Assembly (NCBI RefSeq): GCF_003352835.1
Contig: NZ_QLVD01000019.1
Coordinates: forward strand, 62,001 to 126,000
DNA length: 64,000 nucleotides
Direction of reading: 5' to 3'
Origin: Ornithinimicrobium murale
GTDB lineage: Bacteria > Actinomycetota > Actinomycetes > Actinomycetales > Dermatophilaceae
The notes below the pieces were generated by a model. The model was not told the DNA's origin. It worked only from the letters and a program-made list of their open reading frames with translations, and ran no database searches. A program made the position numbers and the translations under genes. Below are positions 1-64,000 of this stretch, piece by piece. Position 1 is the first letter of the stretch. The number at the start of each line of letters is the position of its first letter.

Positions 1-508
1 TGATGATGGTCCGGGTGCGGCGTGCGGCCGCCTCGTCGATCGAGGCCAGATCGATGGTTGCAGGCGGGATGATCTCCAGGTCCGAGGAGTCGGCCAGCCA
101 GCGGATCTTGAAGCCGATGCTGGTCAGCACCTCGACAATCCGGTTGACCTCCTCGATGCGGGCCAGGTTGCGCAGCGTCGTCTTGCCCTTGTTGAGCAGC
201 GAGGCACACAGCAGGGCGACCGCCGCGTTCTTGGAGGTGCGCACGTCGATCTCGCCGGAGAGCCGCTTGCCGCCGTTGATCCGCAGGTTCTGGGGGAGGG
301 CGCTGCCCACCGAGACGATCTCGGAGTCGAGACTCTCGCCGATGCGCGCCAGCATCTCCAGGGAGAGGTTCTGCTTCCCCTGCTCGATGCGGGCGACCGC
401 GGACTGGCTTGTGTTGAGCAGGGCCGCCAGCTCGGCCTGGGTCAGATCCTTGTGACGGCGGGCGTCACGGATCAGGGCGCCGACACGGGACAGGTAGCTC
501 TCGGTCAT
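1..508 (-). CDS. murA: XRE-HTH / MurA-like enolpyruvyltransferase fusion (3' end beyond window)
   Basis: Only the first 169 codons are in the window, read from ATG at 508. Residues 5-60 form an XRE-type helix-turn-helix (LTQAELAALLNTSQSAVARIEQG). From about residue 72 an EPSP/MurA fold begins (LRINGGKRLSGEIDVRTSKN), with the conserved Lys-Asn pair of MurA enzymes. MurA makes UDP-GlcNAc-enolpyruvate, the first committed peptidoglycan precursor. An HTH fused in front of the enzyme is known in Actinobacteria and suggests an enzyme that also binds DNA; that role is inferred. The catalytic Cys loop lies outside the window. An imperfect palindrome sits just upstream at 522-535. Confidence 0.85.
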   Translation of the reverse strand, partial: MTESYLSRVGALIRDARRHKDLTQAELAALLNTSQSAVARIEQGKQNLSLEMLARIGESLDSEIVSVGSALPQNLRINGGKRLSGEIDVRTSKNAAVALLCASLLNKGKTTLRNLARIEEVNRIVEVLTSIGFKIRWLADSSDLEIIPPATIDLASIDEAAARRTRTII

Positions 509-521
509 GGAGCCACTCTAG

Positions 522-535
522 ATCACATATGAGAT
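522..535. promoter_or_regulatory. Imperfect palindrome upstream of the HTH-MurA gene
   Basis: ATCACATATGAGAT reads as its own complement except for one symmetric position. It lies 14 bases before the start codon of a protein with an N-terminal HTH, so an autoregulatory operator is plausible but inferred. Confidence 0.35.
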
Positions 536-614
536 ACACCGACATCGACACGACGGCAGGCTACCGACTGGTAGGCGAGGGTTTCGGGTGAGCTCGCGTG
601 CCGCGACCAGCGGA

Positions 615-1931
615 TCAGTCGGTCGGGTCGGCGGTCTCCTGCAGCGCCTCGACGATGATCGGCGAGACTAGCTCGCGCTGCCACGGCCGGGCTCCGTGTG
701 CTGCGAGGGCGGCGTCGACACCCGCGGCATCGGTCTGCTCCGGCGGGGTCCACAGCACGCGGCGCAGGGTCTCGGGCGTCAGCAGGTTCTCCACCGGAAC
801 CAGGACCTCGTCGGAGAGCTCGCTGAGCGCCGCACGGGCGCTGGCCAGGCGAGCTGCGGCCACGGGGTCCCGGTCGGCCCAGGCGCGGGCCGGTGGCGGG
901 GCGTCGTTGCGGCGCGCCAGGTCCGGCAGGTCGTTCTCGGCCAGGTCGGCGGCCTCCCCGATCGCCTCGAGCCACTGGCGCTGGTAGCGCTGCAGTCCCT
1001 GCTGGGCGCGCCGCTGTCGCGACCGACCCGACTCGACCGGGCGCTCGGGGACCAGTGCGGCCGCGGTCTGCGGCTGGCGCACGGCCAGGTCGATCAGGCT
1101 GGCGTCGGGCAGCACCCGGCCGGAGGCCACATCGCGCTGGCGGGCGATCTGGTCACGGGCCTCCCACAGGGAACGGACGTGAGCAGCGACCCGACGGTTG
1201 CGGACCCGGTGCATCCCCGAGGTCCGGCGCCATGGGTCCTGCCGCGGGGCATGGCCGGTGAACTCGACCTCGGCAGCGAACTCCTGCGCTGCCCAGTCGC
1301 TCTTGCCCTGGGCACGCAGGTCGTTCTCCACCGCGTCCCGCAGCTCCACCAGGAGCTCGACATCCAGGGCCGCGTAGAGCAGCCACGGCTCCGGAAGCGG
1401 CCGGGTCGACCAGTCGACTGCGGAATGCTCCTTGGCCAGGCCCACCCCGAGGTAGTGCTCCAGCACCGCTGCCAGGCCCACCTTGGGGCGCCCCGCCAGC
1501 CGAGCGCCGAGCTCGGTGTCGAACAGGCTCGTCGGCCGCAGGCCGACCTCGGCCAGGCAGGGGATGTCCTGGGTGGCGGCGTGCAGCACCCACTGGACGC
1601 CAGCCAGCGCATCGTTGACCGTGCTCAGGTCGGGCAGCGCGATCGGGTCGATCAGGAAGGTGCCCGCCCCCGCACGGCGCAACTGCACGAGATAGGCGCG
1701 CTGACCGTAGCGATAGCCCGAGGCCCGCTCGGCGTCGACGGCCACCGGGCCGACCCCGGCGGCCAGCGCCGCAGCGACCTCGGTCAACGCCGAGGCGTCG
1801 GCCGCGACGGGTGGGACGCCGTCAGCCGGCTCGGTGAGCTGCTCGATCGGTGGGCCCTCAGGGTCCGGCGGACGGTCGGCGGCACCCGCCTCGTCGGGCG
1901 GGAAGGCAGCTGTTTCGTCGGTGTCCGTCAT
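615..1931 (-). CDS. rnd: Ribonuclease D family 3'-5' exonuclease with HRDC domain
   Basis: This 438-residue protein trims RNA 3' ends. The DEDDy catalytic set is visible: Asp66 and Glu68 (VAVDAERA), Asp122 (HAATQDIPCLA) and Tyr186/Asp190 (LLYAALD). An HRDC domain follows at about 230-310 (RNRRVAAHVRSLWEARDQIA). The first 40 residues are acidic, proline-rich and probably disordered. It lies 12 bases downstream of the DUF3000 gene on the same strand, so the two are probably co-transcribed, an arrangement common in Actinobacteria. Confidence 0.93.
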   Translation of the reverse strand: MTDTDETAAFPPDEAGAADRPPDPEGPPIEQLTEPADGVPPVAADASALTEVAAALAAGVGPVAVDAERASGYRYGQRAYLVQLRRAGAGTFLIDPIALPDLSTVNDALAGVQWVLHAATQDIPCLAEVGLRPTSLFDTELGARLAGRPKVGLAAVLEHYLGVGLAKEHSAVDWSTRPLPEPWLLYAALDVELLVELRDAVENDLRAQGKSDWAAQEFAAEVEFTGHAPRQDPWRRTSGMHRVRNRRVAAHVRSLWEARDQIARQRDVASGRVLPDASLIDLAVRQPQTAAALVPERPVESGRSRQRRAQQGLQRYQRQWLEAIGEAADLAENDLPDLARRNDAPPPARAWADRDPVAAARLASARAALSELSDEVLVPVENLLTPETLRRVLWTPPEQTDAAGVDAALAAHGARPWQRELVSPIIVEALQETADPTD

Positions 1932-1943
1932 CGCTCCAGGACC

Positions 1944-2510
1944 CTACCGGCGCTGGGGGAGGGCGACGACACCCTCGGGCAGCGGCGGCAGACCGGCGAT
2001 GGTGCACAGCAGGTCACCCCAGGCCTGCAGGTGCTCATCGATCTGGTGACCATCCAGGGGGGTCCAGGAGGCGCGGATCTCCATCTCGACCGTGGGCTCG
2101 CGGTCCGACAGGGCCCCGAAACTCTCGCTCAGCACACAGGTGACAGCGCCGGCCTCGGCCGCCCACGCGAGGCCTCGCTGCTCCAGTGCGTCCGTCAGCC
2201 AGGACCAGCCGACCCGACCGACGTAGGGGTCGTGCCCCACCTCGGGCTCGACGGCGGCCTTGGCATAGGTGACGACGCGCCACGCGCCCTCCCAGGGCTC
2301 CGGCTCCTCCGGGTCGTGGAGCAGCACGAAGCGTCCGGTCGCGGTCGGCTCGTCGTCGGCGTTGCGGCTCGGGATCACCTCGCCGGACAGCGCCAGGGCC
2401 GAGGGGGCCAGGCGCGTCGGCGCCGGAACCTCCTCGATGAGCACCTCGGGGCGCAGCACCGCAGCGTGCACGGACGCCAGCGCCTCAGCGAAGGTCGATT
2501 CATCGCGCAC
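1944..2510 (-). CDS. DUF3000 family protein
   Basis: 188 residues, starting at GTG 2510, which has a strong GGAGGTGA ribosome site six bases upstream; longer in-frame starts run into the divergent hemE region. The protein matches the actinobacterial DUF3000 family from memory (FAEALASVHAAVLRPEVLIEEVPAPTRLAP near the start). No catalytic motif is evident and the function is unknown. It is divergent from hemE and directly upstream of rnd, the conserved actinobacterial order. Confidence 0.85.
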   Translation of the reverse strand: MRDESTFAEALASVHAAVLRPEVLIEEVPAPTRLAPSALALSGEVIPSRNADDEPTATGRFVLLHDPEEPEPWEGAWRVVTYAKAAVEPEVGHDPYVGRVGWSWLTDALEQRGLAWAAEAGAVTCVLSESFGALSDREPTVEMEIRASWTPLDGHQIDEHLQAWGDLLCTIAGLPPLPEGVVALPQRR

Positions 2511-2643
2511 GGTCTCACCTCCGGACGCCTTGCGCGGCCGGGACTGGATGCGGCTCACCACGTCGCTTACAGTAGGCGCGTCCACCGACAGGATCCCGCA
2601 GGCCACGCCGACAGTCGCCGGACGCATGGCAAGATCGGACAGT

Positions 2644-3744
2644 GTGACCACCCCTGACTCCTCCGCCACGCCCACCTCCCAGACCCCCACTGACCCGCCG
2701 TATGCCGACACCCCGGCCACCGGAGACCCGAGCCAGAGCGCTCTGGTGCAGGCAGCACGGGGCCGGGCCACTCCGCATACTCCGGTCTGGTTCATGCGTC
2801 AGGCCGGGCGCTCTCTGCCGGAGTACCGCTCGCTGCGGCAGGGCACCAACATGCTCGAGACCTGTGCGACACCGGATCTGGTCACCGAGATCACCCTCCA
2901 GCCGGTGCGGCGGCACCAGGTGGATGCCGCCATCCTGTTCAGCGACATCGTGGTGCCGCTCAAGGCGGTCGGACTCGACATCGACATCGTGGCCGGCACC
3001 GGCCCCGTCGTGGCCGAGCCCATCGCGACCCGGGCGGACCTGGACCGCCTGCCGGAGCTGACGCCCGAGCACGTCCCGTATATCACCGACGCGATCAGAT
3101 CGCTTGTTGCAGAGCTGGGCCCGACGCCGCTGATCGGCTTCAGCGGGGCCCCCTTCACGCTGGCGAGCTACCTGATCGAGGGCGGGCCGTCCAAGACGCA
3201 CCAGCGCACCAAGGCGCTCATGCACGGTGACCCGGAGCTGTGGCGCGACCTGTGCGCCCGGCTGGCGCAGATCGCCCGGACCTTCCTGCAGGTGCAGATC
3301 GATGCCGGTGCCTCGGCGGTGCAGCTGTTCGACTCCTGGGTCGGCGCGCTCCCTCGGGCGGACTATCTGCGCTTCGTCGAGCCGCACTCCCGGGCCGTCC
3401 TGCAGGGCGTGGGCGATCGCGTGCCGCGCATCCACTTCGGGGTCGGCACCGGTGAGCTGCTGGGCGACATGGCGGCTGCCGGCACCGAGGTGATCGGCGT
3501 GGACTTCCGGGTCTCCCTGACCGATGCCGTGCAGCGCACGGGCGGTCGTCACGCGGTGCAGGGCAACCTGGACCCGGCCCTGCTGTTCGCGCCGTGGCCC
3601 GTGATCGAGGAGCGGGTCACCCAGCTCGTGGAGGAGGGCCGTGGTGCGCCCGGGCACATCCTCAACCTGGGCCACGGGGTCCTGCCCGACACCGACCCGA
3701 CGGTCCTCACGCGCGTGGTGGAGCTGGTGCACTCGCTGGGCTGA
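2644..3744 (+). CDS. hemE: Uroporphyrinogen decarboxylase
   Basis: 366 residues counted from GTG 2644; an in-frame ATG at 2626 is an alternative. It converts uroporphyrinogen III to coproporphyrinogen III by four decarboxylations, in the cytosol. Family signatures are the N-terminal TPVWFMRQAGRSLPEYR with its substrate-binding arginines, the FSDI motif, GFSGAPFTLASYLIEGG, and the C-terminal LNLGHGVLPDTDP. With cgoX and chdC further on, it supplies the coproporphyrin-dependent haem route of Gram-positive bacteria. Its 3' end overlaps the convergent membrane-protein gene by 38 bases. Confidence 0.97.
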   Translation: MTTPDSSATPTSQTPTDPPYADTPATGDPSQSALVQAARGRATPHTPVWFMRQAGRSLPEYRSLRQGTNMLETCATPDLVTEITLQPVRRHQVDAAILFSDIVVPLKAVGLDIDIVAGTGPVVAEPIATRADLDRLPELTPEHVPYITDAIRSLVAELGPTPLIGFSGAPFTLASYLIEGGPSKTHQRTKALMHGDPELWRDLCARLAQIARTFLQVQIDAGASAVQLFDSWVGALPRADYLRFVEPHSRAVLQGVGDRVPRIHFGVGTGELLGDMAAAGTEVIGVDFRVSLTDAVQRTGGRHAVQGNLDPALLFAPWPVIEERVTQLVEEGRGAPGHILNLGHGVLPDTDPTVLTRVVELVHSLG

Positions 3745-4453
3745 GGGGCGGCGGGGTGACCCGCACGACCAGCGGTGGCAGGAAGAACTGGGTCAACGGA
3801 CCGATGGCCAGCGCGAACAGCACGGTGCCGACGCCGACCACGCCACCGAGCAGCCAGCCGATGACCACCACGACGACCTCGATCCCGGTGCGGATCAGGC
3901 GCAGGCTGACCGGCAGCCGCCGGGCCAGGCCGGTCATCAGCCCGTCGCGGGGCCCGGGCCCGAACTGTGCCCCGATGTAGAGCGCCGTCGCGAACGCGTT
4001 GAGCACGATCCCGCCGACCATCATGGTGATCTTCAGGGCGAGGGAGTCCGGGGTGCTCATCAGCGCCAGCCCGAGGTCCGCGGAGATCCCGACCCAGATC
4101 GCGTTGGCGACGGTCCCTAGACCGGGCATCTCCCGCAGCGGGATCCACAGCAGCAGCACACCCAGGGCGACCAGGATCGCGATCGTGCCGAACGTGAGCG
4201 GCACGTGTGCGGCGATGCCGTAGTGGAAGACGTCCCACGGGATCATCCCGAGGCCGCCGCGGATGAGCATCGCCATGGAGAGGCCGAAGATGGTCAGGCC
4301 GATCGTGAGTTGGGTCAGCCGCCGCGGAAGACGTCCCGACCGCAGCTGCTGGCGTGGTGTCATCGGCTGCAGGCCGAGGACCGCGCGCGGCGCGTCGGGC
4401 TCGAGGGGGACGTCCACGGACACATCATCGGGGATGCGCTGTTCGGTGCTCAC
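3707..4453 (-). CDS. YczE/YyaS/YitT-like integral membrane protein
   Basis: 248 residues with about five hydrophobic segments ([88 protein letters not shown]). The signature [13 protein letters not shown] after the first segment and PRDGLMTGL in the middle match YczE-type membrane proteins, whose substrate is unknown. The N-terminal ~45 residues are acidic and cytoplasmic. It converges on hemE and overlaps its end. Confidence 0.8.
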
Positions 4454-4568
4454 GTCAGGGGCAACAGCGCACGGTCACGGAGTATGCCGAGGCACAGGTC
4501 GGCCCGGTCCGGCCCGGTCAGTCTCGGGTCGGGTGTCGGTCGTCGGTGGTGGCGCCTACGGTGGAGCC

Positions 4569-5369
4569 ATGGCACACCCCATCGGCGCACACGTCAGTCA
4601 GACCGACCCCATCGCTGAGGCACAGGCCCGCGGCGCGGACGCGGTGCAGTTCTTCCTCGGTGACCCGCAGAGCTACAAGGGCCCCGTCGTGGAGTATGCC
4701 GCGGGTCCGGCCGCGCTGAAGGCCGCCGCCGAGGAGGCGGGGGTGCAGATCTATGTCCACGCGCCCTACCCGATCAACGTGGCCTCGCTCAACAACCGGA
4801 TCCGCATCCCGGGTCGCAAGCTCCTGCAGCAGCACGTCACGGCGGCCGCCGAGATCGGTGCCAAGGGAGTGATCGTCCACGGCGGGCACCTCGGCGTGGA
4901 CGAGGACTCCGCGAAGGGCTTTGACAACTGGCGCAAGTGCATCGACGGCCTGGAGATGCCGGTCCCTGTCTTCATCGAGAACACCGCCGGCGGCGACAAC
5001 GCGATGGCGCGGCGCCTGGAGGCCCTCGACCGTCTCTGGGAGGCGATTGGCCTGGCCGAGGGTGGTGACACGGTCGGCTTCTGCCTCGACACCTGCCACG
5101 CGCACGCCGGGGGCATCGACCTGGCTGATGCCGTCGACCGGGTGCGGGCGATCACCGGGCGCATCGACCTGGTGCACGCCAACGACTCCCGCGACGCCTT
5201 CGACTCCGGCGCCGACCGGCACACCAACCTCGGAGCCGGCCAGATCGTCGGCGACGCGGTGGCGGAGGTGGTGCGTGCAGCAGGTGCTCCGGCAGTCGTG
5301 GAGACCCCGGGCGGGGCGCTCGAGCAGGGCGCCGACATCGCCTGGCTCCGCCAGCGCGTCGCCGGCTAG
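4569..5369 (+). CDS. nfo: Endonuclease IV (AP endonuclease)
   Basis: 266 residues from ATG 4569. It cleaves DNA 5' of abasic sites in base-excision repair using three metal ions. Metal-ligand motifs are seen in order: [56 protein letters not shown] and VETPGG. The length is typical of a compact actinobacterial Nfo. Longer in-frame starts upstream lie in low-complexity sequence and were not used. Confidence 0.95.
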
Positions 5370-5397
5370 CCGTCCACCCTGGACCAGGTCGGCTCCC

Positions 5398-5567
5398 GCA
5401 CTCCCGCGCTGCTGACGTCTCCGCGCGGCTGACGTCTCCGCTCGAGCTCATGCCCGCCCCGCACTCCCGCGCGGCTGACGTCGCCGCTCCAGCTCATGCC
5501 CGCCTCGCACTCCCGCGCCGCTGACGTCTGCTCGGCTGACGTCTCCGCTTCAGCTCACGCCCGCAGC
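5398..5567. repeat. Tandem repeat cluster with five GCTGACGTC cores
   Basis: Three imperfect units start with GCACTCCCGCGC at 5398, 5461 and 5507. The 9-mer GCTGACGTC occurs at 5411, 5428, 5474, 5520 and 5535, giving a 46-base main period and 15-17-base secondary spacing. Each unit ends with a CAGCTCA(T/C)GCCCGC-like tail. No coding frame is convincing across it. The rest of the 5370-5715 gap shows nothing else recognisable. Confidence 0.8.
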
Positions 5568-5715
5568 CTGCTCTCTTGGCGCAACAGGCCCGGCCCCCAG
5601 TGCGCGTGTCGCGCACCATGCCGTGATCGCTGCGGCGTGTCTGGGGTTCCAGCGCGGATCTGGCACCACCGATCCGGCACCAGGACGCCGAGGCGCCCGA
5701 TCACAGTGCGTTCGG

Positions 5716-6729
5716 TCAGGCGTCGACGGGCGCTGGTGCCGAGTCGTCGGTGGCCGGTCGACGACGACGCCACCAGAGGACCGGAAGTGCGAGCACGATC
5801 GCCACGACGGCAAAGGGCAGCAGGGCGCCGATGGCCGTGAGCAGGAAGGTCACGCCGCCCAGGAAGGCCTCCCAGCCTCCGGCAACCCCCGCGGCGAAGC
5901 CGGTCGGCTCGTCCTCGACCGTCTGCACCGGCTCGGCGGGGTCGGTCTCCGTCAGGTTGACCGTGATGTTGGAGCGCTCGACATCGCCCTCCAGCCCCTT
6001 GGCATGGGCCTTGAGAACGTCGAGCTCGGCCTCACGGGTGGCGAGCTCACCCTCCAGGAGGACGACGTCCTCGATGTCGGTGGCGTCCTCCATCAGGGCA
6101 CGCACCCGGGTGATGCTCGCCTCCAGCGTCTCGATGCGCGTGGTGGTGTCGCGATAGTCCTGCGTCACGTCCAGGCTGCTGATGTTGCTGCTGGTCACCC
6201 GCCCGGTGGGACCGAGTTTCTCGAGCGTGGCATCGAGCCGGGCGCTGGGCACCGAGACCACGAGCGTGGCGTGGCCGTCGAAGACCACCGGGCCGCGGTC
6301 CGGTCGGACCTCCTCGCTGACCACCCATCCCTCGGCAGCGATGGCGGCGGAGCGGACCTCTGCGGCCGCCGTCGTGACATCCTCGACGGCGATGCCCAAC
6401 TGTGCATCACGCGCGATCATCCGCCCCTCGGGCAGGTTCGCCGAGACGACCTGCGCCTGCTCGCCGTCGGCTGACCCGGGAGCCGCCTCACCCTCAGCGC
6501 CCAGGCCGTCGGCGCCGGACTCACCGCCACCGGACTCCTCGCGCCCGGCCTCGGCACCGGAGTCACCGCCACCGGAGTCGTCCATGGCACTGTCGGCAGC
6601 CGCCGGGACCGCTGCCCTGTCCGCCGACTCGTCCGAACCGCTGGAGCAACCAGCGGCCAGTGCGAGGGTCAGCGCGGCGGCGCCGGCGACCAGGGCCAGA
6701 CGTCCACGGGATCGGAATGAGCGAGTCAT
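5716..6729 (-). CDS. DUF4349 lipoprotein
   Basis: 337 residues. A lipoprotein signal peptide ends at LALAAGC, so the mature protein is lipid-anchored on the cell surface. Residues ~30-85 are low-complexity Gly/Ser/Glu/Asp linker. The middle (MIARDAQLGIAVEDV onward, with GWVVSEEV and VPSARLDATLEKL) matches DUF4349, followed by a predicted coiled coil (YRDTTTRIETLEASITRVRALMEDA). A C-terminal membrane segment (FLLTAIGALLPFAVVAIVLALPVLWW) ends in WWRRRRP. The function is unknown; the family is thought to be envelope associated. Confidence 0.85.
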   Translation of the reverse strand: MTRSFRSRGRLALVAGAAALTLALAAGCSSGSDESADRAAVPAAADSAMDDSGGGDSGAEAGREESGGGESGADGLGAEGEAAPGSADGEQAQVVSANLPEGRMIARDAQLGIAVEDVTTAAAEVRSAAIAAEGWVVSEEVRPDRGPVVFDGHATLVVSVPSARLDATLEKLGPTGRVTSSNISSLDVTQDYRDTTTRIETLEASITRVRALMEDATDIEDVVLLEGELATREAELDVLKAHAKGLEGDVERSNITVNLTETDPAEPVQTVEDEPTGFAAGVAGGWEAFLGGVTFLLTAIGALLPFAVVAIVLALPVLWWRRRRPATDDSAPAPVDA

Positions 6730-6905
6730 GGTCGGTCTCCTTCAAGAGCAGCAACGGGGCGGCACCGGCTGGTTGCCTGCGCTCTCGTTGAGACCATCGA
6801 TCCTGACGCCTCGTTCCAGACCCTGGGTCACGATCAGGTCACCGTTCGGTCGGGTTTGCATAACGCTCCGACGTCCGTGTGCGACCGGCCAGGCTCCTGA
6901 CTGGC

Positions 6906-8087
6906 TCAGACAGCCGCCCGAGCCAACTGCTCGGACCAGGAGCCTCGTGCGGTGCCCTGGGCGACCTCGGCCAGGCGCAACCACTGCACGTCCGAGGTCC
7001 CGGCCGGGGCGAAGATGTGGAAGGCATCGCGCAGATACCGCTCGAGGGGGCAGTCGGTGAACAGCCCGCTCGCCGCGTGGATCTCCATGGCTGCACGTGC
7101 GGAGTCCAGAGCCAGCTCCACGTTGACCACCTTGGCGTTCATCAGTTCGGCGTCACAGGAAAGGCCCTGGTCCAGCAGTCTGACTGCGTGGTAGGCCGTC
7201 AGCCGGGCGGTCATCAACCGCGACTGCAGCTGCCCCAGTTTGACGGCGACCGCACCGAGCGCACCGAGCGGCTCGCCATAGCGCTCCCTCTCCTGGCACA
7301 GCCGCACGGTCTCCTCCATGATCGCCTGGTGGATGCCGAGGGAGACGGCGGTCAGGTTGGGGCGCCCATAGAGCATGCTGGAGGAGTAGGCCACTGCCAG
7401 CCCCTGGCCCTCGTCGCCCAGCCGGTTGCCCTCCGGGATGCGACAGTCCTCGAAGACCAGCTCGCCGAAGCTGAAGCCGTGCAGGCCCATTGCCTGCTGC
7501 TGTGGCTCGAGGCGGAACCCTGGCCGATCCCTCTCGACGAGGAAGGCAGACAGGCCCTTCGAGCCCTCACCGGTGCGCAGCACCACGCCGTGCAGATCCC
7601 CGACATGACTGTTGCCGACGAAGACCTTGCGTCCGTTGAGGACGTATTCGTTGCCGTCCCGGACCGCCGTGCCCCGCATCCCCAGGACGTGGCCACCGGA
7701 GACCGGGTCGGTCACGGCGATCGTCGGCAGCACCTCACCGGATGCCACCTTGGGCAGCCAGGTCTTGCGCTGGGCGTCATCACCGAAGTGGATGATCTTG
7801 GCCACGCCCAACTGGCTGGCCTGCACCATCGCGCCCATGGCTCCACAGACCCGGGACAACTCCTCGATGATGATCGTCTTCGCCAGGTGCCCGGCGCCCA
7901 TACCGCCGAACTCCTCCTCGATCGTGACGCCCAGCCACCCTTGGGCCGCGACCAGCCGCGACAGGTCCTCGCTGACCGTCCGGGTCGCCTCCAGCTCGGG
8001 CAGGCGCGGTCGCACCTGCTCTTCGGCAAAGGCCCGCACGCGCGAACGGAGGTCCTCGTGCTGGGTGTCGGTGAAGTTCGTGGTCAC
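6906..8087 (-). CDS. Acyl-CoA dehydrogenase family protein, atypical active site
   Basis: 393 residues with the N-terminal alpha domain (HEDLRSRVRAFAEEQVRPRL), the beta domain and a C-terminal alpha domain. The family normally oxidises acyl-CoA with FAD. Two usual signatures are altered: the TEPxAGSD motif reads TDPVSGGHVLG, and the C-terminal region that usually has EGTxxxQ reads APAGTSDVQ, so the catalytic Glu of MCAD-type enzymes is replaced by Ala. The base may be elsewhere, as in IVD-type enzymes, or the enzyme may act on carrier-bound or other substrates. Substrate unknown. Confidence 0.8.
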   Translation of the reverse strand: MTTNFTDTQHEDLRSRVRAFAEEQVRPRLPELEATRTVSEDLSRLVAAQGWLGVTIEEEFGGMGAGHLAKTIIIEELSRVCGAMGAMVQASQLGVAKIIHFGDDAQRKTWLPKVASGEVLPTIAVTDPVSGGHVLGMRGTAVRDGNEYVLNGRKVFVGNSHVGDLHGVVLRTGEGSKGLSAFLVERDRPGFRLEPQQQAMGLHGFSFGELVFEDCRIPEGNRLGDEGQGLAVAYSSSMLYGRPNLTAVSLGIHQAIMEETVRLCQERERYGEPLGALGAVAVKLGQLQSRLMTARLTAYHAVRLLDQGLSCDAELMNAKVVNVELALDSARAAMEIHAASGLFTDCPLERYLRDAFHIFAPAGTSDVQWLRLAEVAQGTARGSWSEQLARAAV

Positions 8088-8206
8088 CGGGTGAACTCCT
8101 CACCTAGGTCGGGCCGCCACTCACCGGGCGGTCCACCGACCGTGCCCGACCCCGCTTTCATCCGGGTTTCACACGCTCCGAGCCGTGCGCATGATTGGCT
8201 CACCCC

Positions 8207-9607
8207 ATGCGTTATCTCGTGATCGGCGGCGGCATCAGTGGCTTGAGCGCAGCCTGGCAACTGGTGCAACACGTCGCAGGAGACCAGGTCACTGTGCTCG
8301 AGGCGCGGGACCGGCCCGGCGGCAAGCTCCGTGGAGCGTCGGTGGCGGGGGTCGGTGTCGATGTCGGTGCCGAGTCGGTCCTGGCTCGCCGCCCGGAGGC
8401 GGTCGACCTGATCCGCGAGGTGGGGTTGGGTGACGCGCTGGTGCATCCGACGGGGGTGTCCGCGGCCATCTGGAGCCGGGGTGCGCTGCACGCGATCCCC
8501 CGACGGACCCTGCTGGGGGTGCCGGCAGATCCCGGCGAGCTCAGTGGCCTCCTCACGGCCGAGGAGGTTGAACGGGTCCGGGCGGAGACGCCGGAGCCCT
8601 TGGGTGCGGAGGACGTCGCGGTGGGTGAGCTGGTGGCCGCCCGGCTGGGCGACGCCGTCGTCGACCGACTGGTCGAGCCACTCCTGGGCGGGGTGTATGC
8701 CGGGCACGCTCGGCTCATCTCTGCGGCGGCGGCCGCTCCGGGCCTCCTGGCAGCCGCCAGGGCGGGGGAGTCACTCGTAGAAGCTGCCGCGCGTGCGGTG
8801 CCGGCCCCGGACCCAACGGCGCCCCGGCCGCCGGTCTTTGCCGGGGTCGAGGGGGGTCTGCGCCGCCTGCCGCAGGCCCTGGCCGAGCAGCTGAGGGAGC
8901 GCGGTGTCACGATCCGCACGGAGGCGATCGTCCGGGAGCTGCACCGCACGCCCGGCGGGTGGCAGGCCATCACCGGTCCCGTGCCGGCCCCCGAGCTGCA
9001 CGACGCCGATCGGGTGGTCGTGGCGCTGCCCAGTGCCCCGACCGCGCGGCTGCTCGCCACCGTTGCTCCGGAGGCTGCACGCGCCCTGGCCACCGTGGAG
9101 ACCGCCTCGATGGCTGTGCTGACCTACGCCTTCGCGGTGGGAGACCTCCGAGAGCTGCCCGGGTCGGGGTTCCTCGTCCCGCCCCGGGACGACCGGTTCC
9201 TCAAGGCAGCGACCTTCAGCGCCAACAAGTGGGACTGGGTGCGCCAGCACGGGAGAGGAGCCGGACCGGGTGGTCGGGACGTGGTCCTGCTGCGCGGGTC
9301 CGTCGGTCGGCACCGCGAGGAGGACTCGCTGCAGCATCCGGACGGAACGCTGCTCGACCGCGGCCTGCGCGACCTGTCCACGGCCATCGGCAGCCAGTTG
9401 CCGGGCCCTGTGGACGGTCACGTGCAGCGGTGGGGAGGCGGCCTGCCGCAGTATGCCGTGGGGCACCGTGACCTGGTGGCCACCGTGCGTGGGGCGGTCG
9501 GGGAGGTGCTGGGCCTCGCGGTGGCCGGTGCCACCTACGACGGAGTCGGAGTCCCTGCCTGCATCGCGAGCGGACGGGCCGCCGCGCAGAGCCTGCTGGA
9601 GGAGTAG
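8207..9607 (+). CDS. cgoX: Coproporphyrinogen III oxidase (HemY/HemG-type flavoprotein)
   Basis: 466 residues from ATG 8207, preferred over a TTG four codons upstream because the FAD-binding strand starts immediately (MRYLVIGGGISGLSAAWQL, the GxGxxG dinucleotide motif). EARDRPGGKL is the second FAD-contact signature. The C-terminal GGGLPQYAVGHRD and GAVGEVLGLAVAGATYDGVGVPACIASGRAAA are typical of protoporphyrinogen/coproporphyrinogen oxidases. In Actinobacteria this enzyme oxidises coproporphyrinogen III to coproporphyrin III. It sits 89 bases upstream of chdC, the last enzyme of the same route; a CCGGGTG-CACCCGG hairpin lies between them at 9641-9660. Confidence 0.94.
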   Translation: MRYLVIGGGISGLSAAWQLVQHVAGDQVTVLEARDRPGGKLRGASVAGVGVDVGAESVLARRPEAVDLIREVGLGDALVHPTGVSAAIWSRGALHAIPRRTLLGVPADPGELSGLLTAEEVERVRAETPEPLGAEDVAVGELVAARLGDAVVDRLVEPLLGGVYAGHARLISAAAAAPGLLAAARAGESLVEAAARAVPAPDPTAPRPPVFAGVEGGLRRLPQALAEQLRERGVTIRTEAIVRELHRTPGGWQAITGPVPAPELHDADRVVVALPSAPTARLLATVAPEAARALATVETASMAVLTYAFAVGDLRELPGSGFLVPPRDDRFLKAATFSANKWDWVRQHGRGAGPGGRDVVLLRGSVGRHREEDSLQHPDGTLLDRGLRDLSTAIGSQLPGPVDGHVQRWGGGLPQYAVGHRDLVATVRGAVGEVLGLAVAGATYDGVGVPACIASGRAAAQSLLEE

Positions 9608-9696
9608 ACGCAAGACGTTGAACCTCTCACTCTGCCCGGGCCGGGTGTTTGGCCACCCGGTGAGCCCCTCCGGGGCGCGCTTGCGAGAATGGAGCC

Positions 9697-10437
9697 ATGA
9701 CCAACCACCCCCAGGCCCCCTCCGACGCGCAGGCCCCCACGAGCGACCCCGTGCCCGTCGACAGCGAACGGATCAACAACGAGGTCCGCTACGCGATGTA
9801 CTCCGTCTTCCGCACCGTGAACCCGCTGGGTCCGGACCGCGACGGCCTGACGCAGGAGCTCGAGGAACTGCTGGGCGCCATCACGGACGAGGGCGTCGTG
9901 GTGCGCGGTCTCTATGACGTCTCCGGCCTGCGGGCCGACGCCGACTTCATGGTCTGGTGGCACGCCGAGACCGTCGAGCAGTTGCAGTCCGCCTACCAAC
10001 GACTGCGCCGGACCCAGCTGGGGGTCCAGCTCGAGCCGGTGTGGAGCAACGTCGCGATCCACCGGCCGGCCGAGTTCAACCGGGGGCACATTCCGGCGTT
10101 CCTGTCGGGCGAGGAGCCGCGGGGTTACGCCTGTGTCTATCCGTTCGTGCGCTCCTACGAGTGGTACATCCTGCCGGAGGACGAGCGGCGACAGATGCTG
10201 CGGGAGCACGGCCTGGCTGCCCGGGACTATGCGGACGTGCGGGCCAACACTCTGGCCAGCTTCGCCCTGGGTGACTACGAGTGGGTGCTGGCCTTCGAGG
10301 CTGATGAGCTGCACCGGATCGTGGACCTGATGCGTGAGCTGCGGGCCGTCGACGCACGACGGCACGTGCGCGAGGAGGTCCCGTTCTACACCGGTCCCCG
10401 GGTCGACGTCGCGCAGCTGGTCGCCAGCCTGCCCTGA
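9697..10437 (+). CDS. chdC: Coproheme decarboxylase (HemQ)
   Basis: 246 residues. It converts coprohaem III to haem b with hydrogen peroxide. The chlorite-dismutase-like fold is recognisable from [28 protein letters not shown], and [21 protein letters not shown], which carries the catalytic Tyr region, plus [34 protein letters not shown]. The first ~25 residues are a variable leader. It follows cgoX on the same strand, consistent with shared haem function. Confidence 0.96.
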
Positions 10438-10474
10438 GATTTCTTTCAGGAGAAGGCAACCCCGCAGCCACTGA

Positions 10475-10633
10475 CTCGCCCATGCCCTGGACGTGGAGGT
10501 CGACGCCGAGGTCATCGAGGCCGGTGGGGACGACGGCGTGCTGTCCGCGGAGGTCACCGAGTTCACGGAGTGGCTCTCGCGCACCGCAGCCCCGACCGTC
10601 ACCATCTCGGTCCGGGGCTCCGGTGCGGGCTGA
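10475..10633 (+). pseudogene. Possible C-terminal gene remnant between chdC and msrB
   Basis: An open stretch after a TGA at 10472 has protein-like composition (LDVEVDAEVIEAGGDDGV then EVTEFTEWLSRTAAPTVTIS) and ends at TGA 10633. A GTG at 10493 is the only start and has no clear ribosome site. It may be a 46-residue gene or the tail of a decayed gene. Not recognised. Confidence 0.25.
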
Positions 10634-10644
10634 GGCCTACGGGA

Positions 10645-11109
10645 TCAGAACGTGCCGCCGACGCTCGTCGAGCCTGTCGAGGACGCGGCCTGGGCGTCCA
10701 GGGGCTGCAGGGTCATGGCGATCGAGTTCATGCAGTAGCGCTGGTCGGTCGGGGTGTCATACCCCTCTCCCTCGAAGACGTGCCCCAGGTGGGAGCCGCA
10801 GTTGCCGCACCGCACCTCGGTGCGGGTGCGTCCCAGCGAGTTGTCCTCGATGTACTCGACGCGGTCCTGCGCCAGCGGCGCATAGAACGACGGCCAGCCG
10901 CAGTGGCTCTCGAACTTGGTTTCGCTGCGGAACAGCTCAGCGCCGCAGGCTCGGCAGGAGTAGACGCCCTCGGTGGTGGTGTCGGTGTACTCCCCGACGA
11001 ACGGCCGCTCGGTGCCCGCCTGACGGAGCACGGCATACTCCTCAGGAGTGAGCTGCTCGCGCCACTCCTGCTCGGTCTTGCTGACGGGGTAGTTGTTGTT
11101 CTCGGTCAT
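10645..11109 (-). CDS. msrB: Peptide-methionine (R)-S-oxide reductase
   Basis: 154 residues from ATG 11109. It reduces methionine-R-sulfoxide in proteins using a catalytic cysteine. Two CxxC zinc pairs (SCRACG, RCGNCG), the CGWPSF substrate motif and the catalytic RYCMNS near the C-terminus are all present. The tail of about 20 Ala/Ser/Thr residues is a lineage extension. It is divergent from the LigD-Pol gene with 83 bases between the starts. Confidence 0.96.
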   Translation of the reverse strand: MTENNNYPVSKTEQEWREQLTPEEYAVLRQAGTERPFVGEYTDTTTEGVYSCRACGAELFRSETKFESHCGWPSFYAPLAQDRVEYIEDNSLGRTRTEVRCGNCGSHLGHVFEGEGYDTPTDQRYCMNSIAMTLQPLDAQAASSTGSTSVGGTF

Positions 11110-11192
11110 AGTGCCTTCCACCGTACGCCGGGTTGCGCGGTTCTCCGAGTCGACCCCGGCCGGTGTCACCCAGGGACGGTAGCGTCACGACC

Positions 11193-12254
11193 ATGGCGAC
11201 TGCGCAGATGCTGACCGTGCCCGGCCCGGATGGTGACCGGGAGGTGCGGCTGAGCAGTCCGGACAAGACGGTCTGGCCAGCCACGAACGCTGGCGAGGCG
11301 ATCACCAAGGCCGACCTCGCGGCATACCTGATGGCGGTGGGCGAGCCCCTCCTGCGGGCCCTGAAGGACCGCCCTGTCACGCTGCAACGGGTGCGCGACG
11401 GTATCGAGGGGGAGGTCTTCTACTCCAAGAACCCGCCCAAGGGTGTGCCGGAGTGGGTGCGCACCACGATGGTGACCTACCCGTCCGGCCGTAGCCACCC
11501 CCAGCTGGTCGTCGACGAGCTGGCGGCGGCCGTGTGGGCCGCGCAGATGGGCACGGTCACCTTCCACCCCTGGCCGGTGCGCAGCGGAGACAACGACCAC
11601 CCGGACGAGATCCGGATCGACCTGGACCCGCAGCCGGGGCTCGGCTTCGCCGACATCGTGGAGGTGGCCCGGGGGTTGCGGGAGGTGATGACCGAGGTCG
11701 GGCTGACTCCGTTCGTCAAGACGACCGGTAGTCGCGGCGTGCACGTCTTCGCAGCGATCGAACCGCGACTGGAGTTCCTTGAGGTGCGGCACGCGGTGAT
11801 CGGGATTGCCCGCGAGCTGGAGCGCCGGATGCCGGAGCTGGTCACCACGGCTTGGTGGAAGGAGGAGCGGGGCCAGCGGATCTTCGTCGACTTCAACCAG
11901 GCCACCAGGGACCGGACGCTGGCGGCGGCCTGGTCCCCGAGAGTCCGGCCCGGTGGGCCGGTGTCGGTGCCGATGACCTGGGAACAGCTCGGTGAGATCG
12001 GGCCCGATGAGCTGACGGTGCGGACCGTGCCCGACTGGCTGGCCGAGCACGGCGACGCGTGGGAGCACCTCCACGACGAGGCGGGCACGATCGATGGCGC
12101 CTACGCCCTGTGGGAGGCCGACCTGGAGCGGGGCCTGGGCGAGCTCAACTTCCCACCCGACCATCCCAAGATGCCGGGCGAGCCGCCGCGGGTGCAGCCC
12201 AGCAAGAAGGTCGCCGAGCACTGGGACGAGCAGGGCAACCGGATCGACCGCTAG
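11193..12254 (+). CDS. ligD: LigD-type polymerase (primase-like) domain protein of NHEJ
   Basis: 353 residues from ATG 11193. It is the stand-alone polymerase domain of LigD, an AEP-family enzyme that fills ends during non-homologous end joining. The catalytic acidic motif is Asp143/Asp145 (RIDLDPQ), with TTGSRGVHV and the later FVDFNQ motif carrying the third metal ligand. There is no ligase or phosphoesterase domain; a separate LigC gene follows 108 bases downstream, probably in one repair operon. No Ku gene is in the window. Confidence 0.93.
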   Translation: MATAQMLTVPGPDGDREVRLSSPDKTVWPATNAGEAITKADLAAYLMAVGEPLLRALKDRPVTLQRVRDGIEGEVFYSKNPPKGVPEWVRTTMVTYPSGRSHPQLVVDELAAAVWAAQMGTVTFHPWPVRSGDNDHPDEIRIDLDPQPGLGFADIVEVARGLREVMTEVGLTPFVKTTGSRGVHVFAAIEPRLEFLEVRHAVIGIARELERRMPELVTTAWWKEERGQRIFVDFNQATRDRTLAAAWSPRVRPGGPVSVPMTWEQLGEIGPDELTVRTVPDWLAEHGDAWEHLHDEAGTIDGAYALWEADLERGLGELNFPPDHPKMPGEPPRVQPSKKVAEHWDEQGNRIDR

Positions 12255-12268
12255 CGGCGCCGGTGCTT

Positions 12269-12312
12269 GTGTCCTGCACTGGCGGTGTTCTGACCCTGTG
12301 CGTGCAGGACAC
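12269..12312. repeat. Perfect 11-base inverted repeat between ligD-Pol and ligC
   Basis: GTGTCCTGCAC (12269-12279) is exactly complementary to GTGCAGGACAC (12302-12312) across a 22-base loop. It has no T-tract, so it could be an operator or a weak transcription attenuator. Confidence 0.6.
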
Positions 12313-12362
12313 AGTGGATGGGGCTCCGGCGCCGGGCACGAGCCATCGGGCAGTATGGCGTC

Positions 12363-13421
12363 ATGGACCTGCCCGTCATGCCACCGGTCAAGCCAATGCT
12401 CGCCAAGCCGGTGAAGGGGATCCCGGAGGGGCAGTTCTACGAGCCCAAGTGGGACGGGTTCCGCTCGATCATCTTCCGCGACGGCGACGAGGTGGAGATC
12501 GGCTCGCGCAACGAGAAGCCGATGACCCGCTACTTCCCGGAGGTCGTCGAGGCGGTCCTGGCCCACTTTCCCGAGCGGGCGGTGATCGACGGCGAGATCA
12601 TCTATGCCGACACCGCGGCGAACCGGCTCGACTTCGAGGTGCTGCAGCAGCGGATCCATCCGGCCGACTCCCGGGTGCGCAAGCTGGCCGTCGAGACGCC
12701 GGCCAGCTTCGTGGCCTTCGACCTGCTGGCCCTGGGCGATGAGGACCTGATGGACTGGCCGCTGGAGCACCGTCGGGCTCGTCTGGAGGAGGCCCTCGCC
12801 GGCACCCGGCCACCGATCTACCTCACGCGCCTGACCAAGGACACCGGTGAGGCCCAGGAGTGGTTCGAGCGGTTCGAGGGGGCCGGGCTGGACGGCCTGA
12901 TCGCCAAGGACCCAGCAGGCGTCTACCAGCCGGACAAGCGGACCCAGAGCAAGATCAAGCACACGCGGACCGCCGACTGTGTGGTGGCCGGCTACCGCCT
13001 GCACAAGTCCGGCCCGGACGCAGTGGGCTCGCTGCTCCTCGGGCTCTACAGCGAGGACGGGACGCTCGCCTCGGTGGGCGTCATCGGGGCCTTCCCGATG
13101 CAGCGCCGTCGCGAACTGCTCGAGGAGTTGCAGCCGCTCGTGACCGACATCACGGGGCACCCCTGGGACTGGGCCGCCACGTTCGAGGGCACGCCCCGCA
13201 AGAACGAGACCAGCCGCTGGAACGCCGGCAAGGACCTGTCCTTCGTGCCGCTGCGGCCCGAGCGTGTGGTTGAGGTGAAGTACGACTACATGGAGGGCGC
13301 ACGGTTCCGGCACACCGCGCAGTTCGTGCGCTGGCGCCCGGACCGGGAGCCGGAGAGCTGCACCTACGAGCAGCTGGAGACACCGGTGGAGTTCGACCTG
13401 CGGGAGGTGCTCGGTGGCTGA
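12363..13421 (+). CDS. ligC: ATP-dependent DNA ligase (LigC type)
   Basis: 352 residues from ATG 12363. It seals DNA nicks with ATP. The adenylation Lys29 is in YEPKWDGFR (motif I). Further nucleotidyltransferase motifs are EIGSRNEK (III-like), VIDGEII, FVAFDLLAL, GLDGLIAK (IV/V) and KIKH. The C-terminal OB-fold covers about 220-350. The size matches the LigC class of backup repair ligases. It overlaps the following hydrolase gene by 8 bases, implying translational coupling. Confidence 0.95.
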   Translation: MDLPVMPPVKPMLAKPVKGIPEGQFYEPKWDGFRSIIFRDGDEVEIGSRNEKPMTRYFPEVVEAVLAHFPERAVIDGEIIYADTAANRLDFEVLQQRIHPADSRVRKLAVETPASFVAFDLLALGDEDLMDWPLEHRRARLEEALAGTRPPIYLTRLTKDTGEAQEWFERFEGAGLDGLIAKDPAGVYQPDKRTQSKIKHTRTADCVVAGYRLHKSGPDAVGSLLLGLYSEDGTLASVGVIGAFPMQRRRELLEELQPLVTDITGHPWDWAATFEGTPRKNETSRWNAGKDLSFVPLRPERVVEVKYDYMEGARFRHTAQFVRWRPDREPESCTYEQLETPVEFDLREVLGG

Positions 13422-14619
13422 GCTGCGAATGAAACCCAGGCTGAGCACTGTCCTGGCGGCCGGAGGTGTCGGCGCGGCGGTGACCACGGCCCTGGCCTCC
13501 CTGGGCGTGGCGACCTATTTCGCCCGCCGCGTCGTGACCCCGGAGCACGAGAAGAAGGACGACACCTGGATCGTGTCGATCGACCGTGACGGACCGGACG
13601 CCAGCACGATCACCTTCGTCGCTGCCCCGCACAGCCTCTCGCCGGGGCGCTACGGTCTGTGGCTCGACGGGGGAGAGGGCCATGCCCGCGTCGGCGAGGT
13701 GATCTCCAGTGATCTGACGCCGCGCAAGTCGGTGGACCGCACCGTGGTCCGAGAGCTCCTCGACCTCGACGAAGGACGTCTGGTCCCGGGGCCGGCCCGA
13801 TGGAACAGCTACTACTACTGCGGCGACCCGGGCACGGCGGTCGGTCTGGACTTCGAGGACGTGCACGTGCCCTCGGATGTCGGTGACCTGCCCGCCTGGC
13901 AGGTGCCGCCGCGGGAGGACTCGGAGCGTCCGGGGGAGTGGGCCGTGCTGGTGCATGGTCGCTCGGCCAGGCGGGAGGAGACGATCCGGGCCCTGCGACT
14001 GCTGCACGACCTCGGGTTCACCTCCCTGGTGCCGAAGTACCGCAACGACCAGGGCGCACCACCCAGCGCGGACGGCCGCTACAACCTCGGGCTCTCGGAG
14101 TGGCGGGACGTCGAGGCGGCCATCTCGTATGCCGTGAGTCAGGGAGCCAGCCAGGTCACCCTGCTGGGGTGGTCCATGGGCGGAGCCATCGTGCTGCAGA
14201 CCCTCGACCGCTCCGACTACGCCCGGTTCGTGGTCAAGGTGGTCCTGGACTGCCCGGTCATCGACTGGGGGGTGGTGCTGAGCCACCACGCCGATCTCAA
14301 CAAACTGCCACGACTGGCCAGCATGCTGGGCAAGGTCCTGATGGGCCGCAAGGCCACTCGCCACCTGGTCGGGGTGGCCGAGCCGCTGGACATCGCGGTC
14401 ACCAACTGGGTGGCCCGTGCTGACGAGCTGCGTCACCGGATCCTGCTCATGCACTCGCGCACCGATGACGTCGTGCCCTACGGGCCCTCCGAGGAGCTCG
14501 CGAAGAAGCGGCCAGACCTGATCACTCTGGACCTGTGGGACGGGCCGCTGCACTGCCGGGGGTGGAACACCGATGCTGAGCGGTGGGAGCGCACCGTCGC
14601 AGAGTTCCTGACGGCTTGA
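13414..14619 (+). CDS. Membrane-anchored alpha/beta hydrolase
   Basis: 401 residues from GTG 13414, which overlaps ligC by 8 bases. An N-terminal hydrophobic segment (VLAAGGVGAAVTTALASLGVATYFA) probably anchors it in the membrane. The alpha/beta-hydrolase fold is supported by VLVHGRSA (oxyanion loop), the nucleophile elbow LLGWSMGG, the acid region LLMHSRTDDVVPY and a late His in LHCRGW. The substrate is unknown. Coupling to the ligase suggests an operon but gives no clear functional link. Confidence 0.82.
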   Translation: MAELRMKPRLSTVLAAGGVGAAVTTALASLGVATYFARRVVTPEHEKKDDTWIVSIDRDGPDASTITFVAAPHSLSPGRYGLWLDGGEGHARVGEVISSDLTPRKSVDRTVVRELLDLDEGRLVPGPARWNSYYYCGDPGTAVGLDFEDVHVPSDVGDLPAWQVPPREDSERPGEWAVLVHGRSARREETIRALRLLHDLGFTSLVPKYRNDQGAPPSADGRYNLGLSEWRDVEAAISYAVSQGASQVTLLGWSMGGAIVLQTLDRSDYARFVVKVVLDCPVIDWGVVLSHHADLNKLPRLASMLGKVLMGRKATRHLVGVAEPLDIAVTNWVARADELRHRILLMHSRTDDVVPYGPSEELAKKRPDLITLDLWDGPLHCRGWNTDAERWERTVAEFLTA

Positions 14620-14664
14620 TCCTGTGAACCGGGGGGTAAGGTCCGGTCAACTCACGGCCGGGAG

Positions 14665-15441
14665 ATGATCGAGGTGACGATGTTGTTGCGAACGGGTGCG
14701 GCGCTTGCCGTCGTGGTGACGATGGCGGCGTGCTCGTCCCTGGAGCCTCCGCAGCAGAGCCCGGCGGGGCCTGCGGAGGAGGCAGACCCGTCATCAGCGG
14801 TGGTCGAGACGACCGGTCCTGACCCCGCGCCTACGGGCCAGGCTGGGCAGTGGGATCCCGGCAACTGGGAGCCGACCGTCTCGGTCACGATCACCCGGCT
14901 CAGCGAGGCGGAGCGACAGGCGTGGCGCGACAGCTACCTCAAGAACCAGGCGGATGACCTGGACGGGCCCGCCCCCGAGGTGGCGCTTGAGCGTTGGGTC
15001 CACCCCCGGACGGAGTCGGACACAGTGCTGTCGGATTGCATGACCGGGTCCGGCTTCCCGATCGAGATCGACGCCGGGAGCATCAGCTATCCGGGTGGCA
15101 CTCCACCGCCAGAACAACAGTCGGCGTGGAGCCTGGCCTGGTACACCTGCAACGCCCGGTTCACGCCCGACCCGGACTACGTCCAGGACTGGACTGAGGG
15201 CCAGATCGGGCTGGTCTACGACTACTGGGACCAGTACTTCATCCCCTGCATGGAGGCGCACGGTGTCCCGGTGAACCGGGCTCAGCAGCCGAGTCGGGAG
15301 ACCTACATCTCGGCGTTCTTCACGCCCCAGCGGAGCTGGTGGCCCAACAGCTATCTGGACATGCTCCCTCAGGATGAGCGCCAGGACTTGGAGCCGGTGT
15401 GCCCGGCGTACCCGCCCGACGAGGTCTTTTTCGGCTCCTGA
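14665..15441 (+). CDS. Hypothetical lipoprotein
   Basis: 258 residues as drawn from ATG 14665. GTG 14674 has a GGGAG site 9 bases upstream and ATG 14680 is also possible; all give a signal peptide ending in the lipobox TMAAC. After a Pro/Ser/Glu-rich linker, a Trp/Tyr-rich domain contains four well-spaced Cys (SDCMTGSGF, WYTCNARF, IPCMEAHGVPV, EPVCPAYP), which may form disulfides outside the cell. No family recognised. Confidence 0.7.
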   Translation: MIEVTMLLRTGAALAVVVTMAACSSLEPPQQSPAGPAEEADPSSAVVETTGPDPAPTGQAGQWDPGNWEPTVSVTITRLSEAERQAWRDSYLKNQADDLDGPAPEVALERWVHPRTESDTVLSDCMTGSGFPIEIDAGSISYPGGTPPPEQQSAWSLAWYTCNARFTPDPDYVQDWTEGQIGLVYDYWDQYFIPCMEAHGVPVNRAQQPSRETYISAFFTPQRSWWPNSYLDMLPQDERQDLEPVCPAYPPDEVFFGS

Positions 15442-15449
15442 CCCCGGCG

Positions 15450-15505
15450 CTTGACAAGGACGCTTGACATCGACCAACCGTGTCAAGTACCTTTGACGTG
15501 TCAAG
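15450..15505. promoter_or_regulatory. Cluster of TTGACA/TGTCAA half-sites (probable XRE operators)
   Basis: CTTGACA occurs at 15450 and 15463, TGTCAAG at 15481 and 15499, and TTGACG at 15493. They form a CTTGACA-N11-TGTCAAG dyad and a compact TTGACGTGTCAA near-palindrome, directly upstream of the small XRE regulator. Autoregulation is inferred from position. Confidence 0.6.
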
Positions 15506-15533
15506 GGAGTTAGACACCTCTGGGGAGTCGTGG

Positions 15534-15728
15534 ATGGACAACGATGTGCGCGAGCTGCGGCTCGCCTCCGGCCTGTCGCAGCGGGAGCTGGGCGAGGTCC
15601 TGCAGGTGTCCAGGCAGACCGTGAACTCGATCGAGACGGGTCGCTACGACCCGTCGCTGCCGCTGGCGATTGCGATCGCCCGGCACTTCCACCGCACCGT
15701 AGAGGAGATCTTCCATGTCGACGACTGA
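15534..15728 (+). CDS. Small XRE-family transcriptional regulator
   Basis: 64 residues from ATG 15534, with a GGGGAG ribosome site just upstream; longer in-frame starts fall inside the operator-like repeats. Nearly the whole protein is one HTH (VRELRLASGLSQRELGEVLQVSRQTVNSIETGRYDPS) with the common tail AIARHFHRTVEEIF of YozG/YgzD-like regulators. It overlaps the next membrane-protein gene by 14 bases. Such pairs usually form an autoregulated operon. Confidence 0.9.
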   Translation: MDNDVRELRLASGLSQRELGEVLQVSRQTVNSIETGRYDPSLPLAIAIARHFHRTVEEIFHVDD

Positions 15729-16143
15729 GATGACGGGACGTCAGAAGGCACTCGCGCTGCTCGTCATGATGGTCGCCTGCGGCGGCATCGTTGTGCTTGG
15801 CTTGCTGCTGCGCGAGCACGGGCCGGGCAACATGGGCACCGGCTTCCTCCAGGGTGCCGCAGTGGGTGTGCTCGGGGTGGCCGTGGTCGCCTGGCGGGTC
15901 ACCCGCAACCCCGCGCGTGCCACGAGCTTCGAGCGGGCCTTCACCCAGCAGGGGGACGAGCGCGACGACGCGCTGCTCACCCACTCGCTGGCCGTGCTGG
16001 GCATCAGTGCCGTGCCCCTGACCGGCGCCGCGGCGGTGGCGATCGGGCTGGGTGCCGACGTGTCGATGGTGCTCGCCCTGCTGCTGTTCGCGGAGCTCCT
16101 GGTGGCCGCGGTGGCGTGGGCCGTGATCTCGCGCCGGTCCTAG
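15715..16143 (+). CDS. Small integral membrane protein paired with the XRE regulator
   Basis: 142 residues with four hydrophobic segments (ALALLVMMVACGGIVVLGLLL; GFLQGAAVGVLGVAVVAW; VLGISAVPLTGAAAVAIGLGA; VLALLLFAELLVAAVAWAVI). The soluble loop FTQQGDERDDALLTHS resembles DUF2178-type proteins, which often accompany small XRE regulators. The start overlaps the regulator gene, so translation is probably coupled. Function unknown. Confidence 0.75.
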   Translation: MSTTEMTGRQKALALLVMMVACGGIVVLGLLLREHGPGNMGTGFLQGAAVGVLGVAVVAWRVTRNPARATSFERAFTQQGDERDDALLTHSLAVLGISAVPLTGAAAVAIGLGADVSMVLALLLFAELLVAAVAWAVISRRS

Positions 16144-16329
16144 CAGCAACGGCATCCTGACGGACGCGGCCGAGCTGCCCAACTGAGAGCGCCTCCGGTC
16201 TCTTGGAGCCTGCTATAGCGCGCTGCAAGAACCCGGAAGTGCTCCAAGATGGCACAGACCGGTGCCCGAGGAGCGAGCATGCCGCGCAGGCCAGATAGCC
16301 GCGACGCTACGTGCGGTCGGCGCGGTGGC

Positions 16330-17073
16330 TCACACCCGGCCGGCGACATAGCGCAGCATCAGGTCGCCCTCCCAGGCCAGAGCGTGCTGCAGGTCGAAGC
16401 GTGCCAGGAGCTCCGAGCCGGACGGTGCCTCCACGATGCGCGGGCCCGTGCCGCCGGCAATGATCGGCCGCACGGTCAGGCACAGCTCGTCGACAACGCC
16501 GGCCTGGAGCCAGGCGCCCAACAAGTGCGGTCCACCCTCGGTGAGGACGTGGATCAGGCCCCGCGCGTGCAGTTCCTCCACAGCGACGGTGGCCTCGACG
16601 GTGTCTGCGCCGCAGGCGATCACAGCTGTGTCGCCCAGCCGCTCAGTCAGTTCCGCGGAGACCGCGGAGGCGCACAGCACCAGCAGATCCCCTGCGTCGG
16701 GGTCCGGCTCGAGGACCTTCTCCGGTAGGTCGCCGGAGGCCGTGACCACCGCCAGCACGGGGTGGTCTGACCGCCCGGCCTTGCGCCGCAGCTCGAGCAT
16801 GGCCGGGTCCTCGGTGCGCAGACGACCATAGCCCTCAGCGCGGATGGTCCCGGCACCCACGACGACGACGTCGGCCAGAGCCCTCAGCAGGTCAAAGACC
16901 TGCTTGTCCGCCGCGGAGTTGATCGACCCGGACCGCCCGTCACCTCCGGTGGCGTGGCCATCCAGGGTCGTGACGAAGTTGGCCCGGACCACCGGACCCG
17001 GCCCCACGGCATACGACTCGAGCAAGGCATCCACCGACTGGGGCTCACCTGAGATCTTGACCATGTCCGACAT
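16330..17073 (-). CDS. RibD C-terminal (dihydrofolate-reductase-like) pyrimidine reductase family protein
   Basis: 247 residues. The RibD_C fold is shown by RANFVTTLDGHATGGDG, VVVVGAGTIRAEGYG, the NADPH-binding HVLTEGGPHLLGAWLQAG and DELCLTVRPIIAGGTG. Such reductases act on 5-amino-6-ribosylamino-pyrimidine or related compounds. There is no deaminase domain, so it is not a complete RibD. The gap 16144-16329 holds no convincing gene. Confidence 0.87.
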   Translation of the reverse strand: MSDMVKISGEPQSVDALLESYAVGPGPVVRANFVTTLDGHATGGDGRSGSINSAADKQVFDLLRALADVVVVGAGTIRAEGYGRLRTEDPAMLELRRKAGRSDHPVLAVVTASGDLPEKVLEPDPDAGDLLVLCASAVSAELTERLGDTAVIACGADTVEATVAVEELHARGLIHVLTEGGPHLLGAWLQAGVVDELCLTVRPIIAGGTGPRIVEAPSGSELLARFDLQHALAWEGDLMLRYVAGRV

Positions 17074-17102
17074 CGTCGCCCATCAGGTGTCAGGATGGCG
17101 CG

Positions 17103-17969
17103 ATGGGCAAGAAATCGACACGGTCAACCAGCACACCTTTCAGCGACGCACTGCGCGTGGGGGAGGGCTTCACGCTCAGCGACGTGGATCCGAGAGCGAC
17201 GCCGGCCTTCGACGGCGACAAGGCTGACGGCAAGGACGCCCTGGCGGATGCGGACGAGGAGATGGACGAGCTGCAGGAGCGGCTCTACGCCCATGGCCAG
17301 AGCGGTGGCACGCACAAGGTGCTCCTCCTGATCCAGGGACTGGACACGGCCGGCAAGGGCGGCATCATGCGGCACGTGGTCGGCGCGGTCGACCCGCAGG
17401 GCACCGAGATCACCGCCTTCAAGTCGCCGACGCAGGAGGAGCTCGACCACCCGTTCCTGTGGCGCATCCGCAAGGCCCTGCCCGGGGCCGGCATGATCGG
17501 CGTCTTTGACCGGTCACACTACGAGGACGTCCTCATCGTGCGCGTGGACGAACTGGTCGAACCCGCTGTGTGGGCGCGTCGCTACACCACGATCAACGAC
17601 TTCGAGAAGTCCCTGGTCGAGGACGACACGACGGTCATCAAGGTGATGCTGCACCTCTCCCACGAGGAGCAGGGGGAGCGCCTGGCCGAGCGGCTCGAGC
17701 GACCGGACAAGTTCTGGAAGTACAACCCCGGTGACGTGGATACCCGCGAGAAGTGGGACGACTACATGGAGGCCTACCAGGCCGTGATGGACAAGACGTC
17801 CACCGAGCACGCCCCCTGGTTCGTGGTGCCGGCCGACCGCAAGTGGTATGCCCGGCTGGCCGTCCAACAGCTGCTGCGTGAGCACCTGCACGCCTTCGAT
17901 CTGGGGTGGCCGCCGGCAGACTTCGACATCGCCAAGGAGAAGAAGCGGCTGGCCAAGACCGCCCGCTGA
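17103..17969 (+). CDS. ppk2: Polyphosphate kinase 2 family protein
   Basis: 288 residues. It transfers phosphate between polyphosphate and nucleotides. The Walker A is GLDTAGKGG at 79-87; the lid and Walker B region show FDRSHYEDV, and RYTTINDFEKSLVEDDTTVIKV is typical of PPK2. RPDKFWKYNPGDVDTREKWDDY is the characteristic substrate-lid segment. The sequence looks closest to class III enzymes, which phosphorylate AMP and ADP; class is inferred. Its end is one base from the convergent glgX end. Confidence 0.93.
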   Translation: MGKKSTRSTSTPFSDALRVGEGFTLSDVDPRATPAFDGDKADGKDALADADEEMDELQERLYAHGQSGGTHKVLLLIQGLDTAGKGGIMRHVVGAVDPQGTEITAFKSPTQEELDHPFLWRIRKALPGAGMIGVFDRSHYEDVLIVRVDELVEPAVWARRYTTINDFEKSLVEDDTTVIKVMLHLSHEEQGERLAERLERPDKFWKYNPGDVDTREKWDDYMEAYQAVMDKTSTEHAPWFVVPADRKWYARLAVQQLLREHLHAFDLGWPPADFDIAKEKKRLAKTAR

Positions 17970-17970
17970 C

Positions 17971-20094
17971 TCAGGCGAGAGTGGGCTGTGGGATGCCCGT
18001 CAGCACGATCACCGACCGCGGTGGCACGGCGTAGGTCTGAGCGGTCTGCCAGTCCTCCTCGTGCACGGTGCCGGTGGTGTCGACCACGACGGTCCAGGAG
18101 GTCGCGTCGATGCCCTCGGGGAGGGTGAAGTCCACCGACTCGTGGTGGGCGTTGAACAACAGCAGGAAGTGGTCGTCGGTGACCGGTCGCCCCATCTCGT
18201 CGGGGGCCGCGATGGCCTCCCCGTTGAGGAAGACCATGATCGAGCGGGCGAAGTGGGACTGCCAGGCGTCGTCGTCCATGATCAGCCCCTGCGGGGCATA
18301 CCAGACGATGTCCCCGAGCTCGCTCTGGCCGCCGTGTTCCGCGTCACCGGCGAAGAAGCGGCGTCGCCGGAAGACGGGGTGGGCCTTGCGCAGGGCGATC
18401 AGGTCTGTGGTGAAGTCGAGCAGCTCCTGCTGCTCCCGGTCCAGCTCCCAGTCCACCCAGGACAGCTCGTTGTCCTGGGCATAGACGTTGTTGTTGCCCG
18501 ACTGCGTGCGCCCCAGCTCGTCACCGTGGGAGATCATCGGCACGCCCTGGCTCAGCAGCAGGGTCGCCAGGTAGTTCTTTTGTTGCTTGAGCCGGAGTGC
18601 ATTGATCTCCGGGTCATCGGTGGGCCCTTCCACACCGCAGTTCCAGGAGCGGTTGTGGCTCTCCCCGTCGTTGCCGTCCTCGCCGTTGGCCTCGTTGTGC
18701 TTCTCGTTGTAGGAGACCAGGTCCCGCAACGTGAACCCGTCGTGGGCCGTCACGAAGTTGATCGAGGCGATCGGCCAGCGGCCGCTGTGCGCGTAGAGGT
18801 CGGAGGAGCCGGTGATCCGGGACGCGAACTCGCCCAGCGTCGAGGGCAGGCCGCGCCAGTAGTCGCGGACGGTGTCGCGGTACTTGCCGTTCCACTCGGT
18901 CCACAGCGGCGGGAAGTTGCCGACCTGGTAACCACCGGCCCCCAAGTCCCACGGCTCGGCAATCAGCTTCACCTGCGAGATCACCGGGTCCTGCTGGATG
19001 ATGTCGAAGAAGGCGGACAGCTTGTCGACCTCGTGGAACTGGCGGGCCAGGGTGGCGGCCAGGTCGAAACGGAACCCGTCGACGTGCATCTCGGTGACCC
19101 AGTAGCGCAGCGAGTCCATGATCATCTGCAGCACGTGCGGACTGCGCATCAGCAGGCTGTTGCCGGTGCCGGTGGTGTCGTAGTAGTGCGCCGGGTCCTC
19201 ATCGACCAGGCGGTAGTAGCTCTTGTTGTCGATGCCCCGGAAGGCCAGGGTCGGGCCCAGGTGGTTGCCCTCGGCGGTGTGGTTGTAGACCACGTCCAGG
19301 ATCACCTCGATCCCGGCCGCGTGCAGGTTCTTGACCATCGTCTTGAACTCGGTGACCTGTTGTCCCTGGGTGCCGTGTGCGGCATACCCGTTGTGCGGCG
19401 CCAGGAAGCCGATCGTGTTGTAGCCCCAGTAGTTGCTCAGCCCCTGGTCCAGCAGGGTGCGCTCCTCCACGAACTGATGCACCGGGAGCAGCTCGATGGC
19501 CGTCACCCCGAGGTCGGTCAGGTGCCCGATGATCGCCGGGTGGCCCAGCGCCGCGTAGGTGCCGCGGATCTCCTCGGGCACGTCCGGGTGTTGCATGGTC
19601 AGACCCTTGACGTGGGTCTCGTAGATGACGCTGTCGTGGTACTCGTGGCGTGGTGGCCGGTCGTGGGCCCAGTCGAAGAACGGGTTGACCACGACCGAGA
19701 GCAGGTTGTGGCCGAGAGAGTCCTCCTCGTTGAGCGATTCCGGGTCCTCGAAGTCGTAGGAGAAGACCGGCTGTTCACCGGAGACGTGACCGTCGAAGGC
19801 CCGGGCATAGGGGTCGAGCAGCAATTTGGCGGGGTTGCAGCGGTGCCCCTCATCGGGGTCGTAGGGCCCGTGGATGCGGAAGCCGTAGCGCTGCCCCGGC
19901 TCGACCTGCGGAAGGTAGCCGTGCCAGACGTAGGCGTCCACCTCGGTCAGCGGGACGCGGGTCTCCTCACCGGCGTCATCGATGAGGCACAGGTCGACCC
20001 CGGTGGCGATCTCGGAGAAGATCGCGAAGTTGACGCCGGTGCCGTCGTAGGTGGCACCCAGCGGGTAGGGCTTGCCGGGCCAGATATCCATCAA
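17971..20094 (-). CDS. glgX: Glycogen debranching enzyme
   Basis: 707 residues, full length for GlgX. It hydrolyses alpha-1,6 branches of phosphorylase-limit glycogen. The N-terminal CBM48 region (PLGATYDGTGVNFAIFSEIATGVDLCLID) is followed by a GH13 barrel: ILDVVYNHTAEG, GFRFDLAA (nucleophile Asp), IAEPWD (acid Glu) and NFVTAHDGFTL. MISHGDELGRTQSGNNN is diagnostic of GlgX/TreX. The C-terminal beta domain ends at 17971. Upstream 20095-20268 separates it from the divergent YihY gene. Confidence 0.97.
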   Translation of the reverse strand: MMDIWPGKPYPLGATYDGTGVNFAIFSEIATGVDLCLIDDAGEETRVPLTEVDAYVWHGYLPQVEPGQRYGFRIHGPYDPDEGHRCNPAKLLLDPYARAFDGHVSGEQPVFSYDFEDPESLNEEDSLGHNLLSVVVNPFFDWAHDRPPRHEYHDSVIYETHVKGLTMQHPDVPEEIRGTYAALGHPAIIGHLTDLGVTAIELLPVHQFVEERTLLDQGLSNYWGYNTIGFLAPHNGYAAHGTQGQQVTEFKTMVKNLHAAGIEVILDVVYNHTAEGNHLGPTLAFRGIDNKSYYRLVDEDPAHYYDTTGTGNSLLMRSPHVLQMIMDSLRYWVTEMHVDGFRFDLAATLARQFHEVDKLSAFFDIIQQDPVISQVKLIAEPWDLGAGGYQVGNFPPLWTEWNGKYRDTVRDYWRGLPSTLGEFASRITGSSDLYAHSGRWPIASINFVTAHDGFTLRDLVSYNEKHNEANGEDGNDGESHNRSWNCGVEGPTDDPEINALRLKQQKNYLATLLLSQGVPMISHGDELGRTQSGNNNVYAQDNELSWVDWELDREQQELLDFTTDLIALRKAHPVFRRRRFFAGDAEHGGQSELGDIVWYAPQGLIMDDDAWQSHFARSIMVFLNGEAIAAPDEMGRPVTDDHFLLLFNAHHESVDFTLPEGIDATSWTVVVDTTGTVHEEDWQTAQTYAVPPRSVIVLTGIPQPTLA

Positions 20095-20268
20095 GGTCTC
20101 TCTGCAGGGGGCGGAGCGGGGCAGACGACTCTGTCAGCGCACCATCATCCAGTATGCCGTGGTGCCGGGCTGTTGCCCGCTCACCGGAGCCCTGTGCCGG
20201 ACTCGGAGGGGAGAGACGCGGTCGGTCACCTGCCCGCCTGACCCGGCCGAGCGCCATACCGTAGGGGA

Positions 20269-21288
20269 ATGACGGTGCGGCGCAGGGTCAGGGCGGTCCT
20301 CGCCCCGGTGCCCGGGGCCCTGCCCCTGGCGCGGCTCGTCGTCGAGGTCTTCCGGCTCTGTTTCCGCCACCGGGTGACCGGGTTGTCGGCCGAGGCCGCG
20401 TTCTTCATGCTGCTGTGCCTGCCGCCGCTGCTGCTGGGGATCACGGCCGGCGTCGGCTTCTTCGGGAGCACGTTCGACCCGCAGGCGGTGGCCCGGGTGA
20501 CCGGGGCCATCGAGCGGCTCAGCGCCCAGTTCCTGACGCAGGAGGTGGTCAGCGAGATCATCGTGCCCACGGTCGAGGACACTCTGGCGGGCGGGCGTGC
20601 GGACCTGCTCTCGATCGGCTTCCTGATCAGTCTGTGGTCCGGCTCGCGGGCGCTGCACGTCTTCATGGACGCTGTGCAGATCATGTATGCCCAGAGCGGG
20701 CAGCGCAGCATCATCGGGGCACGGGCCATGTCCCTTGGCCTGTATGTCGGAGCCGTGCTGCTCGCCGGCGTCCTCGTGCCGCTGGCGATCATCGGGCCGG
20801 GGCTGCTGCGTGAGTGGCTCCCCGAGCAGCTAGACCCCCTGGTCGGGGCGTACTGGCCTGTCGTGGCGGGTCTGGCGCTGCTGGGCCTGACCTGCCTCTA
20901 CCACTACGCGCCGAAAGAGAAGACGCCCTTCTACCGCGACTTCCCGGGGGCGGTCGTCGCGGCCGTGATCTGGCTGGTGAGCTCCATCGGATTGCGGGCC
21001 TGGGCCTCCGTCGCGGTGGGTGGCACGACGATCTTCGGTCCGTTGGCCGCCCCCATCATCGCACTGACGTGGTTCTTCCTCGTGGCGCTCGCCATCCTGA
21101 TCGGTGCCGCGACCAACGCCTCCATCCGGCGGCTGTGGCCGACAGACGACTATCGGGGCCCGATCGAGCGCGCGGGGGACTGGTGGGACCAGCGGTCAGC
21201 CGAGCCGGCGCAGCCGCTCTCGCACATCGAGGACCGCACCGACCCCGAGCGCTTGCCCCGCCGCGACGGCCCCACGAACCCCTCCTGA
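20269..21288 (+). CDS. YihY/BrkB-type membrane protein
   Basis: 339 residues with about six membrane segments. YihY-family features include TGLSAEAAFFMLLCLPPLLLG near the start, LISLWSGSRALHVFMDAVQIMY in the centre and WLVSSIGLRAWASVAVGGTTIFGPLAAPIIALTWFFLVALAILIGAATNASI at the end. The molecular role of the family is unsettled despite the old annotation as ribonuclease BN. The C-terminal 50 residues are hydrophilic and Pro/Arg-rich. It is the last chromosomal protein gene before the tRNA cluster. Confidence 0.9.
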   Translation: MTVRRRVRAVLAPVPGALPLARLVVEVFRLCFRHRVTGLSAEAAFFMLLCLPPLLLGITAGVGFFGSTFDPQAVARVTGAIERLSAQFLTQEVVSEIIVPTVEDTLAGGRADLLSIGFLISLWSGSRALHVFMDAVQIMYAQSGQRSIIGARAMSLGLYVGAVLLAGVLVPLAIIGPGLLREWLPEQLDPLVGAYWPVVAGLALLGLTCLYHYAPKEKTPFYRDFPGAVVAAVIWLVSSIGLRAWASVAVGGTTIFGPLAAPIIALTWFFLVALAILIGAATNASIRRLWPTDDYRGPIERAGDWWDQRSAEPAQPLSHIEDRTDPERLPRRDGPTNPS

Positions 21289-21362
21289 CACGCGGATTTG
21301 GTGAGTGGGCCAGACGTCGGATAATCTTCCGTGACGCCTGAGGGGAACACCCGAGGGAAGAT

Positions 21363-21435
21363 GCGGACGTAGCTCAGTTGGTAGAGCGCAACCTTGCCAA
21401 GGTTGAGGTCGCCGGTTCGAACCCGGTCGTCCGCT
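21363..21435 (+). tRNA. tRNA-Gly (GCC)
   Basis: 73 bases. Acceptor GCGGACG pairs with CGTCCGC, the anticodon loop is TTGCCAA, and a standard GGTTCGAACCC T-arm is present. No CCA is encoded. Confidence 0.97.
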
Positions 21436-21462
21436 CGGAGGCAACCACCCAAACTGCCTCAC

Positions 21463-21533
21463 GGTGGCGTGGCCGAGAGGCGAGGCAACGGCCTGCAAAG
21501 CCGTCTACACGGGTTCAAATCCCGTCGCCACCT
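21463..21533 (+). tRNA. tRNA-Cys (GCA)
   Basis: 71 bases. Acceptor GGTGGCG/CGCCACC, anticodon loop CTGCAAA, T-arm GGGTTCAAATCCC. Confidence 0.97.
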
Positions 21534-21559
21534 CGCAACAAGCACCACCCACAACATCA

Positions 21560-21634
21560 GGGCGATTGGCGCAGTGGTAGCGCGCTTCCTTGACACGGAA
21601 GAGGTCACTGGTTCAAACCCAGTATCGCCCACCA
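21560..21634 (+). tRNA. tRNA-Val (GAC) with encoded CCA
   Basis: Acceptor GGGCGAT/ATCGCCC, anticodon loop TTGACAC, and CCA encoded at 21632-21634. An integrase module begins 120 bases downstream, so this gene is the likely integration target. Confidence 0.97.
21599..21634 (+). other. Probable attL core (3' half of tRNA-Val)
   Basis: The tyrosine integrase and excisionase start just past this tRNA end and all following genes are accessory. Elements of this type usually duplicate the tRNA 3' half as attL/attR. No second copy was seen by eye within the window, so the core length is not fixed here and attR should lie beyond 64 kb. Confidence 0.5.
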
Positions 21635-21735
21635 GTATTTGCGCAGGTCAGCGTGTTATCACGCTGGTTTGTAGAACAGTAGTCCGAGGGTATTGGCCCG
21701 GGTATTGGCCCGGGGTGGGCCTAACCCCCGAGCCA

Positions 21736-21753
21736 CGCCACACCACCAGCCAC
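21736..21753 (+). promoter_or_regulatory. Class A element before the excisionase gene
   Basis: CGCCACACCACCAGCCAC precedes ATG 21754. The CACA core ends 11 bases before the A of ATG; the class norm is 10. Two direct copies of GGGTATTGGCCC lie a little upstream (about 21690-21715). Confidence 0.55.
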
Positions 21754-22002
21754 ATGAATGGATTGCCTCCAAGACTGTGGACGGTCGATGAACTGGCGGA
21801 CTACCTCTCCGTGCCTAAGGGCTACGTGTACAAACTCACGTCGGCGCGTCGCATCGGCTTCCTCAAGCTCGGCAAAGAGCTGAGGTTCACCGACAAGCAC
21901 ATCGAGACCTACCTGGATGCCATCGCGGGAACCAACTCCGCCGCTGCGGCACCACCCCTTGCAGTACGTCGCAGCGGGCGACCCAGGAAGAGGTCAGCAT
22001 GA
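21754..22002 (+). CDS. xis: Excisionase-like helix-turn-helix protein
   Basis: 82 residues from ATG 21754. A MerR/Xis-type HTH is clear (LWTVDELADYLSVPKGYVYKLTSARRIGFLKLGKELRF), followed by a basic tail (RRSGRPRKRS). In integrative elements such proteins bend DNA at att sites and direct the integrase toward excision. Its stop overlaps the integrase start (ATGA), so the two are coupled. A longer upstream in-frame extension covers the tRNA genes and was rejected. Confidence 0.87.
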   Translation: MNGLPPRLWTVDELADYLSVPKGYVYKLTSARRIGFLKLGKELRFTDKHIETYLDAIAGTNSAAAAPPLAVRRSGRPRKRSA

Positions 22003-23159
22003 GCAGCAAACCCCAGTACAAGAACGTCGAGCCCAACATCTCCCGCAGAGATGGCGCAGAAGGCACAACCTTCCGAGCCAGGGTGCGGGTCGGCGGCGAC
22101 AGGAAAGCCACCCAGACCTTCGACACTCTCGAGGAGGCACGCGCGTGGGTACGGACCGTACGCGCGGGGGACTACGACGTGGAGCCCAGAACTGAAGCCG
22201 CCCGGCCCAGCGGGACGATGACCTGGGCTCAGTGGCACGAGCAGTGGCTGGAGATGCTTCACGTCTCAGACAGCACCCGCGCCACCTACGTCTCGGTATC
22301 CAGGAACCACCTGCTGCCAGTGTTCGGCGGTATGGCGCTGTGTGAGATCAGGTCTAGCGACGTCATGGCGTTCCAGGCGCAGATGCGGGCGAAGAACAAG
22401 AAGAAGGCCACCATTGACAAGTGCCGCCAGGTGCTCGGGCAGACCATGTCGCTGGCACTGGCGGACGGTCTCATCGCCAGCAACCCGACGGTAGGGCTGC
22501 CCCGGCGTCGATCAACGCACAGCGACCCGGTCGAGGACATCGTGCGCCGGTACCTCGCCGTGGAGCAGCTCGACCGACTGGAGAAGGAAATGGACCTCTG
22601 GTGGCGGCTCGCGGTCCGTGTCCAGATTGAGCTCGGGTGTCGCATCGGTGAGCTGGCGGCCCTGCGTGTGAGCGACGTCGACCTCGCGGCTGGGGTTGTG
22701 CACATCCGCGGGTCGATGCAGAAGCGCGGAACCATTGGGCGCACCAAGACGCAGGCAGGTCTGCGGTCCATCAATACCCTGATGCCTCAGACCGCAGAAC
22801 GTATCGCTCAACAGGTCGAGGAGCGGGGTCAAAAGCCGGGAGATCTGCTGTTCACCGGGCCACGTGGTGGGCGACTGGATCAGGACACCTACCGCCGCCG
22901 AAAGTTCAACCCTGCTATGAAGGCTGCCGGGCTCGGGCGCATCTTGGAGAAGGGGCGCTCGTCGACTCACGTCCTGCGCCACACCCTGACAACCAACCTG
23001 GTGCAGCACGCTGGCATGTCGCCTCAGCAGGTCGCCATCCTGCTCGGCCACAAGGACTCCCGGGTCACCGACCGGGTGTATCTGCACCTGGAGTCCAGCG
23101 AGCTGCCGGACAACCGGGACAAGCTCGCTGCGATGTACCGCGGCACCCAGACGGGCTAG
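21999..23159 (+). CDS. int: Tyrosine-type site-specific integrase
   Basis: 386 residues. An arm-binding N-terminal region is followed by a core-binding SAM-like domain (TMTWAQWHEQWLEMLHVSDSTRATYVSVSRNHLLPVFG) and a catalytic domain. The expected R...HxxR...H...Y set is present: Arg in LGCRIGELAALRV, HVLRHTL, LLGHKD and the nucleophile Tyr in DRVYLHLES. It should integrate the element at the adjacent tRNA-Val. Coupled by ATGA to the excisionase. Confidence 0.96.
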   Translation: MSSKPQYKNVEPNISRRDGAEGTTFRARVRVGGDRKATQTFDTLEEARAWVRTVRAGDYDVEPRTEAARPSGTMTWAQWHEQWLEMLHVSDSTRATYVSVSRNHLLPVFGGMALCEIRSSDVMAFQAQMRAKNKKKATIDKCRQVLGQTMSLALADGLIASNPTVGLPRRRSTHSDPVEDIVRRYLAVEQLDRLEKEMDLWWRLAVRVQIELGCRIGELAALRVSDVDLAAGVVHIRGSMQKRGTIGRTKTQAGLRSINTLMPQTAERIAQQVEERGQKPGDLLFTGPRGGRLDQDTYRRRKFNPAMKAAGLGRILEKGRSSTHVLRHTLTTNLVQHAGMSPQQVAILLGHKDSRVTDRVYLHLESSELPDNRDKLAAMYRGTQTG

Positions 23160-23164
23160 CCGAA

Positions 23165-23210
23165 CCACGAAAGCCACACCACTGGTCGACCAGTGGTGTG
23201 GCTTTCGTGG
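23165..23210. terminator. 46-base perfect palindrome after the integrase
   Basis: The two 23-base arms, beginning CCACGAAAGCCACACC, are exactly complementary with no unpaired loop bases. It starts 6 bases after the integrase stop codon and precedes the next promoter element, so a terminator is likely. There is no T-tract. Confidence 0.75.
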
Positions 23211-23216
23211 GTCGCA

Positions 23217-23234
23217 CCGCACAGTAGACGGGGT
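23217..23234 (+). promoter_or_regulatory. Class B element before a tagged gene
   Basis: CCGCACAGTAGACGGGGT lies directly before ATG 23235, with the CACA core ending 11 bases before the start. There is no Shine-Dalgarno sequence. Confidence 0.6.
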
Positions 23235-24566
23235 ATGACCAACCACATCAGCGACCGCGCCGAGACTGCCCGGGAGCAGCACCGTGACCCCTCTGGCAAG
23301 TTCGGGCGCCAGCCGGCCTCCGAGACGGACCTCGCCCTTGATGAGGCCACCCACGAGGCTGAGCGAGAGCAAACTCGAGAACTGGTCGTCGCCACCCGCG
23401 GCCTGTCAATCAACCCGACCACCGGGGCAGCGCCTCAGTTCATCCGCAACTATTCGTGGCATGACGAGGACCCGGACTCCGGCAACTTCGCCATGTGGTC
23501 TGAGGACCTGCTCAACACGTCGGCCACCGGACTGTCGGACCCGGCGCTGGACGACCTACACTCGGCCAGCTCGTTCATCGAGGAAGCCGCGGCCGACCCG
23601 GAGAACGCCACCGCGCAAGACGTTGCCCAGTCGGCCTACGACACCTACTGGCGCTATGACGCTGCCAGCGGTGACTTCGACGACAGCGAAGACCGCGAGC
23701 TGTGGGTCGCCTTGGCCCGGGCCAGCCGCGGTGAGCAGCCCAACGCCGCCCAGGTAGCGATGGCCGACGAGGTCGCCGCCCACGAGGCTGACGGTGGTGT
23801 CGTCGAGGTTGACCGCTATGACGGCAGCGTGCGTTGGCGAGTTAACGGTGACGAGCACGCCCCGCTGTTCCGTGCCTGCTCCGACACTGACGGTGCCCCG
23901 GCGCTGTTTAACAAGGACGGTGAGCCGATGGTGTGGGTTCGTGGATTCTCCACGGTCCGAGAGGTTCACGACGACGGCCAGGGCACCGTCTATGACCCGG
24001 AGACTGGCAACCCGACCTATGAGGTGAAGCCGGACGGTTCGTTCGCCCACTACGACCCGAGCTCCCCCTGGGATGAGCACCGACCGCCCGACGAGGGCCC
24101 GGCCAGGCTCGATCCCGACGGAGCCCGGTGGTCCTTCCACGACGAGCCCCACCGCGACCACCAGGACGGCCCGGCGATCATCCGCTGGGACGGTGAGGTG
24201 GAGTACGTCGAGGACGGCTCGGACGTGCACCCGCCGGACGAGGTGCTGGAGCGCCACCAGGTCGAGAGGGTCCCCGATCCGACGCGTCCGGACGGGGTGA
24301 GGTACTGCCTGAAGGGCTCCACGCGGGATGCGTCTTTCGACCTGACCGGGCACCCGCTCGACCACGGGCACTGCATCAGCGAGCCGGGATCGAAGAAGGA
24401 CCTGCCGGCGGTGGCCCACCTGATGACACTGAACACTGAGCGACGCCACGCGTCCGACTCGGCGGCCGTCAAGGGGCTCATCCGTGACGGTCACCCCGCT
24501 GCCAACCGGCTCCGGGCCCGGTTCTCTGTCGAGGCCAGCGAGGTCGACCAGGAGGCATCGCGATGA
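23235..24566 (+). CDS. Tagged protein with MORN-like DGxA repeats
   Basis: 443 residues from ATG 23235. The N-terminal shared motif is at about 8-32 (ETAREQHRDPSGKFGRQP then ASETD). The middle is acidic and helical. Residues ~210-370 contain repeated short units around DG, WxxxG and GPA (DGAPALFNKDGEPMVWVRG; HQDGPAIIRWDGEVEYVEDG), resembling MORN-type beta repeats common in phage proteins. The next gene starts inside its stop (ATGA). Function unknown; the class B element upstream ties it to the other tagged genes. Confidence 0.75.
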   Translation: MTNHISDRAETAREQHRDPSGKFGRQPASETDLALDEATHEAEREQTRELVVATRGLSINPTTGAAPQFIRNYSWHDEDPDSGNFAMWSEDLLNTSATGLSDPALDDLHSASSFIEEAAADPENATAQDVAQSAYDTYWRYDAASGDFDDSEDRELWVALARASRGEQPNAAQVAMADEVAAHEADGGVVEVDRYDGSVRWRVNGDEHAPLFRACSDTDGAPALFNKDGEPMVWVRGFSTVREVHDDGQGTVYDPETGNPTYEVKPDGSFAHYDPSSPWDEHRPPDEGPARLDPDGARWSFHDEPHRDHQDGPAIIRWDGEVEYVEDGSDVHPPDEVLERHQVERVPDPTRPDGVRYCLKGSTRDASFDLTGHPLDHGHCISEPGSKKDLPAVAHLMTLNTERRHASDSAAVKGLIRDGHPAANRLRARFSVEASEVDQEASR

Positions 24567-25408
24567 GCAAGTACGAGTGGGAACGTGGCGAGATCAAGCT
24601 GCCGACGGCCGAGTTCGCGAAGGTGCGGCAGAGGGTCCAGGACGCCGCAGCCAAGGTGAAGACTGATGCCTTCGAGCAGACCCAGTCCTTCTGGAAGGGG
24701 CTGTCGCGCAAGGAGCAGACCGACCCGCAGGCTTACCGGGAAGCGCTGTACCACTGGGCCCGCCAGGTGCCGCATGGCCCGGCCCGGGATGAAGCCTGGC
24801 AGATGCTGGGAGGCCACGAGGGGATGTCCCGGCCAGCTCGGGTGCAGAAGTCTGATGTCGACTTCCCGAACAGCCGCACGACCCATTTCCGTTGCGATGA
24901 GGCGTCCGTGTCGTTCGACCGGAAGAACTCGACGATGACCTGGGACGTCGCCGAGAACAACCACTCCGTCGAAAGGGCGAACGAGTCCTGGCTGGCCGGG
25001 GCCACGTTCGGTGCACTCGCCGACGTGAAGTGGACGGGCAAGAACACCGGGGGAGTCCTCACCGGCAACGACGAGTACAACCGGGAGGCCGACTATTCCG
25101 GTGGCGGGGCGAGCTACACCACTGCCGGCTTCGGACCGATCGGTGCCTTGCAAGCACCCAGCCACACCAGCCCGTACACCGACTCCAAGGGTCGCAAGAT
25201 GCACGGTGTGGCGAAGATGGGGCGATACGGCATCGTCGGCAAGATCGAGCCGTATACCCCCGAGCCCCGCCGTTTCGCAGGCGGCTACCACTCATCGGCC
25301 CTGGGCGGCTACACCGCAATGCAGGGCCGGCACGCGGCAGGCAGTTACGGCGGGCGCGGTGGGCAGTTCGCCTCACACAGCGCCAACGAGTCGAACGTCC
25401 AGCTCTGA
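24563..25408 (+). CDS. Hypothetical protein with tag-like C-terminus
   Basis: 281 residues, translationally coupled to the preceding gene (ATGA at 24563-24566). The N-terminal 90 residues are helical (AEFAKVRQRVQDAAAKVKTDAF); the C-terminal half is rich in Gly, Tyr and Ser. Unusually, the tag-like motif of the neighbouring proteins appears at its extreme C-terminus (GGRGGQFASHSANES). No enzyme motif recognised. Possibly a structural or secreted partner of the upstream protein. Confidence 0.7.
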   Translation: MSKYEWERGEIKLPTAEFAKVRQRVQDAAAKVKTDAFEQTQSFWKGLSRKEQTDPQAYREALYHWARQVPHGPARDEAWQMLGGHEGMSRPARVQKSDVDFPNSRTTHFRCDEASVSFDRKNSTMTWDVAENNHSVERANESWLAGATFGALADVKWTGKNTGGVLTGNDEYNREADYSGGGASYTTAGFGPIGALQAPSHTSPYTDSKGRKMHGVAKMGRYGIVGKIEPYTPEPRRFAGGYHSSALGGYTAMQGRHAAGSYGGRGGQFASHSANESNVQL

Positions 25409-25414
25409 TCGGCC

Positions 25415-25432
25415 CCGCACAGTAGACCGGGC
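25415..25432 (+). promoter_or_regulatory. Class B element before a tagged gene
   Basis: CCGCACAGTAGACCGGGC directly precedes ATG 25433, with the CACA core ending 11 bases before the start. Confidence 0.6.
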
Positions 25433-26221
25433 ATGAGCACGCACATGACTGCCGCCGCCGAGGCTGCCCGAGAGCAGAATCGCGGGCCTGGAGGCAAGTT
25501 CGGGGTCCAACCGGCCACCGAGTCCGACACCGAGCTCCCTTCCGGGCCCCGAGCAAGCCTGCAGATCTCCCGGAGCGAGCTGGCTGACCCCGACGACCGC
25601 GAAGGCCTGGAGAACGTGGCGGCCGCCCTGGAGAGGTCCGGAGTGGACGGTCACGTGGTCTGCGAGGTGCACATGTTCGCGACCGACATGGAGTTCGATG
25701 TCAACGACAGCGAGCTCGGCCAGTTCCGGGTGCTCTCGTCCCTGGATGGTCGCTTGGTCGCTGTCAGCCACCCCGAGACCGGCACCGAGCAGATCCGCAC
25801 CTCGAGGGATGGCGGCCTCACCCAGGAGCACCAGGAAGTCGTCGGGGTCTACTCCCGTGTGCGAGGCGCCGTGCACGCCCAGGTCGCCGTCCGTGACGCA
25901 GTCCAAGGAGTCGTCGGGCCAGACGTGCAGGCTGAGCTGACCGGTGACGGAATCGAAGTCACCTCGCCGCGCGGCAGCTTCGCCATCGAGCCTGATGCCT
26001 ACAACCGGCACAGCGACGGCGAGGCCACACTGCACACCGACGACGGCCGCCAGATCGAGGCCTCCTACAGCGCCCAGCACGAAGACGTAGCCCTGACCTA
26101 CGACGACCAGCCGCTTGGCCACCGCCGCACCGGTGAGGTCCTGGCCGAGCTCGACGAGATCGCCGGACGTCGCGACACCCTCATGAACACCTTCCGCAAG
26201 ACAGGAGCACCAAGCCGATGA
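25433..26221 (+). CDS. Tagged hypothetical protein
   Basis: 262 residues. The tag at 8-30 reads EAAREQNRGPGGKFGVQP followed by ATESD. The remainder is soluble, acidic and beta-rich (FRVLSSLDGRLVAVSHPETG; EVTSPRGSFAIEPDAYNRH), with a helical C-terminus (TGEVLAELDEIAGRRDTLM). No known domain. It is coupled by ATGA (26218-26221) to another tagged gene, so it heads a two-gene unit ending at the strong terminator at 26766-26821. Confidence 0.72.
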   Translation: MSTHMTAAAEAAREQNRGPGGKFGVQPATESDTELPSGPRASLQISRSELADPDDREGLENVAAALERSGVDGHVVCEVHMFATDMEFDVNDSELGQFRVLSSLDGRLVAVSHPETGTEQIRTSRDGGLTQEHQEVVGVYSRVRGAVHAQVAVRDAVQGVVGPDVQAELTGDGIEVTSPRGSFAIEPDAYNRHSDGEATLHTDDGRQIEASYSAQHEDVALTYDDQPLGHRRTGEVLAELDEIAGRRDTLMNTFRKTGAPSR

Positions 26222-26748
26222 GCACCGCCTACGACGAGACCAAGCACCCACGCGGGCCGCGAGGTAAGTTCGCTACCAAGCCTGCGGGGGAGTCCGAGGT
26301 CGCATTGGGGCCGTCGGTCGTACCGAAGCGCCAGCGCCCGTGGACACCAGAGACCGACTCCCTCGCCATCGACCGGCTCGCGATCATGCTGGCCGACACA
26401 GACGGCTCAGAGTCCACCGGTGACTACCTGGAGGACGCCGCGAACTTCATCGCCGCCACCGGACGCCCGCACCCCGGTGACGCCGACTTGGACACCTACC
26501 TTCGTGACCTGGTCGCCTGGGCTGACGAGGGATCGGACCGAGGCAGGCACGGCAAGCCATCGAAGGACACCAACGCGATCAACACGCTCGCCCTCCATCT
26601 CGCGCGGACTCCGGACTGGAGCGCGGACGAAGTCGAGGAACTGAGCAACACGGTCACCCGCACGGGTCGCCCAGCCCTGACCAACGCTATTCGTGGCCCT
26701 GCTGGTGAGGACTACCAGCGCGCACTGGACGACTGGCGCGCGCAGTAG
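26218..26748 (+). CDS. Tagged hypothetical protein (HPRG variant)
   Basis: 176 residues. Its tag is the HPRG variant (KHPRGPRGKFATKPAGESE) and starts nearer the N-terminus. The body is helical with two similar halves: DSLAIDRLAIMLADTD...FIAATGRPHPGD and NAINTLALHLARTPD...TVTRTGRPALTN, suggesting an internal duplication. It has no upstream element of its own and depends on coupling with the preceding gene. Function unknown. Confidence 0.7.
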   Translation: MSTAYDETKHPRGPRGKFATKPAGESEVALGPSVVPKRQRPWTPETDSLAIDRLAIMLADTDGSESTGDYLEDAANFIAATGRPHPGDADLDTYLRDLVAWADEGSDRGRHGKPSKDTNAINTLALHLARTPDWSADEVEELSNTVTRTGRPALTNAIRGPAGEDYQRALDDWRAQ

Positions 26749-26765
26749 CCCAGGTCCTTAGCAGA

Positions 26766-26821
26766 CAGAAGGCCCGGTCGGCACTGTTCTCGTTCCAGAA
26801 CAGTGCCGACCGGGCCTTCTG
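26766..26821. terminator. Strong bidirectional terminator
   Basis: A perfect 25-base stem (starting CAGAAGGCCCGGTCGGCACT) with a 6-base loop CGTTCC, between a plus-strand operon end and a minus-strand gene end. Confidence 0.9.
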
Positions 26822-26832
26822 CGGGTGTGGGG

Positions 26833-26967
26833 CTAGCCGGCCGCCTGGGCGCTCGAGCTGGCCGGGACAGCAGTCACCACGATCTTCTTCTCGTGGGACC
26901 ACTTGCCGCTGGGTAGCTGGTACAGGCGCCCGCCGCAGGTGACCAGGGTAAGCAACCGCTCACTCAT
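26833..26967 (-). pseudogene. C-terminal fragment of a class E/F sortase
   Basis: 44 residues, start ATG 26967 with AGGAG upstream. LLTLVTCGGRLYQ carries the TLxTC active-site cysteine motif and KKIVVTAVPA matches the last strand of class E/F sortases, although the catalytic Arg position appears to be Lys. The catalytic His domain is absent, and upstream sequence belongs to another gene. It is therefore a truncated sortase, either a remnant or a short expressed peptide. Sortases attach surface proteins to the cell wall. Confidence 0.6.
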
Positions 26968-27010
26968 AGCTCCTGTTGGGCAACGGCTAGTGGTTTTGCG
27001 TTTCCTGGCG

Positions 27011-27892
27011 TCAGATTTCGACCCAGTAGGAGCCACGCTCGTAGCCCCAGACCTGGGCCCGGTCGCCGTCGTTGGGGCTGGCCATGAGCTGACGGAGGCC
27101 CTCGTTGACCTCACCGGTGTCGACGTCCTCGGGCCAGCCGTACTCGAGCTCCACACGGGCGCCGGCGGCATCGGTCGCGCTCTCGATGTACGGGCCGTCA
27201 GACTCCTCGCAGATCTCAACCCGGGTCACGCTAGGCTGGTAGGCGCGGAACAGTTCCTTAAACGCCTCCCGGCCACGGACCAGCCGATCACGCTCCTGCG
27301 CCACACTCCGGTGCGGTCCATGACTGGCCGCCTCCGAGAATGAGTCGAAGTGATCGGGCTGTCCAGTGTCCGGGTCGTGCCAGTCCTCGCCCCACGGTGC
27401 ATCCGGGTGGTCGACCTCGAGCTCCAGGGTCCTGGCGCCGTCGACCTCGGGGCCGTAGATCTCGTCGACGACCGTGGCATCCCAGGAACTCGCGCCGTGT
27501 TCGACGGCGGCGTCGTAGGAGTAGTAGGCGCCATCGGCCGGGAAGTTCTCTGGCTCGGTCAGGTCGATGAACTCGCCGTCGGGACCCGTTGCCTCGGCCA
27601 GGTGCGGACCGGGGTAGCCCTCGTCCTGCCGCAGCCGCACCTTTGTCGCGCCGGGGAAGCTGCGGCGCAGGCACTGACGGAGCGTCTCGCGCGCTGCCAC
27701 CAGCCGGGCCACCTCGCCGTTGCGGTCCTGCGCACGGTCGGGGTCGGTGACGCTGGCCAGGTCGTCCTCCACTGTGCCGGTCAGGACGTCGCCATCAGCT
27801 TCGGAAGCAGGCTGGACCCCGAACTTGCCATCGGGAGAGCGCGCCTGCTCGCGAGTTGCCTCGGCCTGGCTGCTGATCTGCTGGATGCTCAT
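27011..27892 (-). CDS. Tagged hypothetical protein
   Basis: 293 residues with the tag at 9-32 (EATREQARSPDGKFGVQP, then ASEAD). The body seems to hold two related modules, each with a helix then an acidic beta segment: LVAARETLRQCLRRSFPGATKVRLRQDEGYPGPHL and LVRGREAFKELFRAYQPSVTRVEICEESDGPYIE. This suggests an internal duplication. Function unknown. It is preceded by a class B element. Confidence 0.75.
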   Translation of the reverse strand: MSIQQISSQAEATREQARSPDGKFGVQPASEADGDVLTGTVEDDLASVTDPDRAQDRNGEVARLVAARETLRQCLRRSFPGATKVRLRQDEGYPGPHLAEATGPDGEFIDLTEPENFPADGAYYSYDAAVEHGASSWDATVVDEIYGPEVDGARTLELEVDHPDAPWGEDWHDPDTGQPDHFDSFSEAASHGPHRSVAQERDRLVRGREAFKELFRAYQPSVTRVEICEESDGPYIESATDAAGARVELEYGWPEDVDTGEVNEGLRQLMASPNDGDRAQVWGYERGSYWVEI

Positions 27893-27910
27893 GCCTGGTC
27901 TACTGTGCGG
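27893..27910 (-). promoter_or_regulatory. Class B element before a tagged gene
   Basis: On the minus strand CCGCACAGTAGACCAGGC directly precedes ATG 27892, with CACA ending 11 bases before the start. Confidence 0.6.
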
Positions 27911-28020
27911 GGCTCGCGCGCTGGCCCCACTGCTGTGAAGCAGCTCGCAGTGTCACGGCGAAGTAGCAGAGCATCACGAACAGCAGACTCGCCAGCTCGT
28001 TGACCGAGATGCTCTTTTGT

Positions 28021-28041
28021 GGGGCTTTTAAGGGGCTTTTA
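28021..28041 (+). promoter_or_regulatory. Direct repeat in the toxin-antitoxin promoter region
   Basis: GGGGCTTTTA occurs twice, at 28021 and 28032, an 11-base period, 43 bases before the antitoxin start. A TTAGCAT-like -10 follows. Binding by the antitoxin is inferred. Confidence 0.45.
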
Positions 28042-28083
28042 TGGGTGTTAGCATGGGGATGTGAACCGGAAGGAGTGCTAATC

Positions 28084-28458
28084 ATGAGCGACCTGATGAC
28101 CAAGACGCACGCGGGCACGACGCGGCAGAACATCCACGAGACGGTGCGTCAGCTGAACCAGGCACTCGGTACCACCGCAGTGTCCTTTCTCGCTGATGCG
28201 AAGGACCGCAAGCAGGCCGGACGGTGGGCGAGACCGGATGGTGTCGAGCCTCGTGCGGCTACTAAAAAGAGGTTGCTCGCGGCGCACCGTGCATGGCAGA
28301 TCCTGGTCCTCTCTGAGGGTGAGTACGTGGCCCGGAACTGGTTCATCGGCACCAACCCGCGACTGGCGGAACGTTCCCCCCTGGAGGCGCTGCGAGAAGG
28401 CGAGAGCGACCTGGTGGTTTTGGCCGCTGGTGCCTTCGCAGACGGCACCGACGGATGA
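28084..28458 (+). CDS. Xre/ParS/MbcA-family antitoxin of a RES module
   Basis: 124 residues from ATG 28084, with a GGAAGGAG ribosome site. The N-terminal half is a DNA-binding region (TVRQLNQALGTTAVSFLADAKDRKQAGRWARPDG). The C-terminal half is the toxin-binding domain (FIGTNPRLAERSPLEALREGE). Such proteins neutralise RES toxins and repress their own operon. The stop overlaps the toxin start (ATGA at 28455). The direct repeat upstream fits an autoregulated promoter. Confidence 0.85.
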   Translation: MSDLMTKTHAGTTRQNIHETVRQLNQALGTTAVSFLADAKDRKQAGRWARPDGVEPRAATKKRLLAAHRAWQILVLSEGEYVARNWFIGTNPRLAERSPLEALREGESDLVVLAAGAFADGTDG

Positions 28459-29275
28459 CCTCAGCCGCGACGACCGGGCTGGAACGACATGTGCTCGAAC
28501 GGGCCTACGTCTGGTCGCCTGTCGCCGGCAAACCATCTACCGGATAGCCAAGACGTCCTACGGTGCCCTGAACCCAGTGCAACGCACTGGGGGGCAGGTT
28601 GAGTCGTGGGGCCGATGGGATGTCGACGGTCACCGTACGGCTTACGCGGCGGACAGTGAGTATGGGGCCTACATCGAGGTCCTCAAGTATCTGAGCCCAT
28701 CACCGCGGCTGAATGTCGCCACTCGCGACGTCTTCCCTGACGACGACTCGACCGAACAGCCCGGAACCCTCTTGGACGTCATCCGATCTCAGTGGGATGA
28801 CCAGTTCACAGGCTTCACCGTGGGCAAGCTTCCTCAGGTCTGGCGAGATGAGCGACGCCTGTACGAACTGCAGCTCCCCTGGGACGGGTGGCTCGTCGAC
28901 ATCGAGCACAGCGACACTCTGACAGCCCTGAACGCACGCATCGCCCAGGTGCTCCCCCCGGACTCCGGGGACTCACGTGACGTTGTCGACGCCCTGACCC
29001 GCGGACACCTCACCGGGGAGAGTCGTCGCATCACGACCACGGTGGCCGCGTACATCCACGCCGTGGTCCTCCAAGACGGTAGCCTCCCGCACGGCATCGC
29101 GTTCGGCTCCAAGCACGGGCAAGACCTGGGGTGTCTTGCGGCATGGTTGCGGAAGATGGATGACGGTCACCCGACAAACCTCGAGCCAACGAAGCTGACC
29201 GGCACCTTCACGATCGACCTGGACAACGAGACGTTCAAGCGGGCAGCCGACCAGGTCGGGCTCCAAGCGTTCTAG
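28455..29275 (+). pseudogene. RES-domain toxin, frame interrupted near 28530
   Basis: The frame starting at ATG 28455 (MTSAATTGLERHVLERAYVW) hits TAG soon after the AAA at 28530-28532. The RES domain continues in the -1 frame (TIYRIAKTSYGALNP, SRPR-like DEXG core region, to QVGLQAF at 29275). One extra A at 28530-28532 would join the frames into a 273-residue RES protein. RES toxins consume NAD+. The gene may be truly broken, programmed or misassembled. It is coupled to the Xre antitoxin. Confidence 0.75.
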
Positions 29276-29277
29276 GC

Positions 29278-29914
29278 TCAGCCCAGTATGGGCTCCAGCT
29301 TCCCGGACAGTGCGCGCGACATGGACGTCTTCCTGCCACCGGGACCCTTCACCTCATCGCGCCAGCCCGTCCACGTCCAGGACCTGCCACCGTCGATGAT
29401 CTCGGTCCGCGTCCCGTTGACCTGTTCGTGGGCCCGGTGGGCTGCCTGGCGCTCCAATTCGGTGCGCAGACGGTCCCAGGCGACGGCACGGTTCTGGTGC
29501 TGGGAGCGTTCCTCGGCGGCGGTCACCACAATCCCGGTCGGCAGGTGGGTAATCCTGATCGCGCTGTCGGTCTTGTTCCTATGCTGCCCGCCTGGCCCGG
29601 TGTCACGGTAGGTGTCGACCCGCACGTCGGCCTTGTCGATCTTCACGTGGGCGGGCATACCGGTGTCCTCTAGGGCGATGACGGCCACCTCGGAGGAGTG
29701 CCGGCGGCCGCGCTTCTCGGTGGCGGGAACGCGTTGGATGCGGTGCGTGCCGGCCAGTGACCTCAGGGAAGGGTCAAAGACGCTCCAGGACGATGGTGCG
29801 GCCGTCCCGGGAGGTGGTGCTGCCGGTGTGCTTGGCGATCGCGTCGCCCAGTTCTGCAGCAAACGACTCGGCGTCCGCGCCACCCTCACGGGGGTGGATT
29901 TCCAGGGTGATCAT
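29278..29914 (-). CDS. Release-factor-like protein (RF1-type PAT and GGQ) with +1 frameshift site
   Basis: Start ATG 29914 with AAGGAG upstream. Frame 0 gives 46 residues (ITLEIHPREGGADAESFAAE) and stops at TGA 29774-29776. A +1 shift at CTT TGA C (plus-strand 29773-29779) joins the rest: a PAT codon-reading motif at 63-65 (HRIQRVPATEKRGRRHSS) and GPGGQHRNKTDSAIRITHLPTG with GGQ at 108-110. The whole protein is 211 residues and resembles domains 2-4 of RF1 without domain 1. GGAG three bases before CTT mimics the RF2 stimulatory site. It probably releases peptides on ribosomes. The gene upstream ends 10 bases before. Confidence 0.85.
29773..29786 (-). promoter_or_regulatory. Programmed +1 frameshift site (GGAG-CGT-CTT-TGA-C)
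   Basis: On the minus strand GGAG (29783-29786), a three-base spacer, then CTTTGAC (29773-29779). This copies the architecture of the bacterial prfB frameshift site: an SD-like stimulator, 3 bases, CTT TGA C. The residues before and after join into a continuous release-factor domain. Confidence 0.85.
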
Positions 29915-29924
29915 TGCGTGCTCC

Positions 29925-30395
29925 TTAGTCGCACAAGGTGATGGTCGAGATGTACTTGTCCGTGCCGGCCAGTTGCAGCCAGCCGTCGGCATCGGTGGTC
30001 GTGGTCAGGAGCTCATCGCCGGCGACCACGGTGCCGACGACCTCGTGGTCAGTGCTCGGCCCGGCTCGCAGGTTCGCCACGTCGGAGCAGACCTGAGCGG
30101 TGGACTCGGCCGGTGGTTGTGCCGCGGCCTTAGCCTGCTCGGGCTCAGTGGGTTCGTCCTTGGTGGCCGACTCGGTGACCTGAACGGCGTCGCTGTCCTG
30201 GCCCTCGCTGTCGTCAATGAGGCCTTTGATCAGGGAGACCATGAAGAGCACCAGCGCGATGCCGATGATCGGGACGACGACCAGTACCAGCGCCCGGCGA
30301 CCGTGCCCCTTGGTGATGAGGGGCTTGCGCGGGGCCTTGCCAGGTGCCTCCTGGGTCAGCTCGTCGGTCTCGTCGTCGTCCACACTGGTGAACAT
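29925..30395 (-). CDS. Membrane-anchored SH3b-domain protein
   Basis: 156 residues. A short basic/acidic cytoplasmic N-terminus is followed by one membrane segment (LVLVVVPIIGIALVLFMVSLI), an acidic linker, and a C-terminal bacterial SH3 domain (VCSDVANLRAGPSTDHEVVGTVVAGDEL) facing outward. Bacterial SH3 domains often bind cell wall. Two Cys flank the domain and may pair. It lies 10 bases upstream of the release-factor-like gene, probably in one transcript. A paralogous arrangement is at 31548-32585. Confidence 0.78.
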   Translation of the reverse strand: MFTSVDDDETDELTQEAPGKAPRKPLITKGHGRRALVLVVVPIIGIALVLFMVSLIKGLIDDSEGQDSDAVQVTESATKDEPTEPEQAKAAAQPPAESTAQVCSDVANLRAGPSTDHEVVGTVVAGDELLTTTTDADGWLQLAGTDKYISTITLCD

Positions 30396-30405
30396 GCCAA
30401 GACGG

Positions 30406-30582
30406 CTAGCGGTCCTGGTCGCTGATGGCTAGACGACGGCGGGCACCACGGTCGCGGGCTCGCTTGGTACGCCGGTCACCGTGGGTGCCGGCGGCGTTGG
30501 AACGGCGCAGTTCAGCCATGCCCTGGGCGTATCCAGGGTTGGCGATACCACGGTGCTTGCGGGCCTTCGTCTTGGTGCTCAT
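30406..30582 (-). CDS. Small basic protein
   Basis: 58 residues from ATG 30582. Very basic (KARKHRGIANPGYAQGMAEL and THGDRRTKRARDRGARRR), so nucleic-acid binding is likely. Similar short proteins with a GYAQGMAELRRSNAAGTH core occur in actinobacterial phages and plasmids, from memory. It has a class A upstream element and ends 10 bases before the start of the SH3b gene. Confidence 0.7.
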   Translation of the reverse strand: MSTKTKARKHRGIANPGYAQGMAELRRSNAAGTHGDRRTKRARDRGARRRLAISDQDR

Positions 30583-30599
30583 GGCCTGTTGGTGTGGCG
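30583..30599 (-). promoter_or_regulatory. Class A element before the small basic protein gene
   Basis: On the minus strand CGCCACACCAACAGGCC directly precedes ATG 30582, with CACA ending 10 bases before it. The same 17 bases occur at 50474-50490. Confidence 0.65.
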
Positions 30600-30600
30600 G

Positions 30601-30741
30601 TCAGCGGGTGGCGGAGCTCGGGCCGACGCGCACAATCTCCGGGCCGACCTGGGACTCGAACAGCCGGCGGGATGAGGGGACGATGCGCAGCCGCCTGGGC
30701 TCGCGGTGGCGGGCGGCGGGCTGCTTCTGGACAGGTGGCAT
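30601..30741 (-). CDS. Possible small Arg/Pro-rich protein
   Basis: 46 residues (KQPAARHREPRRLRIVPSSR in the middle). There is no strong ribosome site, and an overlapping frame starting at 30806 is equally open. Support is only composition and position between small genes on the same strand. Confidence 0.3.
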   Translation of the reverse strand: MPPVQKQPAARHREPRRLRIVPSSRRLFESQVGPEIVRVGPSSATR

Positions 30742-30859
30742 TGCGGAAACCTTCGTGGTCGTGAGTGGGTGCCGGGGGACGGAAACACCGGCTTACTCAT
30801 GAACATGCCAAGACGGTCGGGGCAGCCGGGGCATGTTCATGGTCAGGAGGTGGTCGCCC

Positions 30860-31174
30860 GTGTTGGATCGAATCAAGGAAGCATTCAGGCGTGCAGCGGT
30901 CCGCGCACTCAAGGCACTGGCCCTGCTCGTGGTGTTCATCGTGGTGCTGCTGCTGACCTGGTGGGCGCTGTCGTCATCCGGCGTGGTCCCCAGCATCGCG
31001 CAGGCCCGGGCCGAGCTCGATGACCTGATGGGTGGTGTCGACTGGAGGCACGTCGTCGGCTTCCTGGTTGCCGCTCCGCTGGTCCTGGTGGTCGTGACGG
31101 ACCTGCTGGACGAGTTCCTGGGCACCGGCAGCTACGACCACCGAGACGACCGCTGGGATGACCGCAACCGCTGA
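30860..31174 (+). CDS. Small two-segment membrane protein
   Basis: 104 residues from GTG 30860, chosen for the AGGAGG site 9 bases upstream; ATG 30833 in the same frame is an alternative. Two membrane helices (ALALLVVFIVVLLLTWWAL and VVGFLVAAPLVLVVVTDLLD) flank a short loop, and the C-terminus is Asp/Arg-rich. It is reminiscent of phage or plasmid accessory membrane proteins; function unknown. It lies 3 bases before the next gene. Confidence 0.6.
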   Translation: MLDRIKEAFRRAAVRALKALALLVVFIVVLLLTWWALSSSGVVPSIAQARAELDDLMGGVDWRHVVGFLVAAPLVLVVVTDLLDEFLGTGSYDHRDDRWDDRNR

Positions 31175-31177
31175 TCG

Positions 31178-31564
31178 GTGACAAACTGGTGCGGTGTGGT
31201 GACGCCGACCCTCGATGACCTGACCGCTGCACAGGCCGCCGCCGAACAGGCGCAGGCCCGGCTGGAGGCCCTCGCGCTGCGTGTTGTGGCCGACTACGTG
31301 CTCTCGCTGGCCCCGGACGTGGCCTACCTGCGGCTCGAGCCTAGACGTGGCGGTCGACTGGTGCTCGGCGACAGCCTGGATGCCAGGATGCGGCCCGTCC
31401 CGCGCGATGACGACCTGGACCTGCCCGGCTTCACTGCCGCCATGAGTGCCCTGGCTCACGTGGACGACGACGGCTGGTGGGTCGATGAGCTGACCGTGTC
31501 GTCGACAGACGGGTTCAGCCTGCTCCTGGACCTGGCCGCGGTGACCACTAGGGCGCCGAGGTGA
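31178..31564 (+). CDS. Hypothetical soluble protein
   Basis: 128 residues. A helical N-terminus (LDDLTAAQAAAEQAQARLEALALRVV) is followed by an acidic beta-rich domain. The drawn GTG start at 31178 is uncertain; an in-frame GTG at 31199 is also possible. It overlaps the convergent SH3-like gene by 17 bases. No family recognised. Confidence 0.5.
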   Translation: MTNWCGVVTPTLDDLTAAQAAAEQAQARLEALALRVVADYVLSLAPDVAYLRLEPRRGGRLVLGDSLDARMRPVPRDDDLDLPGFTAAMSALAHVDDDGWWVDELTVSSTDGFSLLLDLAAVTTRAPR

Positions 31565-32585
31565 CCTCCGAGTTGTCGCCCCGGCGGGTGTCCGGCACCT
31601 GGTCGGCGGTCCACGGGCCGGCGGTGTAGACGACGACGTAGGAGCCGCCGGCCTGCATCTCGACGCGGCTGGAGGAGTCAATCTCCGCACTGGCGCTGCT
31701 GCCGTCGGGGCCGTACTGGGTGATGCGCATGGCCGAGGACGGCTCGAAGCGCCAGATGCCGGGCTCCTCCCCGAGGTAGAACGCCGCGGTGGACGGTGCG
31801 CCGATGCCGCCGACCATCTCCGGAACGGTGTCCAGGGGCGCTACCCGCAGGGACCACTCGCCCTCCGTGTCGACCTCGATCTCGTTGACCAGGGCGTCCA
31901 TGCCGAAGACAGTGGTGCCGTAGGCGTCGCCGTCGACCTTGAGGTCCGGGGTGGCGGCCTCGTCGGACCCGGTGATCGTCATGGGCCCCGGTCCGATGTG
32001 CTCGAACTCCAGCTTGCCGGTCTGGGCGTCATCTGGCAGCTCGACGGTCCGCGGCCCGGTGCCGGAGGCTACGAAGGTTCCCTTGGTCCGACCGTCGGTG
32101 GGCTCGGGGTCCGGCTGCGCCGTGGCGGTGACCTGCTCGCTGTCAGGAAGCGGGCCCGCGGTGGCCGTGGTCGCCTCGGTGTCGGGCTCGGCCACCTCCG
32201 GGGGCGCCAGGTCACACAGGACGCTGACGGAGACGTACTGGCCCTCGTCGAGCTTGAGCCAAGCGCCGGACAGCATCCCGTCCACGTGGTCACCGAACTC
32301 GAGGGTGTCGACGATGTCGCCGCTGACCGACCCGGTGGAGCGCACATTGGCGGCGGCCGAGCAGATCGTGGTGGTGACGGGGGAGGCGTCCACCTGGGGC
32401 TCGCCGCGTAGATCCTCGACGGTCATCCCGGAGACCAGGACACCGCCGGCGCCCAGTGCAGCACCGACCAGCAGCGAACCGAAGAGGCCCCAGCCGACCC
32501 ACTTGGGTGCCTTGCGCGGCAGGTCTGCGGCGTCGACGAACTCGTACTCGGGCTCGTCCTCGTAGCCGTTCTCGGTGGACTCCAT
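31548..32585 (-). CDS. Membrane-anchored SH3-like surface protein
   Basis: 345 residues from ATG 32585 with a GAAGGAA ribosome site. Acidic N-terminus, one membrane segment (WGLFGSLLVGAALGAGGVLVSG), then an SH3-like domain bounded by Cys (ICSAAANVRSTGSVSGDIVD to VSVLCD) matching the layout of the 29925-30395 protein. A Pro/Glu/Thr linker leads to a C-terminal beta domain (LEFEHIGPGPMTITGSDEA; YVVVYTAGPW). Extracellular orientation is inferred. Probably a surface protein of the element, paralogous to the smaller SH3b protein. Confidence 0.72.
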   Translation of the reverse strand: MESTENGYEDEPEYEFVDAADLPRKAPKWVGWGLFGSLLVGAALGAGGVLVSGMTVEDLRGEPQVDASPVTTTICSAAANVRSTGSVSGDIVDTLEFGDHVDGMLSGAWLKLDEGQYVSVSVLCDLAPPEVAEPDTEATTATAGPLPDSEQVTATAQPDPEPTDGRTKGTFVASGTGPRTVELPDDAQTGKLEFEHIGPGPMTITGSDEAATPDLKVDGDAYGTTVFGMDALVNEIEVDTEGEWSLRVAPLDTVPEMVGGIGAPSTAAFYLGEEPGIWRFEPSSAMRITQYGPDGSSASAEIDSSSRVEMQAGGSYVVVYTAGPWTADQVPDTRRGDNSEVTSAP

Positions 32586-32635
32586 GTCTGATTCCTTCGT
32601 GCGTCGGTCAAACGTTCTCGGAGTACCTGTGCCAC

Positions 32636-33244
32636 CTACCTTCGTGCCAGGTGCGCACTCTCTTGGTCCCCGGCTTCGTGATGGTCGCGTGAATGGCCCT
32701 TATCGAGGGTTCCAGTCGGGCAGGTCTTCACGTTGGTTCCGGTCACGGCGGTCTCGGACTCATCGCCTCGGCTCACAGCGTTCCGGCGATCCTGGTCCCG
32801 GTGCGCCGGGCTTCGAGGTTGGCGCAGCTGGTCGGTCCCGGGGGAGAGCAGGTCCCGCGACGGCGCCGACGGTGACTGCCACCGCAGCAGGGGTCTGCTC
32901 GCAGGGTTTGGCCCCCGGCGAAGGATCCACAGCGGGCCGATGGCTGCGCGGACGGTCTCCTCGTCGACGCAACCGGAGCGAGCCAGATGATGCAGGTGCG
33001 CGACCGCTGACAGGAGGTGGACGTCGGGGTCGGTGACGGTCAGCTGGCGGGCCAGGGGAGCGAACCGACCCGCGGGTCGGTGACCACGAGGATGTCCGGC
33101 TTGACGACGAGGCGGCCTGGTTCCTGGCGGACCCCACCGATCACGTGGCAGACCAGGCGGGTGGTGTCGAGATGCAGCGAAGATGTCACAACCCCGACTC
33201 GTATGTAACATACACGCTGCCTTATGGGGATCCGCAGTGAGCAT
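32636..33244 (-). pseudogene. Possibly degraded coding region
   Basis: One frame contains protein-like sequence (ARQLTVTDPDVHLLSAVAHL then HHLARSGCVDEETVRAAIGP) and a second frame just upstream does too (RLVCHVIGGVRQEPGRLVVK). The two frames overlap where a frameshift would join them. The C-terminal part is Arg/Pro-rich and unconvincing. Not recognised. It occupies the 600-base interval between the SH3-like gene and the insert boundary. Confidence 0.3.
33201..33213. promoter_or_regulatory. GTATGT-A-ACATAC palindrome
   Basis: A perfect 6-base inverted repeat with one central base. The sequence AACATACACGC here is repeated at 34230 upstream of the TetR operon, so both may be binding sites of the same regulator. 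Confidence 0.5.
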
Positions 33245-34123
33245 CAGGCAACGTTATGGCCGGTGAGGTTGGGTGCAGCGGCACCTTGTAGGAACCGAGA
33301 GCCTCGACGACCTGATTCACGTCCCACGACAACAGTTCGCCCAAGTCATAGCCTGCTGCCAAGTGCCGTCGTACGGCGAGATCGCCGAGCCAGTAGCCAG
33401 CGCGAGAGGGCCATGGGTGTCTGTCCGTGACGCCACACAGCGCGTAGGTGGTCTCGGCGTCGACCTTGTCCACGGTGGCTCGCAGTACGTCCAGGATCTG
33501 GGACGCGTGGCGTTCGCAGTCGCGGATCCACGCCTCGCCGTCAGCAAAGAGGTAGGCGGCGTCGTGGTGACCTGGCCTCAGCGCCCGGGTACCCGCCACC
33601 GCCAGACCCTCTGCCCACACTCGCATCCCGACGTGGTCGCAGTTCGGGTTCGGTGGCGAACCGCGACCACAGGGTTCGCATGTGTGCGACGTGAACCAGC
33701 TCGTGCACCGCCAACAGAGCATCGGCCGGTGGTTCGCGCAGCATCTCCAGGGCGACAAACAGGGTGGGACCGCTGCGGAGAACATCGACCCAGGCGTCCG
33801 AGTCACCCACGCCCACCATGAGGACGACATCTAGATCGGTGTCGTCCGGGATCAGCCCCAGGCGCACGAAGTCCGTGCTGGCCGCATCTAGCTCGCGCAG
33901 CATCCTGTCTTCACGTGCAGCTAGGTTCGCCAGAACCACGTCTACCTCGGCGCATGCTTCCCGGCGCCCGGCTAGCTAGATCACCGAAACCGGAGTAGTA
34001 CGCGGCGAAGATGCTGGGATGAGCCGCCTCATACTCATCGACCCACGCCGTCTCCCGTTCCAGGCCGGCTGACACGTCAGCGAGCAGCCGGTAGGCAGCC
34101 GTGGTCGAAACGACGTTCAGCAT
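33222..34123 (-). pseudogene. Zincin metalloprotease-like gene broken by frameshifts
   Basis: Three frames carry consecutive parts of one protein: an N-terminus from ATG 34123 (LLADVSAGLERETAWVDEYE), a middle with the zinc site HELVHVAHM (LLAVHELVHVAHMRTLWSRF), and a C-terminus (MRVWAEGLAVAGTRAL; YWLGDLAVRRHLAAGYDLGE) ending at 33222. It resembles DUF2268-type predicted Zn proteases. The first break, near 33971, is explained by a duplicated CTAG (GCTAGCTAG); a second lies near 33640. At least two shifts make it nonfunctional as read. Confidence 0.75.
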
Positions 34124-34229
34124 GCCTGCGACCCTAACGCCCGTCTACAGCTGCCACCCTTGCCCTCCGCGTACGGGCAGGGGTCAGGTGGGGCGGCCGG
34201 CTGGCGGTACTCGACGGGCGACCTTGATT

Positions 34230-34253
34230 AACATACACGCATGCATGTATGTT
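34230..34253. promoter_or_regulatory. TetR-type operator candidate
   Basis: AACATAC-N10-GTATGTT with an internal GCATGC, just before the DUF6463/TetR operon. Confidence 0.65.
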
Positions 34254-34259
34254 TGCTTC

Positions 34260-34808
34260 GTGGAGAGAGACAGGGTTGATGGCAAGAGCGTTCGCCTCGT
34301 TCAGGCTGCCGGCTGGGTCGCCATCGGTATGGGTGCCGTGCATGTCGTTGTCGCGCCGCTGGAGCGGGGGGACGTCTGGTCGCAGGTCCTTGGCGATGGA
34401 GTGTGGAACACCTTCACCCTCAAGACGCCCAGCACGCTCAGCGAGTTCGAGCGCGCCGAGACGTTCTGGACCACCTTCGGCAGTTGGGGCGTCCCGACCC
34501 TCGTGTTCGGTGGCTACGTCGTGTGGTCGGCCCGGCAGGGCCATCGTGTACCGGGGTGGCTGGGGTGGACCCTTCTCGCTTGGGGAGCGCCGCTTGTGAT
34601 TGTGCTCCCGGCCTCGCCGGGCTGGGCGTTCCCACTCATCGGGGGACTGATCGCGCTCGGGGACAGACGTCGGCAGGGCTGGTCTCCAAGCCAAGACCCA
34701 CAGTGGCCATCGCGGGCCAGGCCAAGGCGTTTCGTCAAGGGATCGGCTGACAGCCCGTGGCTCCGAGAGCAAGGACGTGCAGGCATGTTTGCGGGAGGGA
34801 AGCGATGA
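34260..34808 (+). CDS. DUF6463-like small membrane protein
   Basis: About 182 residues from GTG 34260; an in-frame ATG at 34245 lies inside the operator palindrome. Four hydrophobic segments are seen (GWVAIGMGAVHVVVAPL; WGVPTLVFGGYVVW; LGWTLLAWGAPLVIVLP; PLIGGLIALG), with the family pattern WNTFTLKTPSTLSEFERAET between them. The last ~45 residues are Arg/Pro-rich and may be nonfunctional. It overlaps the TetR start by 4 bases, implying a coupled operon controlled by the regulator. Confidence 0.68.
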   Translation: MERDRVDGKSVRLVQAAGWVAIGMGAVHVVVAPLERGDVWSQVLGDGVWNTFTLKTPSTLSEFERAETFWTTFGSWGVPTLVFGGYVVWSARQGHRVPGWLGWTLLAWGAPLVIVLPASPGWAFPLIGGLIALGDRRRQGWSPSQDPQWPSRARPRRFVKGSADSPWLREQGRAGMFAGGKR

Positions 34809-35488
34809 CGGGAGCGAAGCAGCGGCGGACCCAGGCCGATCGGCGCGCGCATACCAGGAGCGCACTGTTGGAAGCAGCGGCTCGGCGAATGTCCACCCAC
34901 GGATACGCCAACCTGGTGCTGGAGCGGGTTGCGAGCGAGGCGGGATACAGCCGCGGGGCCGTGTATCACCTGTTCGCGAATAAGGAAGAGCTCGCCTTGG
35001 CGGTGGTGAAGTGGGTCGCGGAGACCTGGCGGGCCGAGGTGGGCGATCCCGCCGCCGAAGAAGCCGACGCCCTCGATGCGCTGATGATGATCGCCCGGGG
35101 CCACGCAATCTACTGCCGCCGCGACGTGGCCCGAGTGCTGATGACCCTCAGAGTCGAGTTCACCGGACAAGAGCATCCGATCGGAAAGGCCATCGCGGAG
35201 ATCATTGATCGCCTCGACGCCGACTGCGCTGATCTGATCGCTGCAGGCAGGGCCAGCGGTTCGATCCCTCCCGGACCTCCGGCCCCGGCGGTGGCAGCCG
35301 CCTACACCGCCATCGTCGAGGCGGTCGGGATGGAACTAGCTGGCCACGCTCCATACGACATCGAACTCATGGACCGGGCTGCGCGGGGGGTCCTCGGGTT
35401 GACGCCCACCCCGCTCGCGACTGATCCACCGAGCCTCGTCTGGTCCTCGACATTGCCGGCCCACGAGGACAGGGAGGTCCAGCGTTGA
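34805..35488 (+). CDS. TetR/AcrR family transcriptional regulator
   Basis: 227 residues from ATG 34805 with GGGAGG upstream. The N-terminal HTH (HTRSALLEAAARRMSTHGYANLVLERVASEAGYSRGAVYHLFANKEEL) is classic TetR; the C-terminal ligand domain is helical. It probably binds the inverted repeat at 34230-34253 and perhaps 33201-33213 and represses its own operon. It is followed by the DUF2867 gene, whose TTG start overlaps its stop. Confidence 0.92.
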   Translation: MTGAKQRRTQADRRAHTRSALLEAAARRMSTHGYANLVLERVASEAGYSRGAVYHLFANKEELALAVVKWVAETWRAEVGDPAAEEADALDALMMIARGHAIYCRRDVARVLMTLRVEFTGQEHPIGKAIAEIIDRLDADCADLIAAGRASGSIPPGPPAPAVAAAYTAIVEAVGMELAGHAPYDIELMDRAARGVLGLTPTPLATDPPSLVWSSTLPAHEDREVQR

Positions 35489-36138
35489 GGCTGCCGATCA
35501 CCGCCCACACGTCGCGTCTGTGGCGCATACACGAGGTGGCACCGGACTTCAAGGTCGAGGATGTGTGGCTACTACGGACGCCCGGTGGCGTGGAGGAGTT
35601 CCCTCGGCTGGTGTCGCAGTTCGCTTCCGACGACTGGCCACACGGAGCCCCTTTCATTGTCAGGCTTCTATGGCAGGCCAGGTGGAGCCTCGGCGCAGTG
35701 TTGGGCTGGGACCGCAAGGAGTCCAGCATCGGCTTCCGGGTGCCCTCTCTTCGCGACCGGCTGCCTGCGGATCTGCGCGATGCGCCCTCGGGTCCGGAAT
35801 TCGAACCGTTCGCCCCGCTGTACCAACTGGAGCACGAGTGGGCGGCGGAGCTGGCCAACCGGACCGTACACACGGTGATACATATCGGCTGGGTTCCCGA
35901 CGGCTCCGGCAGGTACCGCGGCCAGATGACGGCCCTGGTTCAACCCAACGGACTGCTGGGTCGTGCCTACATGACCGCGATCAAGCCGCTCCGGTACCTC
36001 ATCGTGTATCCGGTCCTCGTACGCAGGATCGAGCGGGAGTGGATGGAGCCCGCGGCAACCCGATCACATGGGTCCGGGATCCCAGCCCTGCCGCCGTCCA
36101 AAAGAGCATCACGCCACGGGGATCCTCGCGACGTGTGA
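35485..36138 (+). CDS. DUF2867 family protein
   Basis: 217 residues, starting at TTG 35485 and overlapping the TetR gene. DUF2867 traits include HTSRLWRIHEVAPDFKVEDVW, FRVPSLRDRLP and the C-terminal GRAYMTAIKPLRYLIVYPVLVRRIEREW. The family often accompanies TetR regulators and SRPBCC-like proteins; biochemical role unknown. The last 25 residues look unstructured. Confidence 0.8.
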   Translation: MRLPITAHTSRLWRIHEVAPDFKVEDVWLLRTPGGVEEFPRLVSQFASDDWPHGAPFIVRLLWQARWSLGAVLGWDRKESSIGFRVPSLRDRLPADLRDAPSGPEFEPFAPLYQLEHEWAAELANRTVHTVIHIGWVPDGSGRYRGQMTALVQPNGLLGRAYMTAIKPLRYLIVYPVLVRRIEREWMEPAATRSHGSGIPALPPSKRASRHGDPRDV

Positions 36139-36203
36139 GCGTGGTCCAACCAACGCACGGCCCGAACGAACGGCCGGCCCACCCCAAGGAGACAGAGATC
36201 ACC

Positions 36204-36359
36204 ATGAGAGTGCACGTGCAGGTAACGGTCGAAGCGAGTCCGGACAAGGTCCTCGAGCTGGTCATGGACATCGACCGCTTCGCAGAGGTCGACGACGAGA
36301 TGGACGTTTCAAATGCCCTGTGGCAGCGGAGGGTCTCCACCCTGACGGAGGTTGACTGA
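36204..36359 (+). pseudogene. Truncated SRPBCC-family N-terminus
   Basis: 51 residues from ATG 36204 with AAGGAG upstream. VHVQVTVEASPDKVLELVMD then FAEVDDEM resembles the first strand and helix of SRPBCC (polyketide cyclase-like) proteins of about 140 residues. The frame then ends, so most of the fold is missing, probably by recombination. Confidence 0.5.
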
Positions 36360-36604
36360 TGAGTATGACCGATGAGAAGAAAACGACCGAGTCCGTGGAG
36401 CACGGTGAGCCCGGCCAGCACGTCGACATCGGACTGCTGCCCAAACAGCACAACCGGCTTGCACGCGATGGCGCGGTTGGGTGCTCACCAGCCAGCGGCG
36501 TGGGCGGGCCAGCGCCACCGGCCACGCCTCCCTCGACCACGGACGCGCATCGAACCCCTGGACCAGTCTCGCGGAATGACCCCCGCCGCCCGCGTCCACG
36601 ATGA
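36359..36604 (+). CDS. Doubtful small ORF
   Basis: 81 residues overlapping the preceding stop (TGATG). The first 40 residues are protein-like (TESVEHGEPGQHVDIGLLPK); the rest is Pro/Arg-rich with no structure. May be a remnant. The interval 36605-36791 holds nothing recognisable. Confidence 0.3.
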   Translation: MSMTDEKKTTESVEHGEPGQHVDIGLLPKQHNRLARDGAVGCSPASGVGGPAPPATPPSTTDAHRTPGPVSRNDPRRPRPR

Positions 36605-36791
36605 GTCATCCCTCGGGCTCGAAGCATCCCCTGAGAGGACGTCGAAGACACCCCACCGGGTGACGACACTCCGGCTGCATGTGCGCCACGCTCTGTGCAA
36701 CCGCAGCACCGCGCCACGCCCATGCCACCTACCGCCGGCCACACGGTTACCGGCCGTCGCCCCGACGTGCCCTACTACCGGGAGAAAGCCC

Positions 36792-37361
36792 ATGACCACG
36801 TCAGCTCACCCGACGCCTACCCGCCACACCGCCAGGTCCGGCTTCACGGCCCGGTGGCCAGCGGGGGCCATCACCGTCCTGATCGGCGCATTCGTTGCAG
36901 TCGTTGGCGCCCTGTGGGTCACCGACCACGTTTTGGGCTCAGAACCGGTCGACGCAACCGGATGGGTCATCCTCGCGGCCACCCTGCTCCGGCTGGCGAC
37001 CATCGGCGTCGCCCTGGCCAGCATCCAGCACTGGGGGCGTCAGCTCCCAGCAGGCCCGCTCCTGGCCGCCCTGTGGGGCTGCGCGGCCGCCCAGCTGATC
37101 TACCCCGTGGCCGAGACCATGGTCAAGGCACTCATCCTCCTCGGCGCCGTCGAGCTGCCCCCCGTCGGGATCGGGAACATGACCTCCACCGGCTGGTTCA
37201 ACTTCGCCGCCGCCTGGTTGGTTTTCGGAGTCCCCGGCGCCCTCTTCGTGGCAGCCGCCCGTTCCTATCAGAACCGCACCGGCGCCCGCTGGTGCTGGGC
37301 CGTGGCCGGAACGACCGGCGGCGGACTTGCCCTCCTCACGATCGGCCTGATCATCGGCTAG
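36792..37361 (+). CDS. Integral membrane protein, unknown
   Basis: 189 residues from ATG 36792 with a GGGAGAAA site. Four hydrophobic segments are clear (GAITVLIGAFVAVVGALWV; GWVILAATLLRLATIGVALA; WFNFAAAWLVFGVPGALFVAA; WAVAGTTGGGLALLTIGLII), with an additional amphipathic region in the middle (AAQLIYPVAETMVKALILLG). Upstream in-frame extension is low complexity and was excluded. No family recognised. Confidence 0.65.
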   Translation: MTTSAHPTPTRHTARSGFTARWPAGAITVLIGAFVAVVGALWVTDHVLGSEPVDATGWVILAATLLRLATIGVALASIQHWGRQLPAGPLLAALWGCAAAQLIYPVAETMVKALILLGAVELPPVGIGNMTSTGWFNFAAAWLVFGVPGALFVAAARSYQNRTGARWCWAVAGTTGGGLALLTIGLIIG

Positions 37362-37472
37362 GAGACAACCACAACGCCAGCAGCGCGCTCATCTGTTCGC
37401 CCGCCAGGCCTGAAAACTGCTTGACACTGACGCGACGTTAGCCCAGAGCGTCGATGAACCATGGGGAGCAGA

Positions 37473-37912
37473 ATGACGCGATCACCAATCAGCACTGCTG
37501 ACAAACGCGAGGCCTGGGGGACTTCGCCGATCAGGACGAGGACTACCTCAACGAGGTCAAGGCTCGGTGGGGCAACTCCGAGGCCTACTACCAGTGCTCC
37601 CGCTGCGTGGCCCGCTACGGGAAGGCGGAGTGGGAGCGCATCAACCTCGACGACGCTGCGATCGAGACGCGTATCCGTGAGCTGATGGACGCAGGCGTCG
37701 ACCCGACCAGTGCCGAGGCGATGGACGTCGCCGAGGCCCAGCGAGCGCGTATCTCGCGCTGGTTCTACGAGATGGACCCGACTTCCACGCCCAGAAGAGC
37801 GACCTGTACGCGCACGACCCGCGGTTTCGGGCCGGCACCGAGAACAACGCCCGGCCGGGAGCAGTCGAGTGGCTCCAGGTCGCAATCAAGGCGAACGCCG
37901 CACGCAGTAGAT
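37473..37912 (+). pseudogene. TipAS-domain regulator remnant
   Basis: Two frames together encode most of a TipAS antibiotic-sensing domain: EVKARWGNSEAYYQCSRCVA, MDVAEAQRARISRWFYEMDP, then after a frameshift near 37775 DFHAQKSDLYAHDPRFRAGT and VEWLQVAIKANAAR. The MerR DNA-binding part is missing. TipAS proteins bind thiopeptides and other drugs. Clearly inactivated. Confidence 0.7.
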
Positions 37913-38261
37913 ATAGGTGCGGCCCAGGCGGCCGCGAGACCTCGATTGTTGTGGCCAGCGTGATGCGGACCCGGGCGGCCAGTCGGGTGACGAGCTACTC
38001 ACCTCAGACGTCGCAGGCCGACTCGATGCGTGGTGGCGTCCGAGATCGGGGCCTCAATTGGCAACGAGCTGAGGCTCTACCTGGGCTCTACCCCAAGGGA
38101 AGGTCCTCGGACACGCTCCTGGTCCTCGCTGAGTGCAACAACGGACGACAGGCATACCCGATGCGCGCGATAGGCAAGTCCCACCTTCAGTTTGTCAACC
38201 GAAATGCACCCTCATGTCCACGATGCATCAACGGCACCTTGCCCGCCCGGGTATGCCGTGG

Positions 38262-38440
38262 CCTCCTTAGTCGACTACATGGCGATCGACGTCGTACCGG
38301 TCGTGCTCGGCCGCGGCAAGCGGTACGTGGGCGAATTCACCGACTCCGAAAGTTGTGCTTGGCGATCCCGACGTCGCTATCCAAGGTCAGGGAGTGCTTC
38401 ACCTCCGCTACCCGGTGCGCGCGGCCGCAAACCACGCCGA
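38262..38440 (+). pseudogene. C-terminal remnant of a RibD-type reductase
   Basis: MAIDVVPVVLGRGKRYVGEF, then in another frame VLGDPDVAIQGQGVLHLRYP, matching the end of dihydrofolate-reductase-like family proteins (…VVPVVLGxG…LxxRYxVR). Frameshifted and without an N-terminus. Sequence between 37913 and 38261 shows no recognisable gene. Confidence 0.5.
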
Positions 38441-38523
38441 AGCAGACCGCGGCGCCCATCACGGCCTGTTCCTTCCCGAGGCCGCCAGCGACCGCCTTGG
38501 AGGACGATCGTGAGGACGGCCGT

Positions 38524-38600
38524 GAGCACGGTAGTGCTGTCGATCTCGATGTCGGTCTACGGCTTCATCGCAGCGCCGAGCGAGGACCCCAGGGCACGGG
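38524..38600 (+). pseudogene. N-terminal remnant of a RibD-type reductase
   Basis: STVVLSISMSVYGFIAAPSE resembles the first strand of dihydrofolate-reductase family proteins (VVxxISMSLDGFIA) but is cut after about 25 residues. It lies after, not before, the C-terminal remnant, so these are scrambled fragments. The rest up to 38751 holds nothing clear. Confidence 0.4.
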
Positions 38601-38751
38601 CTCTGGTTCTCGATGAGCTTGCTGTCAGGTCTTGCAAGTTCGGGCGTTTGGCGATGAGGCGGCGAAGTCGTCTAGGAGGCGCTCGGGGCCGAAATCGAAT
38701 GTGGCATCGCTCCAGACCTCCGCCGTCTTGGCGTTCTGCGCTGCGAGCCCT

Positions 38752-39636
38752 TCACCTCCCGGAGCTCACCAGTACTCCGGCCAGGCTCTGCAGCATCCTC
38801 ACCACGGCGGCGGTGGCCGGTGGGTCGGGCGGCTCACCGTAGGTGACGGCGAAGACCTGGCGAGTCTCCCCCGGCAGCATCGTCGCTTGCACGCCGGGTA
38901 CGCGGTGCGCCTGCAGGGCGAGCCCCGGCAGGGTCCCCACCCCCATGCCGGCTGCGACGAGCGACTGGACCACGACCATGTCGTCGGTGGAGTAGGCGAT
39001 GCGGGGGCTGAAGCCGGCACGTGCGCAGGTCGCGACCAGGGTGGCCCGGCACCGTTCGCAGCCGCCGACCCACAGGGAGTCGCGGTGGTCGGCGAGCCGC
39101 TGGTCGGGTTCGCGGCTCAGCAGGTGCAGCGGGTCATCGAGCAGGTGGCTGAGGCGGAAGCACTCGTCCTCCTGCGGGGTGTCGGGGTGGCGGAAGATCA
39201 GTGCGACGTCCACCTGGCCGGCCCGCAACATGGCCAGGGCCTCGGGTGGGTGCACGTCGACGAGGTTCAGCTCCAGGCCAGGGTGCCGGCGGGCCAGTTC
39301 GGACGCGGCGCCCGGGACCAAGGTGCTGAGCACGGTCTGGAAGGCCGCGAGGCGGACCCGACCGGCCTGCAGTCCCACGTGCGCGGCCAGCTCGTCCGAG
39401 GCCGCGTCGACCCGGCCGACGATCTCAGCGGCCCGGCGGGCCAGCAGTTCGCCCTCGGGAGTCAGCCGGATGCCACGCCCCACCCGCTGCAGGAGCCGTG
39501 CCCCGGTGGCGGCTTCGAGCCGGCCGAGCTGGTGGCTGACAGAGGGTTGCGAGTAGTGCAGTTCCCGGGCGGCCTCCGTCACCGACCCGTGCCGAGCGAC
39601 CGCGTACAGGATCCGGAGTTGCGTCAGCGTCATCAT
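38752..39636 (-). CDS. LysR-family transcriptional regulator
   Basis: 294 residues. N-terminal winged HTH (TLTQLRILYAVARHGSVTEAARELHYSQPSVSHQLGRLEAATGARLL) and a periplasmic-binding-like effector domain. It is divergent from the LysE-type exporter with about 76 bases between starts, the usual arrangement in which a LysR protein controls an amino-acid exporter. The effector is unknown. Confidence 0.93.
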   Translation of the reverse strand: MMTLTQLRILYAVARHGSVTEAARELHYSQPSVSHQLGRLEAATGARLLQRVGRGIRLTPEGELLARRAAEIVGRVDAASDELAAHVGLQAGRVRLAAFQTVLSTLVPGAASELARRHPGLELNLVDVHPPEALAMLRAGQVDVALIFRHPDTPQEDECFRLSHLLDDPLHLLSREPDQRLADHRDSLWVGGCERCRATLVATCARAGFSPRIAYSTDDMVVVQSLVAAGMGVGTLPGLALQAHRVPGVQATMLPGETRQVFAVTYGEPPDPPATAAVVRMLQSLAGVLVSSGR

Positions 39637-39712
39637 GCATTCACTTTATCTATGTATTTCAGCGACTATTGGCATTGGACGTCATGACTCAGTTGGGGGC
39701 AGCATCGGAGCC

Positions 39713-40330
39713 ATGGCCACATTCGCAATCGCCTCACTGCTCCTGATCATGCTGCCGGGACCCGACCAGGCTCTGATAACCCGCAACGCCCTGGTCGGCG
39801 GATGGTCCGGCGGCTTCCTGACGGTCCTCGGTGGCGCCCTCGGCCTCACGGTGCACGCCGGTGCCGCCGCGGTGGGCCTGTCCGCGTTGCTTATTGCCTC
39901 GGCGCAAGCGTTCACTGTCGTGAAGATCGTGGGCGCGTTCTACCTCGCCTGGCTGGGCATCCAGATGCTGCGCCAGGCGATCCGGTCCCGCCGGTCCTCC
40001 GAGGCGGACAATCAGGCGGTCGCGCCGCAGGGCGCGGCGTATCTGCGGCAGGGCTTGCTATCGAACGCGCTCAACCCGAAGGTGGCGTTGTTCTTTGTCA
40101 CGTTCCTGCCACAGTTCCTCACCGCGGACGGGGGCTCGCCGCGCGCCCGCGCGCTCCTGCTCTCGGCGATCTTCGCCGGGCTCTACCTGGCGTGGTTCTC
40201 GTTGTACATCGTCAGCGTCGAGCAGCTTGGCCGCTGGCTACGACGACCCAGAGTGCGGACGCGCATCGAGCAGGTGACCGGGTTGGGGCTGGTCGCAGCT
40301 GCGGTCCGCCTTCTGACAAGCAGCCGCTGA
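39713..40330 (+). CDS. LysE-family exporter
   Basis: 205 residues from ATG 39713. Five to six membrane segments and the family motif MLPGPDQALITRNALVGGWSGGF near the N-terminus (the PGP signature), then ALNPKVALFFVTFLPQF in the middle. LysE/RhtB proteins export amino acids. Controlled presumably by the divergent LysR gene. Confidence 0.9.
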   Translation: MATFAIASLLLIMLPGPDQALITRNALVGGWSGGFLTVLGGALGLTVHAGAAAVGLSALLIASAQAFTVVKIVGAFYLAWLGIQMLRQAIRSRRSSEADNQAVAPQGAAYLRQGLLSNALNPKVALFFVTFLPQFLTADGGSPRARALLLSAIFAGLYLAWFSLYIVSVEQLGRWLRRPRVRTRIEQVTGLGLVAAAVRLLTSSR

Positions 40331-40377
40331 CTCCTGACCCAAATGTATCCGCAACCGAAGCAAGGGAGACCCTGAAC

Positions 40378-40959
40378 ATGGAAAACGTGCGAAAGCTGGT
40401 AGTCCAGCAGTGGGTGACTGTCGACAACGTCGCCGCGGAGGAGGACGGCGGGCTCAGCTTCGTGTCGGGCGAGCCGTTCGACGACGTCTCCACCAGCCCG
40501 TTCCAATCAAGCATGATGGGCTTCATCGACTCGGTCGACACGATGATCCTCGGCGCGAACACCTACGCCCAGAGCAAGGACTACTGGCCTTATGCCAAGG
40601 ATCAGGGCGAGTGGGGGCGGAAGCTTAACAACCTCACCAAGTTTGTCGCCTCGTCGAAGCTGGATGACGCCCCGTGGGGCGACTTTCCCGCCGCGATCGT
40701 GATGCGCGACCCAGCCGCCACCATTCGGGAACTCAAGGAGCGCAGCGGCAAGGACATCTGGCTGTGGGGCAGCTTGCAGCTCATGCACTCCCTGCTGGAC
40801 GTCGGTCTGATCGACGAAGTCCGGATGCTGGTCTGCCCGGCGTCACGCGGCAGGGGAACGCGCGTATTCGAGGACCGTGAAGACCTGACGCTGATCGAGG
40901 CCACCGGGTTCGACCATGGCGTGGCACTTCTGCGCTACGAGATCAAGAACCATGGGTAA
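40378..40959 (+). CDS. Dihydrofolate-reductase family protein (RibD_C)
   Basis: 193 residues from ATG 40378 with AAGGGAGA upstream. RibD_C traits: KLVVQQWVTVDNVAAEEDGG, TMILGANTYAQSKDYWP and the NADPH-binding KDIWLWGSLQLMHSLLDVGLIDEVRMLVCP. Members reduce pteridine or riboflavin-like substrates, but most are uncharacterised. It overlaps the start of the broken VOC gene. Confidence 0.85.
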   Translation: MENVRKLVVQQWVTVDNVAAEEDGGLSFVSGEPFDDVSTSPFQSSMMGFIDSVDTMILGANTYAQSKDYWPYAKDQGEWGRKLNNLTKFVASSKLDDAPWGDFPAAIVMRDPAATIRELKERSGKDIWLWGSLQLMHSLLDVGLIDEVRMLVCPASRGRGTRVFEDREDLTLIEATGFDHGVALLRYEIKNHG

Positions 40960-41300
40960 CGCCATGCCGATCCGGATGGATCACGTCGGCGTTGTTGTCG
41001 AGGACCTCTCGGCTACTATCGCGTTCTTCGACGAACTCGGCCTGGCACTGGAGGGCGAGGCCGCAGTCGCGGGCGAGTGGGTGGACCAGCTCCTCGGGCT
41101 CGTCGGCGTCCGAGCGAACATTGCGATGATACGGACCCTGACGGCCACGGCCGGATCGAGCTGTCGACGTTCCACGGGCCGGTGGTACCCGGCATTGGGT
41201 CGTCGGGCTGGTCGAGGAGCGCTTATAAACGTCGACCACAACTGGACACGATGGTCAAGGACGCTGCCCCATCGGACCAACACCCTGGACGCGATGACTA
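40952..41300 (+). pseudogene. VOC/glyoxalase-like gene, frameshifted
   Basis: The first frame encodes a VOC half (MDHVGVVVEDLSATIAFFDE, then LGLALEGEAAVAGEWVDQLL). Just after GVRANIAMIRT the reading continues in another frame (PDGHGRIELSTFHGPVVPG), consistent with one lost C near 41130. The rest of the fold is missing. Sequence to 41418 is unassigned. Confidence 0.65.
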
Positions 41301-41418
41301 GGCATGTCGAGGAGGTAATCGACGAGGCCTGGACGCCTTACGGCTCGGTCGATGTCGAGAACGTTGGACTGGCTCCGTCCACTGAGCGAGTCCAGCCATC
41401 ACCGAAAGGAGAAGCACC

Positions 41419-41910
41419 ATGAACGAGCAGCAGATCACCGAGATCCTGGCCAAGCCGTACGCGCAGCAGCTGCTGAACGGCACCGACCCGGTCCGCCTCG
41501 CCTACGACGGCCTCGACGGCGACCCGAGGGTCGTCCCGATCGGCTTCTGGACCGAGGGCGACCGAGTCGTGATGGCGACGACGCCGAACGCGCCGAAGGT
41601 CGCCGCCCTGCGCGCCAAGCCGAAGGTCGCGCTGACCATCGACACCAACGCGTTCCCGCCGAAAGTGCTGCTGATCCGCGGCGCCGTCGAGCTCGAGATC
41701 GTCGACGGCGTCCCCGAGGGCTACCTGGAGGGCGGACGCAGGTTCATGACCGCGGAGCAGTACGTCGAGTGGGAGGTCGGTGTGAAGGGCCTTTACGACG
41801 AGATGGTGGTCATCCGGGTCACGCCTACCTGGGTCAAGCTGCTCGACTTCGAGACCACTATCCCGCGGGCGGTCGAGGAGCTCGTGAAGGCGAAGGCATC
41901 GGGCAGTTGA
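41419..41910 (+). CDS. Pyridoxamine 5'-phosphate oxidase-like flavin-binding protein
   Basis: 163 residues with AAAGGAG upstream. Split-barrel flavin-binding family: VRLAYDGLDGDPRVVPIGFW, then VMATTPNAPKVAALRAKPKVALTID and VLLIRGAVELEIVDGVPEGY. Probably FMN or F420 binding and oxidoreductase activity on an unknown substrate. Confidence 0.85.
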   Translation: MNEQQITEILAKPYAQQLLNGTDPVRLAYDGLDGDPRVVPIGFWTEGDRVVMATTPNAPKVAALRAKPKVALTIDTNAFPPKVLLIRGAVELEIVDGVPEGYLEGGRRFMTAEQYVEWEVGVKGLYDEMVVIRVTPTWVKLLDFETTIPRAVEELVKAKASGS

Positions 41911-42612
41911 GAGCACAACGGCCCCGAGGCTCACCTAGTTGCCCACCCTCCTCAGCCGGTTGAGCTGGTTACGCAGGGCCTGCGTCGGGTCCTGGGATCC
42001 GGTGGCGGTGGCTCCCGGCCTTCCCTGGTGCGTGGACGCGGGATCCAGCCTCTACTGGGCGGGTGGCACCTTGGCTGCTGAACATGGTCGGGCTGTGCAG
42101 GTGACAGCGGACGGTGGCTCGGTCGTGGCCGACGGGCTCGTCGGCATCGGCCTGGTCAAGTTCGTCGCCACGCCGACGCTGGCCGTCATCGAGCAGCACG
42201 GGAGCCCTACGGTTGCGGCCGTGGGTGCGCGGATTCGATTGGGTCGGCACCGCCGCAGTTTCATTCTTGACCATCGCTCGCCGGGCGCGCTCTTCTTCGG
42301 GGCAGGTGTGAAGTAAGCAGAGCAAGGGAGGATGAGGATGAGTGTGAGATCCATCGTGGACAGGGAGCTCCCGCGGGGCTGGTGGCGTTCGCCGCACGGG
42401 TGGCTGACCAGGGCGAAGGAGCTGGCTTTCAGTTGCGTGGCGGTGCGAAGAAATAGAGTGGTGTTCTACGGCCGCTCTACGGCCTGGCGACCGTCGTGCC
42501 TGACCGCGCCGTGGATATCAAGGCATCGGTCTTTTCCGAACCCAGCAGCTCACCGAGATCGTCCTCCGAGCCGAACGCGGGCGGCTGCACACCTTCCACC
42601 AAAGGAGTCACT
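41911..42612. other. Interval without a supported gene
   Basis: Several short frames are open (for example 41939-42316, containing VQVTADGGSVVADGLVGIGL) but none has a good start, ribosome site or recognisable domain. Likely remnants similar to the neighbouring broken genes. Confidence 0.4.
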
Positions 42613-43017
42613 GTGATTACTAGCAGCTACCCGGTTCTGATGAGCCGCGACGTCGCGACCACCCGCGAGTACTACGAGCAGGTGCTGGGCTTCGCCGCCA
42701 CGTTCGTCTCGGAGTGGTACGTCAGTCTTGCCCGCGAGGGCCACGAGCTCGCGATCCTCCATCCCGACCACGAGACGATCCCAGAGGCCTTCCGTGGAAG
42801 GCCTGCCGAGGGAGTGCTGGTCAACCTTGAGGTCGATGACGTCGACGCCTTCCATGCCGCGCTGCCCGATCATCCCTCGGTGGATGTCGTGCTACCGCTG
42901 CGCACCGAGGACTTCGGCCAGCGGCATTTCATCTTGGCTGCGCCGGACGGCGTCCTTGTGGACGTGATCACCCCGATCCCGCCCTCCGGTGAGTACGTCC
43001 ACCAACACGTCGGGTAG
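42613..43017 (+). CDS. VOC/glyoxalase-like protein
   Basis: 134 residues from GTG 42613 with AAAGGAG upstream. The VOC fold is seen as SSYPVLMSRDVATTREYYEQVLGFAATFVSEWYVSLA, HELAILHPDHETIP, and DFGQRHFILAAPDGVLVDVI, the usual paired beta-alpha-beta-beta-beta modules. Could bind a metal or drug (bleomycin-resistance-like) but the ligand is unknown. Confidence 0.85.
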   Translation: MITSSYPVLMSRDVATTREYYEQVLGFAATFVSEWYVSLAREGHELAILHPDHETIPEAFRGRPAEGVLVNLEVDDVDAFHAALPDHPSVDVVLPLRTEDFGQRHFILAAPDGVLVDVITPIPPSGEYVHQHVG

Positions 43018-43461
43018 ACCGGGACACCGGCGGTCCGCCTGAGCTCGCTGGGTCGAGCACGCTCCAGGCAACGGGCCCGAACGCCCCCACTAGGATGGCG
43101 CCGAGGATCCCCAGCACCATCACTAGCCGGCTCGCAACACGACCCTAGCTAGTAGTAGGGGTTTTTAGGCCTCTGACCTGCACGTTTGAACATGCGTTCA
43201 TGTGACTCAGCGCTGAGTCAACGCGAGTCAATTCAGTCACCTTTTTCGGGGCCGTTTTGCAAACCCGCAGGTCAGGGGGTTGATGCCTCATTCGGCCCGA
43301 TCCGACCTGGGGTGCGCCGAAGGTAGGTCGGGCACTTCGAGAGCGCTGTTCATTCGCCGATCTGGAGCCCGAAAGCCCCTCTATTCTCTAGTACTGATCT
43401 TAGAGTGTCGTATACACCGACGCTCAGTAGTAGCCAAACGACGTCGCCTGATGGCTCCAGA
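43018..43461. other. Noncoding interval at the right edge of the insert
   Basis: No supported gene. Contains a palindrome at 43203-43220 with additional GAGTCA copies, an A/T-rich GTAGGGGTTTTTAGG tract and several stop-rich frames. It separates the cargo region from genes bearing the element's shared promoter motif. Confidence 0.5.
43203..43220. promoter_or_regulatory. 18-base perfect palindrome TGACTCAGCGCTGAGTCA
   Basis: The perfect dyad is followed by GAGTCA at 43225 and a CAGTCA at 43234, giving repeated half-sites. Likely an operator; the cognate protein is not identified. Confidence 0.5.
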
Positions 43462-43478
43462 CGCCACACCACCAGGTC
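43462..43478 (+). promoter_or_regulatory. Class A element before the Sm-like gene
   Basis: CGCCACACCACCAGGTC directly precedes ATG 43479, with CACA ending 10 bases before the start. Confidence 0.6.
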
Positions 43479-43739
43479 ATGAAGACGACATCTCGCTCCG
43501 CCCTGACCCTCTCCCACGGCACTTCCGGCGTCTGGGAGGGCACCTTCCAGGTTCTCCTGAGCGCCCTTCTGGCCGACATCCTGAGTGACGGTCCGGTCAC
43601 CATCGAGCTTACCCTGGACGATGGGTCTGAGGTGTCCGGGAGACTGCTCGACTACGACGACGACTCGGTCATGGTCGACAGTGCCGGTGGTGGTCTCAGG
43701 ATCGACCGGGACACCATCCTGACCGTCGTTCTGGACTGA
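43479..43739 (+). CDS. Small protein with Sm-like pattern
   Basis: 86 residues. The C-terminal half (VTIELTLDDGSEVSGRLLDY then DDDSVMVDSAGGGLRIDRDT and ILTVVL) follows the Sm1/Sm2 pattern: a DG turn, GxLxxxD, then a hydrophobic strand and Ile-rich end. Sm-like proteins bind RNA or form rings. This is a pattern-level inference only. It lies 25 bases before a tagged gene. Confidence 0.6.
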   Translation: MKTTSRSALTLSHGTSGVWEGTFQVLLSALLADILSDGPVTIELTLDDGSEVSGRLLDYDDDSVMVDSAGGGLRIDRDTILTVVLD

Positions 43740-43746
43740 CCGGGCG

Positions 43747-43764
43747 CCGCACAGTAGGCCAGGT
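43747..43764 (+). promoter_or_regulatory. Class B element before a tagged gene
   Basis: CCGCACAGTAGGCCAGGT directly precedes ATG 43765, with CACA ending 11 bases before the start. Confidence 0.6.
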
Positions 43765-44388
43765 ATGAGCGCCCAGATGACCGCCGCTACAGAGGCCGCA
43801 CGAGAGCAGAACCGCCACCCGAGTGGCCGCTTCGGTGCCGGTGCCGCGGTCGAGTCGGACTGCCGGCTGGGCGGTCTCGGGCGCGACGCAGTACGGCAGG
43901 CGGCGATCATCACCATGTCCGACTTCGACCCCTGCAACCCGGGCCGCTCGCAGGCCACGTCCTCCGAGCTGTTGACCGCCCACGCGACGATGACGCGTGG
44001 CTGCTCGGGGCTGGCCAGTACGACGGAGAAGGCCCGCGCCATCAGTGCCTGCGTCCGTGCCTCCATTGATGACCGCGGTGGCCTGTCGCCGGCCGACTAC
44101 GACACCGTGATGGCAGGCGTCATGCCGGACGACCCGGAGGCGACACGGCTGCTCGCCGCCCGCCACCAGGGCGCGGCCGAGCACCTGTACGACGTCCGGG
44201 CAGGGACCGCTCTTCCCGGTGACCACCCGCTGGACGCCCAGACCATTGAGGACTACCGGGCGCACCTGGGTATCCACGAGCCGGACGATGCCGACCCAGT
44301 CGGCGGGGCCAACGAGCTCGCCCTGGCATGGTCCTACCGGCTGGACCGCGAGGCACTCGATCTGGCCCGCCACACCAGCAGGGCATGA
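43765..44388 (+). CDS. Tagged hypothetical protein
   Basis: 207 residues. The tag (EAAREQNRHPSGRFGAGA then AVESD) is the most divergent, with Arg replacing the Lys of GKFG. The body is helical (STTEKARAISACVRASIDDR; LDAQTIEDYRAHLGIHEPDD). The next gene's start overlaps its stop (ATGA) and that gene's class A element lies inside this gene's last codons. Confidence 0.7.
   Translation: MSAQMTAATEAAREQNRHPSGRFGAGAAVESDCRLGGLGRDAVRQAAIITMSDFDPCNPGRSQATSSELLTAHATMTRGCSGLASTTEKARAISACVRASIDDRGGLSPADYDTVMAGVMPDDPEATRLLAARHQGAAEHLYDVRAGTALPGDHPLDAQTIEDYRAHLGIHEPDDADPVGGANELALAWSYRLDREALDLARHTSRA
44368..44384 (+). promoter_or_regulatory. Class A element inside the end of the tagged gene
   Basis: CGCCACACCAGCAGGGC directly precedes ATG 44385. 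The same 17 bases occur on the minus strand at 53131-53147 in the tRNA array. Confidence 0.6.
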
Positions 44389-44711
44389 AGCGCGAGGTCA
44401 GGGTCAGGCCGGTCAGTCGCACCGACATCGGCGGCTTCGGCAGCACGGTCATCGGCGTCGGACTCCACCCGGCCGACGGCCAGCTGGTCGTGATGTGCCG
44501 CGCAGCGCAGTACGCCGGTGGCCGGTTCCTGGGCCACCTGTTCCTGCGCTTGCACGAGCAGGTCGACGGCTCCTGGGTCAGCGTCCACATCCCGCCCAAA
44601 GTCGCTGAGTTCCTGGGCTCGGCCGAACCGGGCACCCGCGCGAAGGTGTCCGGTCGCTGGTGGACCGCGGTCGAGTTCTCCCGCGCGCCCTCGCTGATCG
44701 TCTACAAGTAG
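44385..44711 (+). CDS. Hypothetical protein
   Basis: 108 residues from ATG 44385, overlapping the previous stop. Beta-rich (GGFGSTVIGVGLHPADGQLV; RFLGHLFLRLHEQVDGSWVS; AKVSGRWWTAVEFSRAPSLI). No family recognised. It ends 20 bases before the next start. Confidence 0.65.
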   Translation: MKREVRVRPVSRTDIGGFGSTVIGVGLHPADGQLVVMCRAAQYAGGRFLGHLFLRLHEQVDGSWVSVHIPPKVAEFLGSAEPGTRAKVSGRWWTAVEFSRAPSLIVYK

Positions 44712-44714
44712 CGG

Positions 44715-44731
44715 CGCCACACCTGTCGCTC
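44715..44731 (+). promoter_or_regulatory. Class A element before the HTH/Cys-rich gene
   Basis: CGCCACACCTGTCGCTC directly precedes ATG 44732, with CACA ending 10 bases before the start. Confidence 0.55.
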
Positions 44732-45292
44732 ATGAGCGAGATAACCGACAGAATCGCCTCCCTTGCCGCCGACGCTGGCCTGACCGTGCCCGAGCTGGCT
44801 CAGGTCGCCGGTATCCCCAAGAACGACTTCGCCGAGAGGGTCGCCTCGGGCCGGGACGTGAGCAGCCTCGAGGTCGCGCTGGTCGCTGAGTTCGCCGGGC
44901 GCGACCCCCTGTGGGTCATCACCGGCCAGTGGCCGACCGACGCGCTGGCCCGTGCCATGGCGAAGTACGAGGACATGGACTTCCCTGAGCGCGCCGGCTT
45001 CAACAAGGCGTGGAACGCACTGGTTCCCTTCCTGCCGACGGCTGTCCGCGACCAGGCCATCGCCGTACTTGGCGAGCCCCAAGACCCGGTCGCCAAGTAC
45101 GGCTGTGACGGCAGCAAACGCCCTGTGAGCGTGTTGGAGCGGCGATGTGAGTGTCAGTGTGGTTGCGTCGGCTACCGCGTCTACGACAGCCCTCGCGCAT
45201 GCCCTCACGGGCTAGTTCGCCAACGTAGATGGCCTGGCCAGGCGCTTAAAGCCCTCGGCGCTTTCGACTGTGATGGAGCTGTCTCCGACTGA
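44732..45292 (+). CDS. XRE-like HTH protein with Cys-rich C-terminus
   Basis: 186 residues. The N-terminal 70 residues look like a divergent XRE DNA-binding domain (LTVPELAQVAGIPKNDFAER; LEVALVAEFAGRDPLWVITG). Near the C-terminus a Cys cluster (RRCECQCGCVGYRVY then ACPHG) could bind a metal. The end after about residue 150 is less convincing and may be a frameshifted tail. Possible regulator of the element. Confidence 0.6.
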   Translation: MSEITDRIASLAADAGLTVPELAQVAGIPKNDFAERVASGRDVSSLEVALVAEFAGRDPLWVITGQWPTDALARAMAKYEDMDFPERAGFNKAWNALVPFLPTAVRDQAIAVLGEPQDPVAKYGCDGSKRPVSVLERRCECQCGCVGYRVYDSPRACPHGLVRQRRWPGQALKALGAFDCDGAVSD

Positions 45293-45411
45293 CACTGCAT
45301 GGGCTAACACCGATCGTTCACGGATGTTTGCTCGGGCGAATGATTCTAGTCGGAGGGTTGTTGCCATATGTCACCATTAAACCACTCGTTGCCTTTAATG
45401 TGAAGGCTTGG

Positions 45412-46185
45412 TCAACCGGCTACCATTGAGAATGGCTTCAACAATCGCCGCTGCCTATACCTTCTCCACTCAAACCAAAACACCACTGGAATGCCGACAA
45501 TGAATAGTCCCACAGCCACTGACGCCACGACGCTGATAAAGCTCTTGCCAGCCGCAGTCTGCGACTCGTAGCCAATGCCAAGATTGGCACCGAGCAGGAA
45601 AAACAATAGGACCACTACGAGCATGCTCGCCGTCAGGTGGTAGCGAAGCATCTCTAATGAAAAACGTTCTCGGACCGCACTCATTGGGCGCGTTTGACCG
45701 GTAAAGTGCGCATCAATATACATTTCTTCGTCTGACAGGGACTCCCACAGAATTGCCAAATCGAAGAACTCCCCCGGGTTCATGAGCGCAGGGACTACTC
45801 TGACCGCTTCGCCCCCGGTTGTGATTTTGACGCCACCGCTCAGCGCTTCCGGATAGGCGGCAACTCCCCAAGCGGAGATCGGATTGGACCCTTCCTGAAA
45901 GATTGTAATGGGTACAGAAAAATCACCCTTCGCGATGGGCCTGTTTCCCGTATTTGCGATACGAACCTTCATCACATGCGGATCAGGGAGTTCGCGCTCG
46001 TCCAACGTCACACTCAAACCTTCCACTGCCTCCCGCACTCCCTTCGGGGCGATAGGGGTCTGAGCGATCACTTGGTAATCTAGCGTCGTCGATGACTTGT
46101 CCCTTTGCCTCAGGTAGAGCGTTATTCCGGCAGGTACCAGCGTGGCGACGACTGCCACTATGGCTATCCAGTGCCCAAGTTCCAT
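45412..46185 (-). CDS. Membrane protein of unknown family, atypical base composition
   Basis: 257 residues. One N-terminal membrane segment (IAIVAVVATLVPAGITLYL), a long soluble beta-rich domain (LDYQVIAQTPIAPKGVREAV; VMKVRIANTGNRPIAKGDFS), then two C-terminal membrane segments (HLTASMLVVVLLFFLLGANL; SVVASVAVGLFIVGIPVVFW). GC is visibly lower than its neighbours, which suggests recent transfer. The layout resembles accessory or defence membrane proteins, but no assignment is made. 45293-45411 upstream of its end holds no gene. Confidence 0.7.
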   Translation of the reverse strand: MELGHWIAIVAVVATLVPAGITLYLRQRDKSSTTLDYQVIAQTPIAPKGVREAVEGLSVTLDERELPDPHVMKVRIANTGNRPIAKGDFSVPITIFQEGSNPISAWGVAAYPEALSGGVKITTGGEAVRVVPALMNPGEFFDLAILWESLSDEEMYIDAHFTGQTRPMSAVRERFSLEMLRYHLTASMLVVVLLFFLLGANLGIGYESQTAAGKSFISVVASVAVGLFIVGIPVVFWFEWRRYRQRRLLKPFSMVAG

Positions 46186-46394
46186 GACCCGAGCCTACCG
46201 ACCGCCACCGCCACCCGGGTAGTAGGCACAACGAAAGAGCACCCCTCTCGGAGTGCTCTCATGTGCGGTGACGGGCCGCTACTTCTTCTTCGCTGGCTTT
46301 GTCCTGCGGCTTCCGCTGCGACGCCCATGCTCACCAGCTCGTCATAGACGTCCTTGGTGACGTCTACCGTCCTACCGGGCCGCGTGGTGCTCAC
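46164..46394 (-). CDS. Doubtful small protein, possible frameshift
   Basis: The open frame from ATG 46394 starts well (TTRPGRTVDVTKDVYDELVS) but its second half is poor. In another frame the same region ends RRSGSRRTKPAKKK with a stop at 46279-46281, followed by the terminator at 46236-46259. A shift near 46320 would give a short basic DNA-binding-like protein. Which product is real is unclear. Confidence 0.35.
   Translation of the reverse strand: MSTTRPGRTVDVTKDVYDELVSMGVAAEAAGQSQRRRSSGPSPHMRALREGCSFVVPTTRVAVAVGRLGSWNLGTG
46236..46259 (-). terminator. Hairpin terminator
   Basis: AGAGCAC and GTGCTCT form a stem around a 10-base centre that also partly pairs. It lies just past the small minus-strand gene. 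Confidence 0.6.
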
Positions 46395-46445
46395 CGCGTA
46401 GGAGTACGTTGCGTGTCAGTTTCGCCTTCATCAACCGCCTCTTAT

Positions 46446-46586
46446 ATGCCGGACGTACCCGGGATCCTGTCCCACATCGCCGAGCTGCTCGATTCGGACC
46501 TCGGCCAGGTCGCCGCAGCCACCCAGGCCAAGCTCGCCTGCCGTGCCCAGCGCGATGGCCTGCAAGGTTGCGGCGACAACCGCTGA
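46446..46586 (+). CDS. Small hypothetical protein
   Basis: 46 residues from ATG 46446 (MPDVPGILSHIAELLDSDLG then QVAAATQAKLACRAQ). Helical and acidic. It ends 14 bases before a strong terminator, which supports a real transcript. No function recognised. Confidence 0.45.
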   Translation: MPDVPGILSHIAELLDSDLGQVAAATQAKLACRAQRDGLQGCGDNR

Positions 46587-46599
46587 GGCCCCGAACGCA

Positions 46600-46634
46600 C
46601 AGAAGCCCCGCCAGAACTTCTGACGGGGCTTCTG
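46600..46634. terminator. Bidirectional terminator
   Basis: CAGAAGCCCCG and CGGGGCTTCTG, extended by CAGAA/TTCTG, form a near-perfect stem between a plus-strand and a minus-strand gene end. Confidence 0.8.
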
Positions 46635-46637
46635 AGA

Positions 46638-47183
46638 TCAGGTGGTCCAGGTCAGGTCGTAGGTGGTGGGGACGAACGGCTCCCACAGCAGCACCAGACC
46701 GGCCTGCTCGGGGGTGCGGTCGGCCTTGTCCCAGTTGCAGATCCAGCAGGCCGCTACACAGTTCTCCCAGGTGGACTGTCCGCCGTGTGCCCGTGGGACC
46801 ACGTGGTCGACGGTGATCGCCGGCGTGCCCGGAGGAGGTGTCTCGACCTTGGCCTGTGGCCGACCGCAGTAGGCGCACTGGTGATGGTCGCGGACCTTCA
46901 CCCCCTCGAAGGAGTAGCCGGCCAGCGCGTCCACCGGCGTCCAGGTGTCCTTCGCCCCGGTGACGACACGGCCACCTGGTGAGGAACGGCGCCGGTACAG
47001 CCAAGCGGTCTTGACGTACCGCACCAGCCGCAGGACTGCAGGCATCGGGAACGGGCCGAAGGAGGCGTCCGGGACGGCCTCCTCGATGACAGCCACCTCG
47101 CGAACCAGCATGGTGATGGCCTTCTTGACGCTGACGCGGTGCAGCTCCTCATATGAAGCGTTCAGCACGACCACTGTGGACAT
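46638..47183 (-). CDS. HNH endonuclease
   Basis: 181 residues from ATG 47183 with an AGGAGGTG site. The HNH core is clear: CAYCGR (zinc pair), ITVDHVVPRAHGG with the catalytic His, TWENCVAACWICNWDKADRTP with the second zinc pair. The N-terminal half (VVVLNASYEELHRVSVKKAI) is the usual companion of phage and host HNH proteins of this class. It probably nicks or cuts DNA. It is divergent from the RNase H-like gene. Confidence 0.92.
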   Translation of the reverse strand: MSTVVVLNASYEELHRVSVKKAITMLVREVAVIEEAVPDASFGPFPMPAVLRLVRYVKTAWLYRRRSSPGGRVVTGAKDTWTPVDALAGYSFEGVKVRDHHQCAYCGRPQAKVETPPPGTPAITVDHVVPRAHGGQSTWENCVAACWICNWDKADRTPEQAGLVLLWEPFVPTTYDLTWTT

Positions 47184-47248
47184 CTCGGCACCTCCTCTGG
47201 TTGCTCGTGTCCGTCTGACTGGATTGGTGTGGCGCTGGGCGTGGTCCG

Positions 47249-47265
47249 CGCCACACCCAGCGGGT
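47249..47265 (+). promoter_or_regulatory. Class A element before the RNase H-like gene
   Basis: CGCCACACCCAGCGGGT directly precedes ATG 47266, with CACA ending 10 bases before the start. Confidence 0.6.
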
Positions 47266-48111
47266 ATGAACATCGACATTCCGAAGCCGTGCCCGCCGCC
47301 GCGACGTGCTCCGACCGTGCCGCCTGCCGAACAGACGGCCCTTCTGGATGTGGTGGTGCGTCCCGTCATGCACGAGTGGGGGCTGTTCGTCTGGGCGCTC
47401 AACGACGGCACGCAGGTCCAGTCCGGACACTTCCGCGACGACCCGGCCACTCTTGCCAATTGGATCACCGAGCACTACCCCGGCTCGGTGGTGCTGCGTG
47501 GGTCAGGGGTCGAGCGGATCGCTGCAGAGATGGGTGAGCAGGCGTGTCTGGACCTGACCCCCGGCACCTCATCAGACATCGACCGTGCGCTCGGTCGCTT
47601 CGAGACCGAGACAGTGACCAAACTGCCCACGCTCCTGGTCGCCACAGATGGTTCGGCCGACAACAACAGCTACGTCGGGCTGGGCTGGGTCGGTGACGAC
47701 GGCCGCTACTCCGCTGGCGGGTGGCGTCAGCGTGGTCGGCGACAGGTCAATGCCCTGCGTGCCGAGATCGCCGCGGTCGTCTCAGCCATGGACGGCGTGC
47801 ACACCGACCGTCGGGTCGAGCTGCTGATTGACTCCCGGACCGTGTTGGAGGACGTGCGGCTGGCGATGGACGCCAAGCCTGTGCGTTTCGGCTCACGTTT
47901 CCCGACCAGGACGCTGCACCGGCTGGCCGTCATGGATGTGCAGGCGAGCTGGGTGAAAGGCCACCAGGGTCACGGGCTTAACGAGGCCGCCGACCAGCTC
48001 GCCACCTACGCCCGCCGGTGCGCCATTGCCGGAATCGAGCCGCGCCGGAGCGTCATGAAGGAGATTGTGGGGCGCGAGGGCGCTGCCTTCACCACACCCG
48101 CTGTCTCCTAG
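47266..48111 (+). CDS. RNase H-like nuclease
   Basis: 281 residues from ATG 47266. An N-terminal domain of unknown type is followed by an RNase H fold from about 125: LLVATDGSADNN (first Asp), ALRAEIAAVVSAMD (Glu), VELLIDSRTV (second Asp) and LNEAADQLATYAR (last acidic residue). These are the four metal ligands. It could remove RNA from hybrids or act on R-loops during element replication. It converges with a tagged gene (4-base overlap). Confidence 0.85.
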   Translation: MNIDIPKPCPPPRRAPTVPPAEQTALLDVVVRPVMHEWGLFVWALNDGTQVQSGHFRDDPATLANWITEHYPGSVVLRGSGVERIAAEMGEQACLDLTPGTSSDIDRALGRFETETVTKLPTLLVATDGSADNNSYVGLGWVGDDGRYSAGGWRQRGRRQVNALRAEIAAVVSAMDGVHTDRRVELLIDSRTVLEDVRLAMDAKPVRFGSRFPTRTLHRLAVMDVQASWVKGHQGHGLNEAADQLATYARRCAIAGIEPRRSVMKEIVGREGAAFTTPAVS

Positions 48112-48701
48112 TCCTCGACCTGCACCCAGGAGCTCCGGGCCGTAGCCCGCAGCGGGTTGCCCTGCTCGTCACGGACCAGGCGGACGCCCTCGAACTCGAC
48201 GGCGGCGAACCTGTCGTCGAAGTCACTGTCAGGGGCCGGCACGCTGGCCACGTCGTCGACCGATCCGACGAACTCGCTCCAGGTGACGTCCTCAGGTGCC
48301 AGTCCGTTCTCGGAGCTCGAGTGGACCAGGGTGAGGCGGTCCTGCTCGTCCACGTCCCAGGTGAGCGTGCCGTTGCCACTGGGTGCCGGTGTCGTGACCT
48401 GGTCACCTTCGCTGTAGGCGGGAACGAACACGTCGGCTCGGACCTCGCTGTGCCCGGTGCTCACGTCGTAGTGTTCGTCGGTGTCGAACACGGCCGGGCT
48501 GCCAGGGACGCTGACGCCACTGTGCAGGTCGGAGGTCCAGGCCAGCGAGCTCGGGCGGTCCTGTGGGTCGGTTCGGTCCAGCCGCACAGACCAGGATGGG
48601 CTCTCGATGACGGCGGTGCTCGCCTCGGCCGCGGGCTTGATGGCGAACTGTCCGCCCTGGCCGCGGGGGTGCTGGTGCTCCTGGAAGGTCTGCGTGCTCA
48701 T
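48108..48701 (-). CDS. Tagged hypothetical protein (HPRG variant)
   Basis: 197 residues from ATG 48701. The tag is the HPRG variant (QHPRGQGGQFAIKPAAEAS), as in the 26218 gene. The rest is acidic and beta-rich (WTSDLHSGVSVPGSPAVFDT; GNGTLTWDVDEQDRLTLVHS). Function unknown. It has a class B element. Confidence 0.72.
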   Translation of the reverse strand: MSTQTFQEHQHPRGQGGQFAIKPAAEASTAVIESPSWSVRLDRTDPQDRPSSLAWTSDLHSGVSVPGSPAVFDTDEHYDVSTGHSEVRADVFVPAYSEGDQVTTPAPSGNGTLTWDVDEQDRLTLVHSSSENGLAPEDVTWSEFVGSVDDVASVPAPDSDFDDRFAAVEFEGVRLVRDEQGNPLRATARSSWVQVED

Positions 48702-48719
48702 GCCGGTATCACTGTGCGG
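48702..48719 (-). promoter_or_regulatory. Class B element before a tagged gene
   Basis: CCGCACAGTGATACCGGC on the minus strand directly precedes ATG 48701, with CACA ending 11 bases before the start. Confidence 0.55.
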
Positions 48720-48741
48720 CGAGGCAACTAGGTGAAAGTTT

Positions 48742-48780
48742 GGCGGCACCTGGGATCCTTTGCCGGGACCAGGTGCCGCC
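48742..48780 (-). terminator. Terminator of the minus-strand operon
   Basis: GGCGGCACCTGG and CCAGGTGCCGCC form a perfect 12-base stem with a 15-base loop, just after the zinc-finger gene. Confidence 0.8.
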
Positions 48781-48787
48781 GTCAAGA

Positions 48788-48955
48788 CTACGTGGTCGTC
48801 TGCTCCAGCCAGGCTCGCCACCGTGACGGATGAGGTGGTCGAGCGAGTCGGTCGTTGATGGTGAGGCACATCTTGCCCGCCTGCACCTCGCAGACCGGGC
48901 AGGGGGCGTTGCCGCACGCGGGGAGTCGGAACGGGCGGTCTCGCCGGGTCCTCAC
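48788..48955 (-). CDS. Small zinc-finger protein
   Basis: 55 residues from GTG 48955, overlapping the previous stop (GTGA). ACGNAPCPVCEVQAGKMC with PHPSRW near the end matches the phage-type zinc finger CxxC-x6-C...H(x)R that is common in actinophage proteins. Probably nucleic-acid binding. Last gene of a five-gene overlapping minus-strand run (50254 down to 48788). Confidence 0.7.
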   Translation of the reverse strand: MRTRRDRPFRLPACGNAPCPVCEVQAGKMCLTINDRLARPPHPSRWRAWLEQTTT

Positions 48956-49305
48956 GCGGCCGCCATCTCGTCGACCAGACCGTCGGGCACCATGACCCCG
49001 GCCTCGGCCATCTCAGTCAGCATCTGGGCGCACTCTCCGCTGGTGTCGAGGATGTAGCTCTGCCCGCCGTACGGTGCCGGGACAGCCTGCCAGGCACCGT
49101 ACTCGGGGCTACCGACCCTCGCGCTGATCCTCGCCTGCTGGATGAGCCACTCCTTGACCGCCTCCGGGTCGCCAGGTTCAAAGGGCAACTGGACAGGCAG
49201 CTCGTCCGTCCAGTCCCACCTACGGGAAGCAACATGGATGACGAAGCCGTCGTCGGACCCGTAGATATAGACGTCGGAGGTGTCGGACCAGCGTGTATAG
49301 CTCAT
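48952..49305 (-). CDS. Hypothetical phage-like protein
   Basis: 117 residues from ATG 49305. The start (YTRWSDTSDVYIYGSDDGFV) resembles small actinophage proteins of unknown role; the C-terminus is helical (GECAQMLTEMAEAGVMVPDG). It overlaps both neighbours by 4 bases, so it is translationally coupled. Confidence 0.65.
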   Translation of the reverse strand: MSYTRWSDTSDVYIYGSDDGFVIHVASRRWDWTDELPVQLPFEPGDPEAVKEWLIQQARISARVGSPEYGAWQAVPAPYGGQSYILDTSGECAQMLTEMAEAGVMVPDGLVDEMAAA

Positions 49306-49943
49306 GCCTCGATGGTGTGGCGGCCAGGCTCGAGCACCTTGACGGTTGCCGAGCCGGGAGCGATCTCGGTCAACCCGGCGTCGTGGATGGACAACTCGGG
49401 GGAGGTGGCCAACTCGGCTGCAGCGACCTCGGCCAGGTCGAAGCGCCGACCGCCGTAGAGCCAGTCGGTCCGGGCATCCTCGTCCAGGCTCAGCAGCCAC
49501 GCGAACAGTCCGTGGGCCACCTGGGCGGCGCTCTTGCCGGTCGACATCCCCAGGTCGGTGTTCACCAGGATGGTCGGGCCACCTTCGGTCGCGACGTCTT
49601 CGGACCCGCAGCGAGGTAGCTCCAGTCCGGTCACCTGGAGCTTGCGGACGTAGCGGTCCATCTCGAAGTAGGTGACCGGCACCAGGGCAGCCGCAGCGGC
49701 CTCACCAACCCGCTCCACCACGACAGGCCCGGCGTCCAGTGCACGGGTCAGGGCGTGCTCGTTCTTGGCGCGGCGCACGGTCTTGGTGAACCGGCCGGCC
49801 AACCAGGGCCCCCAACTCGGGTGCTCGTGGTGGGTCAGCCAGGCGGTCACCGAGGCGAGGGCCACTGCACGGCAGGCATCCTCGTGCGTTCCAGCGTCGA
49901 GCAGCACGATGGGCTGCACGAGATCGAGGTCGTCCACGGTCAC
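49302..49943 (-). CDS. PTH2-like peptidyl-tRNA hydrolase with duplicated fold
   Basis: 213 residues from GTG 49943. The C-terminal half contains the PTH2 signatures LVNTDLGMSTGKSAAQVAHG (124-145) and HDAGLTEIAPGSATV near the end. The N-terminal half (AVALASVTAWLTHHEHPSWG; GRFTKTVRRAKNEHALTRAL) looks like a degenerate first copy, so a tandem duplication is likely. PTH2 enzymes release peptide from peptidyl-tRNA that has dropped off ribosomes. On an element with a tRNA array and a release factor this suggests a role in tRNA recycling. Confidence 0.75.
   Translation of the reverse strand: MTVDDLDLVQPIVLLDAGTHEDACRAVALASVTAWLTHHEHPSWGPWLAGRFTKTVRRAKNEHALTRALDAGPVVVERVGEAAAAALVPVTYFEMDRYVRKLQVTGLELPRCGSEDVATEGGPTILVNTDLGMSTGKSAAQVAHGLFAWLLSLDEDARTDWLYGGRRFDLAEVAAAELATSPELSIHDAGLTEIAPGSATVKVLEPGRHTIEA
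49306..49322 (-). promoter_or_regulatory. Class A element inside the PTH2-like gene end
   Basis: CGCCACACCATCGAGGC on the minus strand directly precedes ATG 49305, with CACA ending 10 bases before the start. Confidence 0.55.
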
Positions 49944-50254
49944 GTCATCTTGGCTGAGTCGTCGAATGCCTGGTCGTCGAACTCTGCGATCTGCCCGGCG
50001 ACATTCGACAGGGACCAGCTCAGGTCACCGGACTCCTCGGCGAGCACGTTCTGCACCAGATCACCGTCATTGGTGTAGCCGGTCACCTTGACCGAAGCGA
50101 CGCCACCGCCACCGGTGTGCTCCGAGTAGGACCAGGGCTTCTCGTAGTCGAACTCGACGTCGATGGTGTCCAGGGCGAAGTCGCCAGGGTTATGAGTGCT
50201 GACCTCGGACAGTTTGGATGCGCCCCAGCGGGACAGTGACTCCTTGAAGCTCAT
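49940..50254 (-). CDS. Hypothetical protein
   Basis: 104 residues from ATG 50254 with AAAAGGGAGCA upstream. Acidic and beta-rich (DFALDTIDVEFDYEKPWSYS then GGGGVASVKVTGYTNDGDLV). Its stop overlaps the PTH2-like gene start. Function unknown. Confidence 0.65.
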   Translation of the reverse strand: MSFKESLSRWGASKLSEVSTHNPGDFALDTIDVEFDYEKPWSYSEHTGGGGVASVKVTGYTNDGDLVQNVLAEESGDLSWSLSNVAGQIAEFDDQAFDDSAKMT

Positions 50255-50266
50255 GGTTGCTCCCTT

Positions 50267-50473
50267 TTAGTGCCTCGCTCGGTAGGACTCAGCCAGCTTG
50301 TCGACCTCGTCCTGGTACTCCTGCGGGGTCCGGGTGACGTCGCCGCTGGCGTCCCAGATGGCGCCGCACGACGTGCTCTCACACTCGATGGTGACCTTCG
50401 CGTCCCACGCCAGGCCGGAGTCGTCCCAGAAGGCAGAAACCTCCGAGCCGCAGTACGTGCAGGTGATCTTCAT
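50267..50473 (-). CDS. Small zinc-ribbon protein
   Basis: 68 residues from ATG 50473. CTYCGSEV then ECESTSCGAIW places four Cys as two pairs of a zinc ribbon; the tail is helical. Similar to phage Ogr/zinc-ribbon-like small proteins. First gene of a minus-strand run, 12 bases before the next, and divergent from a tagged gene with only 38 bases between them. Confidence 0.7.
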   Translation of the reverse strand: MKITCTYCGSEVSAFWDDSGLAWDAKVTIECESTSCGAIWDASGDVTRTPQEYQDEVDKLAESYRARH

Positions 50474-50490
50474 GGCCTGTTGGTGTGGCG
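50474..50490 (-). promoter_or_regulatory. Class A element before the zinc-ribbon gene
   Basis: CGCCACACCAACAGGCC (minus strand) directly precedes ATG 50473 and abuts the class B element of the divergent gene. Confidence 0.65.
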
Positions 50491-50493
50491 GCC

Positions 50494-50511
50494 CCGCACA
50501 GTGAGCAGGAC
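50494..50511 (+). promoter_or_regulatory. Class B element before a tagged gene
   Basis: CCGCACAGTGAGCAGGAC directly precedes ATG 50512. Only three bases separate it from the divergent class A element. Confidence 0.65.
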
Positions 50512-51489
50512 ATGAGCACCCCCATCAGCAGCCAGGCCGAGGCCATCCGCGAGCAGCACCGCGACCCTTCAGGAAAGTTCGGCAGTCAGCCGGCAGCAGA
50601 GTCGTCAGCCACGGTCGAGGCCACCAATACCGAAGTCGTCGAGATGCTCGGTGAGATGTCCTGGGAACCGAGCCGCTTCGGCGAGACGGTGACCGTCCAG
50701 GGACCCAGCCTGTACCTGGGCGCCGCGGTCCCGGCCGAGCACGCCGACGACCCGGCCTACCTGGACAAGCGCTTCCACCGGCTCCAGGCCTACTTTGAGG
50801 ACAACTACGGGGCGAAGCTGACTCCCGGCGAGGACCGGCACGTCGAGTCGGCCCGAGTCTCCTGGGAGATCGAGCACGAGGACGCGACCCCCGGTCAGCA
50901 CGCCGACCTGCAGACCAGGACGGTTGAGCAACTGTCCGGTCCCGATGGGTCTGCCACCGAGCTGGCCGCCCACCTGCGCGAGGGCGAGGACGGGCGCACT
51001 GTGATGTCGCAGGACCTGGCCGACTACCTGGCAGAGTCCGACGAGGCCGCGAAGACACCGACTGACGTCACCCTGACCGGCGATGAGGACTTCTGGCCGC
51101 ACCGCACCGTCGACCTCGACCAGAAGTCACTGGACTACGCGGTGAAGACGGCCCGCGACCACATCGAGATCTCCCACCGGGTCCGGCGGGTCGGGGCACG
51201 CAACGGCAGCATCATCGCCCAGACGTACAGCGCCAGCGGCGACAAGGGCCGTCTGGCTGTGTACGACGCGAACGCCTGGACCCCGCCAAGCTCGACCCCG
51301 ATGCTCGCCTGGTCGGCGCCGGACGCCATCCCGGTGGCCAGGGTCGACATGGATGGTCACGTCAGCCTGCTCACCGGGAACGACGCGCTGTGCCGGGACT
51401 GCGGTCAACCACTGGACGACATGGGTAGCCCGAACGTCAAGGGCTGCTGCCTGGCGTGCACCGGGGAGTGGGCTGACGACCGCCCCTGA
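50512..51489 (+). CDS. Tagged protein with C-terminal zinc-ribbon-like Cys
   Basis: 325 residues. The tag is canonical (EAIREQHRDPSGKFGSQP then AAESS). A helical middle (KRFHRLQAYFEDNYGAKLTP; VMSQDLADYLAESDEAAKTP) leads to a beta segment and a Cys quartet (LCRDCGQPLDDMG, GCCLACTGEW) suggesting a C-terminal zinc ribbon. Function unknown. Confidence 0.75.
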   Translation: MSTPISSQAEAIREQHRDPSGKFGSQPAAESSATVEATNTEVVEMLGEMSWEPSRFGETVTVQGPSLYLGAAVPAEHADDPAYLDKRFHRLQAYFEDNYGAKLTPGEDRHVESARVSWEIEHEDATPGQHADLQTRTVEQLSGPDGSATELAAHLREGEDGRTVMSQDLADYLAESDEAAKTPTDVTLTGDEDFWPHRTVDLDQKSLDYAVKTARDHIEISHRVRRVGARNGSIIAQTYSASGDKGRLAVYDANAWTPPSSTPMLAWSAPDAIPVARVDMDGHVSLLTGNDALCRDCGQPLDDMGSPNVKGCCLACTGEWADDRP

Positions 51490-51495
51490 TCGGCC

Positions 51496-51513
51496 CCGCA
51501 CAGTGAGCAGGAC
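51496..51513 (+). promoter_or_regulatory. Class B element before a tagged gene
   Basis: CCGCACAGTGAGCAGGAC, identical to the element at 50494-50511, directly precedes ATG 51514. Confidence 0.65.
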
Positions 51514-52806
51514 ATGAGCACCCAGCAGATGACCGCACAGTCCGAGGCCGCCCGGGAAGCACACCGTGACCCCTCAGGCAAGTTCGGCACCCAGCCGGCC
51601 ACCGAGTCCGACCTGTCCCTCGACGCCGGCCAGAACCAGGAATGGGGGCAGACCCCTGACGTCCGTGAGGGCAGCCGGACCCCTTGGGGCCAGGCACAGC
51701 ACGTGCAGGAGATCGCTCCGGGGATCGTGTCGGTGTCCTGCGCGGGCCATGGTGGCGTGAAGCTGTCGCGTGAGCGCAACGCCGAGGTGCACACGGTGTT
51801 CCGTTCATCGTCCGGCTGGTATGAGGAGGACTGTGAGTGGCAGGCGGCTGCCGCGGCCCACCCGGAGGCGTTCGCCCGTGGGAGCCAGGATGCCGACGAG
51901 GTCTACGAGGACGCGAAGGAGTCGCTGCGGAACTGGTCCCCTGACGAGTTCACCGAGGCGTTCGGCGAGACCGCTGACGAGACCAACTCCTACATCATGC
52001 GCGAGCGGAAGGAGCGTGCCGATAAGGATGCGTACCGCGAGGCCCACGCAGACGACTTCGTGACCACCGAGGGTTCCATCCCGGCCTGGTGCCCTCCCGG
52101 CTACCAGGTAGTCACCGCCGAGCAGCGCTCCACCGGCACTCAGCAGTCCTTTGTCGTGGCTTCTGGGTGGTGGGAGCGCAACGGGACCAAGCGGACCGAC
52201 ACTCCTGTCGTGCTGGACCCCGACTCGATGGTCGACGTGACCGACATCCAGAAGCAGTTCCACGCCGAGGTGAAGACCGGCCGCCCCGAGGATGACCTGA
52301 CCCCGGTCACCAGCATCGAGGAACTGGGCATCGACACCTCTCACCTGACTGCAAACCAGGCAGAGCGGGCCACCGCCGAGCTCAACAAGCTCTGCCGTCT
52401 CCCCGCCGGCGACGTCGACACCCTGTCTGAGCACCTGGTTCGGGAGGGTGCCCGTGGGAAGTCCTGCTACTGGGACGGCGAGAAGGTCGCCCACCACGTG
52501 ACCCTGTCCGGTTCCTTCGTGCGCCCGGTGTCAAAGGCCAGCTACGACGCGCTGACCGGACTGACCGACCACACGACGGAGGCGACAAGGGCGCGCACCG
52601 AGAACGGACTGGCGACGGCCAACGTGGAGCGCCACCAGGCGAACTGGACCCTGGCAGAGCCAGCCGGGCAGAAAGCTCTGGCACGGCAGAAGACATCCGC
52701 GGAGGAGCTCGCCAAGATCCGCGAGGAGGAGTCGGCGATGTACAAGGAACGTGAGGCCCGTTACCACGAGCTTGTCAACCAGCGCCTGGCCGAGCAGTCC
52801 GACTAA
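51514..52806 (+). CDS. Tagged protein with DUF7007-like region
   Basis: 430 residues. Canonical tag (EAAREAHRDPSGKFGTQP then ATESD). Residues ~55-125 (TPWGQAQHVQEIAPGIVSVS; AGHGGVKLSRERN; WYEEDCEWQAAAAAHPEAF) match, from memory, the DUF7007-type domain found in phage and plasmid proteins. The C-terminal 100 residues form a long charged helix (ARQKTSAEELAKIREEESAM). Function unknown. A 47-residue minus-strand frame (52775-52918) overlaps the end and is not supported further. Confidence 0.75.
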   Translation: MSTQQMTAQSEAAREAHRDPSGKFGTQPATESDLSLDAGQNQEWGQTPDVREGSRTPWGQAQHVQEIAPGIVSVSCAGHGGVKLSRERNAEVHTVFRSSSGWYEEDCEWQAAAAAHPEAFARGSQDADEVYEDAKESLRNWSPDEFTEAFGETADETNSYIMRERKERADKDAYREAHADDFVTTEGSIPAWCPPGYQVVTAEQRSTGTQQSFVVASGWWERNGTKRTDTPVVLDPDSMVDVTDIQKQFHAEVKTGRPEDDLTPVTSIEELGIDTSHLTANQAERATAELNKLCRLPAGDVDTLSEHLVREGARGKSCYWDGEKVAHHVTLSGSFVRPVSKASYDALTGLTDHTTEATRARTENGLATANVERHQANWTLAEPAGQKALARQKTSAEELAKIREEESAMYKEREARYHELVNQRLAEQSD

Positions 52807-53006
52807 CCGGCGGCGACCGCAGACGACCCAGGTCCACGACGTCCATGTTGGTCGCGAACTCGCCCCGTTTCATGCCGAGCCCACGCACCTGGCGCGCCGT
52901 CCCGTCCGGGTATGCCATGCGTGCAGCATGGGACCTCCCTCGTTGTACCGGCAAGAAAATGGGTTGATTGCGCTGTGCGGCACCAGGATTGCTTGACGTT
53001 TCTCGG

Positions 53007-53078
53007 TGCCCCCGGCAGGAGTCGAACCTGCGACACCCCGTTTAGGAAACGGGTGCTCTTCCGCTGAGCTACGAAGGC
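53007..53078 (-). tRNA. tRNA-Arg (CCT)
   Basis: 72 bases; anticodon loop TTCCTAA; acceptor GCCTTCG with CGGGGGC including G-T pairs. Confidence 0.92.
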
Positions 53079-53130
53079 AAAGAGCCAGGTGGCCGAGTTG
53101 GGGATCGGGGACGCACTCGGCCACCTGGCT

Positions 53131-53147
53131 GCCCTGCTGGTGTGGCG
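53131..53147 (-). promoter_or_regulatory. Class A element inside the tRNA array
   Basis: CGCCACACCAGCAGGGC, followed by A at 53130 where other copies have the A of ATG; here no start codon follows. The site precedes tRNA-Arg (CCT), so it behaves like a promoter. Confidence 0.6.
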
Positions 53148-53180
53148 TTCGCTGGTCCTCGCCCCTCGAACGTGGGCTGG

Positions 53181-53253
53181 TATCCCCAGCGGGACTCGAA
53201 CCCGCGTTACCAGCGTGAAAGGCCGGCGTCCTGGGCCACTAGACGATGGGGAC
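53181..53253 (-). tRNA. tRNA-Glu (TTC)
   Basis: 73 bases; anticodon TTC; acceptor GTCCCCA/TGGGGAT with one G-T pair. Confidence 0.93.
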
Positions 53254-53257
53254 CTGG

Positions 53258-53328
53258 AGATGCTGATCGGATTCGAACCGACGTACGCGGAGTTGCAGTC
53301 CGCTCCCTAGCCATTCGGGCACAGCACC
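53258..53328 (-). tRNA. tRNA-Cys (GCA)
   Basis: 71 bases; anticodon loop CTGCAAC; acceptor GGTGCTG/CAGCATC. Confidence 0.93.
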
Positions 53329-53333
53329 ATGTG

Positions 53334-53418
53334 CGGAGGATGCAGGGATCGAACCTGCGCGGGTGTCACCCCGGCCACCGCTTAGCAAGCGGGCGCCTTG
53401 CCTCTCGGCCAATCCTCC
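53334..53418 (-). tRNA. tRNA-Ser (GCT)
   Basis: 85 bases with long variable arm; anticodon loop TGCTAAG; acceptor GGAGGAT/ATCCTCC. Confidence 0.94.
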
Positions 53419-53510
53419 TTGCTCTGGGCGCTTTGACGAACGACACAACCAGCCGTTGACCTGCGCAGATGCACCCAGGTCCGTCGATCGGGCCCCTTGG
53501 GGCACCGTGG

Positions 53511-53529
53511 CGCCACACCCCAAGTGGGC
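53511..53529 (+). promoter_or_regulatory. Class A-like element upstream of the NlpC/P60 gene
   Basis: CGCCACACCCCAAGTGGGC followed by ATGTTCACC; CACA ends 12 bases before this A. The real start codon is 55 bases further on with its own ribosome site, which supports a promoter role. Confidence 0.5.
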
Positions 53530-53584
53530 ATGTTCACCACTGGACACCTTCGTCCCGTGCGCGTCCCCGACCTTGGAGAAACCC

Positions 53585-54436
53585 ATGCGCAACACCAACC
53601 GCGCCCTCGGCCTGAGCCTCGCCGGCACCGTGGCAGTCACTGCGCTGGTGGCCGCGAGCCTGACCGGCGGCGCCAGCCAGACCCCTGCCCCTACTGCCGA
53701 GACAGTCGCCGCCCAGGTGAACGAGTCGCCCGTCGCCATGCTGATGACCGACGCAGGGCCAGCCGCCCAGCGCGACCAGCCCGCGGCCAGCCGGAGCCGG
53801 GATCGTGAACTGGTCATCTCCGAGGGCGTCACGCCCCAGCCCGTCGTAGCTGAGCCGGTCGTTGCAACGAAGGCACCCGCCGACATCGAGCCGGTCTACT
53901 CCCCACCCCTGGGTTTCACCGGGATCACCCCTGCGCCCGAGCCTGCCCCGGAGCCCGCCGCTGAGCCGGTCTCCGAGCCCGTCCAGGCAGACGAGCCGGT
54001 CTCCGAACCCGCAGAGGTGCCCGCCCAGCTCACCTCGGCGCCGGCCGTGCAATCCGAGCCGGCACCAGAGCCTGAGCCTGCGCCTGCCCCGGCACCCCCG
54101 TCCAACAGTGGCGGCGTCCTGGGTATCGCGGCCAGCTACGTCGGCACGCCATACTCACTCGGCGCGAGCGGCCCGGGTGCCTTCGACTGCTCCGGCTACA
54201 CCTCCTACGTCTTCGCTCAGGTCGGCATCAACCTGCCCCGCAGCGCGGCCGCCCAGCAGTCCTACGCCACCCCGGTGAGCAACCCGGCCCCCGGCGACCT
54301 GGTCTTCTGGGGCTACCCGGCCTACCACGTCGGCATCTACGCCGGCAACGGAATGGTCTACGACGCGGGCAACCCCGGCACCGGTGTCATTTACCGGTCG
54401 GTGTTCTCCGGGGTCAGCGGCTACGGCCGCGTCTGA
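53585..54436 (+). CDS. Secreted NlpC/P60 peptidoglycan hydrolase
   Basis: 283 residues from ATG 53585 with TTGGAG upstream. Signal peptide (GLSLAGTVAVTALVAASLTG), a long Pro/Glu/Ala linker of about 100 residues that could span the wall, then a C-terminal NlpC/P60 domain: catalytic Cys in AFDCSGYTSYVF and His in YPAYHVGIYAG. Such enzymes cut peptide bonds in peptidoglycan. On a mobile element it may open the wall for transfer. It is the only plus-strand gene within this part of the tRNA array. Confidence 0.92.
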   Translation: MRNTNRALGLSLAGTVAVTALVAASLTGGASQTPAPTAETVAAQVNESPVAMLMTDAGPAAQRDQPAASRSRDRELVISEGVTPQPVVAEPVVATKAPADIEPVYSPPLGFTGITPAPEPAPEPAAEPVSEPVQADEPVSEPAEVPAQLTSAPAVQSEPAPEPEPAPAPAPPSNSGGVLGIAASYVGTPYSLGASGPGAFDCSGYTSYVFAQVGINLPRSAAAQQSYATPVSNPAPGDLVFWGYPAYHVGIYAGNGMVYDAGNPGTGVIYRSVFSGVSGYGRV

Positions 54437-54440
54437 GAGG

Positions 54441-54513
54441 TGCCCCCGGCAGGGCTCGAACCTGCGACACTCCGATTAAAAGTCGGTGGCTCTACCAACT
54501 GAGCTACGGGGGC
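54441..54513 (-). tRNA. tRNA-Lys (TTT)
   Basis: 73 bases; anticodon loop CTTTTAA; acceptor GCCCCCG/CGGGGGC. Confidence 0.95.
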
Positions 54514-54519
54514 GTGGGC

Positions 54520-54636
54520 TCAGGCCGCGGGCTCCCGGACCATCACCATGCCGTCGCACATCGGGCACCAGACGGCGCTGCTGCCAAGGCTGACCTGCAG
54601 TCGGTGTCCGCACTCGAGCTCCTGCTTGCTGTCCAT
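54520..54636 (-). CDS. Tiny zinc-ribbon-like protein within the tRNA array
   Basis: 38 residues from ATG 54636 with GAGGAGG upstream. ECGHRLQV then WCPMCDGMV gives a CxH and CxxC set for one zinc. Between tRNA-Lys and tRNA-Leu on the same strand. Function unknown. Confidence 0.55.
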   Translation of the reverse strand: MDSKQELECGHRLQVSLGSSAVWCPMCDGMVMVREPAA

Positions 54637-54667
54637 GACGACCTCCTCGTCGCTGGCGATGTTGTGG

Positions 54668-54751
54668 TGCCCCGGGAGAGAGTCGAACCCTCACGCCCGT
54701 ACGGGCACTGGTTTCTGAGACCAGCGCGTCTGCCAGTTCCGCCACCGAGGC
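54668..54751 (-). tRNA. tRNA-Leu (CAG)
   Basis: 84 bases with long variable arm; anticodon loop CTCAGAA; acceptor GCCTCGG/CCGGGGC. Confidence 0.94.
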
Positions 54752-54778
54752 ATTGCGGGGCGACCTGTGAGGGTGCCC

Positions 54779-54854
54779 TGGAGCGGACGACCGGGCTCGA
54801 ACCAGCGACCTCCACCTTGGCAAGGTGGCGCTCTACCAACTGAGCTACGTCCAC
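54779..54854 (-). tRNA. tRNA-Gly (GCC) with encoded CCA
   Basis: Anticodon loop TTGCCAA; acceptor GTGGACG/CGTCCGC; CCA encoded at 54779-54781. Confidence 0.95.
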
Positions 54855-54867
54855 GAGGTACTGCGAG

Positions 54868-54940
54868 CTGCCCAGGCAGGGCTCGAACCTGCGACATTCC
54901 GATTAACAGTCGGACGCTCTGCCAGCTGAGCTACTGGGCA
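54868..54940 (-). tRNA. tRNA-Asn (GTT)
   Basis: 73 bases; anticodon loop CTGTTAA; acceptor TGCCCAG/CTGGGCA. Confidence 0.95.
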
Positions 54941-54945
54941 ATGAG

Positions 54946-55023
54946 TGCGTGCCTCCGGAGTCGAACCGGTCCCACGAACTGCGACCGTCGCCGCATGTTC
55001 GTCCGGCCCTCGCGGAGACACGC
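54946..55023 (-). ncRNA. tRNA-like RNA without canonical anticodon arm
   Basis: Acceptor GCGTGTC/GGCACGC (one G-T) and T-arm CCGGTTCGACTCCGG are intact over 78 bases. The middle instead folds as ACGAAC-A-TGCG...CGCA-GTTCGT, a longer hairpin with loop GCGACGGT, and no normal D-arm or anticodon is found. Either a decayed tRNA or a tRNA mimic. Confidence 0.5.
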
Positions 55024-55120
55024 GTCCTGGTGCCGGCGGATCGCTAGCCGTCACGACGGACAACATGAGGCGTACCGGTCTGGCCGGACTTGCCTGCGAC
55101 CCGGATGGCACCGGGACTGG

Positions 55121-55194
55121 CGACCCTGACCGGACTCGAACCGGCGACCTCCCGGCTGACAACCGGGCGCTCTAACCAACTGAGCTACAGGGCC
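55121..55194 (-). tRNA. tRNA-Asp (GTC)
   Basis: 74 bases; anticodon loop TTGTCAG; acceptor GGCCCTG/CAGGGTC. Confidence 0.94.
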
Positions 55195-55198
55195 TTGG

Positions 55199-55270
55199 CT
55201 TCCCGTCAAGGATTCGAACCTCGATTACTGGAACCAGACTCCAGCGTCCTACCAATTGGACGAACGGGAA
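55199..55270 (-). tRNA. tRNA-Gln (CTG)
   Basis: 72 bases; anticodon loop GTCTGGT; acceptor TTCCCGT/ACGGGAA. Confidence 0.9.
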
Positions 55271-55297
55271 ATGAGTTGTGCGGCAATGAAACTGAGG

Positions 55298-55371
55298 TGG
55301 CCCGTGTGAGGTTCGAACTCGCGATCTCCACCTTGAGCGGGTGGCGTCTTGACCAACTAGACCAACGGGCC
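55298..55371 (-). tRNA. tRNA-Glu (CTC), atypical loop lacking U33
   Basis: 74 bases; acceptor GGCCCGT/ACGGGCC. The anticodon stem CCACC/GGTGG encloses CGCTCAA, so position 33 is G instead of the almost universal T. Confidence 0.85.
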
Positions 55372-55373
55372 GG

Positions 55374-55446
55374 GGTGACCGGCGGGGATCGAACCCGCAA
55401 CCTCCTGACTCACATTCAGGCGCTCTGCCAGTTGAGCTACGGCCAC
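55374..55446 (-). tRNA. tRNA-His (GTG)
   Basis: 73 bases; anticodon loop ATGTGAG; acceptor GTGGCCG/CGGTCAC, discriminator C. The base before position 1 is T, so the extra G-1 of tRNA-His seems not encoded. Confidence 0.93.
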
Positions 55447-55448
55447 AG

Positions 55449-55521
55449 TGGTCACGGCAGGGATCGAACCTGCGACTCCCTCGGTGTGAACGAGGTGCTC
55501 TGCCATCTGAGCTACGCGACC
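55449..55521 (-). tRNA. tRNA-Val (CAC)
   Basis: 73 bases; anticodon loop TTCACAC; acceptor GGTCGCG/CGTGACC. Confidence 0.94.
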
Positions 55522-55564
55522 TGGTGCACCGATGTCGCACGGTGCCAGCACCTTAGTTGCTGAG

Positions 55565-55648
55565 CGGAGGGTGGAGGAGTTGAACCCCTGCCCGCAATGG
55601 ACACCACGGTTTTCAAGACCGCTTGCCGACCGACCGGCGGCACCCTCC
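55565..55648 (-). tRNA. tRNA-Ser (TGA)
   Basis: 84 bases with long variable arm; anticodon loop CTTGAAA; acceptor GGAGGGT/ACCCTCC. Confidence 0.94.
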
Positions 55649-55660
55649 AGGGTTGATGCG

Positions 55661-55744
55661 TGCCTCGGGAGGGAGTCGAACCCTCACGCCCTCGTGGACA
55701 CCGGTGTTTGAGACCGGGGCGTCTGCCTGTTCCGCCACCGAGGC
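55661..55744 (-). tRNA. tRNA-Leu (CAA)
   Basis: 84 bases with long variable arm; anticodon loop CTCAAAC; acceptor GCCTCGG/CCGAGGC. Confidence 0.94.
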
Positions 55745-55749
55745 TTGCG

Positions 55750-55822
55750 AGCCCACCCCCGGGGTCGAACCGGGAACCTGCCGCTTACAAGGCGGATGCT
55801 CTGCCAGTTGAGCTAGGCGGGC
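55750..55822 (-). tRNA. tRNA-Thr (TGT)
   Basis: 73 bases; anticodon loop TTGTAAG; acceptor GCCCGCC/GGTGGGC. Confidence 0.95.
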
Positions 55823-55959
55823 GAGGTGCCGCTGAACGGAAGGCGTGGGCGTCAGCAGGCCCCGTCGCACGGCGCGTCGCACGTCGTGCAGGCAGCGGGG
55901 GAGGGGCGCACTGCTCGAGGCTGGCGCCTTCCGCGTCGACGTCGCCATGGCAGTGCAGC

Positions 55960-56223
55960 TCATCGAGCCACCGTCTCGAAGAACGACAGCCGGGTGAGTC
56001 GGCCGTTGGGATCGAAGGTAAACTCGCCGAACTGTCCGCCACCACGGTCGGACCTCTCGGGTGCTGACCACGGGTCGACGTACAGATCGACGTCAGTGTC
56101 TCCCGGCCACCTGCTCCGGGCGATGACGCTTTGACGGACGCCTCGACGACGGAACACTTCGCTGATGAGCTGCTGGTCGGTGAAGCCGTCCAGGGCTGGC
56201 GTTGAAGTCTGCTCGTCGTTCAT
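55960..56223 (-). CDS. Small hypothetical protein within the tRNA array
   Basis: 87 residues from ATG 56223 with GGAGG 5 bases upstream. DGFTDQQLISEVFRRRGVRQ then DTDVDLYVDPWSAPE; the end has FGEFTFDPNGRLTRLSFFE. A class A element at 56236-56252 predicts transcription starting 12 bases upstream of this ATG. Unknown function. 55823-55959 holds only a short Cys-rich frame that was not called. Confidence 0.65.
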   Translation of the reverse strand: MNDEQTSTPALDGFTDQQLISEVFRRRGVRQSVIARSRWPGDTDVDLYVDPWSAPERSDRGGGQFGEFTFDPNGRLTRLSFFETVAR

Positions 56224-56235
56224 CGTGACCTCCAT

Positions 56236-56252
56236 GGTTTTCGGGTGTGGCG
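56236..56252 (-). promoter_or_regulatory. Class A element upstream of the 87-residue gene
   Basis: CGCCACACCCGAAAACC on the minus strand, followed by A at 56235 ten bases after CACA; the start codon is 12 bases further with an SD sequence. Confidence 0.55.
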
Positions 56253-56276
56253 CCACCAGCCGCGGTGTCCTTCTGG

Positions 56277-56348
56277 TGGCCCTCCCTGGGATCGAACCAG
56301 GGCACCGCGGGCTTCAACCGCGTGCTCTGCCAACTGAGCTAGAAGGCC
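56277..56348 (-). tRNA. tRNA-Phe (GAA)
   Basis: 72 bases; anticodon loop TTGAAGC; acceptor GGCCTTC/GAGGGCC. Confidence 0.94.
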
Positions 56349-56488
56349 TTGATGCAAGAGGTCGAGGAGTCCCAGTACGGCGCCGGCGCTACCGGACTTG
56401 GCTTGGCCACGGGCTTGGCCCACCGGGTGGTCCTGCCTGCATTCGCTGCGGGTCGTGCGACTCCCGCTGGCCGACTGGGCCCTCTACG

Positions 56489-56561
56489 TGCCGCTCCGAG
56501 GACTCGAACCTCGCGCCCTCCGATTAAGAGTCGGATGCTCTACCTGATGAGCTAGAGCGGC
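56489..56561 (-). tRNA. tRNA-Lys (CTT)
   Basis: 73 bases; anticodon loop CTCTTAA; acceptor GCCGCTC/GAGCGGC. Confidence 0.95.
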
Positions 56562-56633
56562 AGGTGCCGATGTGGCCCCATGAGGGTCAGGGGCTACGAC
56601 TTCGCGGGCCACCGGCAGCACCCGTGAGGAAGT

Positions 56634-56709
56634 TGGAGCGGACGACGGGACTCGAACCCGCACGCTTCTGCTTGGAGGGCAGATGCTCAACCAATCGAGC
56701 TCCGTCCGC
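56634..56709 (-). tRNA. tRNA-Gly (TCC) with encoded CCA
   Basis: Anticodon loop CTCCAAG; acceptor GCGGACG/CGTCCGC; CCA encoded at 56634-56636. Confidence 0.94.
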
Positions 56710-56741
56710 GAAAGCCGGCCCGAACTCCGAGGCGGCCGAGT

Positions 56742-56821
56742 TGGTGCGGCAGGACTCGAACCTGCGATACCCGAAGGTGGCGGATTTACAGTCCGCTACA
56801 ATAGCCACTATGCGACGCACC
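56742..56821 (-). tRNA. tRNA-Tyr (GTA)
   Basis: About 80 bases with a medium variable arm; anticodon loop CTGTAAA; acceptor GGTGCG/CGCACC. Confidence 0.9.
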
Positions 56822-56823
56822 AG

Positions 56824-56900
56824 TGGCGCGGGCGGGATTTGAACCCGCGATCTCAAGGCTTATGAGGCCTGCGAGGACGACCGAACTCCTCCACCGCGCA
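56824..56900 (-). tRNA. Initiator-like tRNA-Met (CAT)
   Basis: 77 bases; anticodon loop CTCATAA. Acceptor TGCGCGG against CCGCGCC leaves T1 opposite C72 unpaired, and the D-stem GAGG/CCTC has an A11-T24 pair. Both are hallmarks of bacterial initiator tRNA. The usual three G-C pairs at the anticodon are G, G, C here. Confidence 0.85.
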
Positions 56901-56901
56901 G

Positions 56902-56974
56902 TGCCCTCGACAGGACTCGAACCTGTGACCTTCGGCTCCGGAAGCCGCTGCTCTATCCGCTGAGCTACGAGGGC
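56902..56974 (-). tRNA. tRNA-Arg (CCG)
   Basis: 73 bases; anticodon loop TTCCGGA; acceptor GCCCTCG/CGAGGGC. Confidence 0.94.
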
Positions 56975-57034
56975 AATTCGTTCTGGACTGGCTGGCGATG
57001 AGAAATCTGGCCCCAGACCTGGCCTTACATAGAC

Positions 57035-57304
57035 ATGGAGCGACAGTCAGAACGGATCATCATTCACCAGAAGAACGCACCCGGAACGTGCCGCTGGTTC
57101 ACCTACGGGGGCAGCACATACACACTCATGTACGGCGGGCACGGTTTCGGCTGGACGGTGTACGACCAGGACGATCAGCTCGTCGACGAGTACCACACCC
57201 TTCGTGAGCTGCGGGCGGGGTTCCTCGGCTCGGCTGCACCTGTCGACTGGGGAGCGGGCTTCGTCGTGGCGGGACGGATCGAACGTCCGACGCCGGCCTT
57301 ATGA
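57035..57304 (+). CDS. Small hypothetical protein opposite the array end
   Basis: Up to 89 residues from ATG 57035. The first 75 look real (IIIHQKNAPGTCRWFTYGGS then TYTLMYGGHGFGWTVYDQDD), beta-rich. The last residues read through a tRNA gene on the other strand, which makes the true end uncertain. Unknown. Confidence 0.45.
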   Translation: MERQSERIIIHQKNAPGTCRWFTYGGSTYTLMYGGHGFGWTVYDQDDQLVDEYHTLRELRAGFLGSAAPVDWGAGFVVAGRIERPTPAL

Positions 57305-57335
57305 GGGCCGCGCTCTGCCACTGAGCTACGCCACG
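57264..57335 (-). tRNA. tRNA-Met (CAT), elongator-like
   Basis: 72 bases; anticodon loop CTCATAA; fully paired acceptor CGTGGCG/CGCCACG, unlike the initiator-like copy. Ile (lysidine-modified CAT) cannot be excluded. Confidence 0.9.
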
Positions 57336-57380
57336 TCGGCGCACCTCGCTGGGTGGTTCTCAAACCCGCGCAAGCCCCTC

Positions 57381-57806
57381 ATGACGCTGATTCACCGGGT
57401 TCTGCGGGGATCACGGCGGCCTGTGTCGCGTCCTGAGCGCCAGCCTATCGAGGACGTGCGCGGCCCGGTGGCGGAGAATTCGCCTCGTCCTCAAACCCGT
57501 TTGAGTGTCCCGAATCGGGCTGCGCTGGCTGAGGAGTACGCCGAAGGGGTGCCGGTCGATGAGCTGTCGCGGCGGTTCGGGATACATCGCACCACCGTTC
57601 ATCGCCTCGCCGCTCAGGCAGGTGTCGAGGTGCGCCGTCGTGGCCTGGACGAGCTTGGGCGTCGTGAAGCTGCGCGGTTGTACAGGCAGGGCATGACGCT
57701 CGAAGAGGTCGCTGCTGAACTGAGGGTCGGTGACGAGACGGTGCGCTCTGCGGTCGTCGCTCTTGGCGGGATGATTCGCCCACGTGGCCGTCTTCCGTCT
57801 CCCTAG
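57381..57806 (+). CDS. Double helix-turn-helix protein, resolvase-like
   Basis: 141 residues from ATG 57381. After a basic leader there are two resolvase/Hin-type HTH units: LAEEYAEGVPVDELSRRFGI with HRTTVHRLAAQAG, and EAARLYRQGMTLEEVAAELR with VGDETVRSAVVALGG. There is no catalytic recombinase domain, so it is a DNA-binding protein or a remnant of a recombinase. It lies at the boundary between the tRNA array and the conjugation-like region. Confidence 0.7.
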   Translation: MTLIHRVLRGSRRPVSRPERQPIEDVRGPVAENSPRPQTRLSVPNRAALAEEYAEGVPVDELSRRFGIHRTTVHRLAAQAGVEVRRRGLDELGRREAARLYRQGMTLEEVAAELRVGDETVRSAVVALGGMIRPRGRLPSP

Positions 57807-57828
57807 TCGAGTTCGGAGAGGGCCGGTA

Positions 57829-58356
57829 TCATCCACGTTGGCGACCGACCCAAGCCAGATGCCTGTTGGCGACGAGTTCTCCTTGCCGCAGACGACCGCG
57901 CAGGATACCGACACGAGTGCGTCCTTCAACAAGTTGAACGCCGCTCGATGCGGGGTTGAGCAGCGCCTGATCTAGGACGATCGGCCATCGCTTCCAAGTG
58001 CCGTGGACCTCCCAGGCGAGTCCCACGCCCAGGTGGTGGCCTTGGTTACGCACGGAGATCCAATGATCCGGATCGGCCGCGACAACCTCAATAACGTTCC
58101 GGTCCGATGGTCCAGTTTGCATCGTCATGAACGTGTCAATTGGCAGCGCTTCAACCTGCCATCCGACCTGTGCGAGATCGACGTTCTCATAATCTCGGAG
58201 GAAGGAAGCATTTCCTGCGTGGTCGTAGATCCACTGCTCGATGACGTCGGCCGGCCAACGCAGGTCGGCGACCATGTCTTGTCGTTGGAACTCTGTGAAG
58301 CCGTAGCCGCTCTCGCGGCATCGTTGCGCCAGGTCCGTGAAATCAACAAGCCGCAT
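57829..58356 (-). CDS. Hypothetical protein
   Basis: 175 residues from ATG 58356 with AAGGATAT upstream. Mixed alpha/beta, Trp-rich (MVADLRWPADVIEQWIYDHA; NASFLRDYENVDLAQVGWQV; LAWEVHGTWKRWPIVLDQAL). The C-terminal 30 residues are Arg-rich. Not recognised. It lies 95 bases downstream of the KAP NTPase gene on the same strand. Confidence 0.6.
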   Translation of the reverse strand: MRLVDFTDLAQRCRESGYGFTEFQRQDMVADLRWPADVIEQWIYDHAGNASFLRDYENVDLAQVGWQVEALPIDTFMTMQTGPSDRNVIEVVAADPDHWISVRNQGHHLGVGLAWEVHGTWKRWPIVLDQALLNPASSGVQLVEGRTRVGILRGRLRQGELVANRHLAWVGRQRG

Positions 58357-58451
58357 ACAGATATCCTTCTCGACCCTCTGGCATCATCGAGGTCTCTAGC
58401 CAAGCAAGCTACCCGGGTCTATCTCAGCTACGGTCAAGATGACTGCCATTG

Positions 58452-61400
58452 TCAGTGCCGCATGTTGACTCGGATTCCGCCGAGCAATTTTGCTGGACCG
58501 AACGAACTGACTCTGTTACGACTCTGCAACGCTTTGAGCAATTCCTCAGTTCCGTCGCGGTCCTTCAAACGCGGACGATGGTGTCCGGTTCTGGTCAGAG
58601 GCTCATAGTCGTCGCCCAATCCGAGCAGGATTTGATCTAGGAGCCCTAGTTCTATGTCAGGGAGATGCGGCTCTAGCAGGCCCAGAACGTGCTCGGCCGG
58701 CGCACCAGCCTCGGCAAGCTTGACTAGTAGTTCAACAGAGACGTTGTTGCCCTTGCTTGCCCACTGGCAAAACGCGATCACGCTCTGCCGAGACAGCCGG
58801 GCGCTGACGAACTCGACGTCGTCGGCGATCGCGCGCTTCACAAGTGGTGCCAGGCGTCGACTCCGCATCACTTGAGCCAGATCGTCGCTCGACAACTCCA
58901 ACTCGCATACGTACGACGCCAGTTGCTTGGACGCTGCGAAGTATTCCTCGCGGAATGCGAACGGGCGGTCACTCACGAGGGCGTACGTGTCGGCGGTATC
59001 AGGCACCAGGTCCTTCTCTAGCAGCGTTGGAAGGAGGGCGAGGCCGACATCGGACAAGCGTTCGGGGTCCAAGCCGTCGGCCAGGTTGAGCTGCCCGAGT
59101 AGTCGGACGGTTGCTGCCGAGTACAACGCACCGGAGTTGGCCAGTGCATATGCAAGCCCCAGCCTGGGCTCTTCTTCTACTTCCTCGGCCTTGGTGAGGT
59201 TGAGCGTGCCGAGGTTCTCTATCAGTTCCTCGTTGACTCCGAACTTGCTGACGAACTGGCTCACGTTCCAGACAGTCGGCGCGAACCGACCGGCCGACAC
59301 CACGTGCCCCCAAGCTCCGTCATCGAGGTCCGTCAGGTCAGCAACTTCGCAAGAGTCCGCCGCACGTGCCGCGACGGTTCGCACGGCAAACTCGGCTGCA
59401 TCTGCAACATCGCCGAGCACAGCAACGAATGCGTCTGGACTCTCGACGGTCACCTCGTCGTCTTGGAGGACGTCAAGGTAGTCGTCCAGGTTCGCGAGCA
59501 CATGCCCGTAGACGGAGCCATCGGCAGCGTTCATCACGTCAAGTGCCAGACCGGTGCTTTCGTCGAGAGCGACCGACAGGTTCATCCGCGTGACCGGGTA
59601 CAGGCCTGCGGCCACCGCCGCCTTGCACTGTGTCTCTCCGAGCACACCGAGATCGCCTATCCGCGCGCCGAGCCGACCCAGCAGAGCCATCACGTCGGTC
59701 GCCTTCACCGCATCCGTCTCGCCAACGAATGCCTGCATCTGGGCATAGTGCTCCGATACGAACTCCGCGACCTGGTCAGATGTTTCGTAGTCCGTGTCCT
59801 TCGCTGCGCACGTGATAGCCGTATCAACGAGGGTCGCGACTACTTCGAGTTCTAGCGGTGCCTTCTCGACCAGATGAATGAAAACACCGTCCCAGCGCGG
59901 AGCCAATCGACTTATGAGCACATCGCGAGATTTGCCATCTATCAGGTAGGCGTCGAGAAAAGAGGAGTCATCCCCCGAACGCACGGCGAGCTTATCGATG
60001 GCCTTATCGAGGCGCTCAGGGTGCGCAGGTAGGTAGTAGTCAAACACTTCGACGTTGAAAACACTTTCGCCGTCGAGGAAGCGGGAACCCATCTCCTTCT
60101 CGACTGCTTCGATCGAGCTTGCCTCATCGAAGTGAAAGTGCGGAGCTGCCCGATCCACCTGGACACAGTGAAGGATGAAGTTCATCGCACTCACGCTGAT
60201 CGCGATGTCATGGTAGTCGGAGCAGTACAGAGTGAAGTTCTCGTCGATGTAACCCTTAGCCAGCAGATCACGACCCAAAGGAGACACGAGTTCGCTAATA
60301 ACGGAGTCCAAATTGCGTTCGTCGCCATCCTCGGTTGGCATGACGAGGTCCGTCCTGGCCATTAGTTCCGCCATTGTGGCCTTCATGACGAAGTCTTTAG
60401 TCTCCAGCGCCACCCGGGAATCGCGCTGAAGGCGAGCAACATCAACGTCCACGGCGTCGTCCAGCCCATCCGTTCGGTTCCCCACTAACGCGACTAACTC
60501 GTCGAACGACAGCTTCAAGGTCCCCTGTCCAGGTCGGAGAAGTTGCACGTCATCGCGGTTCTCGTACAACGACCTCCAGAAATCACCCGATGTCAGGCCT
60601 GCCGGCTCGTAGTCGCCCGACTGGTGCCGAAGGACCGGCTTACCTCCGCGGCCCGTCCCCCGGGAGACGATCGGCAATACCTCCTGCAGCCGCTCCCCGG
60701 CTGCCTGAGCATGCTTGTCCCAGAGGGCTTTCGATCTCACTCGGTTCTGCGCCGCCTTGCTGCGTACTGCCTGATGCCGGGTCTGATACTCGACCATCTT
60801 GTGGAACGCCCGGTGTGCCTCGTCGATTTTGCTTGTGCCGAGCCGGATGGCCTCGAAGTCTTCCAGGTGGAGGTTCTTGTAAACCATCATCGCGAAGAGG
60901 CGGTCTGCAGTCAGTCCTTTGAGCCCATTCTCGCCGAGCACGGATGCGCGATAGATCTCGTACTCGTTTCGGATGTTGCGGATTACGCGCATGTCGGTCA
61001 GATGGGCGCCGACAAGGTTGACCAATGCGGTAGACGGCTGGTGGTCCGCTTTAGCGAACTCGGCAGCGAGCAGGTCCCGTGCCGAACGGTGGGTGATGAA
61101 CGGAACCATCGGCACTACCAGGTCGAAGAACTTCGTCCTGTTCGCCGAAGGTGCAGACTCCAACGCCGACGCATGAAGGGCCGAAGTCTTGGCATCCTCA
61201 CCGTCGGATTCCGCGTCTACTTGAAGTTCCTCGAAGATGCTGTCCCGGACTGCGTAAACGAACTGAATCGGCCGTGACTTGATCTGCTCGGAGTTGTTCA
61301 AGACGGTGTTTAGCTCCCGCAGGGTCTCGAAGATGTGCGGGTCCTTGAACCGGTCTAAATCCTCAAAGACCGCGACCTTAGTCTTCGTCCGCTGAAAGAA

Positions 61401-62126
61401 ATAGACGATCTCGTCCAGATACTCGTCGAAGTACGAGTTCTCTTTCGCGCTCAGCTTGACCGCTGCTCCGCCCGCGGAGACGCTCTCCACTCGTATCCGG
61501 CTCTGAAGGACACGGAGGCCCAAGAACCACACCCCGCCCACGAACGCGCCGAGGACGCCGACAGCGGCCCAAGCCACCCACGAATGATTGTCGACTACGC
61601 GCGCGGGTGCCACGTCCCGGATGCGATTGACCAGGCCAAGAAGAACGGCAACTACGAAGAATACGACTGCTACAACACCGCCCCACATCAAGGCTGGCCA
61701 AGGTTTGAACGAGTCGATGCGAAAGTACCTCGACCCCGGCATCTTCGAAGGCGGCTTCCGATAGAGGAGCTGCTTGACGATCTCCTTCTGGATGAGGTTC
61801 GTCAAGGGTGCAAGCGATCCGTCCTGCCGGATGCGTGCCCGCTTCGTGTCATCGATTCCCAGGCTCGACAACGACAGATTGACCCACTTGATCTTGCGTT
61901 CGTCTAAACCGCCCTGGACACCAAGGATGACGCTGCTCTTGCCACTGCCGTAGTGACCCGCTAGAGCGATGTTCTTCGCGGCCGTCACAGACTTGTCGGT
62001 CAGGACGTCGAGGAGGACTGCAGCGTTGCGTCCGTGGAGGTCCTCTTCGTACGCGGGTCCGAGACTCCGAAGGACGGGCACGGCAGAACTCGGTGCTGGT
62101 TGCCGCGCCGGTCGATCAGATGACAT
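58452..62126 (-). CDS. KAP/YobI-type P-loop NTPase
   Basis: 1224 residues from ATG 62126; a start ten codons earlier is also possible. Walker A GHYGSGKSS near 57-65 and Walker B KVAVFEDLDRF near 275, with two membrane segments between them (MWGGVVAVVFFVVAVLLGLV and WAAVGVLGAFVGGVWFLGL), as in KAP and YobI NTPases, whose P-loop is interrupted by a membrane loop. The remaining ~800 residues are helical repeats. KAP NTPases occur in defence-like and accessory contexts; a role in defence is only a possibility. GC is lower than the upstream chromosome. Confidence 0.87.
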   Translation of the reverse strand: MSSDRPARQPAPSSAVPVLRSLGPAYEEDLHGRNAAVLLDVLTDKSVTAAKNIALAGHYGSGKSSVILGVQGGLDERKIKWVNLSLSSLGIDDTKRARIRQDGSLAPLTNLIQKEIVKQLLYRKPPSKMPGSRYFRIDSFKPWPALMWGGVVAVVFFVVAVLLGLVNRIRDVAPARVVDNHSWVAWAAVGVLGAFVGGVWFLGLRVLQSRIRVESVSAGGAAVKLSAKENSYFDEYLDEIVYFFQRTKTKVAVFEDLDRFKDPHIFETLRELNTVLNNSEQIKSRPIQFVYAVRDSIFEELQVDAESDGEDAKTSALHASALESAPSANRTKFFDLVVPMVPFITHRSARDLLAAEFAKADHQPSTALVNLVGAHLTDMRVIRNIRNEYEIYRASVLGENGLKGLTADRLFAMMVYKNLHLEDFEAIRLGTSKIDEAHRAFHKMVEYQTRHQAVRSKAAQNRVRSKALWDKHAQAAGERLQEVLPIVSRGTGRGGKPVLRHQSGDYEPAGLTSGDFWRSLYENRDDVQLLRPGQGTLKLSFDELVALVGNRTDGLDDAVDVDVARLQRDSRVALETKDFVMKATMAELMARTDLVMPTEDGDERNLDSVISELVSPLGRDLLAKGYIDENFTLYCSDYHDIAISVSAMNFILHCVQVDRAAPHFHFDEASSIEAVEKEMGSRFLDGESVFNVEVFDYYLPAHPERLDKAIDKLAVRSGDDSSFLDAYLIDGKSRDVLISRLAPRWDGVFIHLVEKAPLELEVVATLVDTAITCAAKDTDYETSDQVAEFVSEHYAQMQAFVGETDAVKATDVMALLGRLGARIGDLGVLGETQCKAAVAAGLYPVTRMNLSVALDESTGLALDVMNAADGSVYGHVLANLDDYLDVLQDDEVTVESPDAFVAVLGDVADAAEFAVRTVAARAADSCEVADLTDLDDGAWGHVVSAGRFAPTVWNVSQFVSKFGVNEELIENLGTLNLTKAEEVEEEPRLGLAYALANSGALYSAATVRLLGQLNLADGLDPERLSDVGLALLPTLLEKDLVPDTADTYALVSDRPFAFREEYFAASKQLASYVCELELSSDDLAQVMRSRRLAPLVKRAIADDVEFVSARLSRQSVIAFCQWASKGNNVSVELLVKLAEAGAPAEHVLGLLEPHLPDIELGLLDQILLGLGDDYEPLTRTGHHRPRLKDRDGTEELLKALQSRNRVSSFGPAKLLGGIRVNMRH

Positions 62127-62213
62127 AGGTGAAATTCTATGGCAGGTGCCCGACATGACTGCGGTTCTCGGGCGTCTGAGCGACGCAGCATCAAGGTCCT
62201 CGGGTTCGTCTGT

Positions 62214-62570
62214 CTAGACGGTCGAGCCTGAACTCAGTGCGGCGGCTCGCTGCTGTCGTCGAAGTACAGCGGCCTCACGGAGGCGGGCTCGGATGAGCCA
62301 AGCGACGCTTGCAGGTCCGAGCCAGAGCATCTTGAAGCCGCTCCAAACCGTCAGCAGGACGAGCAGGTGCAGCCAGCCTGGCGCTCCCTGATCGATGAGG
62401 CCGACGAGCCAGACGGCGGCGGCGAAGTACGGGATGGCCAGCATCATCACTGCCGGTCCCCACTTCATGCCGCGTCTGGTCCGTATGAGGTCAGCGAGGA
62501 TGTTGGTGGGCATGTAGCGGCGCAGGAAGTTCCGGATGTGGATGCTGACCACTATCAGGAGGCGGAACAT
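62214..62570 (-). CDS. Small membrane protein often annotated as sulfate permease
   Basis: 118 residues. IRNFLRRYMPTNILADLIRT with RRGMKWGPAVMM is characteristic of a short actinobacterial protein often mislabelled sulfate permease. Two membrane segments (VMMLAIPYFAAAVWLVGLI; WLHLLVLLTVWSGFKMLWLG). Frequently found beside MobF-type conjugation genes, from memory. Function unknown. Confidence 0.75.
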   Translation of the reverse strand: MFRLLIVVSIHIRNFLRRYMPTNILADLIRTRRGMKWGPAVMMLAIPYFAAAVWLVGLIDQGAPGWLHLLVLLTVWSGFKMLWLGPASVAWLIRARLREAAVLRRQQRAAALSSGSTV

Positions 62571-62716
62571 GTTCGGCTCCTCTCAATCGCACGTTTCACC
62601 TGAGGAGGCAGTGCGTTGAGATGGGCCCGAAGTCGGGCCGACCGCGTGCGGCCGAGTGGTGAGGAGAAACCTGCCTCGCTTCTACGATACGCCCGAGTTC
62701 TGACATCTTGAAGGGC

Positions 62717-64000
62717 TCACAGCCGCGGGCCGATCGGCTGATTTGCGATTGGACGCCGTCCCGGTCCGTCCTGCTGAGGCTTGGTGATGGCCTGTGCGCG
62801 GAGGAGAGCGGCATCGGCGCGGGCATGGTCGATCCTCTGCGCCGCGCTCTCTGGTTCGGGACCGAGAGGGCGGCTGCTGGTGATCCGATAGCGGTCGCGG
62901 TAGGCCGCCACCACCCTGGCATCGCGCCGCCACGCCTTCGCTTCCTTCTCGCCCTCGGGTATCGGGCCGAGCGAGGCAGTCCAGGGCTCTTGGTCGGTGA
63001 GGGCGCTATCCAGGGCGGTGGTGGTCCGGTGCTCGATGAGCTGTCGACGTTCATCGAGAGCGTGGTGCATGTCCTCGGTCATCGGACCGTCGGCGGACGG
63101 GATCAGTCCGGCGATCAGCCGTGGCGTCTTGCGGGTACGGCCAGAACCGGCGGGGCGTGCAGTGGTACCGGCGACGCGGTGGTGAAGGACGGAGGCGATG
63201 TCATCGGCGTCCTCGAACCCGCGCGCGGCGACCAGCCGCGGCAACAGGCGATCGAGGTCGTGGTGGTTCGCCTCAGCCCGGCGGAGTTCGGCGGTCAACG
63301 CCCCGAACGCGTCGGACTTGATCGCGGCGTCGGCCTGCTCGTCGGTGAGGCCGCTGGAGCGGATGAGAGTTGCCCATCGGTCGTGTTGGGCTGCGGCGGC
63401 GATGGTCTCGTACTCGGCGGCGAGCTGGGCGATCGAACCCCACTGCTCCTGTTCGTCAGTGATGGTCTCGTGCGCGGACAACTCCGCACCCACGTGCTGG
63501 AGCACCCCGAACAGCACCGACCGGCCGGTCGCGTCGGGATTCTCGCCCGGATGCGCCTCGGCGTGCTCGTCGGCCCGGTCGAGGATCACGTAGGCGCGGT
63601 TGGAGTGCTTGCCACGGGTCATCGCGACATAGAAGTTCTCCCTCGTCGTGGTCGGCTCCACCAAGACGTGCGCGGTATCGGCGGTGACGCCCTGCGCCCT
63701 GTGGGCGGTGATCGCGTAACCCAGATCGACGTGGTCAGACGCATACGAGGCCGGGAGGACGATGGAGCCGCCGAACCGGCGGCCGGTCTTGCGGATGGTG
63801 ACCGAGCCGTCGTCGCGGACGCCGGTGATGGTCCAGGCATCGCCGTTGCGCACCCAGGTCTTCCCGGACTGTAGGCGACGGTCGTTGCGGCGGGTGATGA
63901 TCGTGTCCCCGACCCCAGCAGTGGTGCCGTCGTTCAGCTCGACCTCCCGACCGGGCTTCAATGTGCCGTCGAGGATCAGATCGGCACGAGCGCGCTGGTT
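62717..64000 (-). CDS. traA: MobF/TraA relaxase-helicase, C-terminal part
   Basis: The 5' end is beyond the window; 427 codons are seen. The visible part is the end of the helicase region (GDAWTITGVRDDGSVTIRKT) with the SF1 motif VDLGYAITAHRAQGVTADTAHVL and the YVAMTRGKHSNRAYV signature of motif VI, followed by a long charged helical tail. MobF relaxases nick oriT and unwind DNA for conjugation; the relaxase domain would be off the right edge. It shows that the element is, or was, mobilisable. Confidence 0.85.
   Translation of the reverse strand, partial: NQRARADLILDGTLKPGREVELNDGTTAGVGDTIITRRNDRRLQSGKTWVRNGDAWTITGVRDDGSVTIRKTGRRFGGSIVLPASYASDHVDLGYAITAHRAQGVTADTAHVLVEPTTTRENFYVAMTRGKHSNRAYVILDRADEHAEAHPGENPDATGRSVLFGVLQHVGAELSAHETITDEQEQWGSIAQLAAEYETIAAAAQHDRWATLIRSSGLTDEQADAAIKSDAFGALTAELRRAEANHHDLDRLLPRLVAARGFEDADDIASVLHHRVAGTTARPAGSGRTRKTPRLIAGLIPSADGPMTEDMHHALDERRQLIEHRTTTALDSALTDQEPWTASLGPIPEGEKEAKAWRRDARVVAAYRDRYRITSSRPLGPEPESAAQRIDHARADAALLRAQAITKPQQDGPGRRPIANQPIGPRL

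Follow-up and report, generated by a model that had tools for sequence, protein, structure and literature searches.

A short RF1-type release factor gene with an RF2-style +1 frameshift site on a probable mobile element, and internal stops in nearly all of its classified distant phage relatives

Introduction

Bacterial RF2 is the textbook example of a release factor that regulates its own synthesis by frameshifting. A locus of Ornithinimicrobium murale raises the question of whether such a signal can also serve another kind of release factor. Within a stretch of 64,000 nucleotides of contig NZ_QLVD01000019.1 (hereafter the window), a short release factor gene is interrupted by a stop codon and continues in the +1 frame, an arrangement that the initial annotation had taken for an RF2-style frameshift site in an element-borne gene. 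Here we ask whether this break is genuine, what class of factor it interrupts, and whether the gene stands alone.

Results

Anatomy of the interrupted gene

Direct reading of the window sequence places the gene on the minus strand, at 29914-29278 (Table 1). A frame of 46 codons starts at ATG (29914-29912) and reaches CTT (29779-29777), TGA (29776-29774) and C (29773); the +1 frame opens at GAC (29775) and runs to a stop at 29280-29278. With TGAC read in one step as D, the joined product has 211 residues. In Pfam searches the 0-frame part gave a weak PF03462 match alone, and the +1 part matched the end of PF03462 (E 1.8e-6) as well as PF00472. The sequence thus agrees with the anatomy proposed initially, namely an ATG frame that stops after 46 codons, a GGQ part in +1 and a 211-residue read-through product, which comparison with other factors identifies as lacking domain 1. 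The same annotation described the junction as the exact layout of the prfB site; this holds for CTT TGA C and for GGAG in the window, but the GGAG part does not extend to the three nearest relatives.

At the window site the anti-Shine-Dalgarno (anti-SD) pairing amounts to -6.1 kcal/mol. In ten hand-picked ORFs of the window, CTT makes up 27 of 466 leucine codons. The SH3_3 gene upstream is inferred to be co-transcribed with the release factor gene.

Table 1. Coordinates, within the window, of the interrupted gene and of other features of the region
Feature	Coordinates	Strand	Evidence
Tyrosine integrase beside three tRNA genes	21999..23159	+	phrog_1 E 1.5e-65
+1-frame part, 165 codons + stop; remaining domain 2, PxT, GGQ	29278..29775	-	PF00472 E 1.3e-27
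GGQ catalytic motif	29584..29592	-	P0001 residues 108-110, invariant in alignment A6
PAT, RF1-type (PxT) codon-reading tripeptide	29719..29727	-	P0001 residues 63-65, alignment A6
CTT TGA C frameshift site	29773..29779	-	Same aligned place in L006, L035, L115
Invariant core GTCTTTGACC	29781-29772	-	Longest identical run in four genes
0-frame N part, 46 codons (MITLEIHPREGG...IVLERL), start of RF domain 2	29777..29914	-	PF03462 E 0.026
GGAG, Shine-Dalgarno-like, 3 nt (CGT) before CTT	29783..29786	-	Absent in three nearest relatives
AAGGAG, probable ribosome-binding site, 6 nt before ATG	29921..29926	-	Sequence reading
Upstream gene, SH3_3 domain; TAA overlaps AAGGAG site	29925..30395	-	PF08239 E 2.5e-7
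PTH2-type peptidyl-tRNA hydrolase, second translation gene of region	49302..49943	-	PF01981 E 2.9e-12
Array of 23 tRNA genes	53005..57335	-	ARAGORN; 22 of them also by Rfam

Conservation of the break in close relatives

Three close relatives, with 55-62% identity at the level of the joined proteins, were recovered from a genome of the host's family (L006; G103, the one clade member from a family-level search of 186 genomes), from Actinoplanes xinjiangensis (L035) and from a 53 kb IMG/VR contig (L115). In each of them the 0-frame N part ends with HRL or HCL at CTT TGA CC and the remainder lies in +1, so that CTT, an in-frame stop and C, with the rest in the +1 frame, are present in all four members of the clade. 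Conservation follows these frames: the mean pairwise identity of the N part is 55.5% in the 0 frame versus 37.7 and 37.3% in the others, and that of the C part is 57.6% in +1 versus 35.9 and 35.8%. The longest run that is invariant among the four genes is GTCTTTGACC, of 10 nt, the next longest being 6 nt. The same break at the same place in three relatives, together with the shared GTCTTTGACC, indicates that it is not an error. Close homologs in one uninterrupted frame would have refuted the claim of an RF2-style +1 site in a short release factor; none was seen among the three nearest relatives, all of which keep CTTTGAC in place.

Other elements of the signal are less uniform. Pairing with the anti-SD at the sites of L006, L035 and L115 is 1.2, 0.6 and -2.2 kcal/mol, respectively, and a consensus fold of the clade, with a covariation term of +0.81, gave no clear support for a stimulatory RNA structure. 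In overlapping samples of 394, 396 and 396 genomes of the class, order and phylum (thresholds E 1e-45, 1e-40 and 1e-40), no further member was found beyond the window's own genome. We regard it as very likely that the window gene is expressed through a +1 frameshift; frameshifting itself is inferred, in the absence of expression data.

The release factor gene is the only clearly common item of the fetched neighbourhoods of clade members, and long ORFs that flank it in the window match ORFs of L035 and L483 at 28-36% identity. One copy of the clade sits in a phage contig, that of L115 (also L150), which encodes a sliding clamp, a clamp loader and a DNA methyltransferase. A match to a phage-type exonuclease lies near L006 (L482, E 1.2e-18).

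An RF1-type factor without domain 1

RF1 models outscored those of prfB and prfH for all seven joined proteins compared (the window and six relatives); the window protein obtained 139.1 bits with RF1, 121 with prfB and 85.7 with prfH. All seven remain below the cut-offs of the full-length models. Indeed, the RF1 NCBIfam equivalog requires at least 400 bits, and the part that the window protein matches begins only at model position 173; in two phage forms the alignment to the RF1 model starts at position 105 or 106 and ends at 333 of 347. The best match in a PDB sequence search was again RF1 (E 2.9e-29). The structure predicted for the +1 part alone from four sequences (mean pLDDT 66) reached a TM-score of 0.40 to the first release factor match, and with such low TM-scores the model adds little.

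The PxT motif corresponds to the reading of UAA and UAG, and an RF1-type factor should not read UGA. Both PxT and GGQ are present in the window protein, and the codon-reading motif of the four clade genes is PAT, PET, PAT and PDT, never SPF. Judged by its sequence, the window gene encodes a short class-I release factor that is of RF1 type and lacks domain 1. With such a product, reading of the internal UGA should fall to host RF2, and plain RF2-style autoregulation does not follow; of the initial proposal, the assignment to release factors stands, but the direct RF2-type autoregulatory reading does not. The host's own RF1 and RF2 genes (L001 and L002) are uninterrupted and encode 363 and 408 residues.

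Two other families were considered and rejected. PrfH membership is contradicted by a TIGR03072 score of 85.7 bits against a cut-off of 166.65, with RF1 models scoring higher, and ArfB membership by the presence of domain 2 (PF03462) and by an ArfB model score of 43.6 bits against a cut-off of 100.

Genomic setting

The integrase and its three tRNA genes span 21.4-23.2 kb of the window, and the region further carries the tRNA array and the PTH2 gene. The integrase and the array support the initial description of the gene as element-borne, which remains likely, but an attachment repeat for the integrase was looked for and none was found. That the tRNA array and the release factor gene belong to one element is likely, not demonstrated. 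Among the loci of the wider family described below, 107 of 184 carry at least one tRNA gene and 65 of 184 five or more; the flanks fetched for L006 and L035 yielded none, and L150 has only one, unassigned. Because of the integrase, the 23-tRNA array and PTH2 in the region, and of the tRNA genes in many loci, the factor seems to belong to a mobile translation kit, both in the window and in many phages.

Several other features of the region were observed. A RES-domain protein (28196-29275; PF08808, E 6.2e-5, just over the cut-off) is convergent with the release factor gene, and a small ORF without a Pfam match (28000-28458) overlaps the 5' end of the RES gene, possibly forming a RES/Xre-like pair. 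Positions 58452-62156, in a stretch of lower G+C (0.59-0.60), encode a 1234-residue protein with a YobI-like P-loop NTPase (PF20693, E 1.8e-109). Seven ORFs (23193-24566, 25433-26221, 26218-26748, 27011-27892, 43765-44388, 50485-51489 and 51514-52806) share, by eye, an N-terminal signature like EAAREQNRxPSGKFGxQPAxES before different bodies, the signature being shorter in 26218-26748; it links 23-53 kb and could be a tag or a sorting signal.

Internal stops in distant phage and element relatives

A census was compiled from viral scans, six huge-phage regions, L006, L035 and the window. For each gene the start of domain 2 was located in any frame and the way in which it joins the GGQ part was recorded, with no junction motif required. 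The viral scans employed interrupted genes as queries and contributed the best 80 of 364, 500, 420 and 363 relatives. Among the 186 distinct genes of this first census, 100 had one in-frame TGA, two had two and one had an in-frame TAG; in 75 the rest lay in +1, and eight were open after domain 2, four of these with CTTTGA in phase close to their N terminus. At the +1 junctions the stop was preceded by CTT in 74 of 75 (59 TGA, 12 TAG and 3 TAA), compared with 137 CTT among all 13,607 codons of the same genes. The remaining junction, that of L476, has AAC before TGA, and may be misassigned or represent another kind of site.

The first scans had kept the relatives most similar to their queries, which were interrupted, and we therefore rescanned with an alignment of four open genes (A7), patterned on other stretches. 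From the best 80 of 261 relatives, 68 could be classified, of which 64 were interrupted, the four open ones being the query rows themselves. Single-protein scans with two open members returned only two and one relatives, queries included. Pooled, and with the window set aside, the first census and the rescan, whose scan lists were each limited to the best 80, comprise 192 classified relatives, of which 188 are interrupted by an internal stop: 76 in the +1 arrangement, 108 in frame and four as an N-terminal CTTTGA, leaving four open. CTT precedes TGA, TAG or TAA in 75 of the 76 +1 genes, and UGA comes first in 107 of the 108 in-frame genes. Left unclassified were 30 GGQ ORFs without a domain-2 match and 35 loci, several of which resemble members. 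With a stop in 188 of 192 relatives, selection seems to favour one. The claim of a release factor with a frameshift site thus holds for the window, but as no lone case, many relatives having an in-frame UGA and some CTT TAG.

Otagovirus-type phage proteins (L238-L242), annotated or matched as release factors, resemble the GGQ domain only and are of another kind. Among them, the short "release factor 1" proteins of Pseudomonas phages (L238-L240) have GAGGM at the position of GGQ, which L242 retains.

Huge phages from INPHARED contain both arrangements. The release factor gene of LR745208.1 (485 kb) has CTTTGAC with GGAGG, and that of LR756511.1 (595 kb) has CTTTGAC at its N terminus, the position of the start codon not being fixed. 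A single in-frame TGA is found in LR756504.1 and LR756502.1, and two in-frame UGAs, 8 and 13 codons apart, in LR745206.1 (635 kb; L232) and LR756501.1 (735 kb; L235), respectively.

Signals at the two kinds of site

Pairing of the anti-SD with the 13 bases upstream of CTT averages -7.69 kcal/mol over the 74 +1 sites. A value of -6 kcal/mol is reached at 58 of them, nearly all from distant phage relatives, versus 9.9% of codon positions elsewhere in these genes. Of the 74 sites, 38 have GGAGG or GGGGG at a spacing of exactly 3 nt upstream of CTT, five have it at a different distance and 31 lack it. The mean pairing at in-frame UGA sites is -1.05 kcal/mol, with -6 reached at one of 100. These in-frame stops follow GGC or GGT in 91 of 100 cases and precede A in 75; by eye, they align with Trp or another aromatic residue of RF1 sequences, and it is for this position that near-cognate tRNA-Trp is inferred to be their likely reader. 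PPT is the common codon-reading motif in the UGA, UAG and in-frame classes alike.

The sampled phages with an in-frame UGA show no sign of general UGA recoding. Terminase matches are free of internal stops in the 12 of 16 such records that have a match, as are RNR matches in the 15 of 20 records that have one, including four huge phages. ORF coverage by genetic code was mostly uninformative; a clear case is L202, with 0.91 under table 11 and 0.91 with UGA as sense. Suppressor tRNAs were likewise rejected as a general cause, stop anticodons occurring in only 3 of 184 family loci (each 3.5-20.5 kb). We note that the tRNA genes with stop anticodons, in clusters near the recoded release factor genes, are those of L157 (cta), L147 (cta) and L214 (tca).

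Tree and position of the site

A tree of 141 rows was calculated, with 50 of the 102 in-frame-UGA rows (a class that includes two double-UGA rows) and without the outgroups L001, L002 and L244; it is drawn with midpoint rooting, and its bootstrap had not settled. The four genes of the window clade form a firm group (100/99) at the end of a long branch, which falls with the RF1/RF2 rows, apart from 130 phage rows (99/95); this makes the support that phage relatives lend to the window gene indirect. From the site to GGQ the window clade has 60-63 residues, as against 77-87 in 54 of 59 CTT-TGA genes; L157 has 70, and for N-terminal sites the figure is about 113 or more. Separate gains of the signal are thereby suggested, long-branch error not being excluded. 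CTT-TAG requires 11 changes on the tree, seven of them forced by well-supported branches; thus the stop is readily swapped. Given that the location of the site differs among genes and that the tree shows repeated changes in its type, the gating was probably gained more than once.

Discussion

We consider it likely, with good confidence, that the window carries a short RF1-type factor, on a probable mobile element, that is made by programmed +1 frameshifting when UGA termination in the host is overtaxed. Ribosomes would translate 46 codons up to CUU UGA C. Prompt decoding of UGA by host RF2 would release a 46-residue peptide without the catalytic domain; if termination at UGA were slow, the peptidyl-tRNA on CUU could slip to UUU and translation would proceed in +1, yielding the 211-residue factor. 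The element might in this manner supply a factor of its own to a host whose UGA termination is overtaxed, within the kit that it carries (tRNA array and peptidyl-tRNA hydrolase). Frameshifting is supported by the conserved break and invariant site in four of four clade members, by CTT at 74 of 75 +1 junctions and by strong SD pairing at 58 of 74. Its occurrence remains an inference, as do a shortage of RF2 as the trigger and the later role of the factor; regulation by host RF2 is the best reading, although untested. The efficiency may also be low, considering that the SD is missing in three of the four genes, that the prfB motif yields 6.6% frameshifting in M. smegmatis, and that it is missing from prfB of 2,658 Actinomycetota genomes (PMC12421855, for both). 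Against this prfB background, the RF1-type gene of A. xinjiangensis is an instance of the CTTTGAC arrangement in a genome of the Actinomycetota.

In phage relatives the stop varies among UGA, UAG and UAA with the same PPT motif, and a trigger specific to RF2 therefore cannot explain all cases. This variation within one frameshift group is what the main rival would lead one to expect, a true autoregulation in which a factor of broad specificity, despite its PxT motif, terminates at its own internal stop, so that a low level raises its synthesis, as for RF2. UAG sites are in addition directly compatible with an RF1-type product. Most of the stops, however, are UGA, which an RF1-type factor should not read, and PPT is shared by the UGA, UAG and in-frame groups; we hold this alternative to be possible, and only tentatively so. 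A PrfH-like rescue factor, acting on damaged or stalled ribosomes and gated by the internal stop to termination failure, would be in line with the missing domain 1, which PrfH also lacks, and PrfH chains do match weakly (sequence E 3.6e-14, fold E 3.0e-5). The prfH model score lies far under its cut-off and below those of RF1 models, however, and the retained PxT favours reading of stop codons, leaving this explanation unlikely.

Initiation of the +1 part at a start codon of its own, giving two separate proteins, is conceivable in three of the four genes, where possible starts precede the site by 36 and 38 (GTG) or 29 (TTG) codons in the window, by 11 and 16 (GTG) in L035 and by 37 and 40 (ATG) in L115. 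The three have no start position in common, though, and in L006 the +1 frame is free of ATG, GTG and TTG from its last stop up to the site; moreover, the N part is conserved as a 0-frame protein and the invariant 10-mer would be left unexplained, so that we give this reading very little weight. A pseudogene or sequencing error, which the frame break alone might suggest, is scarcely credible in view of the same break in three of three close relatives, of the conservation of each part in its own frame and of CTT in 74 of 75 comparable genes.

Returning to an internal stop that responds to host termination, a release factor gene gated in this way would be a sensor of the host's termination capacity. 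We find it probable that short RF1-type factors of phages and elements form a large, unrecognised class, gated almost always by an internal stop that is passed either by prfB-style slippage into +1 at a CTT that precedes UGA, UAG or UAA, or by readthrough of an in-frame UGA, and sensing host termination capacity. This suggests that mobile elements and phages sense and patch a shortage in the protein-ending machinery of their hosts, and termination capacity may be a host-virus battleground. The signal is now seen in RF1-type phage and element genes at other positions and with other stops, alongside a readthrough version; these are natural replicates for the standing question of why a release factor should be gated by a stop codon, and by which one. 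Gene callers may split or miss such proteins.

If correct, this view places in one class RF1/UAG and in-frame-UGA versions for which a 2016 review (PMC5009743) knew no bacterial examples: it was aware neither of RF2 genes that contain an early in-frame UGA and continue in the same frame, nor of a UAG/RF1 counterpart in bacteria. Every CUU-stop +1 entry of the RECODE set is prfB (PMC10274946), and neither TAG in the prfB motif nor a convincing programmed frameshift in bacterial prfA was detected (PMC12421855). In the open-access literature, with most subscription journals and bioRxiv outside its scope, we found among the papers listed no report of a frameshifted or read-through release factor gene in bacterial phages; the initial view that a frameshift in a short mobile-element release factor is undescribed met with no counterexample there, and no prior description of the family-wide pattern of internal stops was found in that literature.

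The closest known system is prfB, with which the window gene shares the slippery CTT followed by TGA and C, with GGAG 3 nt upstream; GGAGG or GGGGG at exactly that distance is found at 38 of 74 +1 sites of the family. The window product is of RF1 type, in contrast to that of prfB, and its site lies within domain 2, that of prfB being close to the N-terminal end of full-length RF2; further, the SD is absent in three of four clade members and TAG is used in 12 phage relatives. RF1 (prfA) is the best family by NCBIfam and PDB sequence searches and has the same PxT and GGQ motifs, but window-type factors lack its domain 1. PrfH is similarly short through loss of domain 1, and differs in that the window protein falls below the prfH cut-off and retains PxT. 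Finally, PMC5009743 mentions a giant virus whose release factor gene requires recoding, by both readthrough and frameshifting; this is a viral release factor gene as well, the hosts in that case being amoebae and not bacteria.
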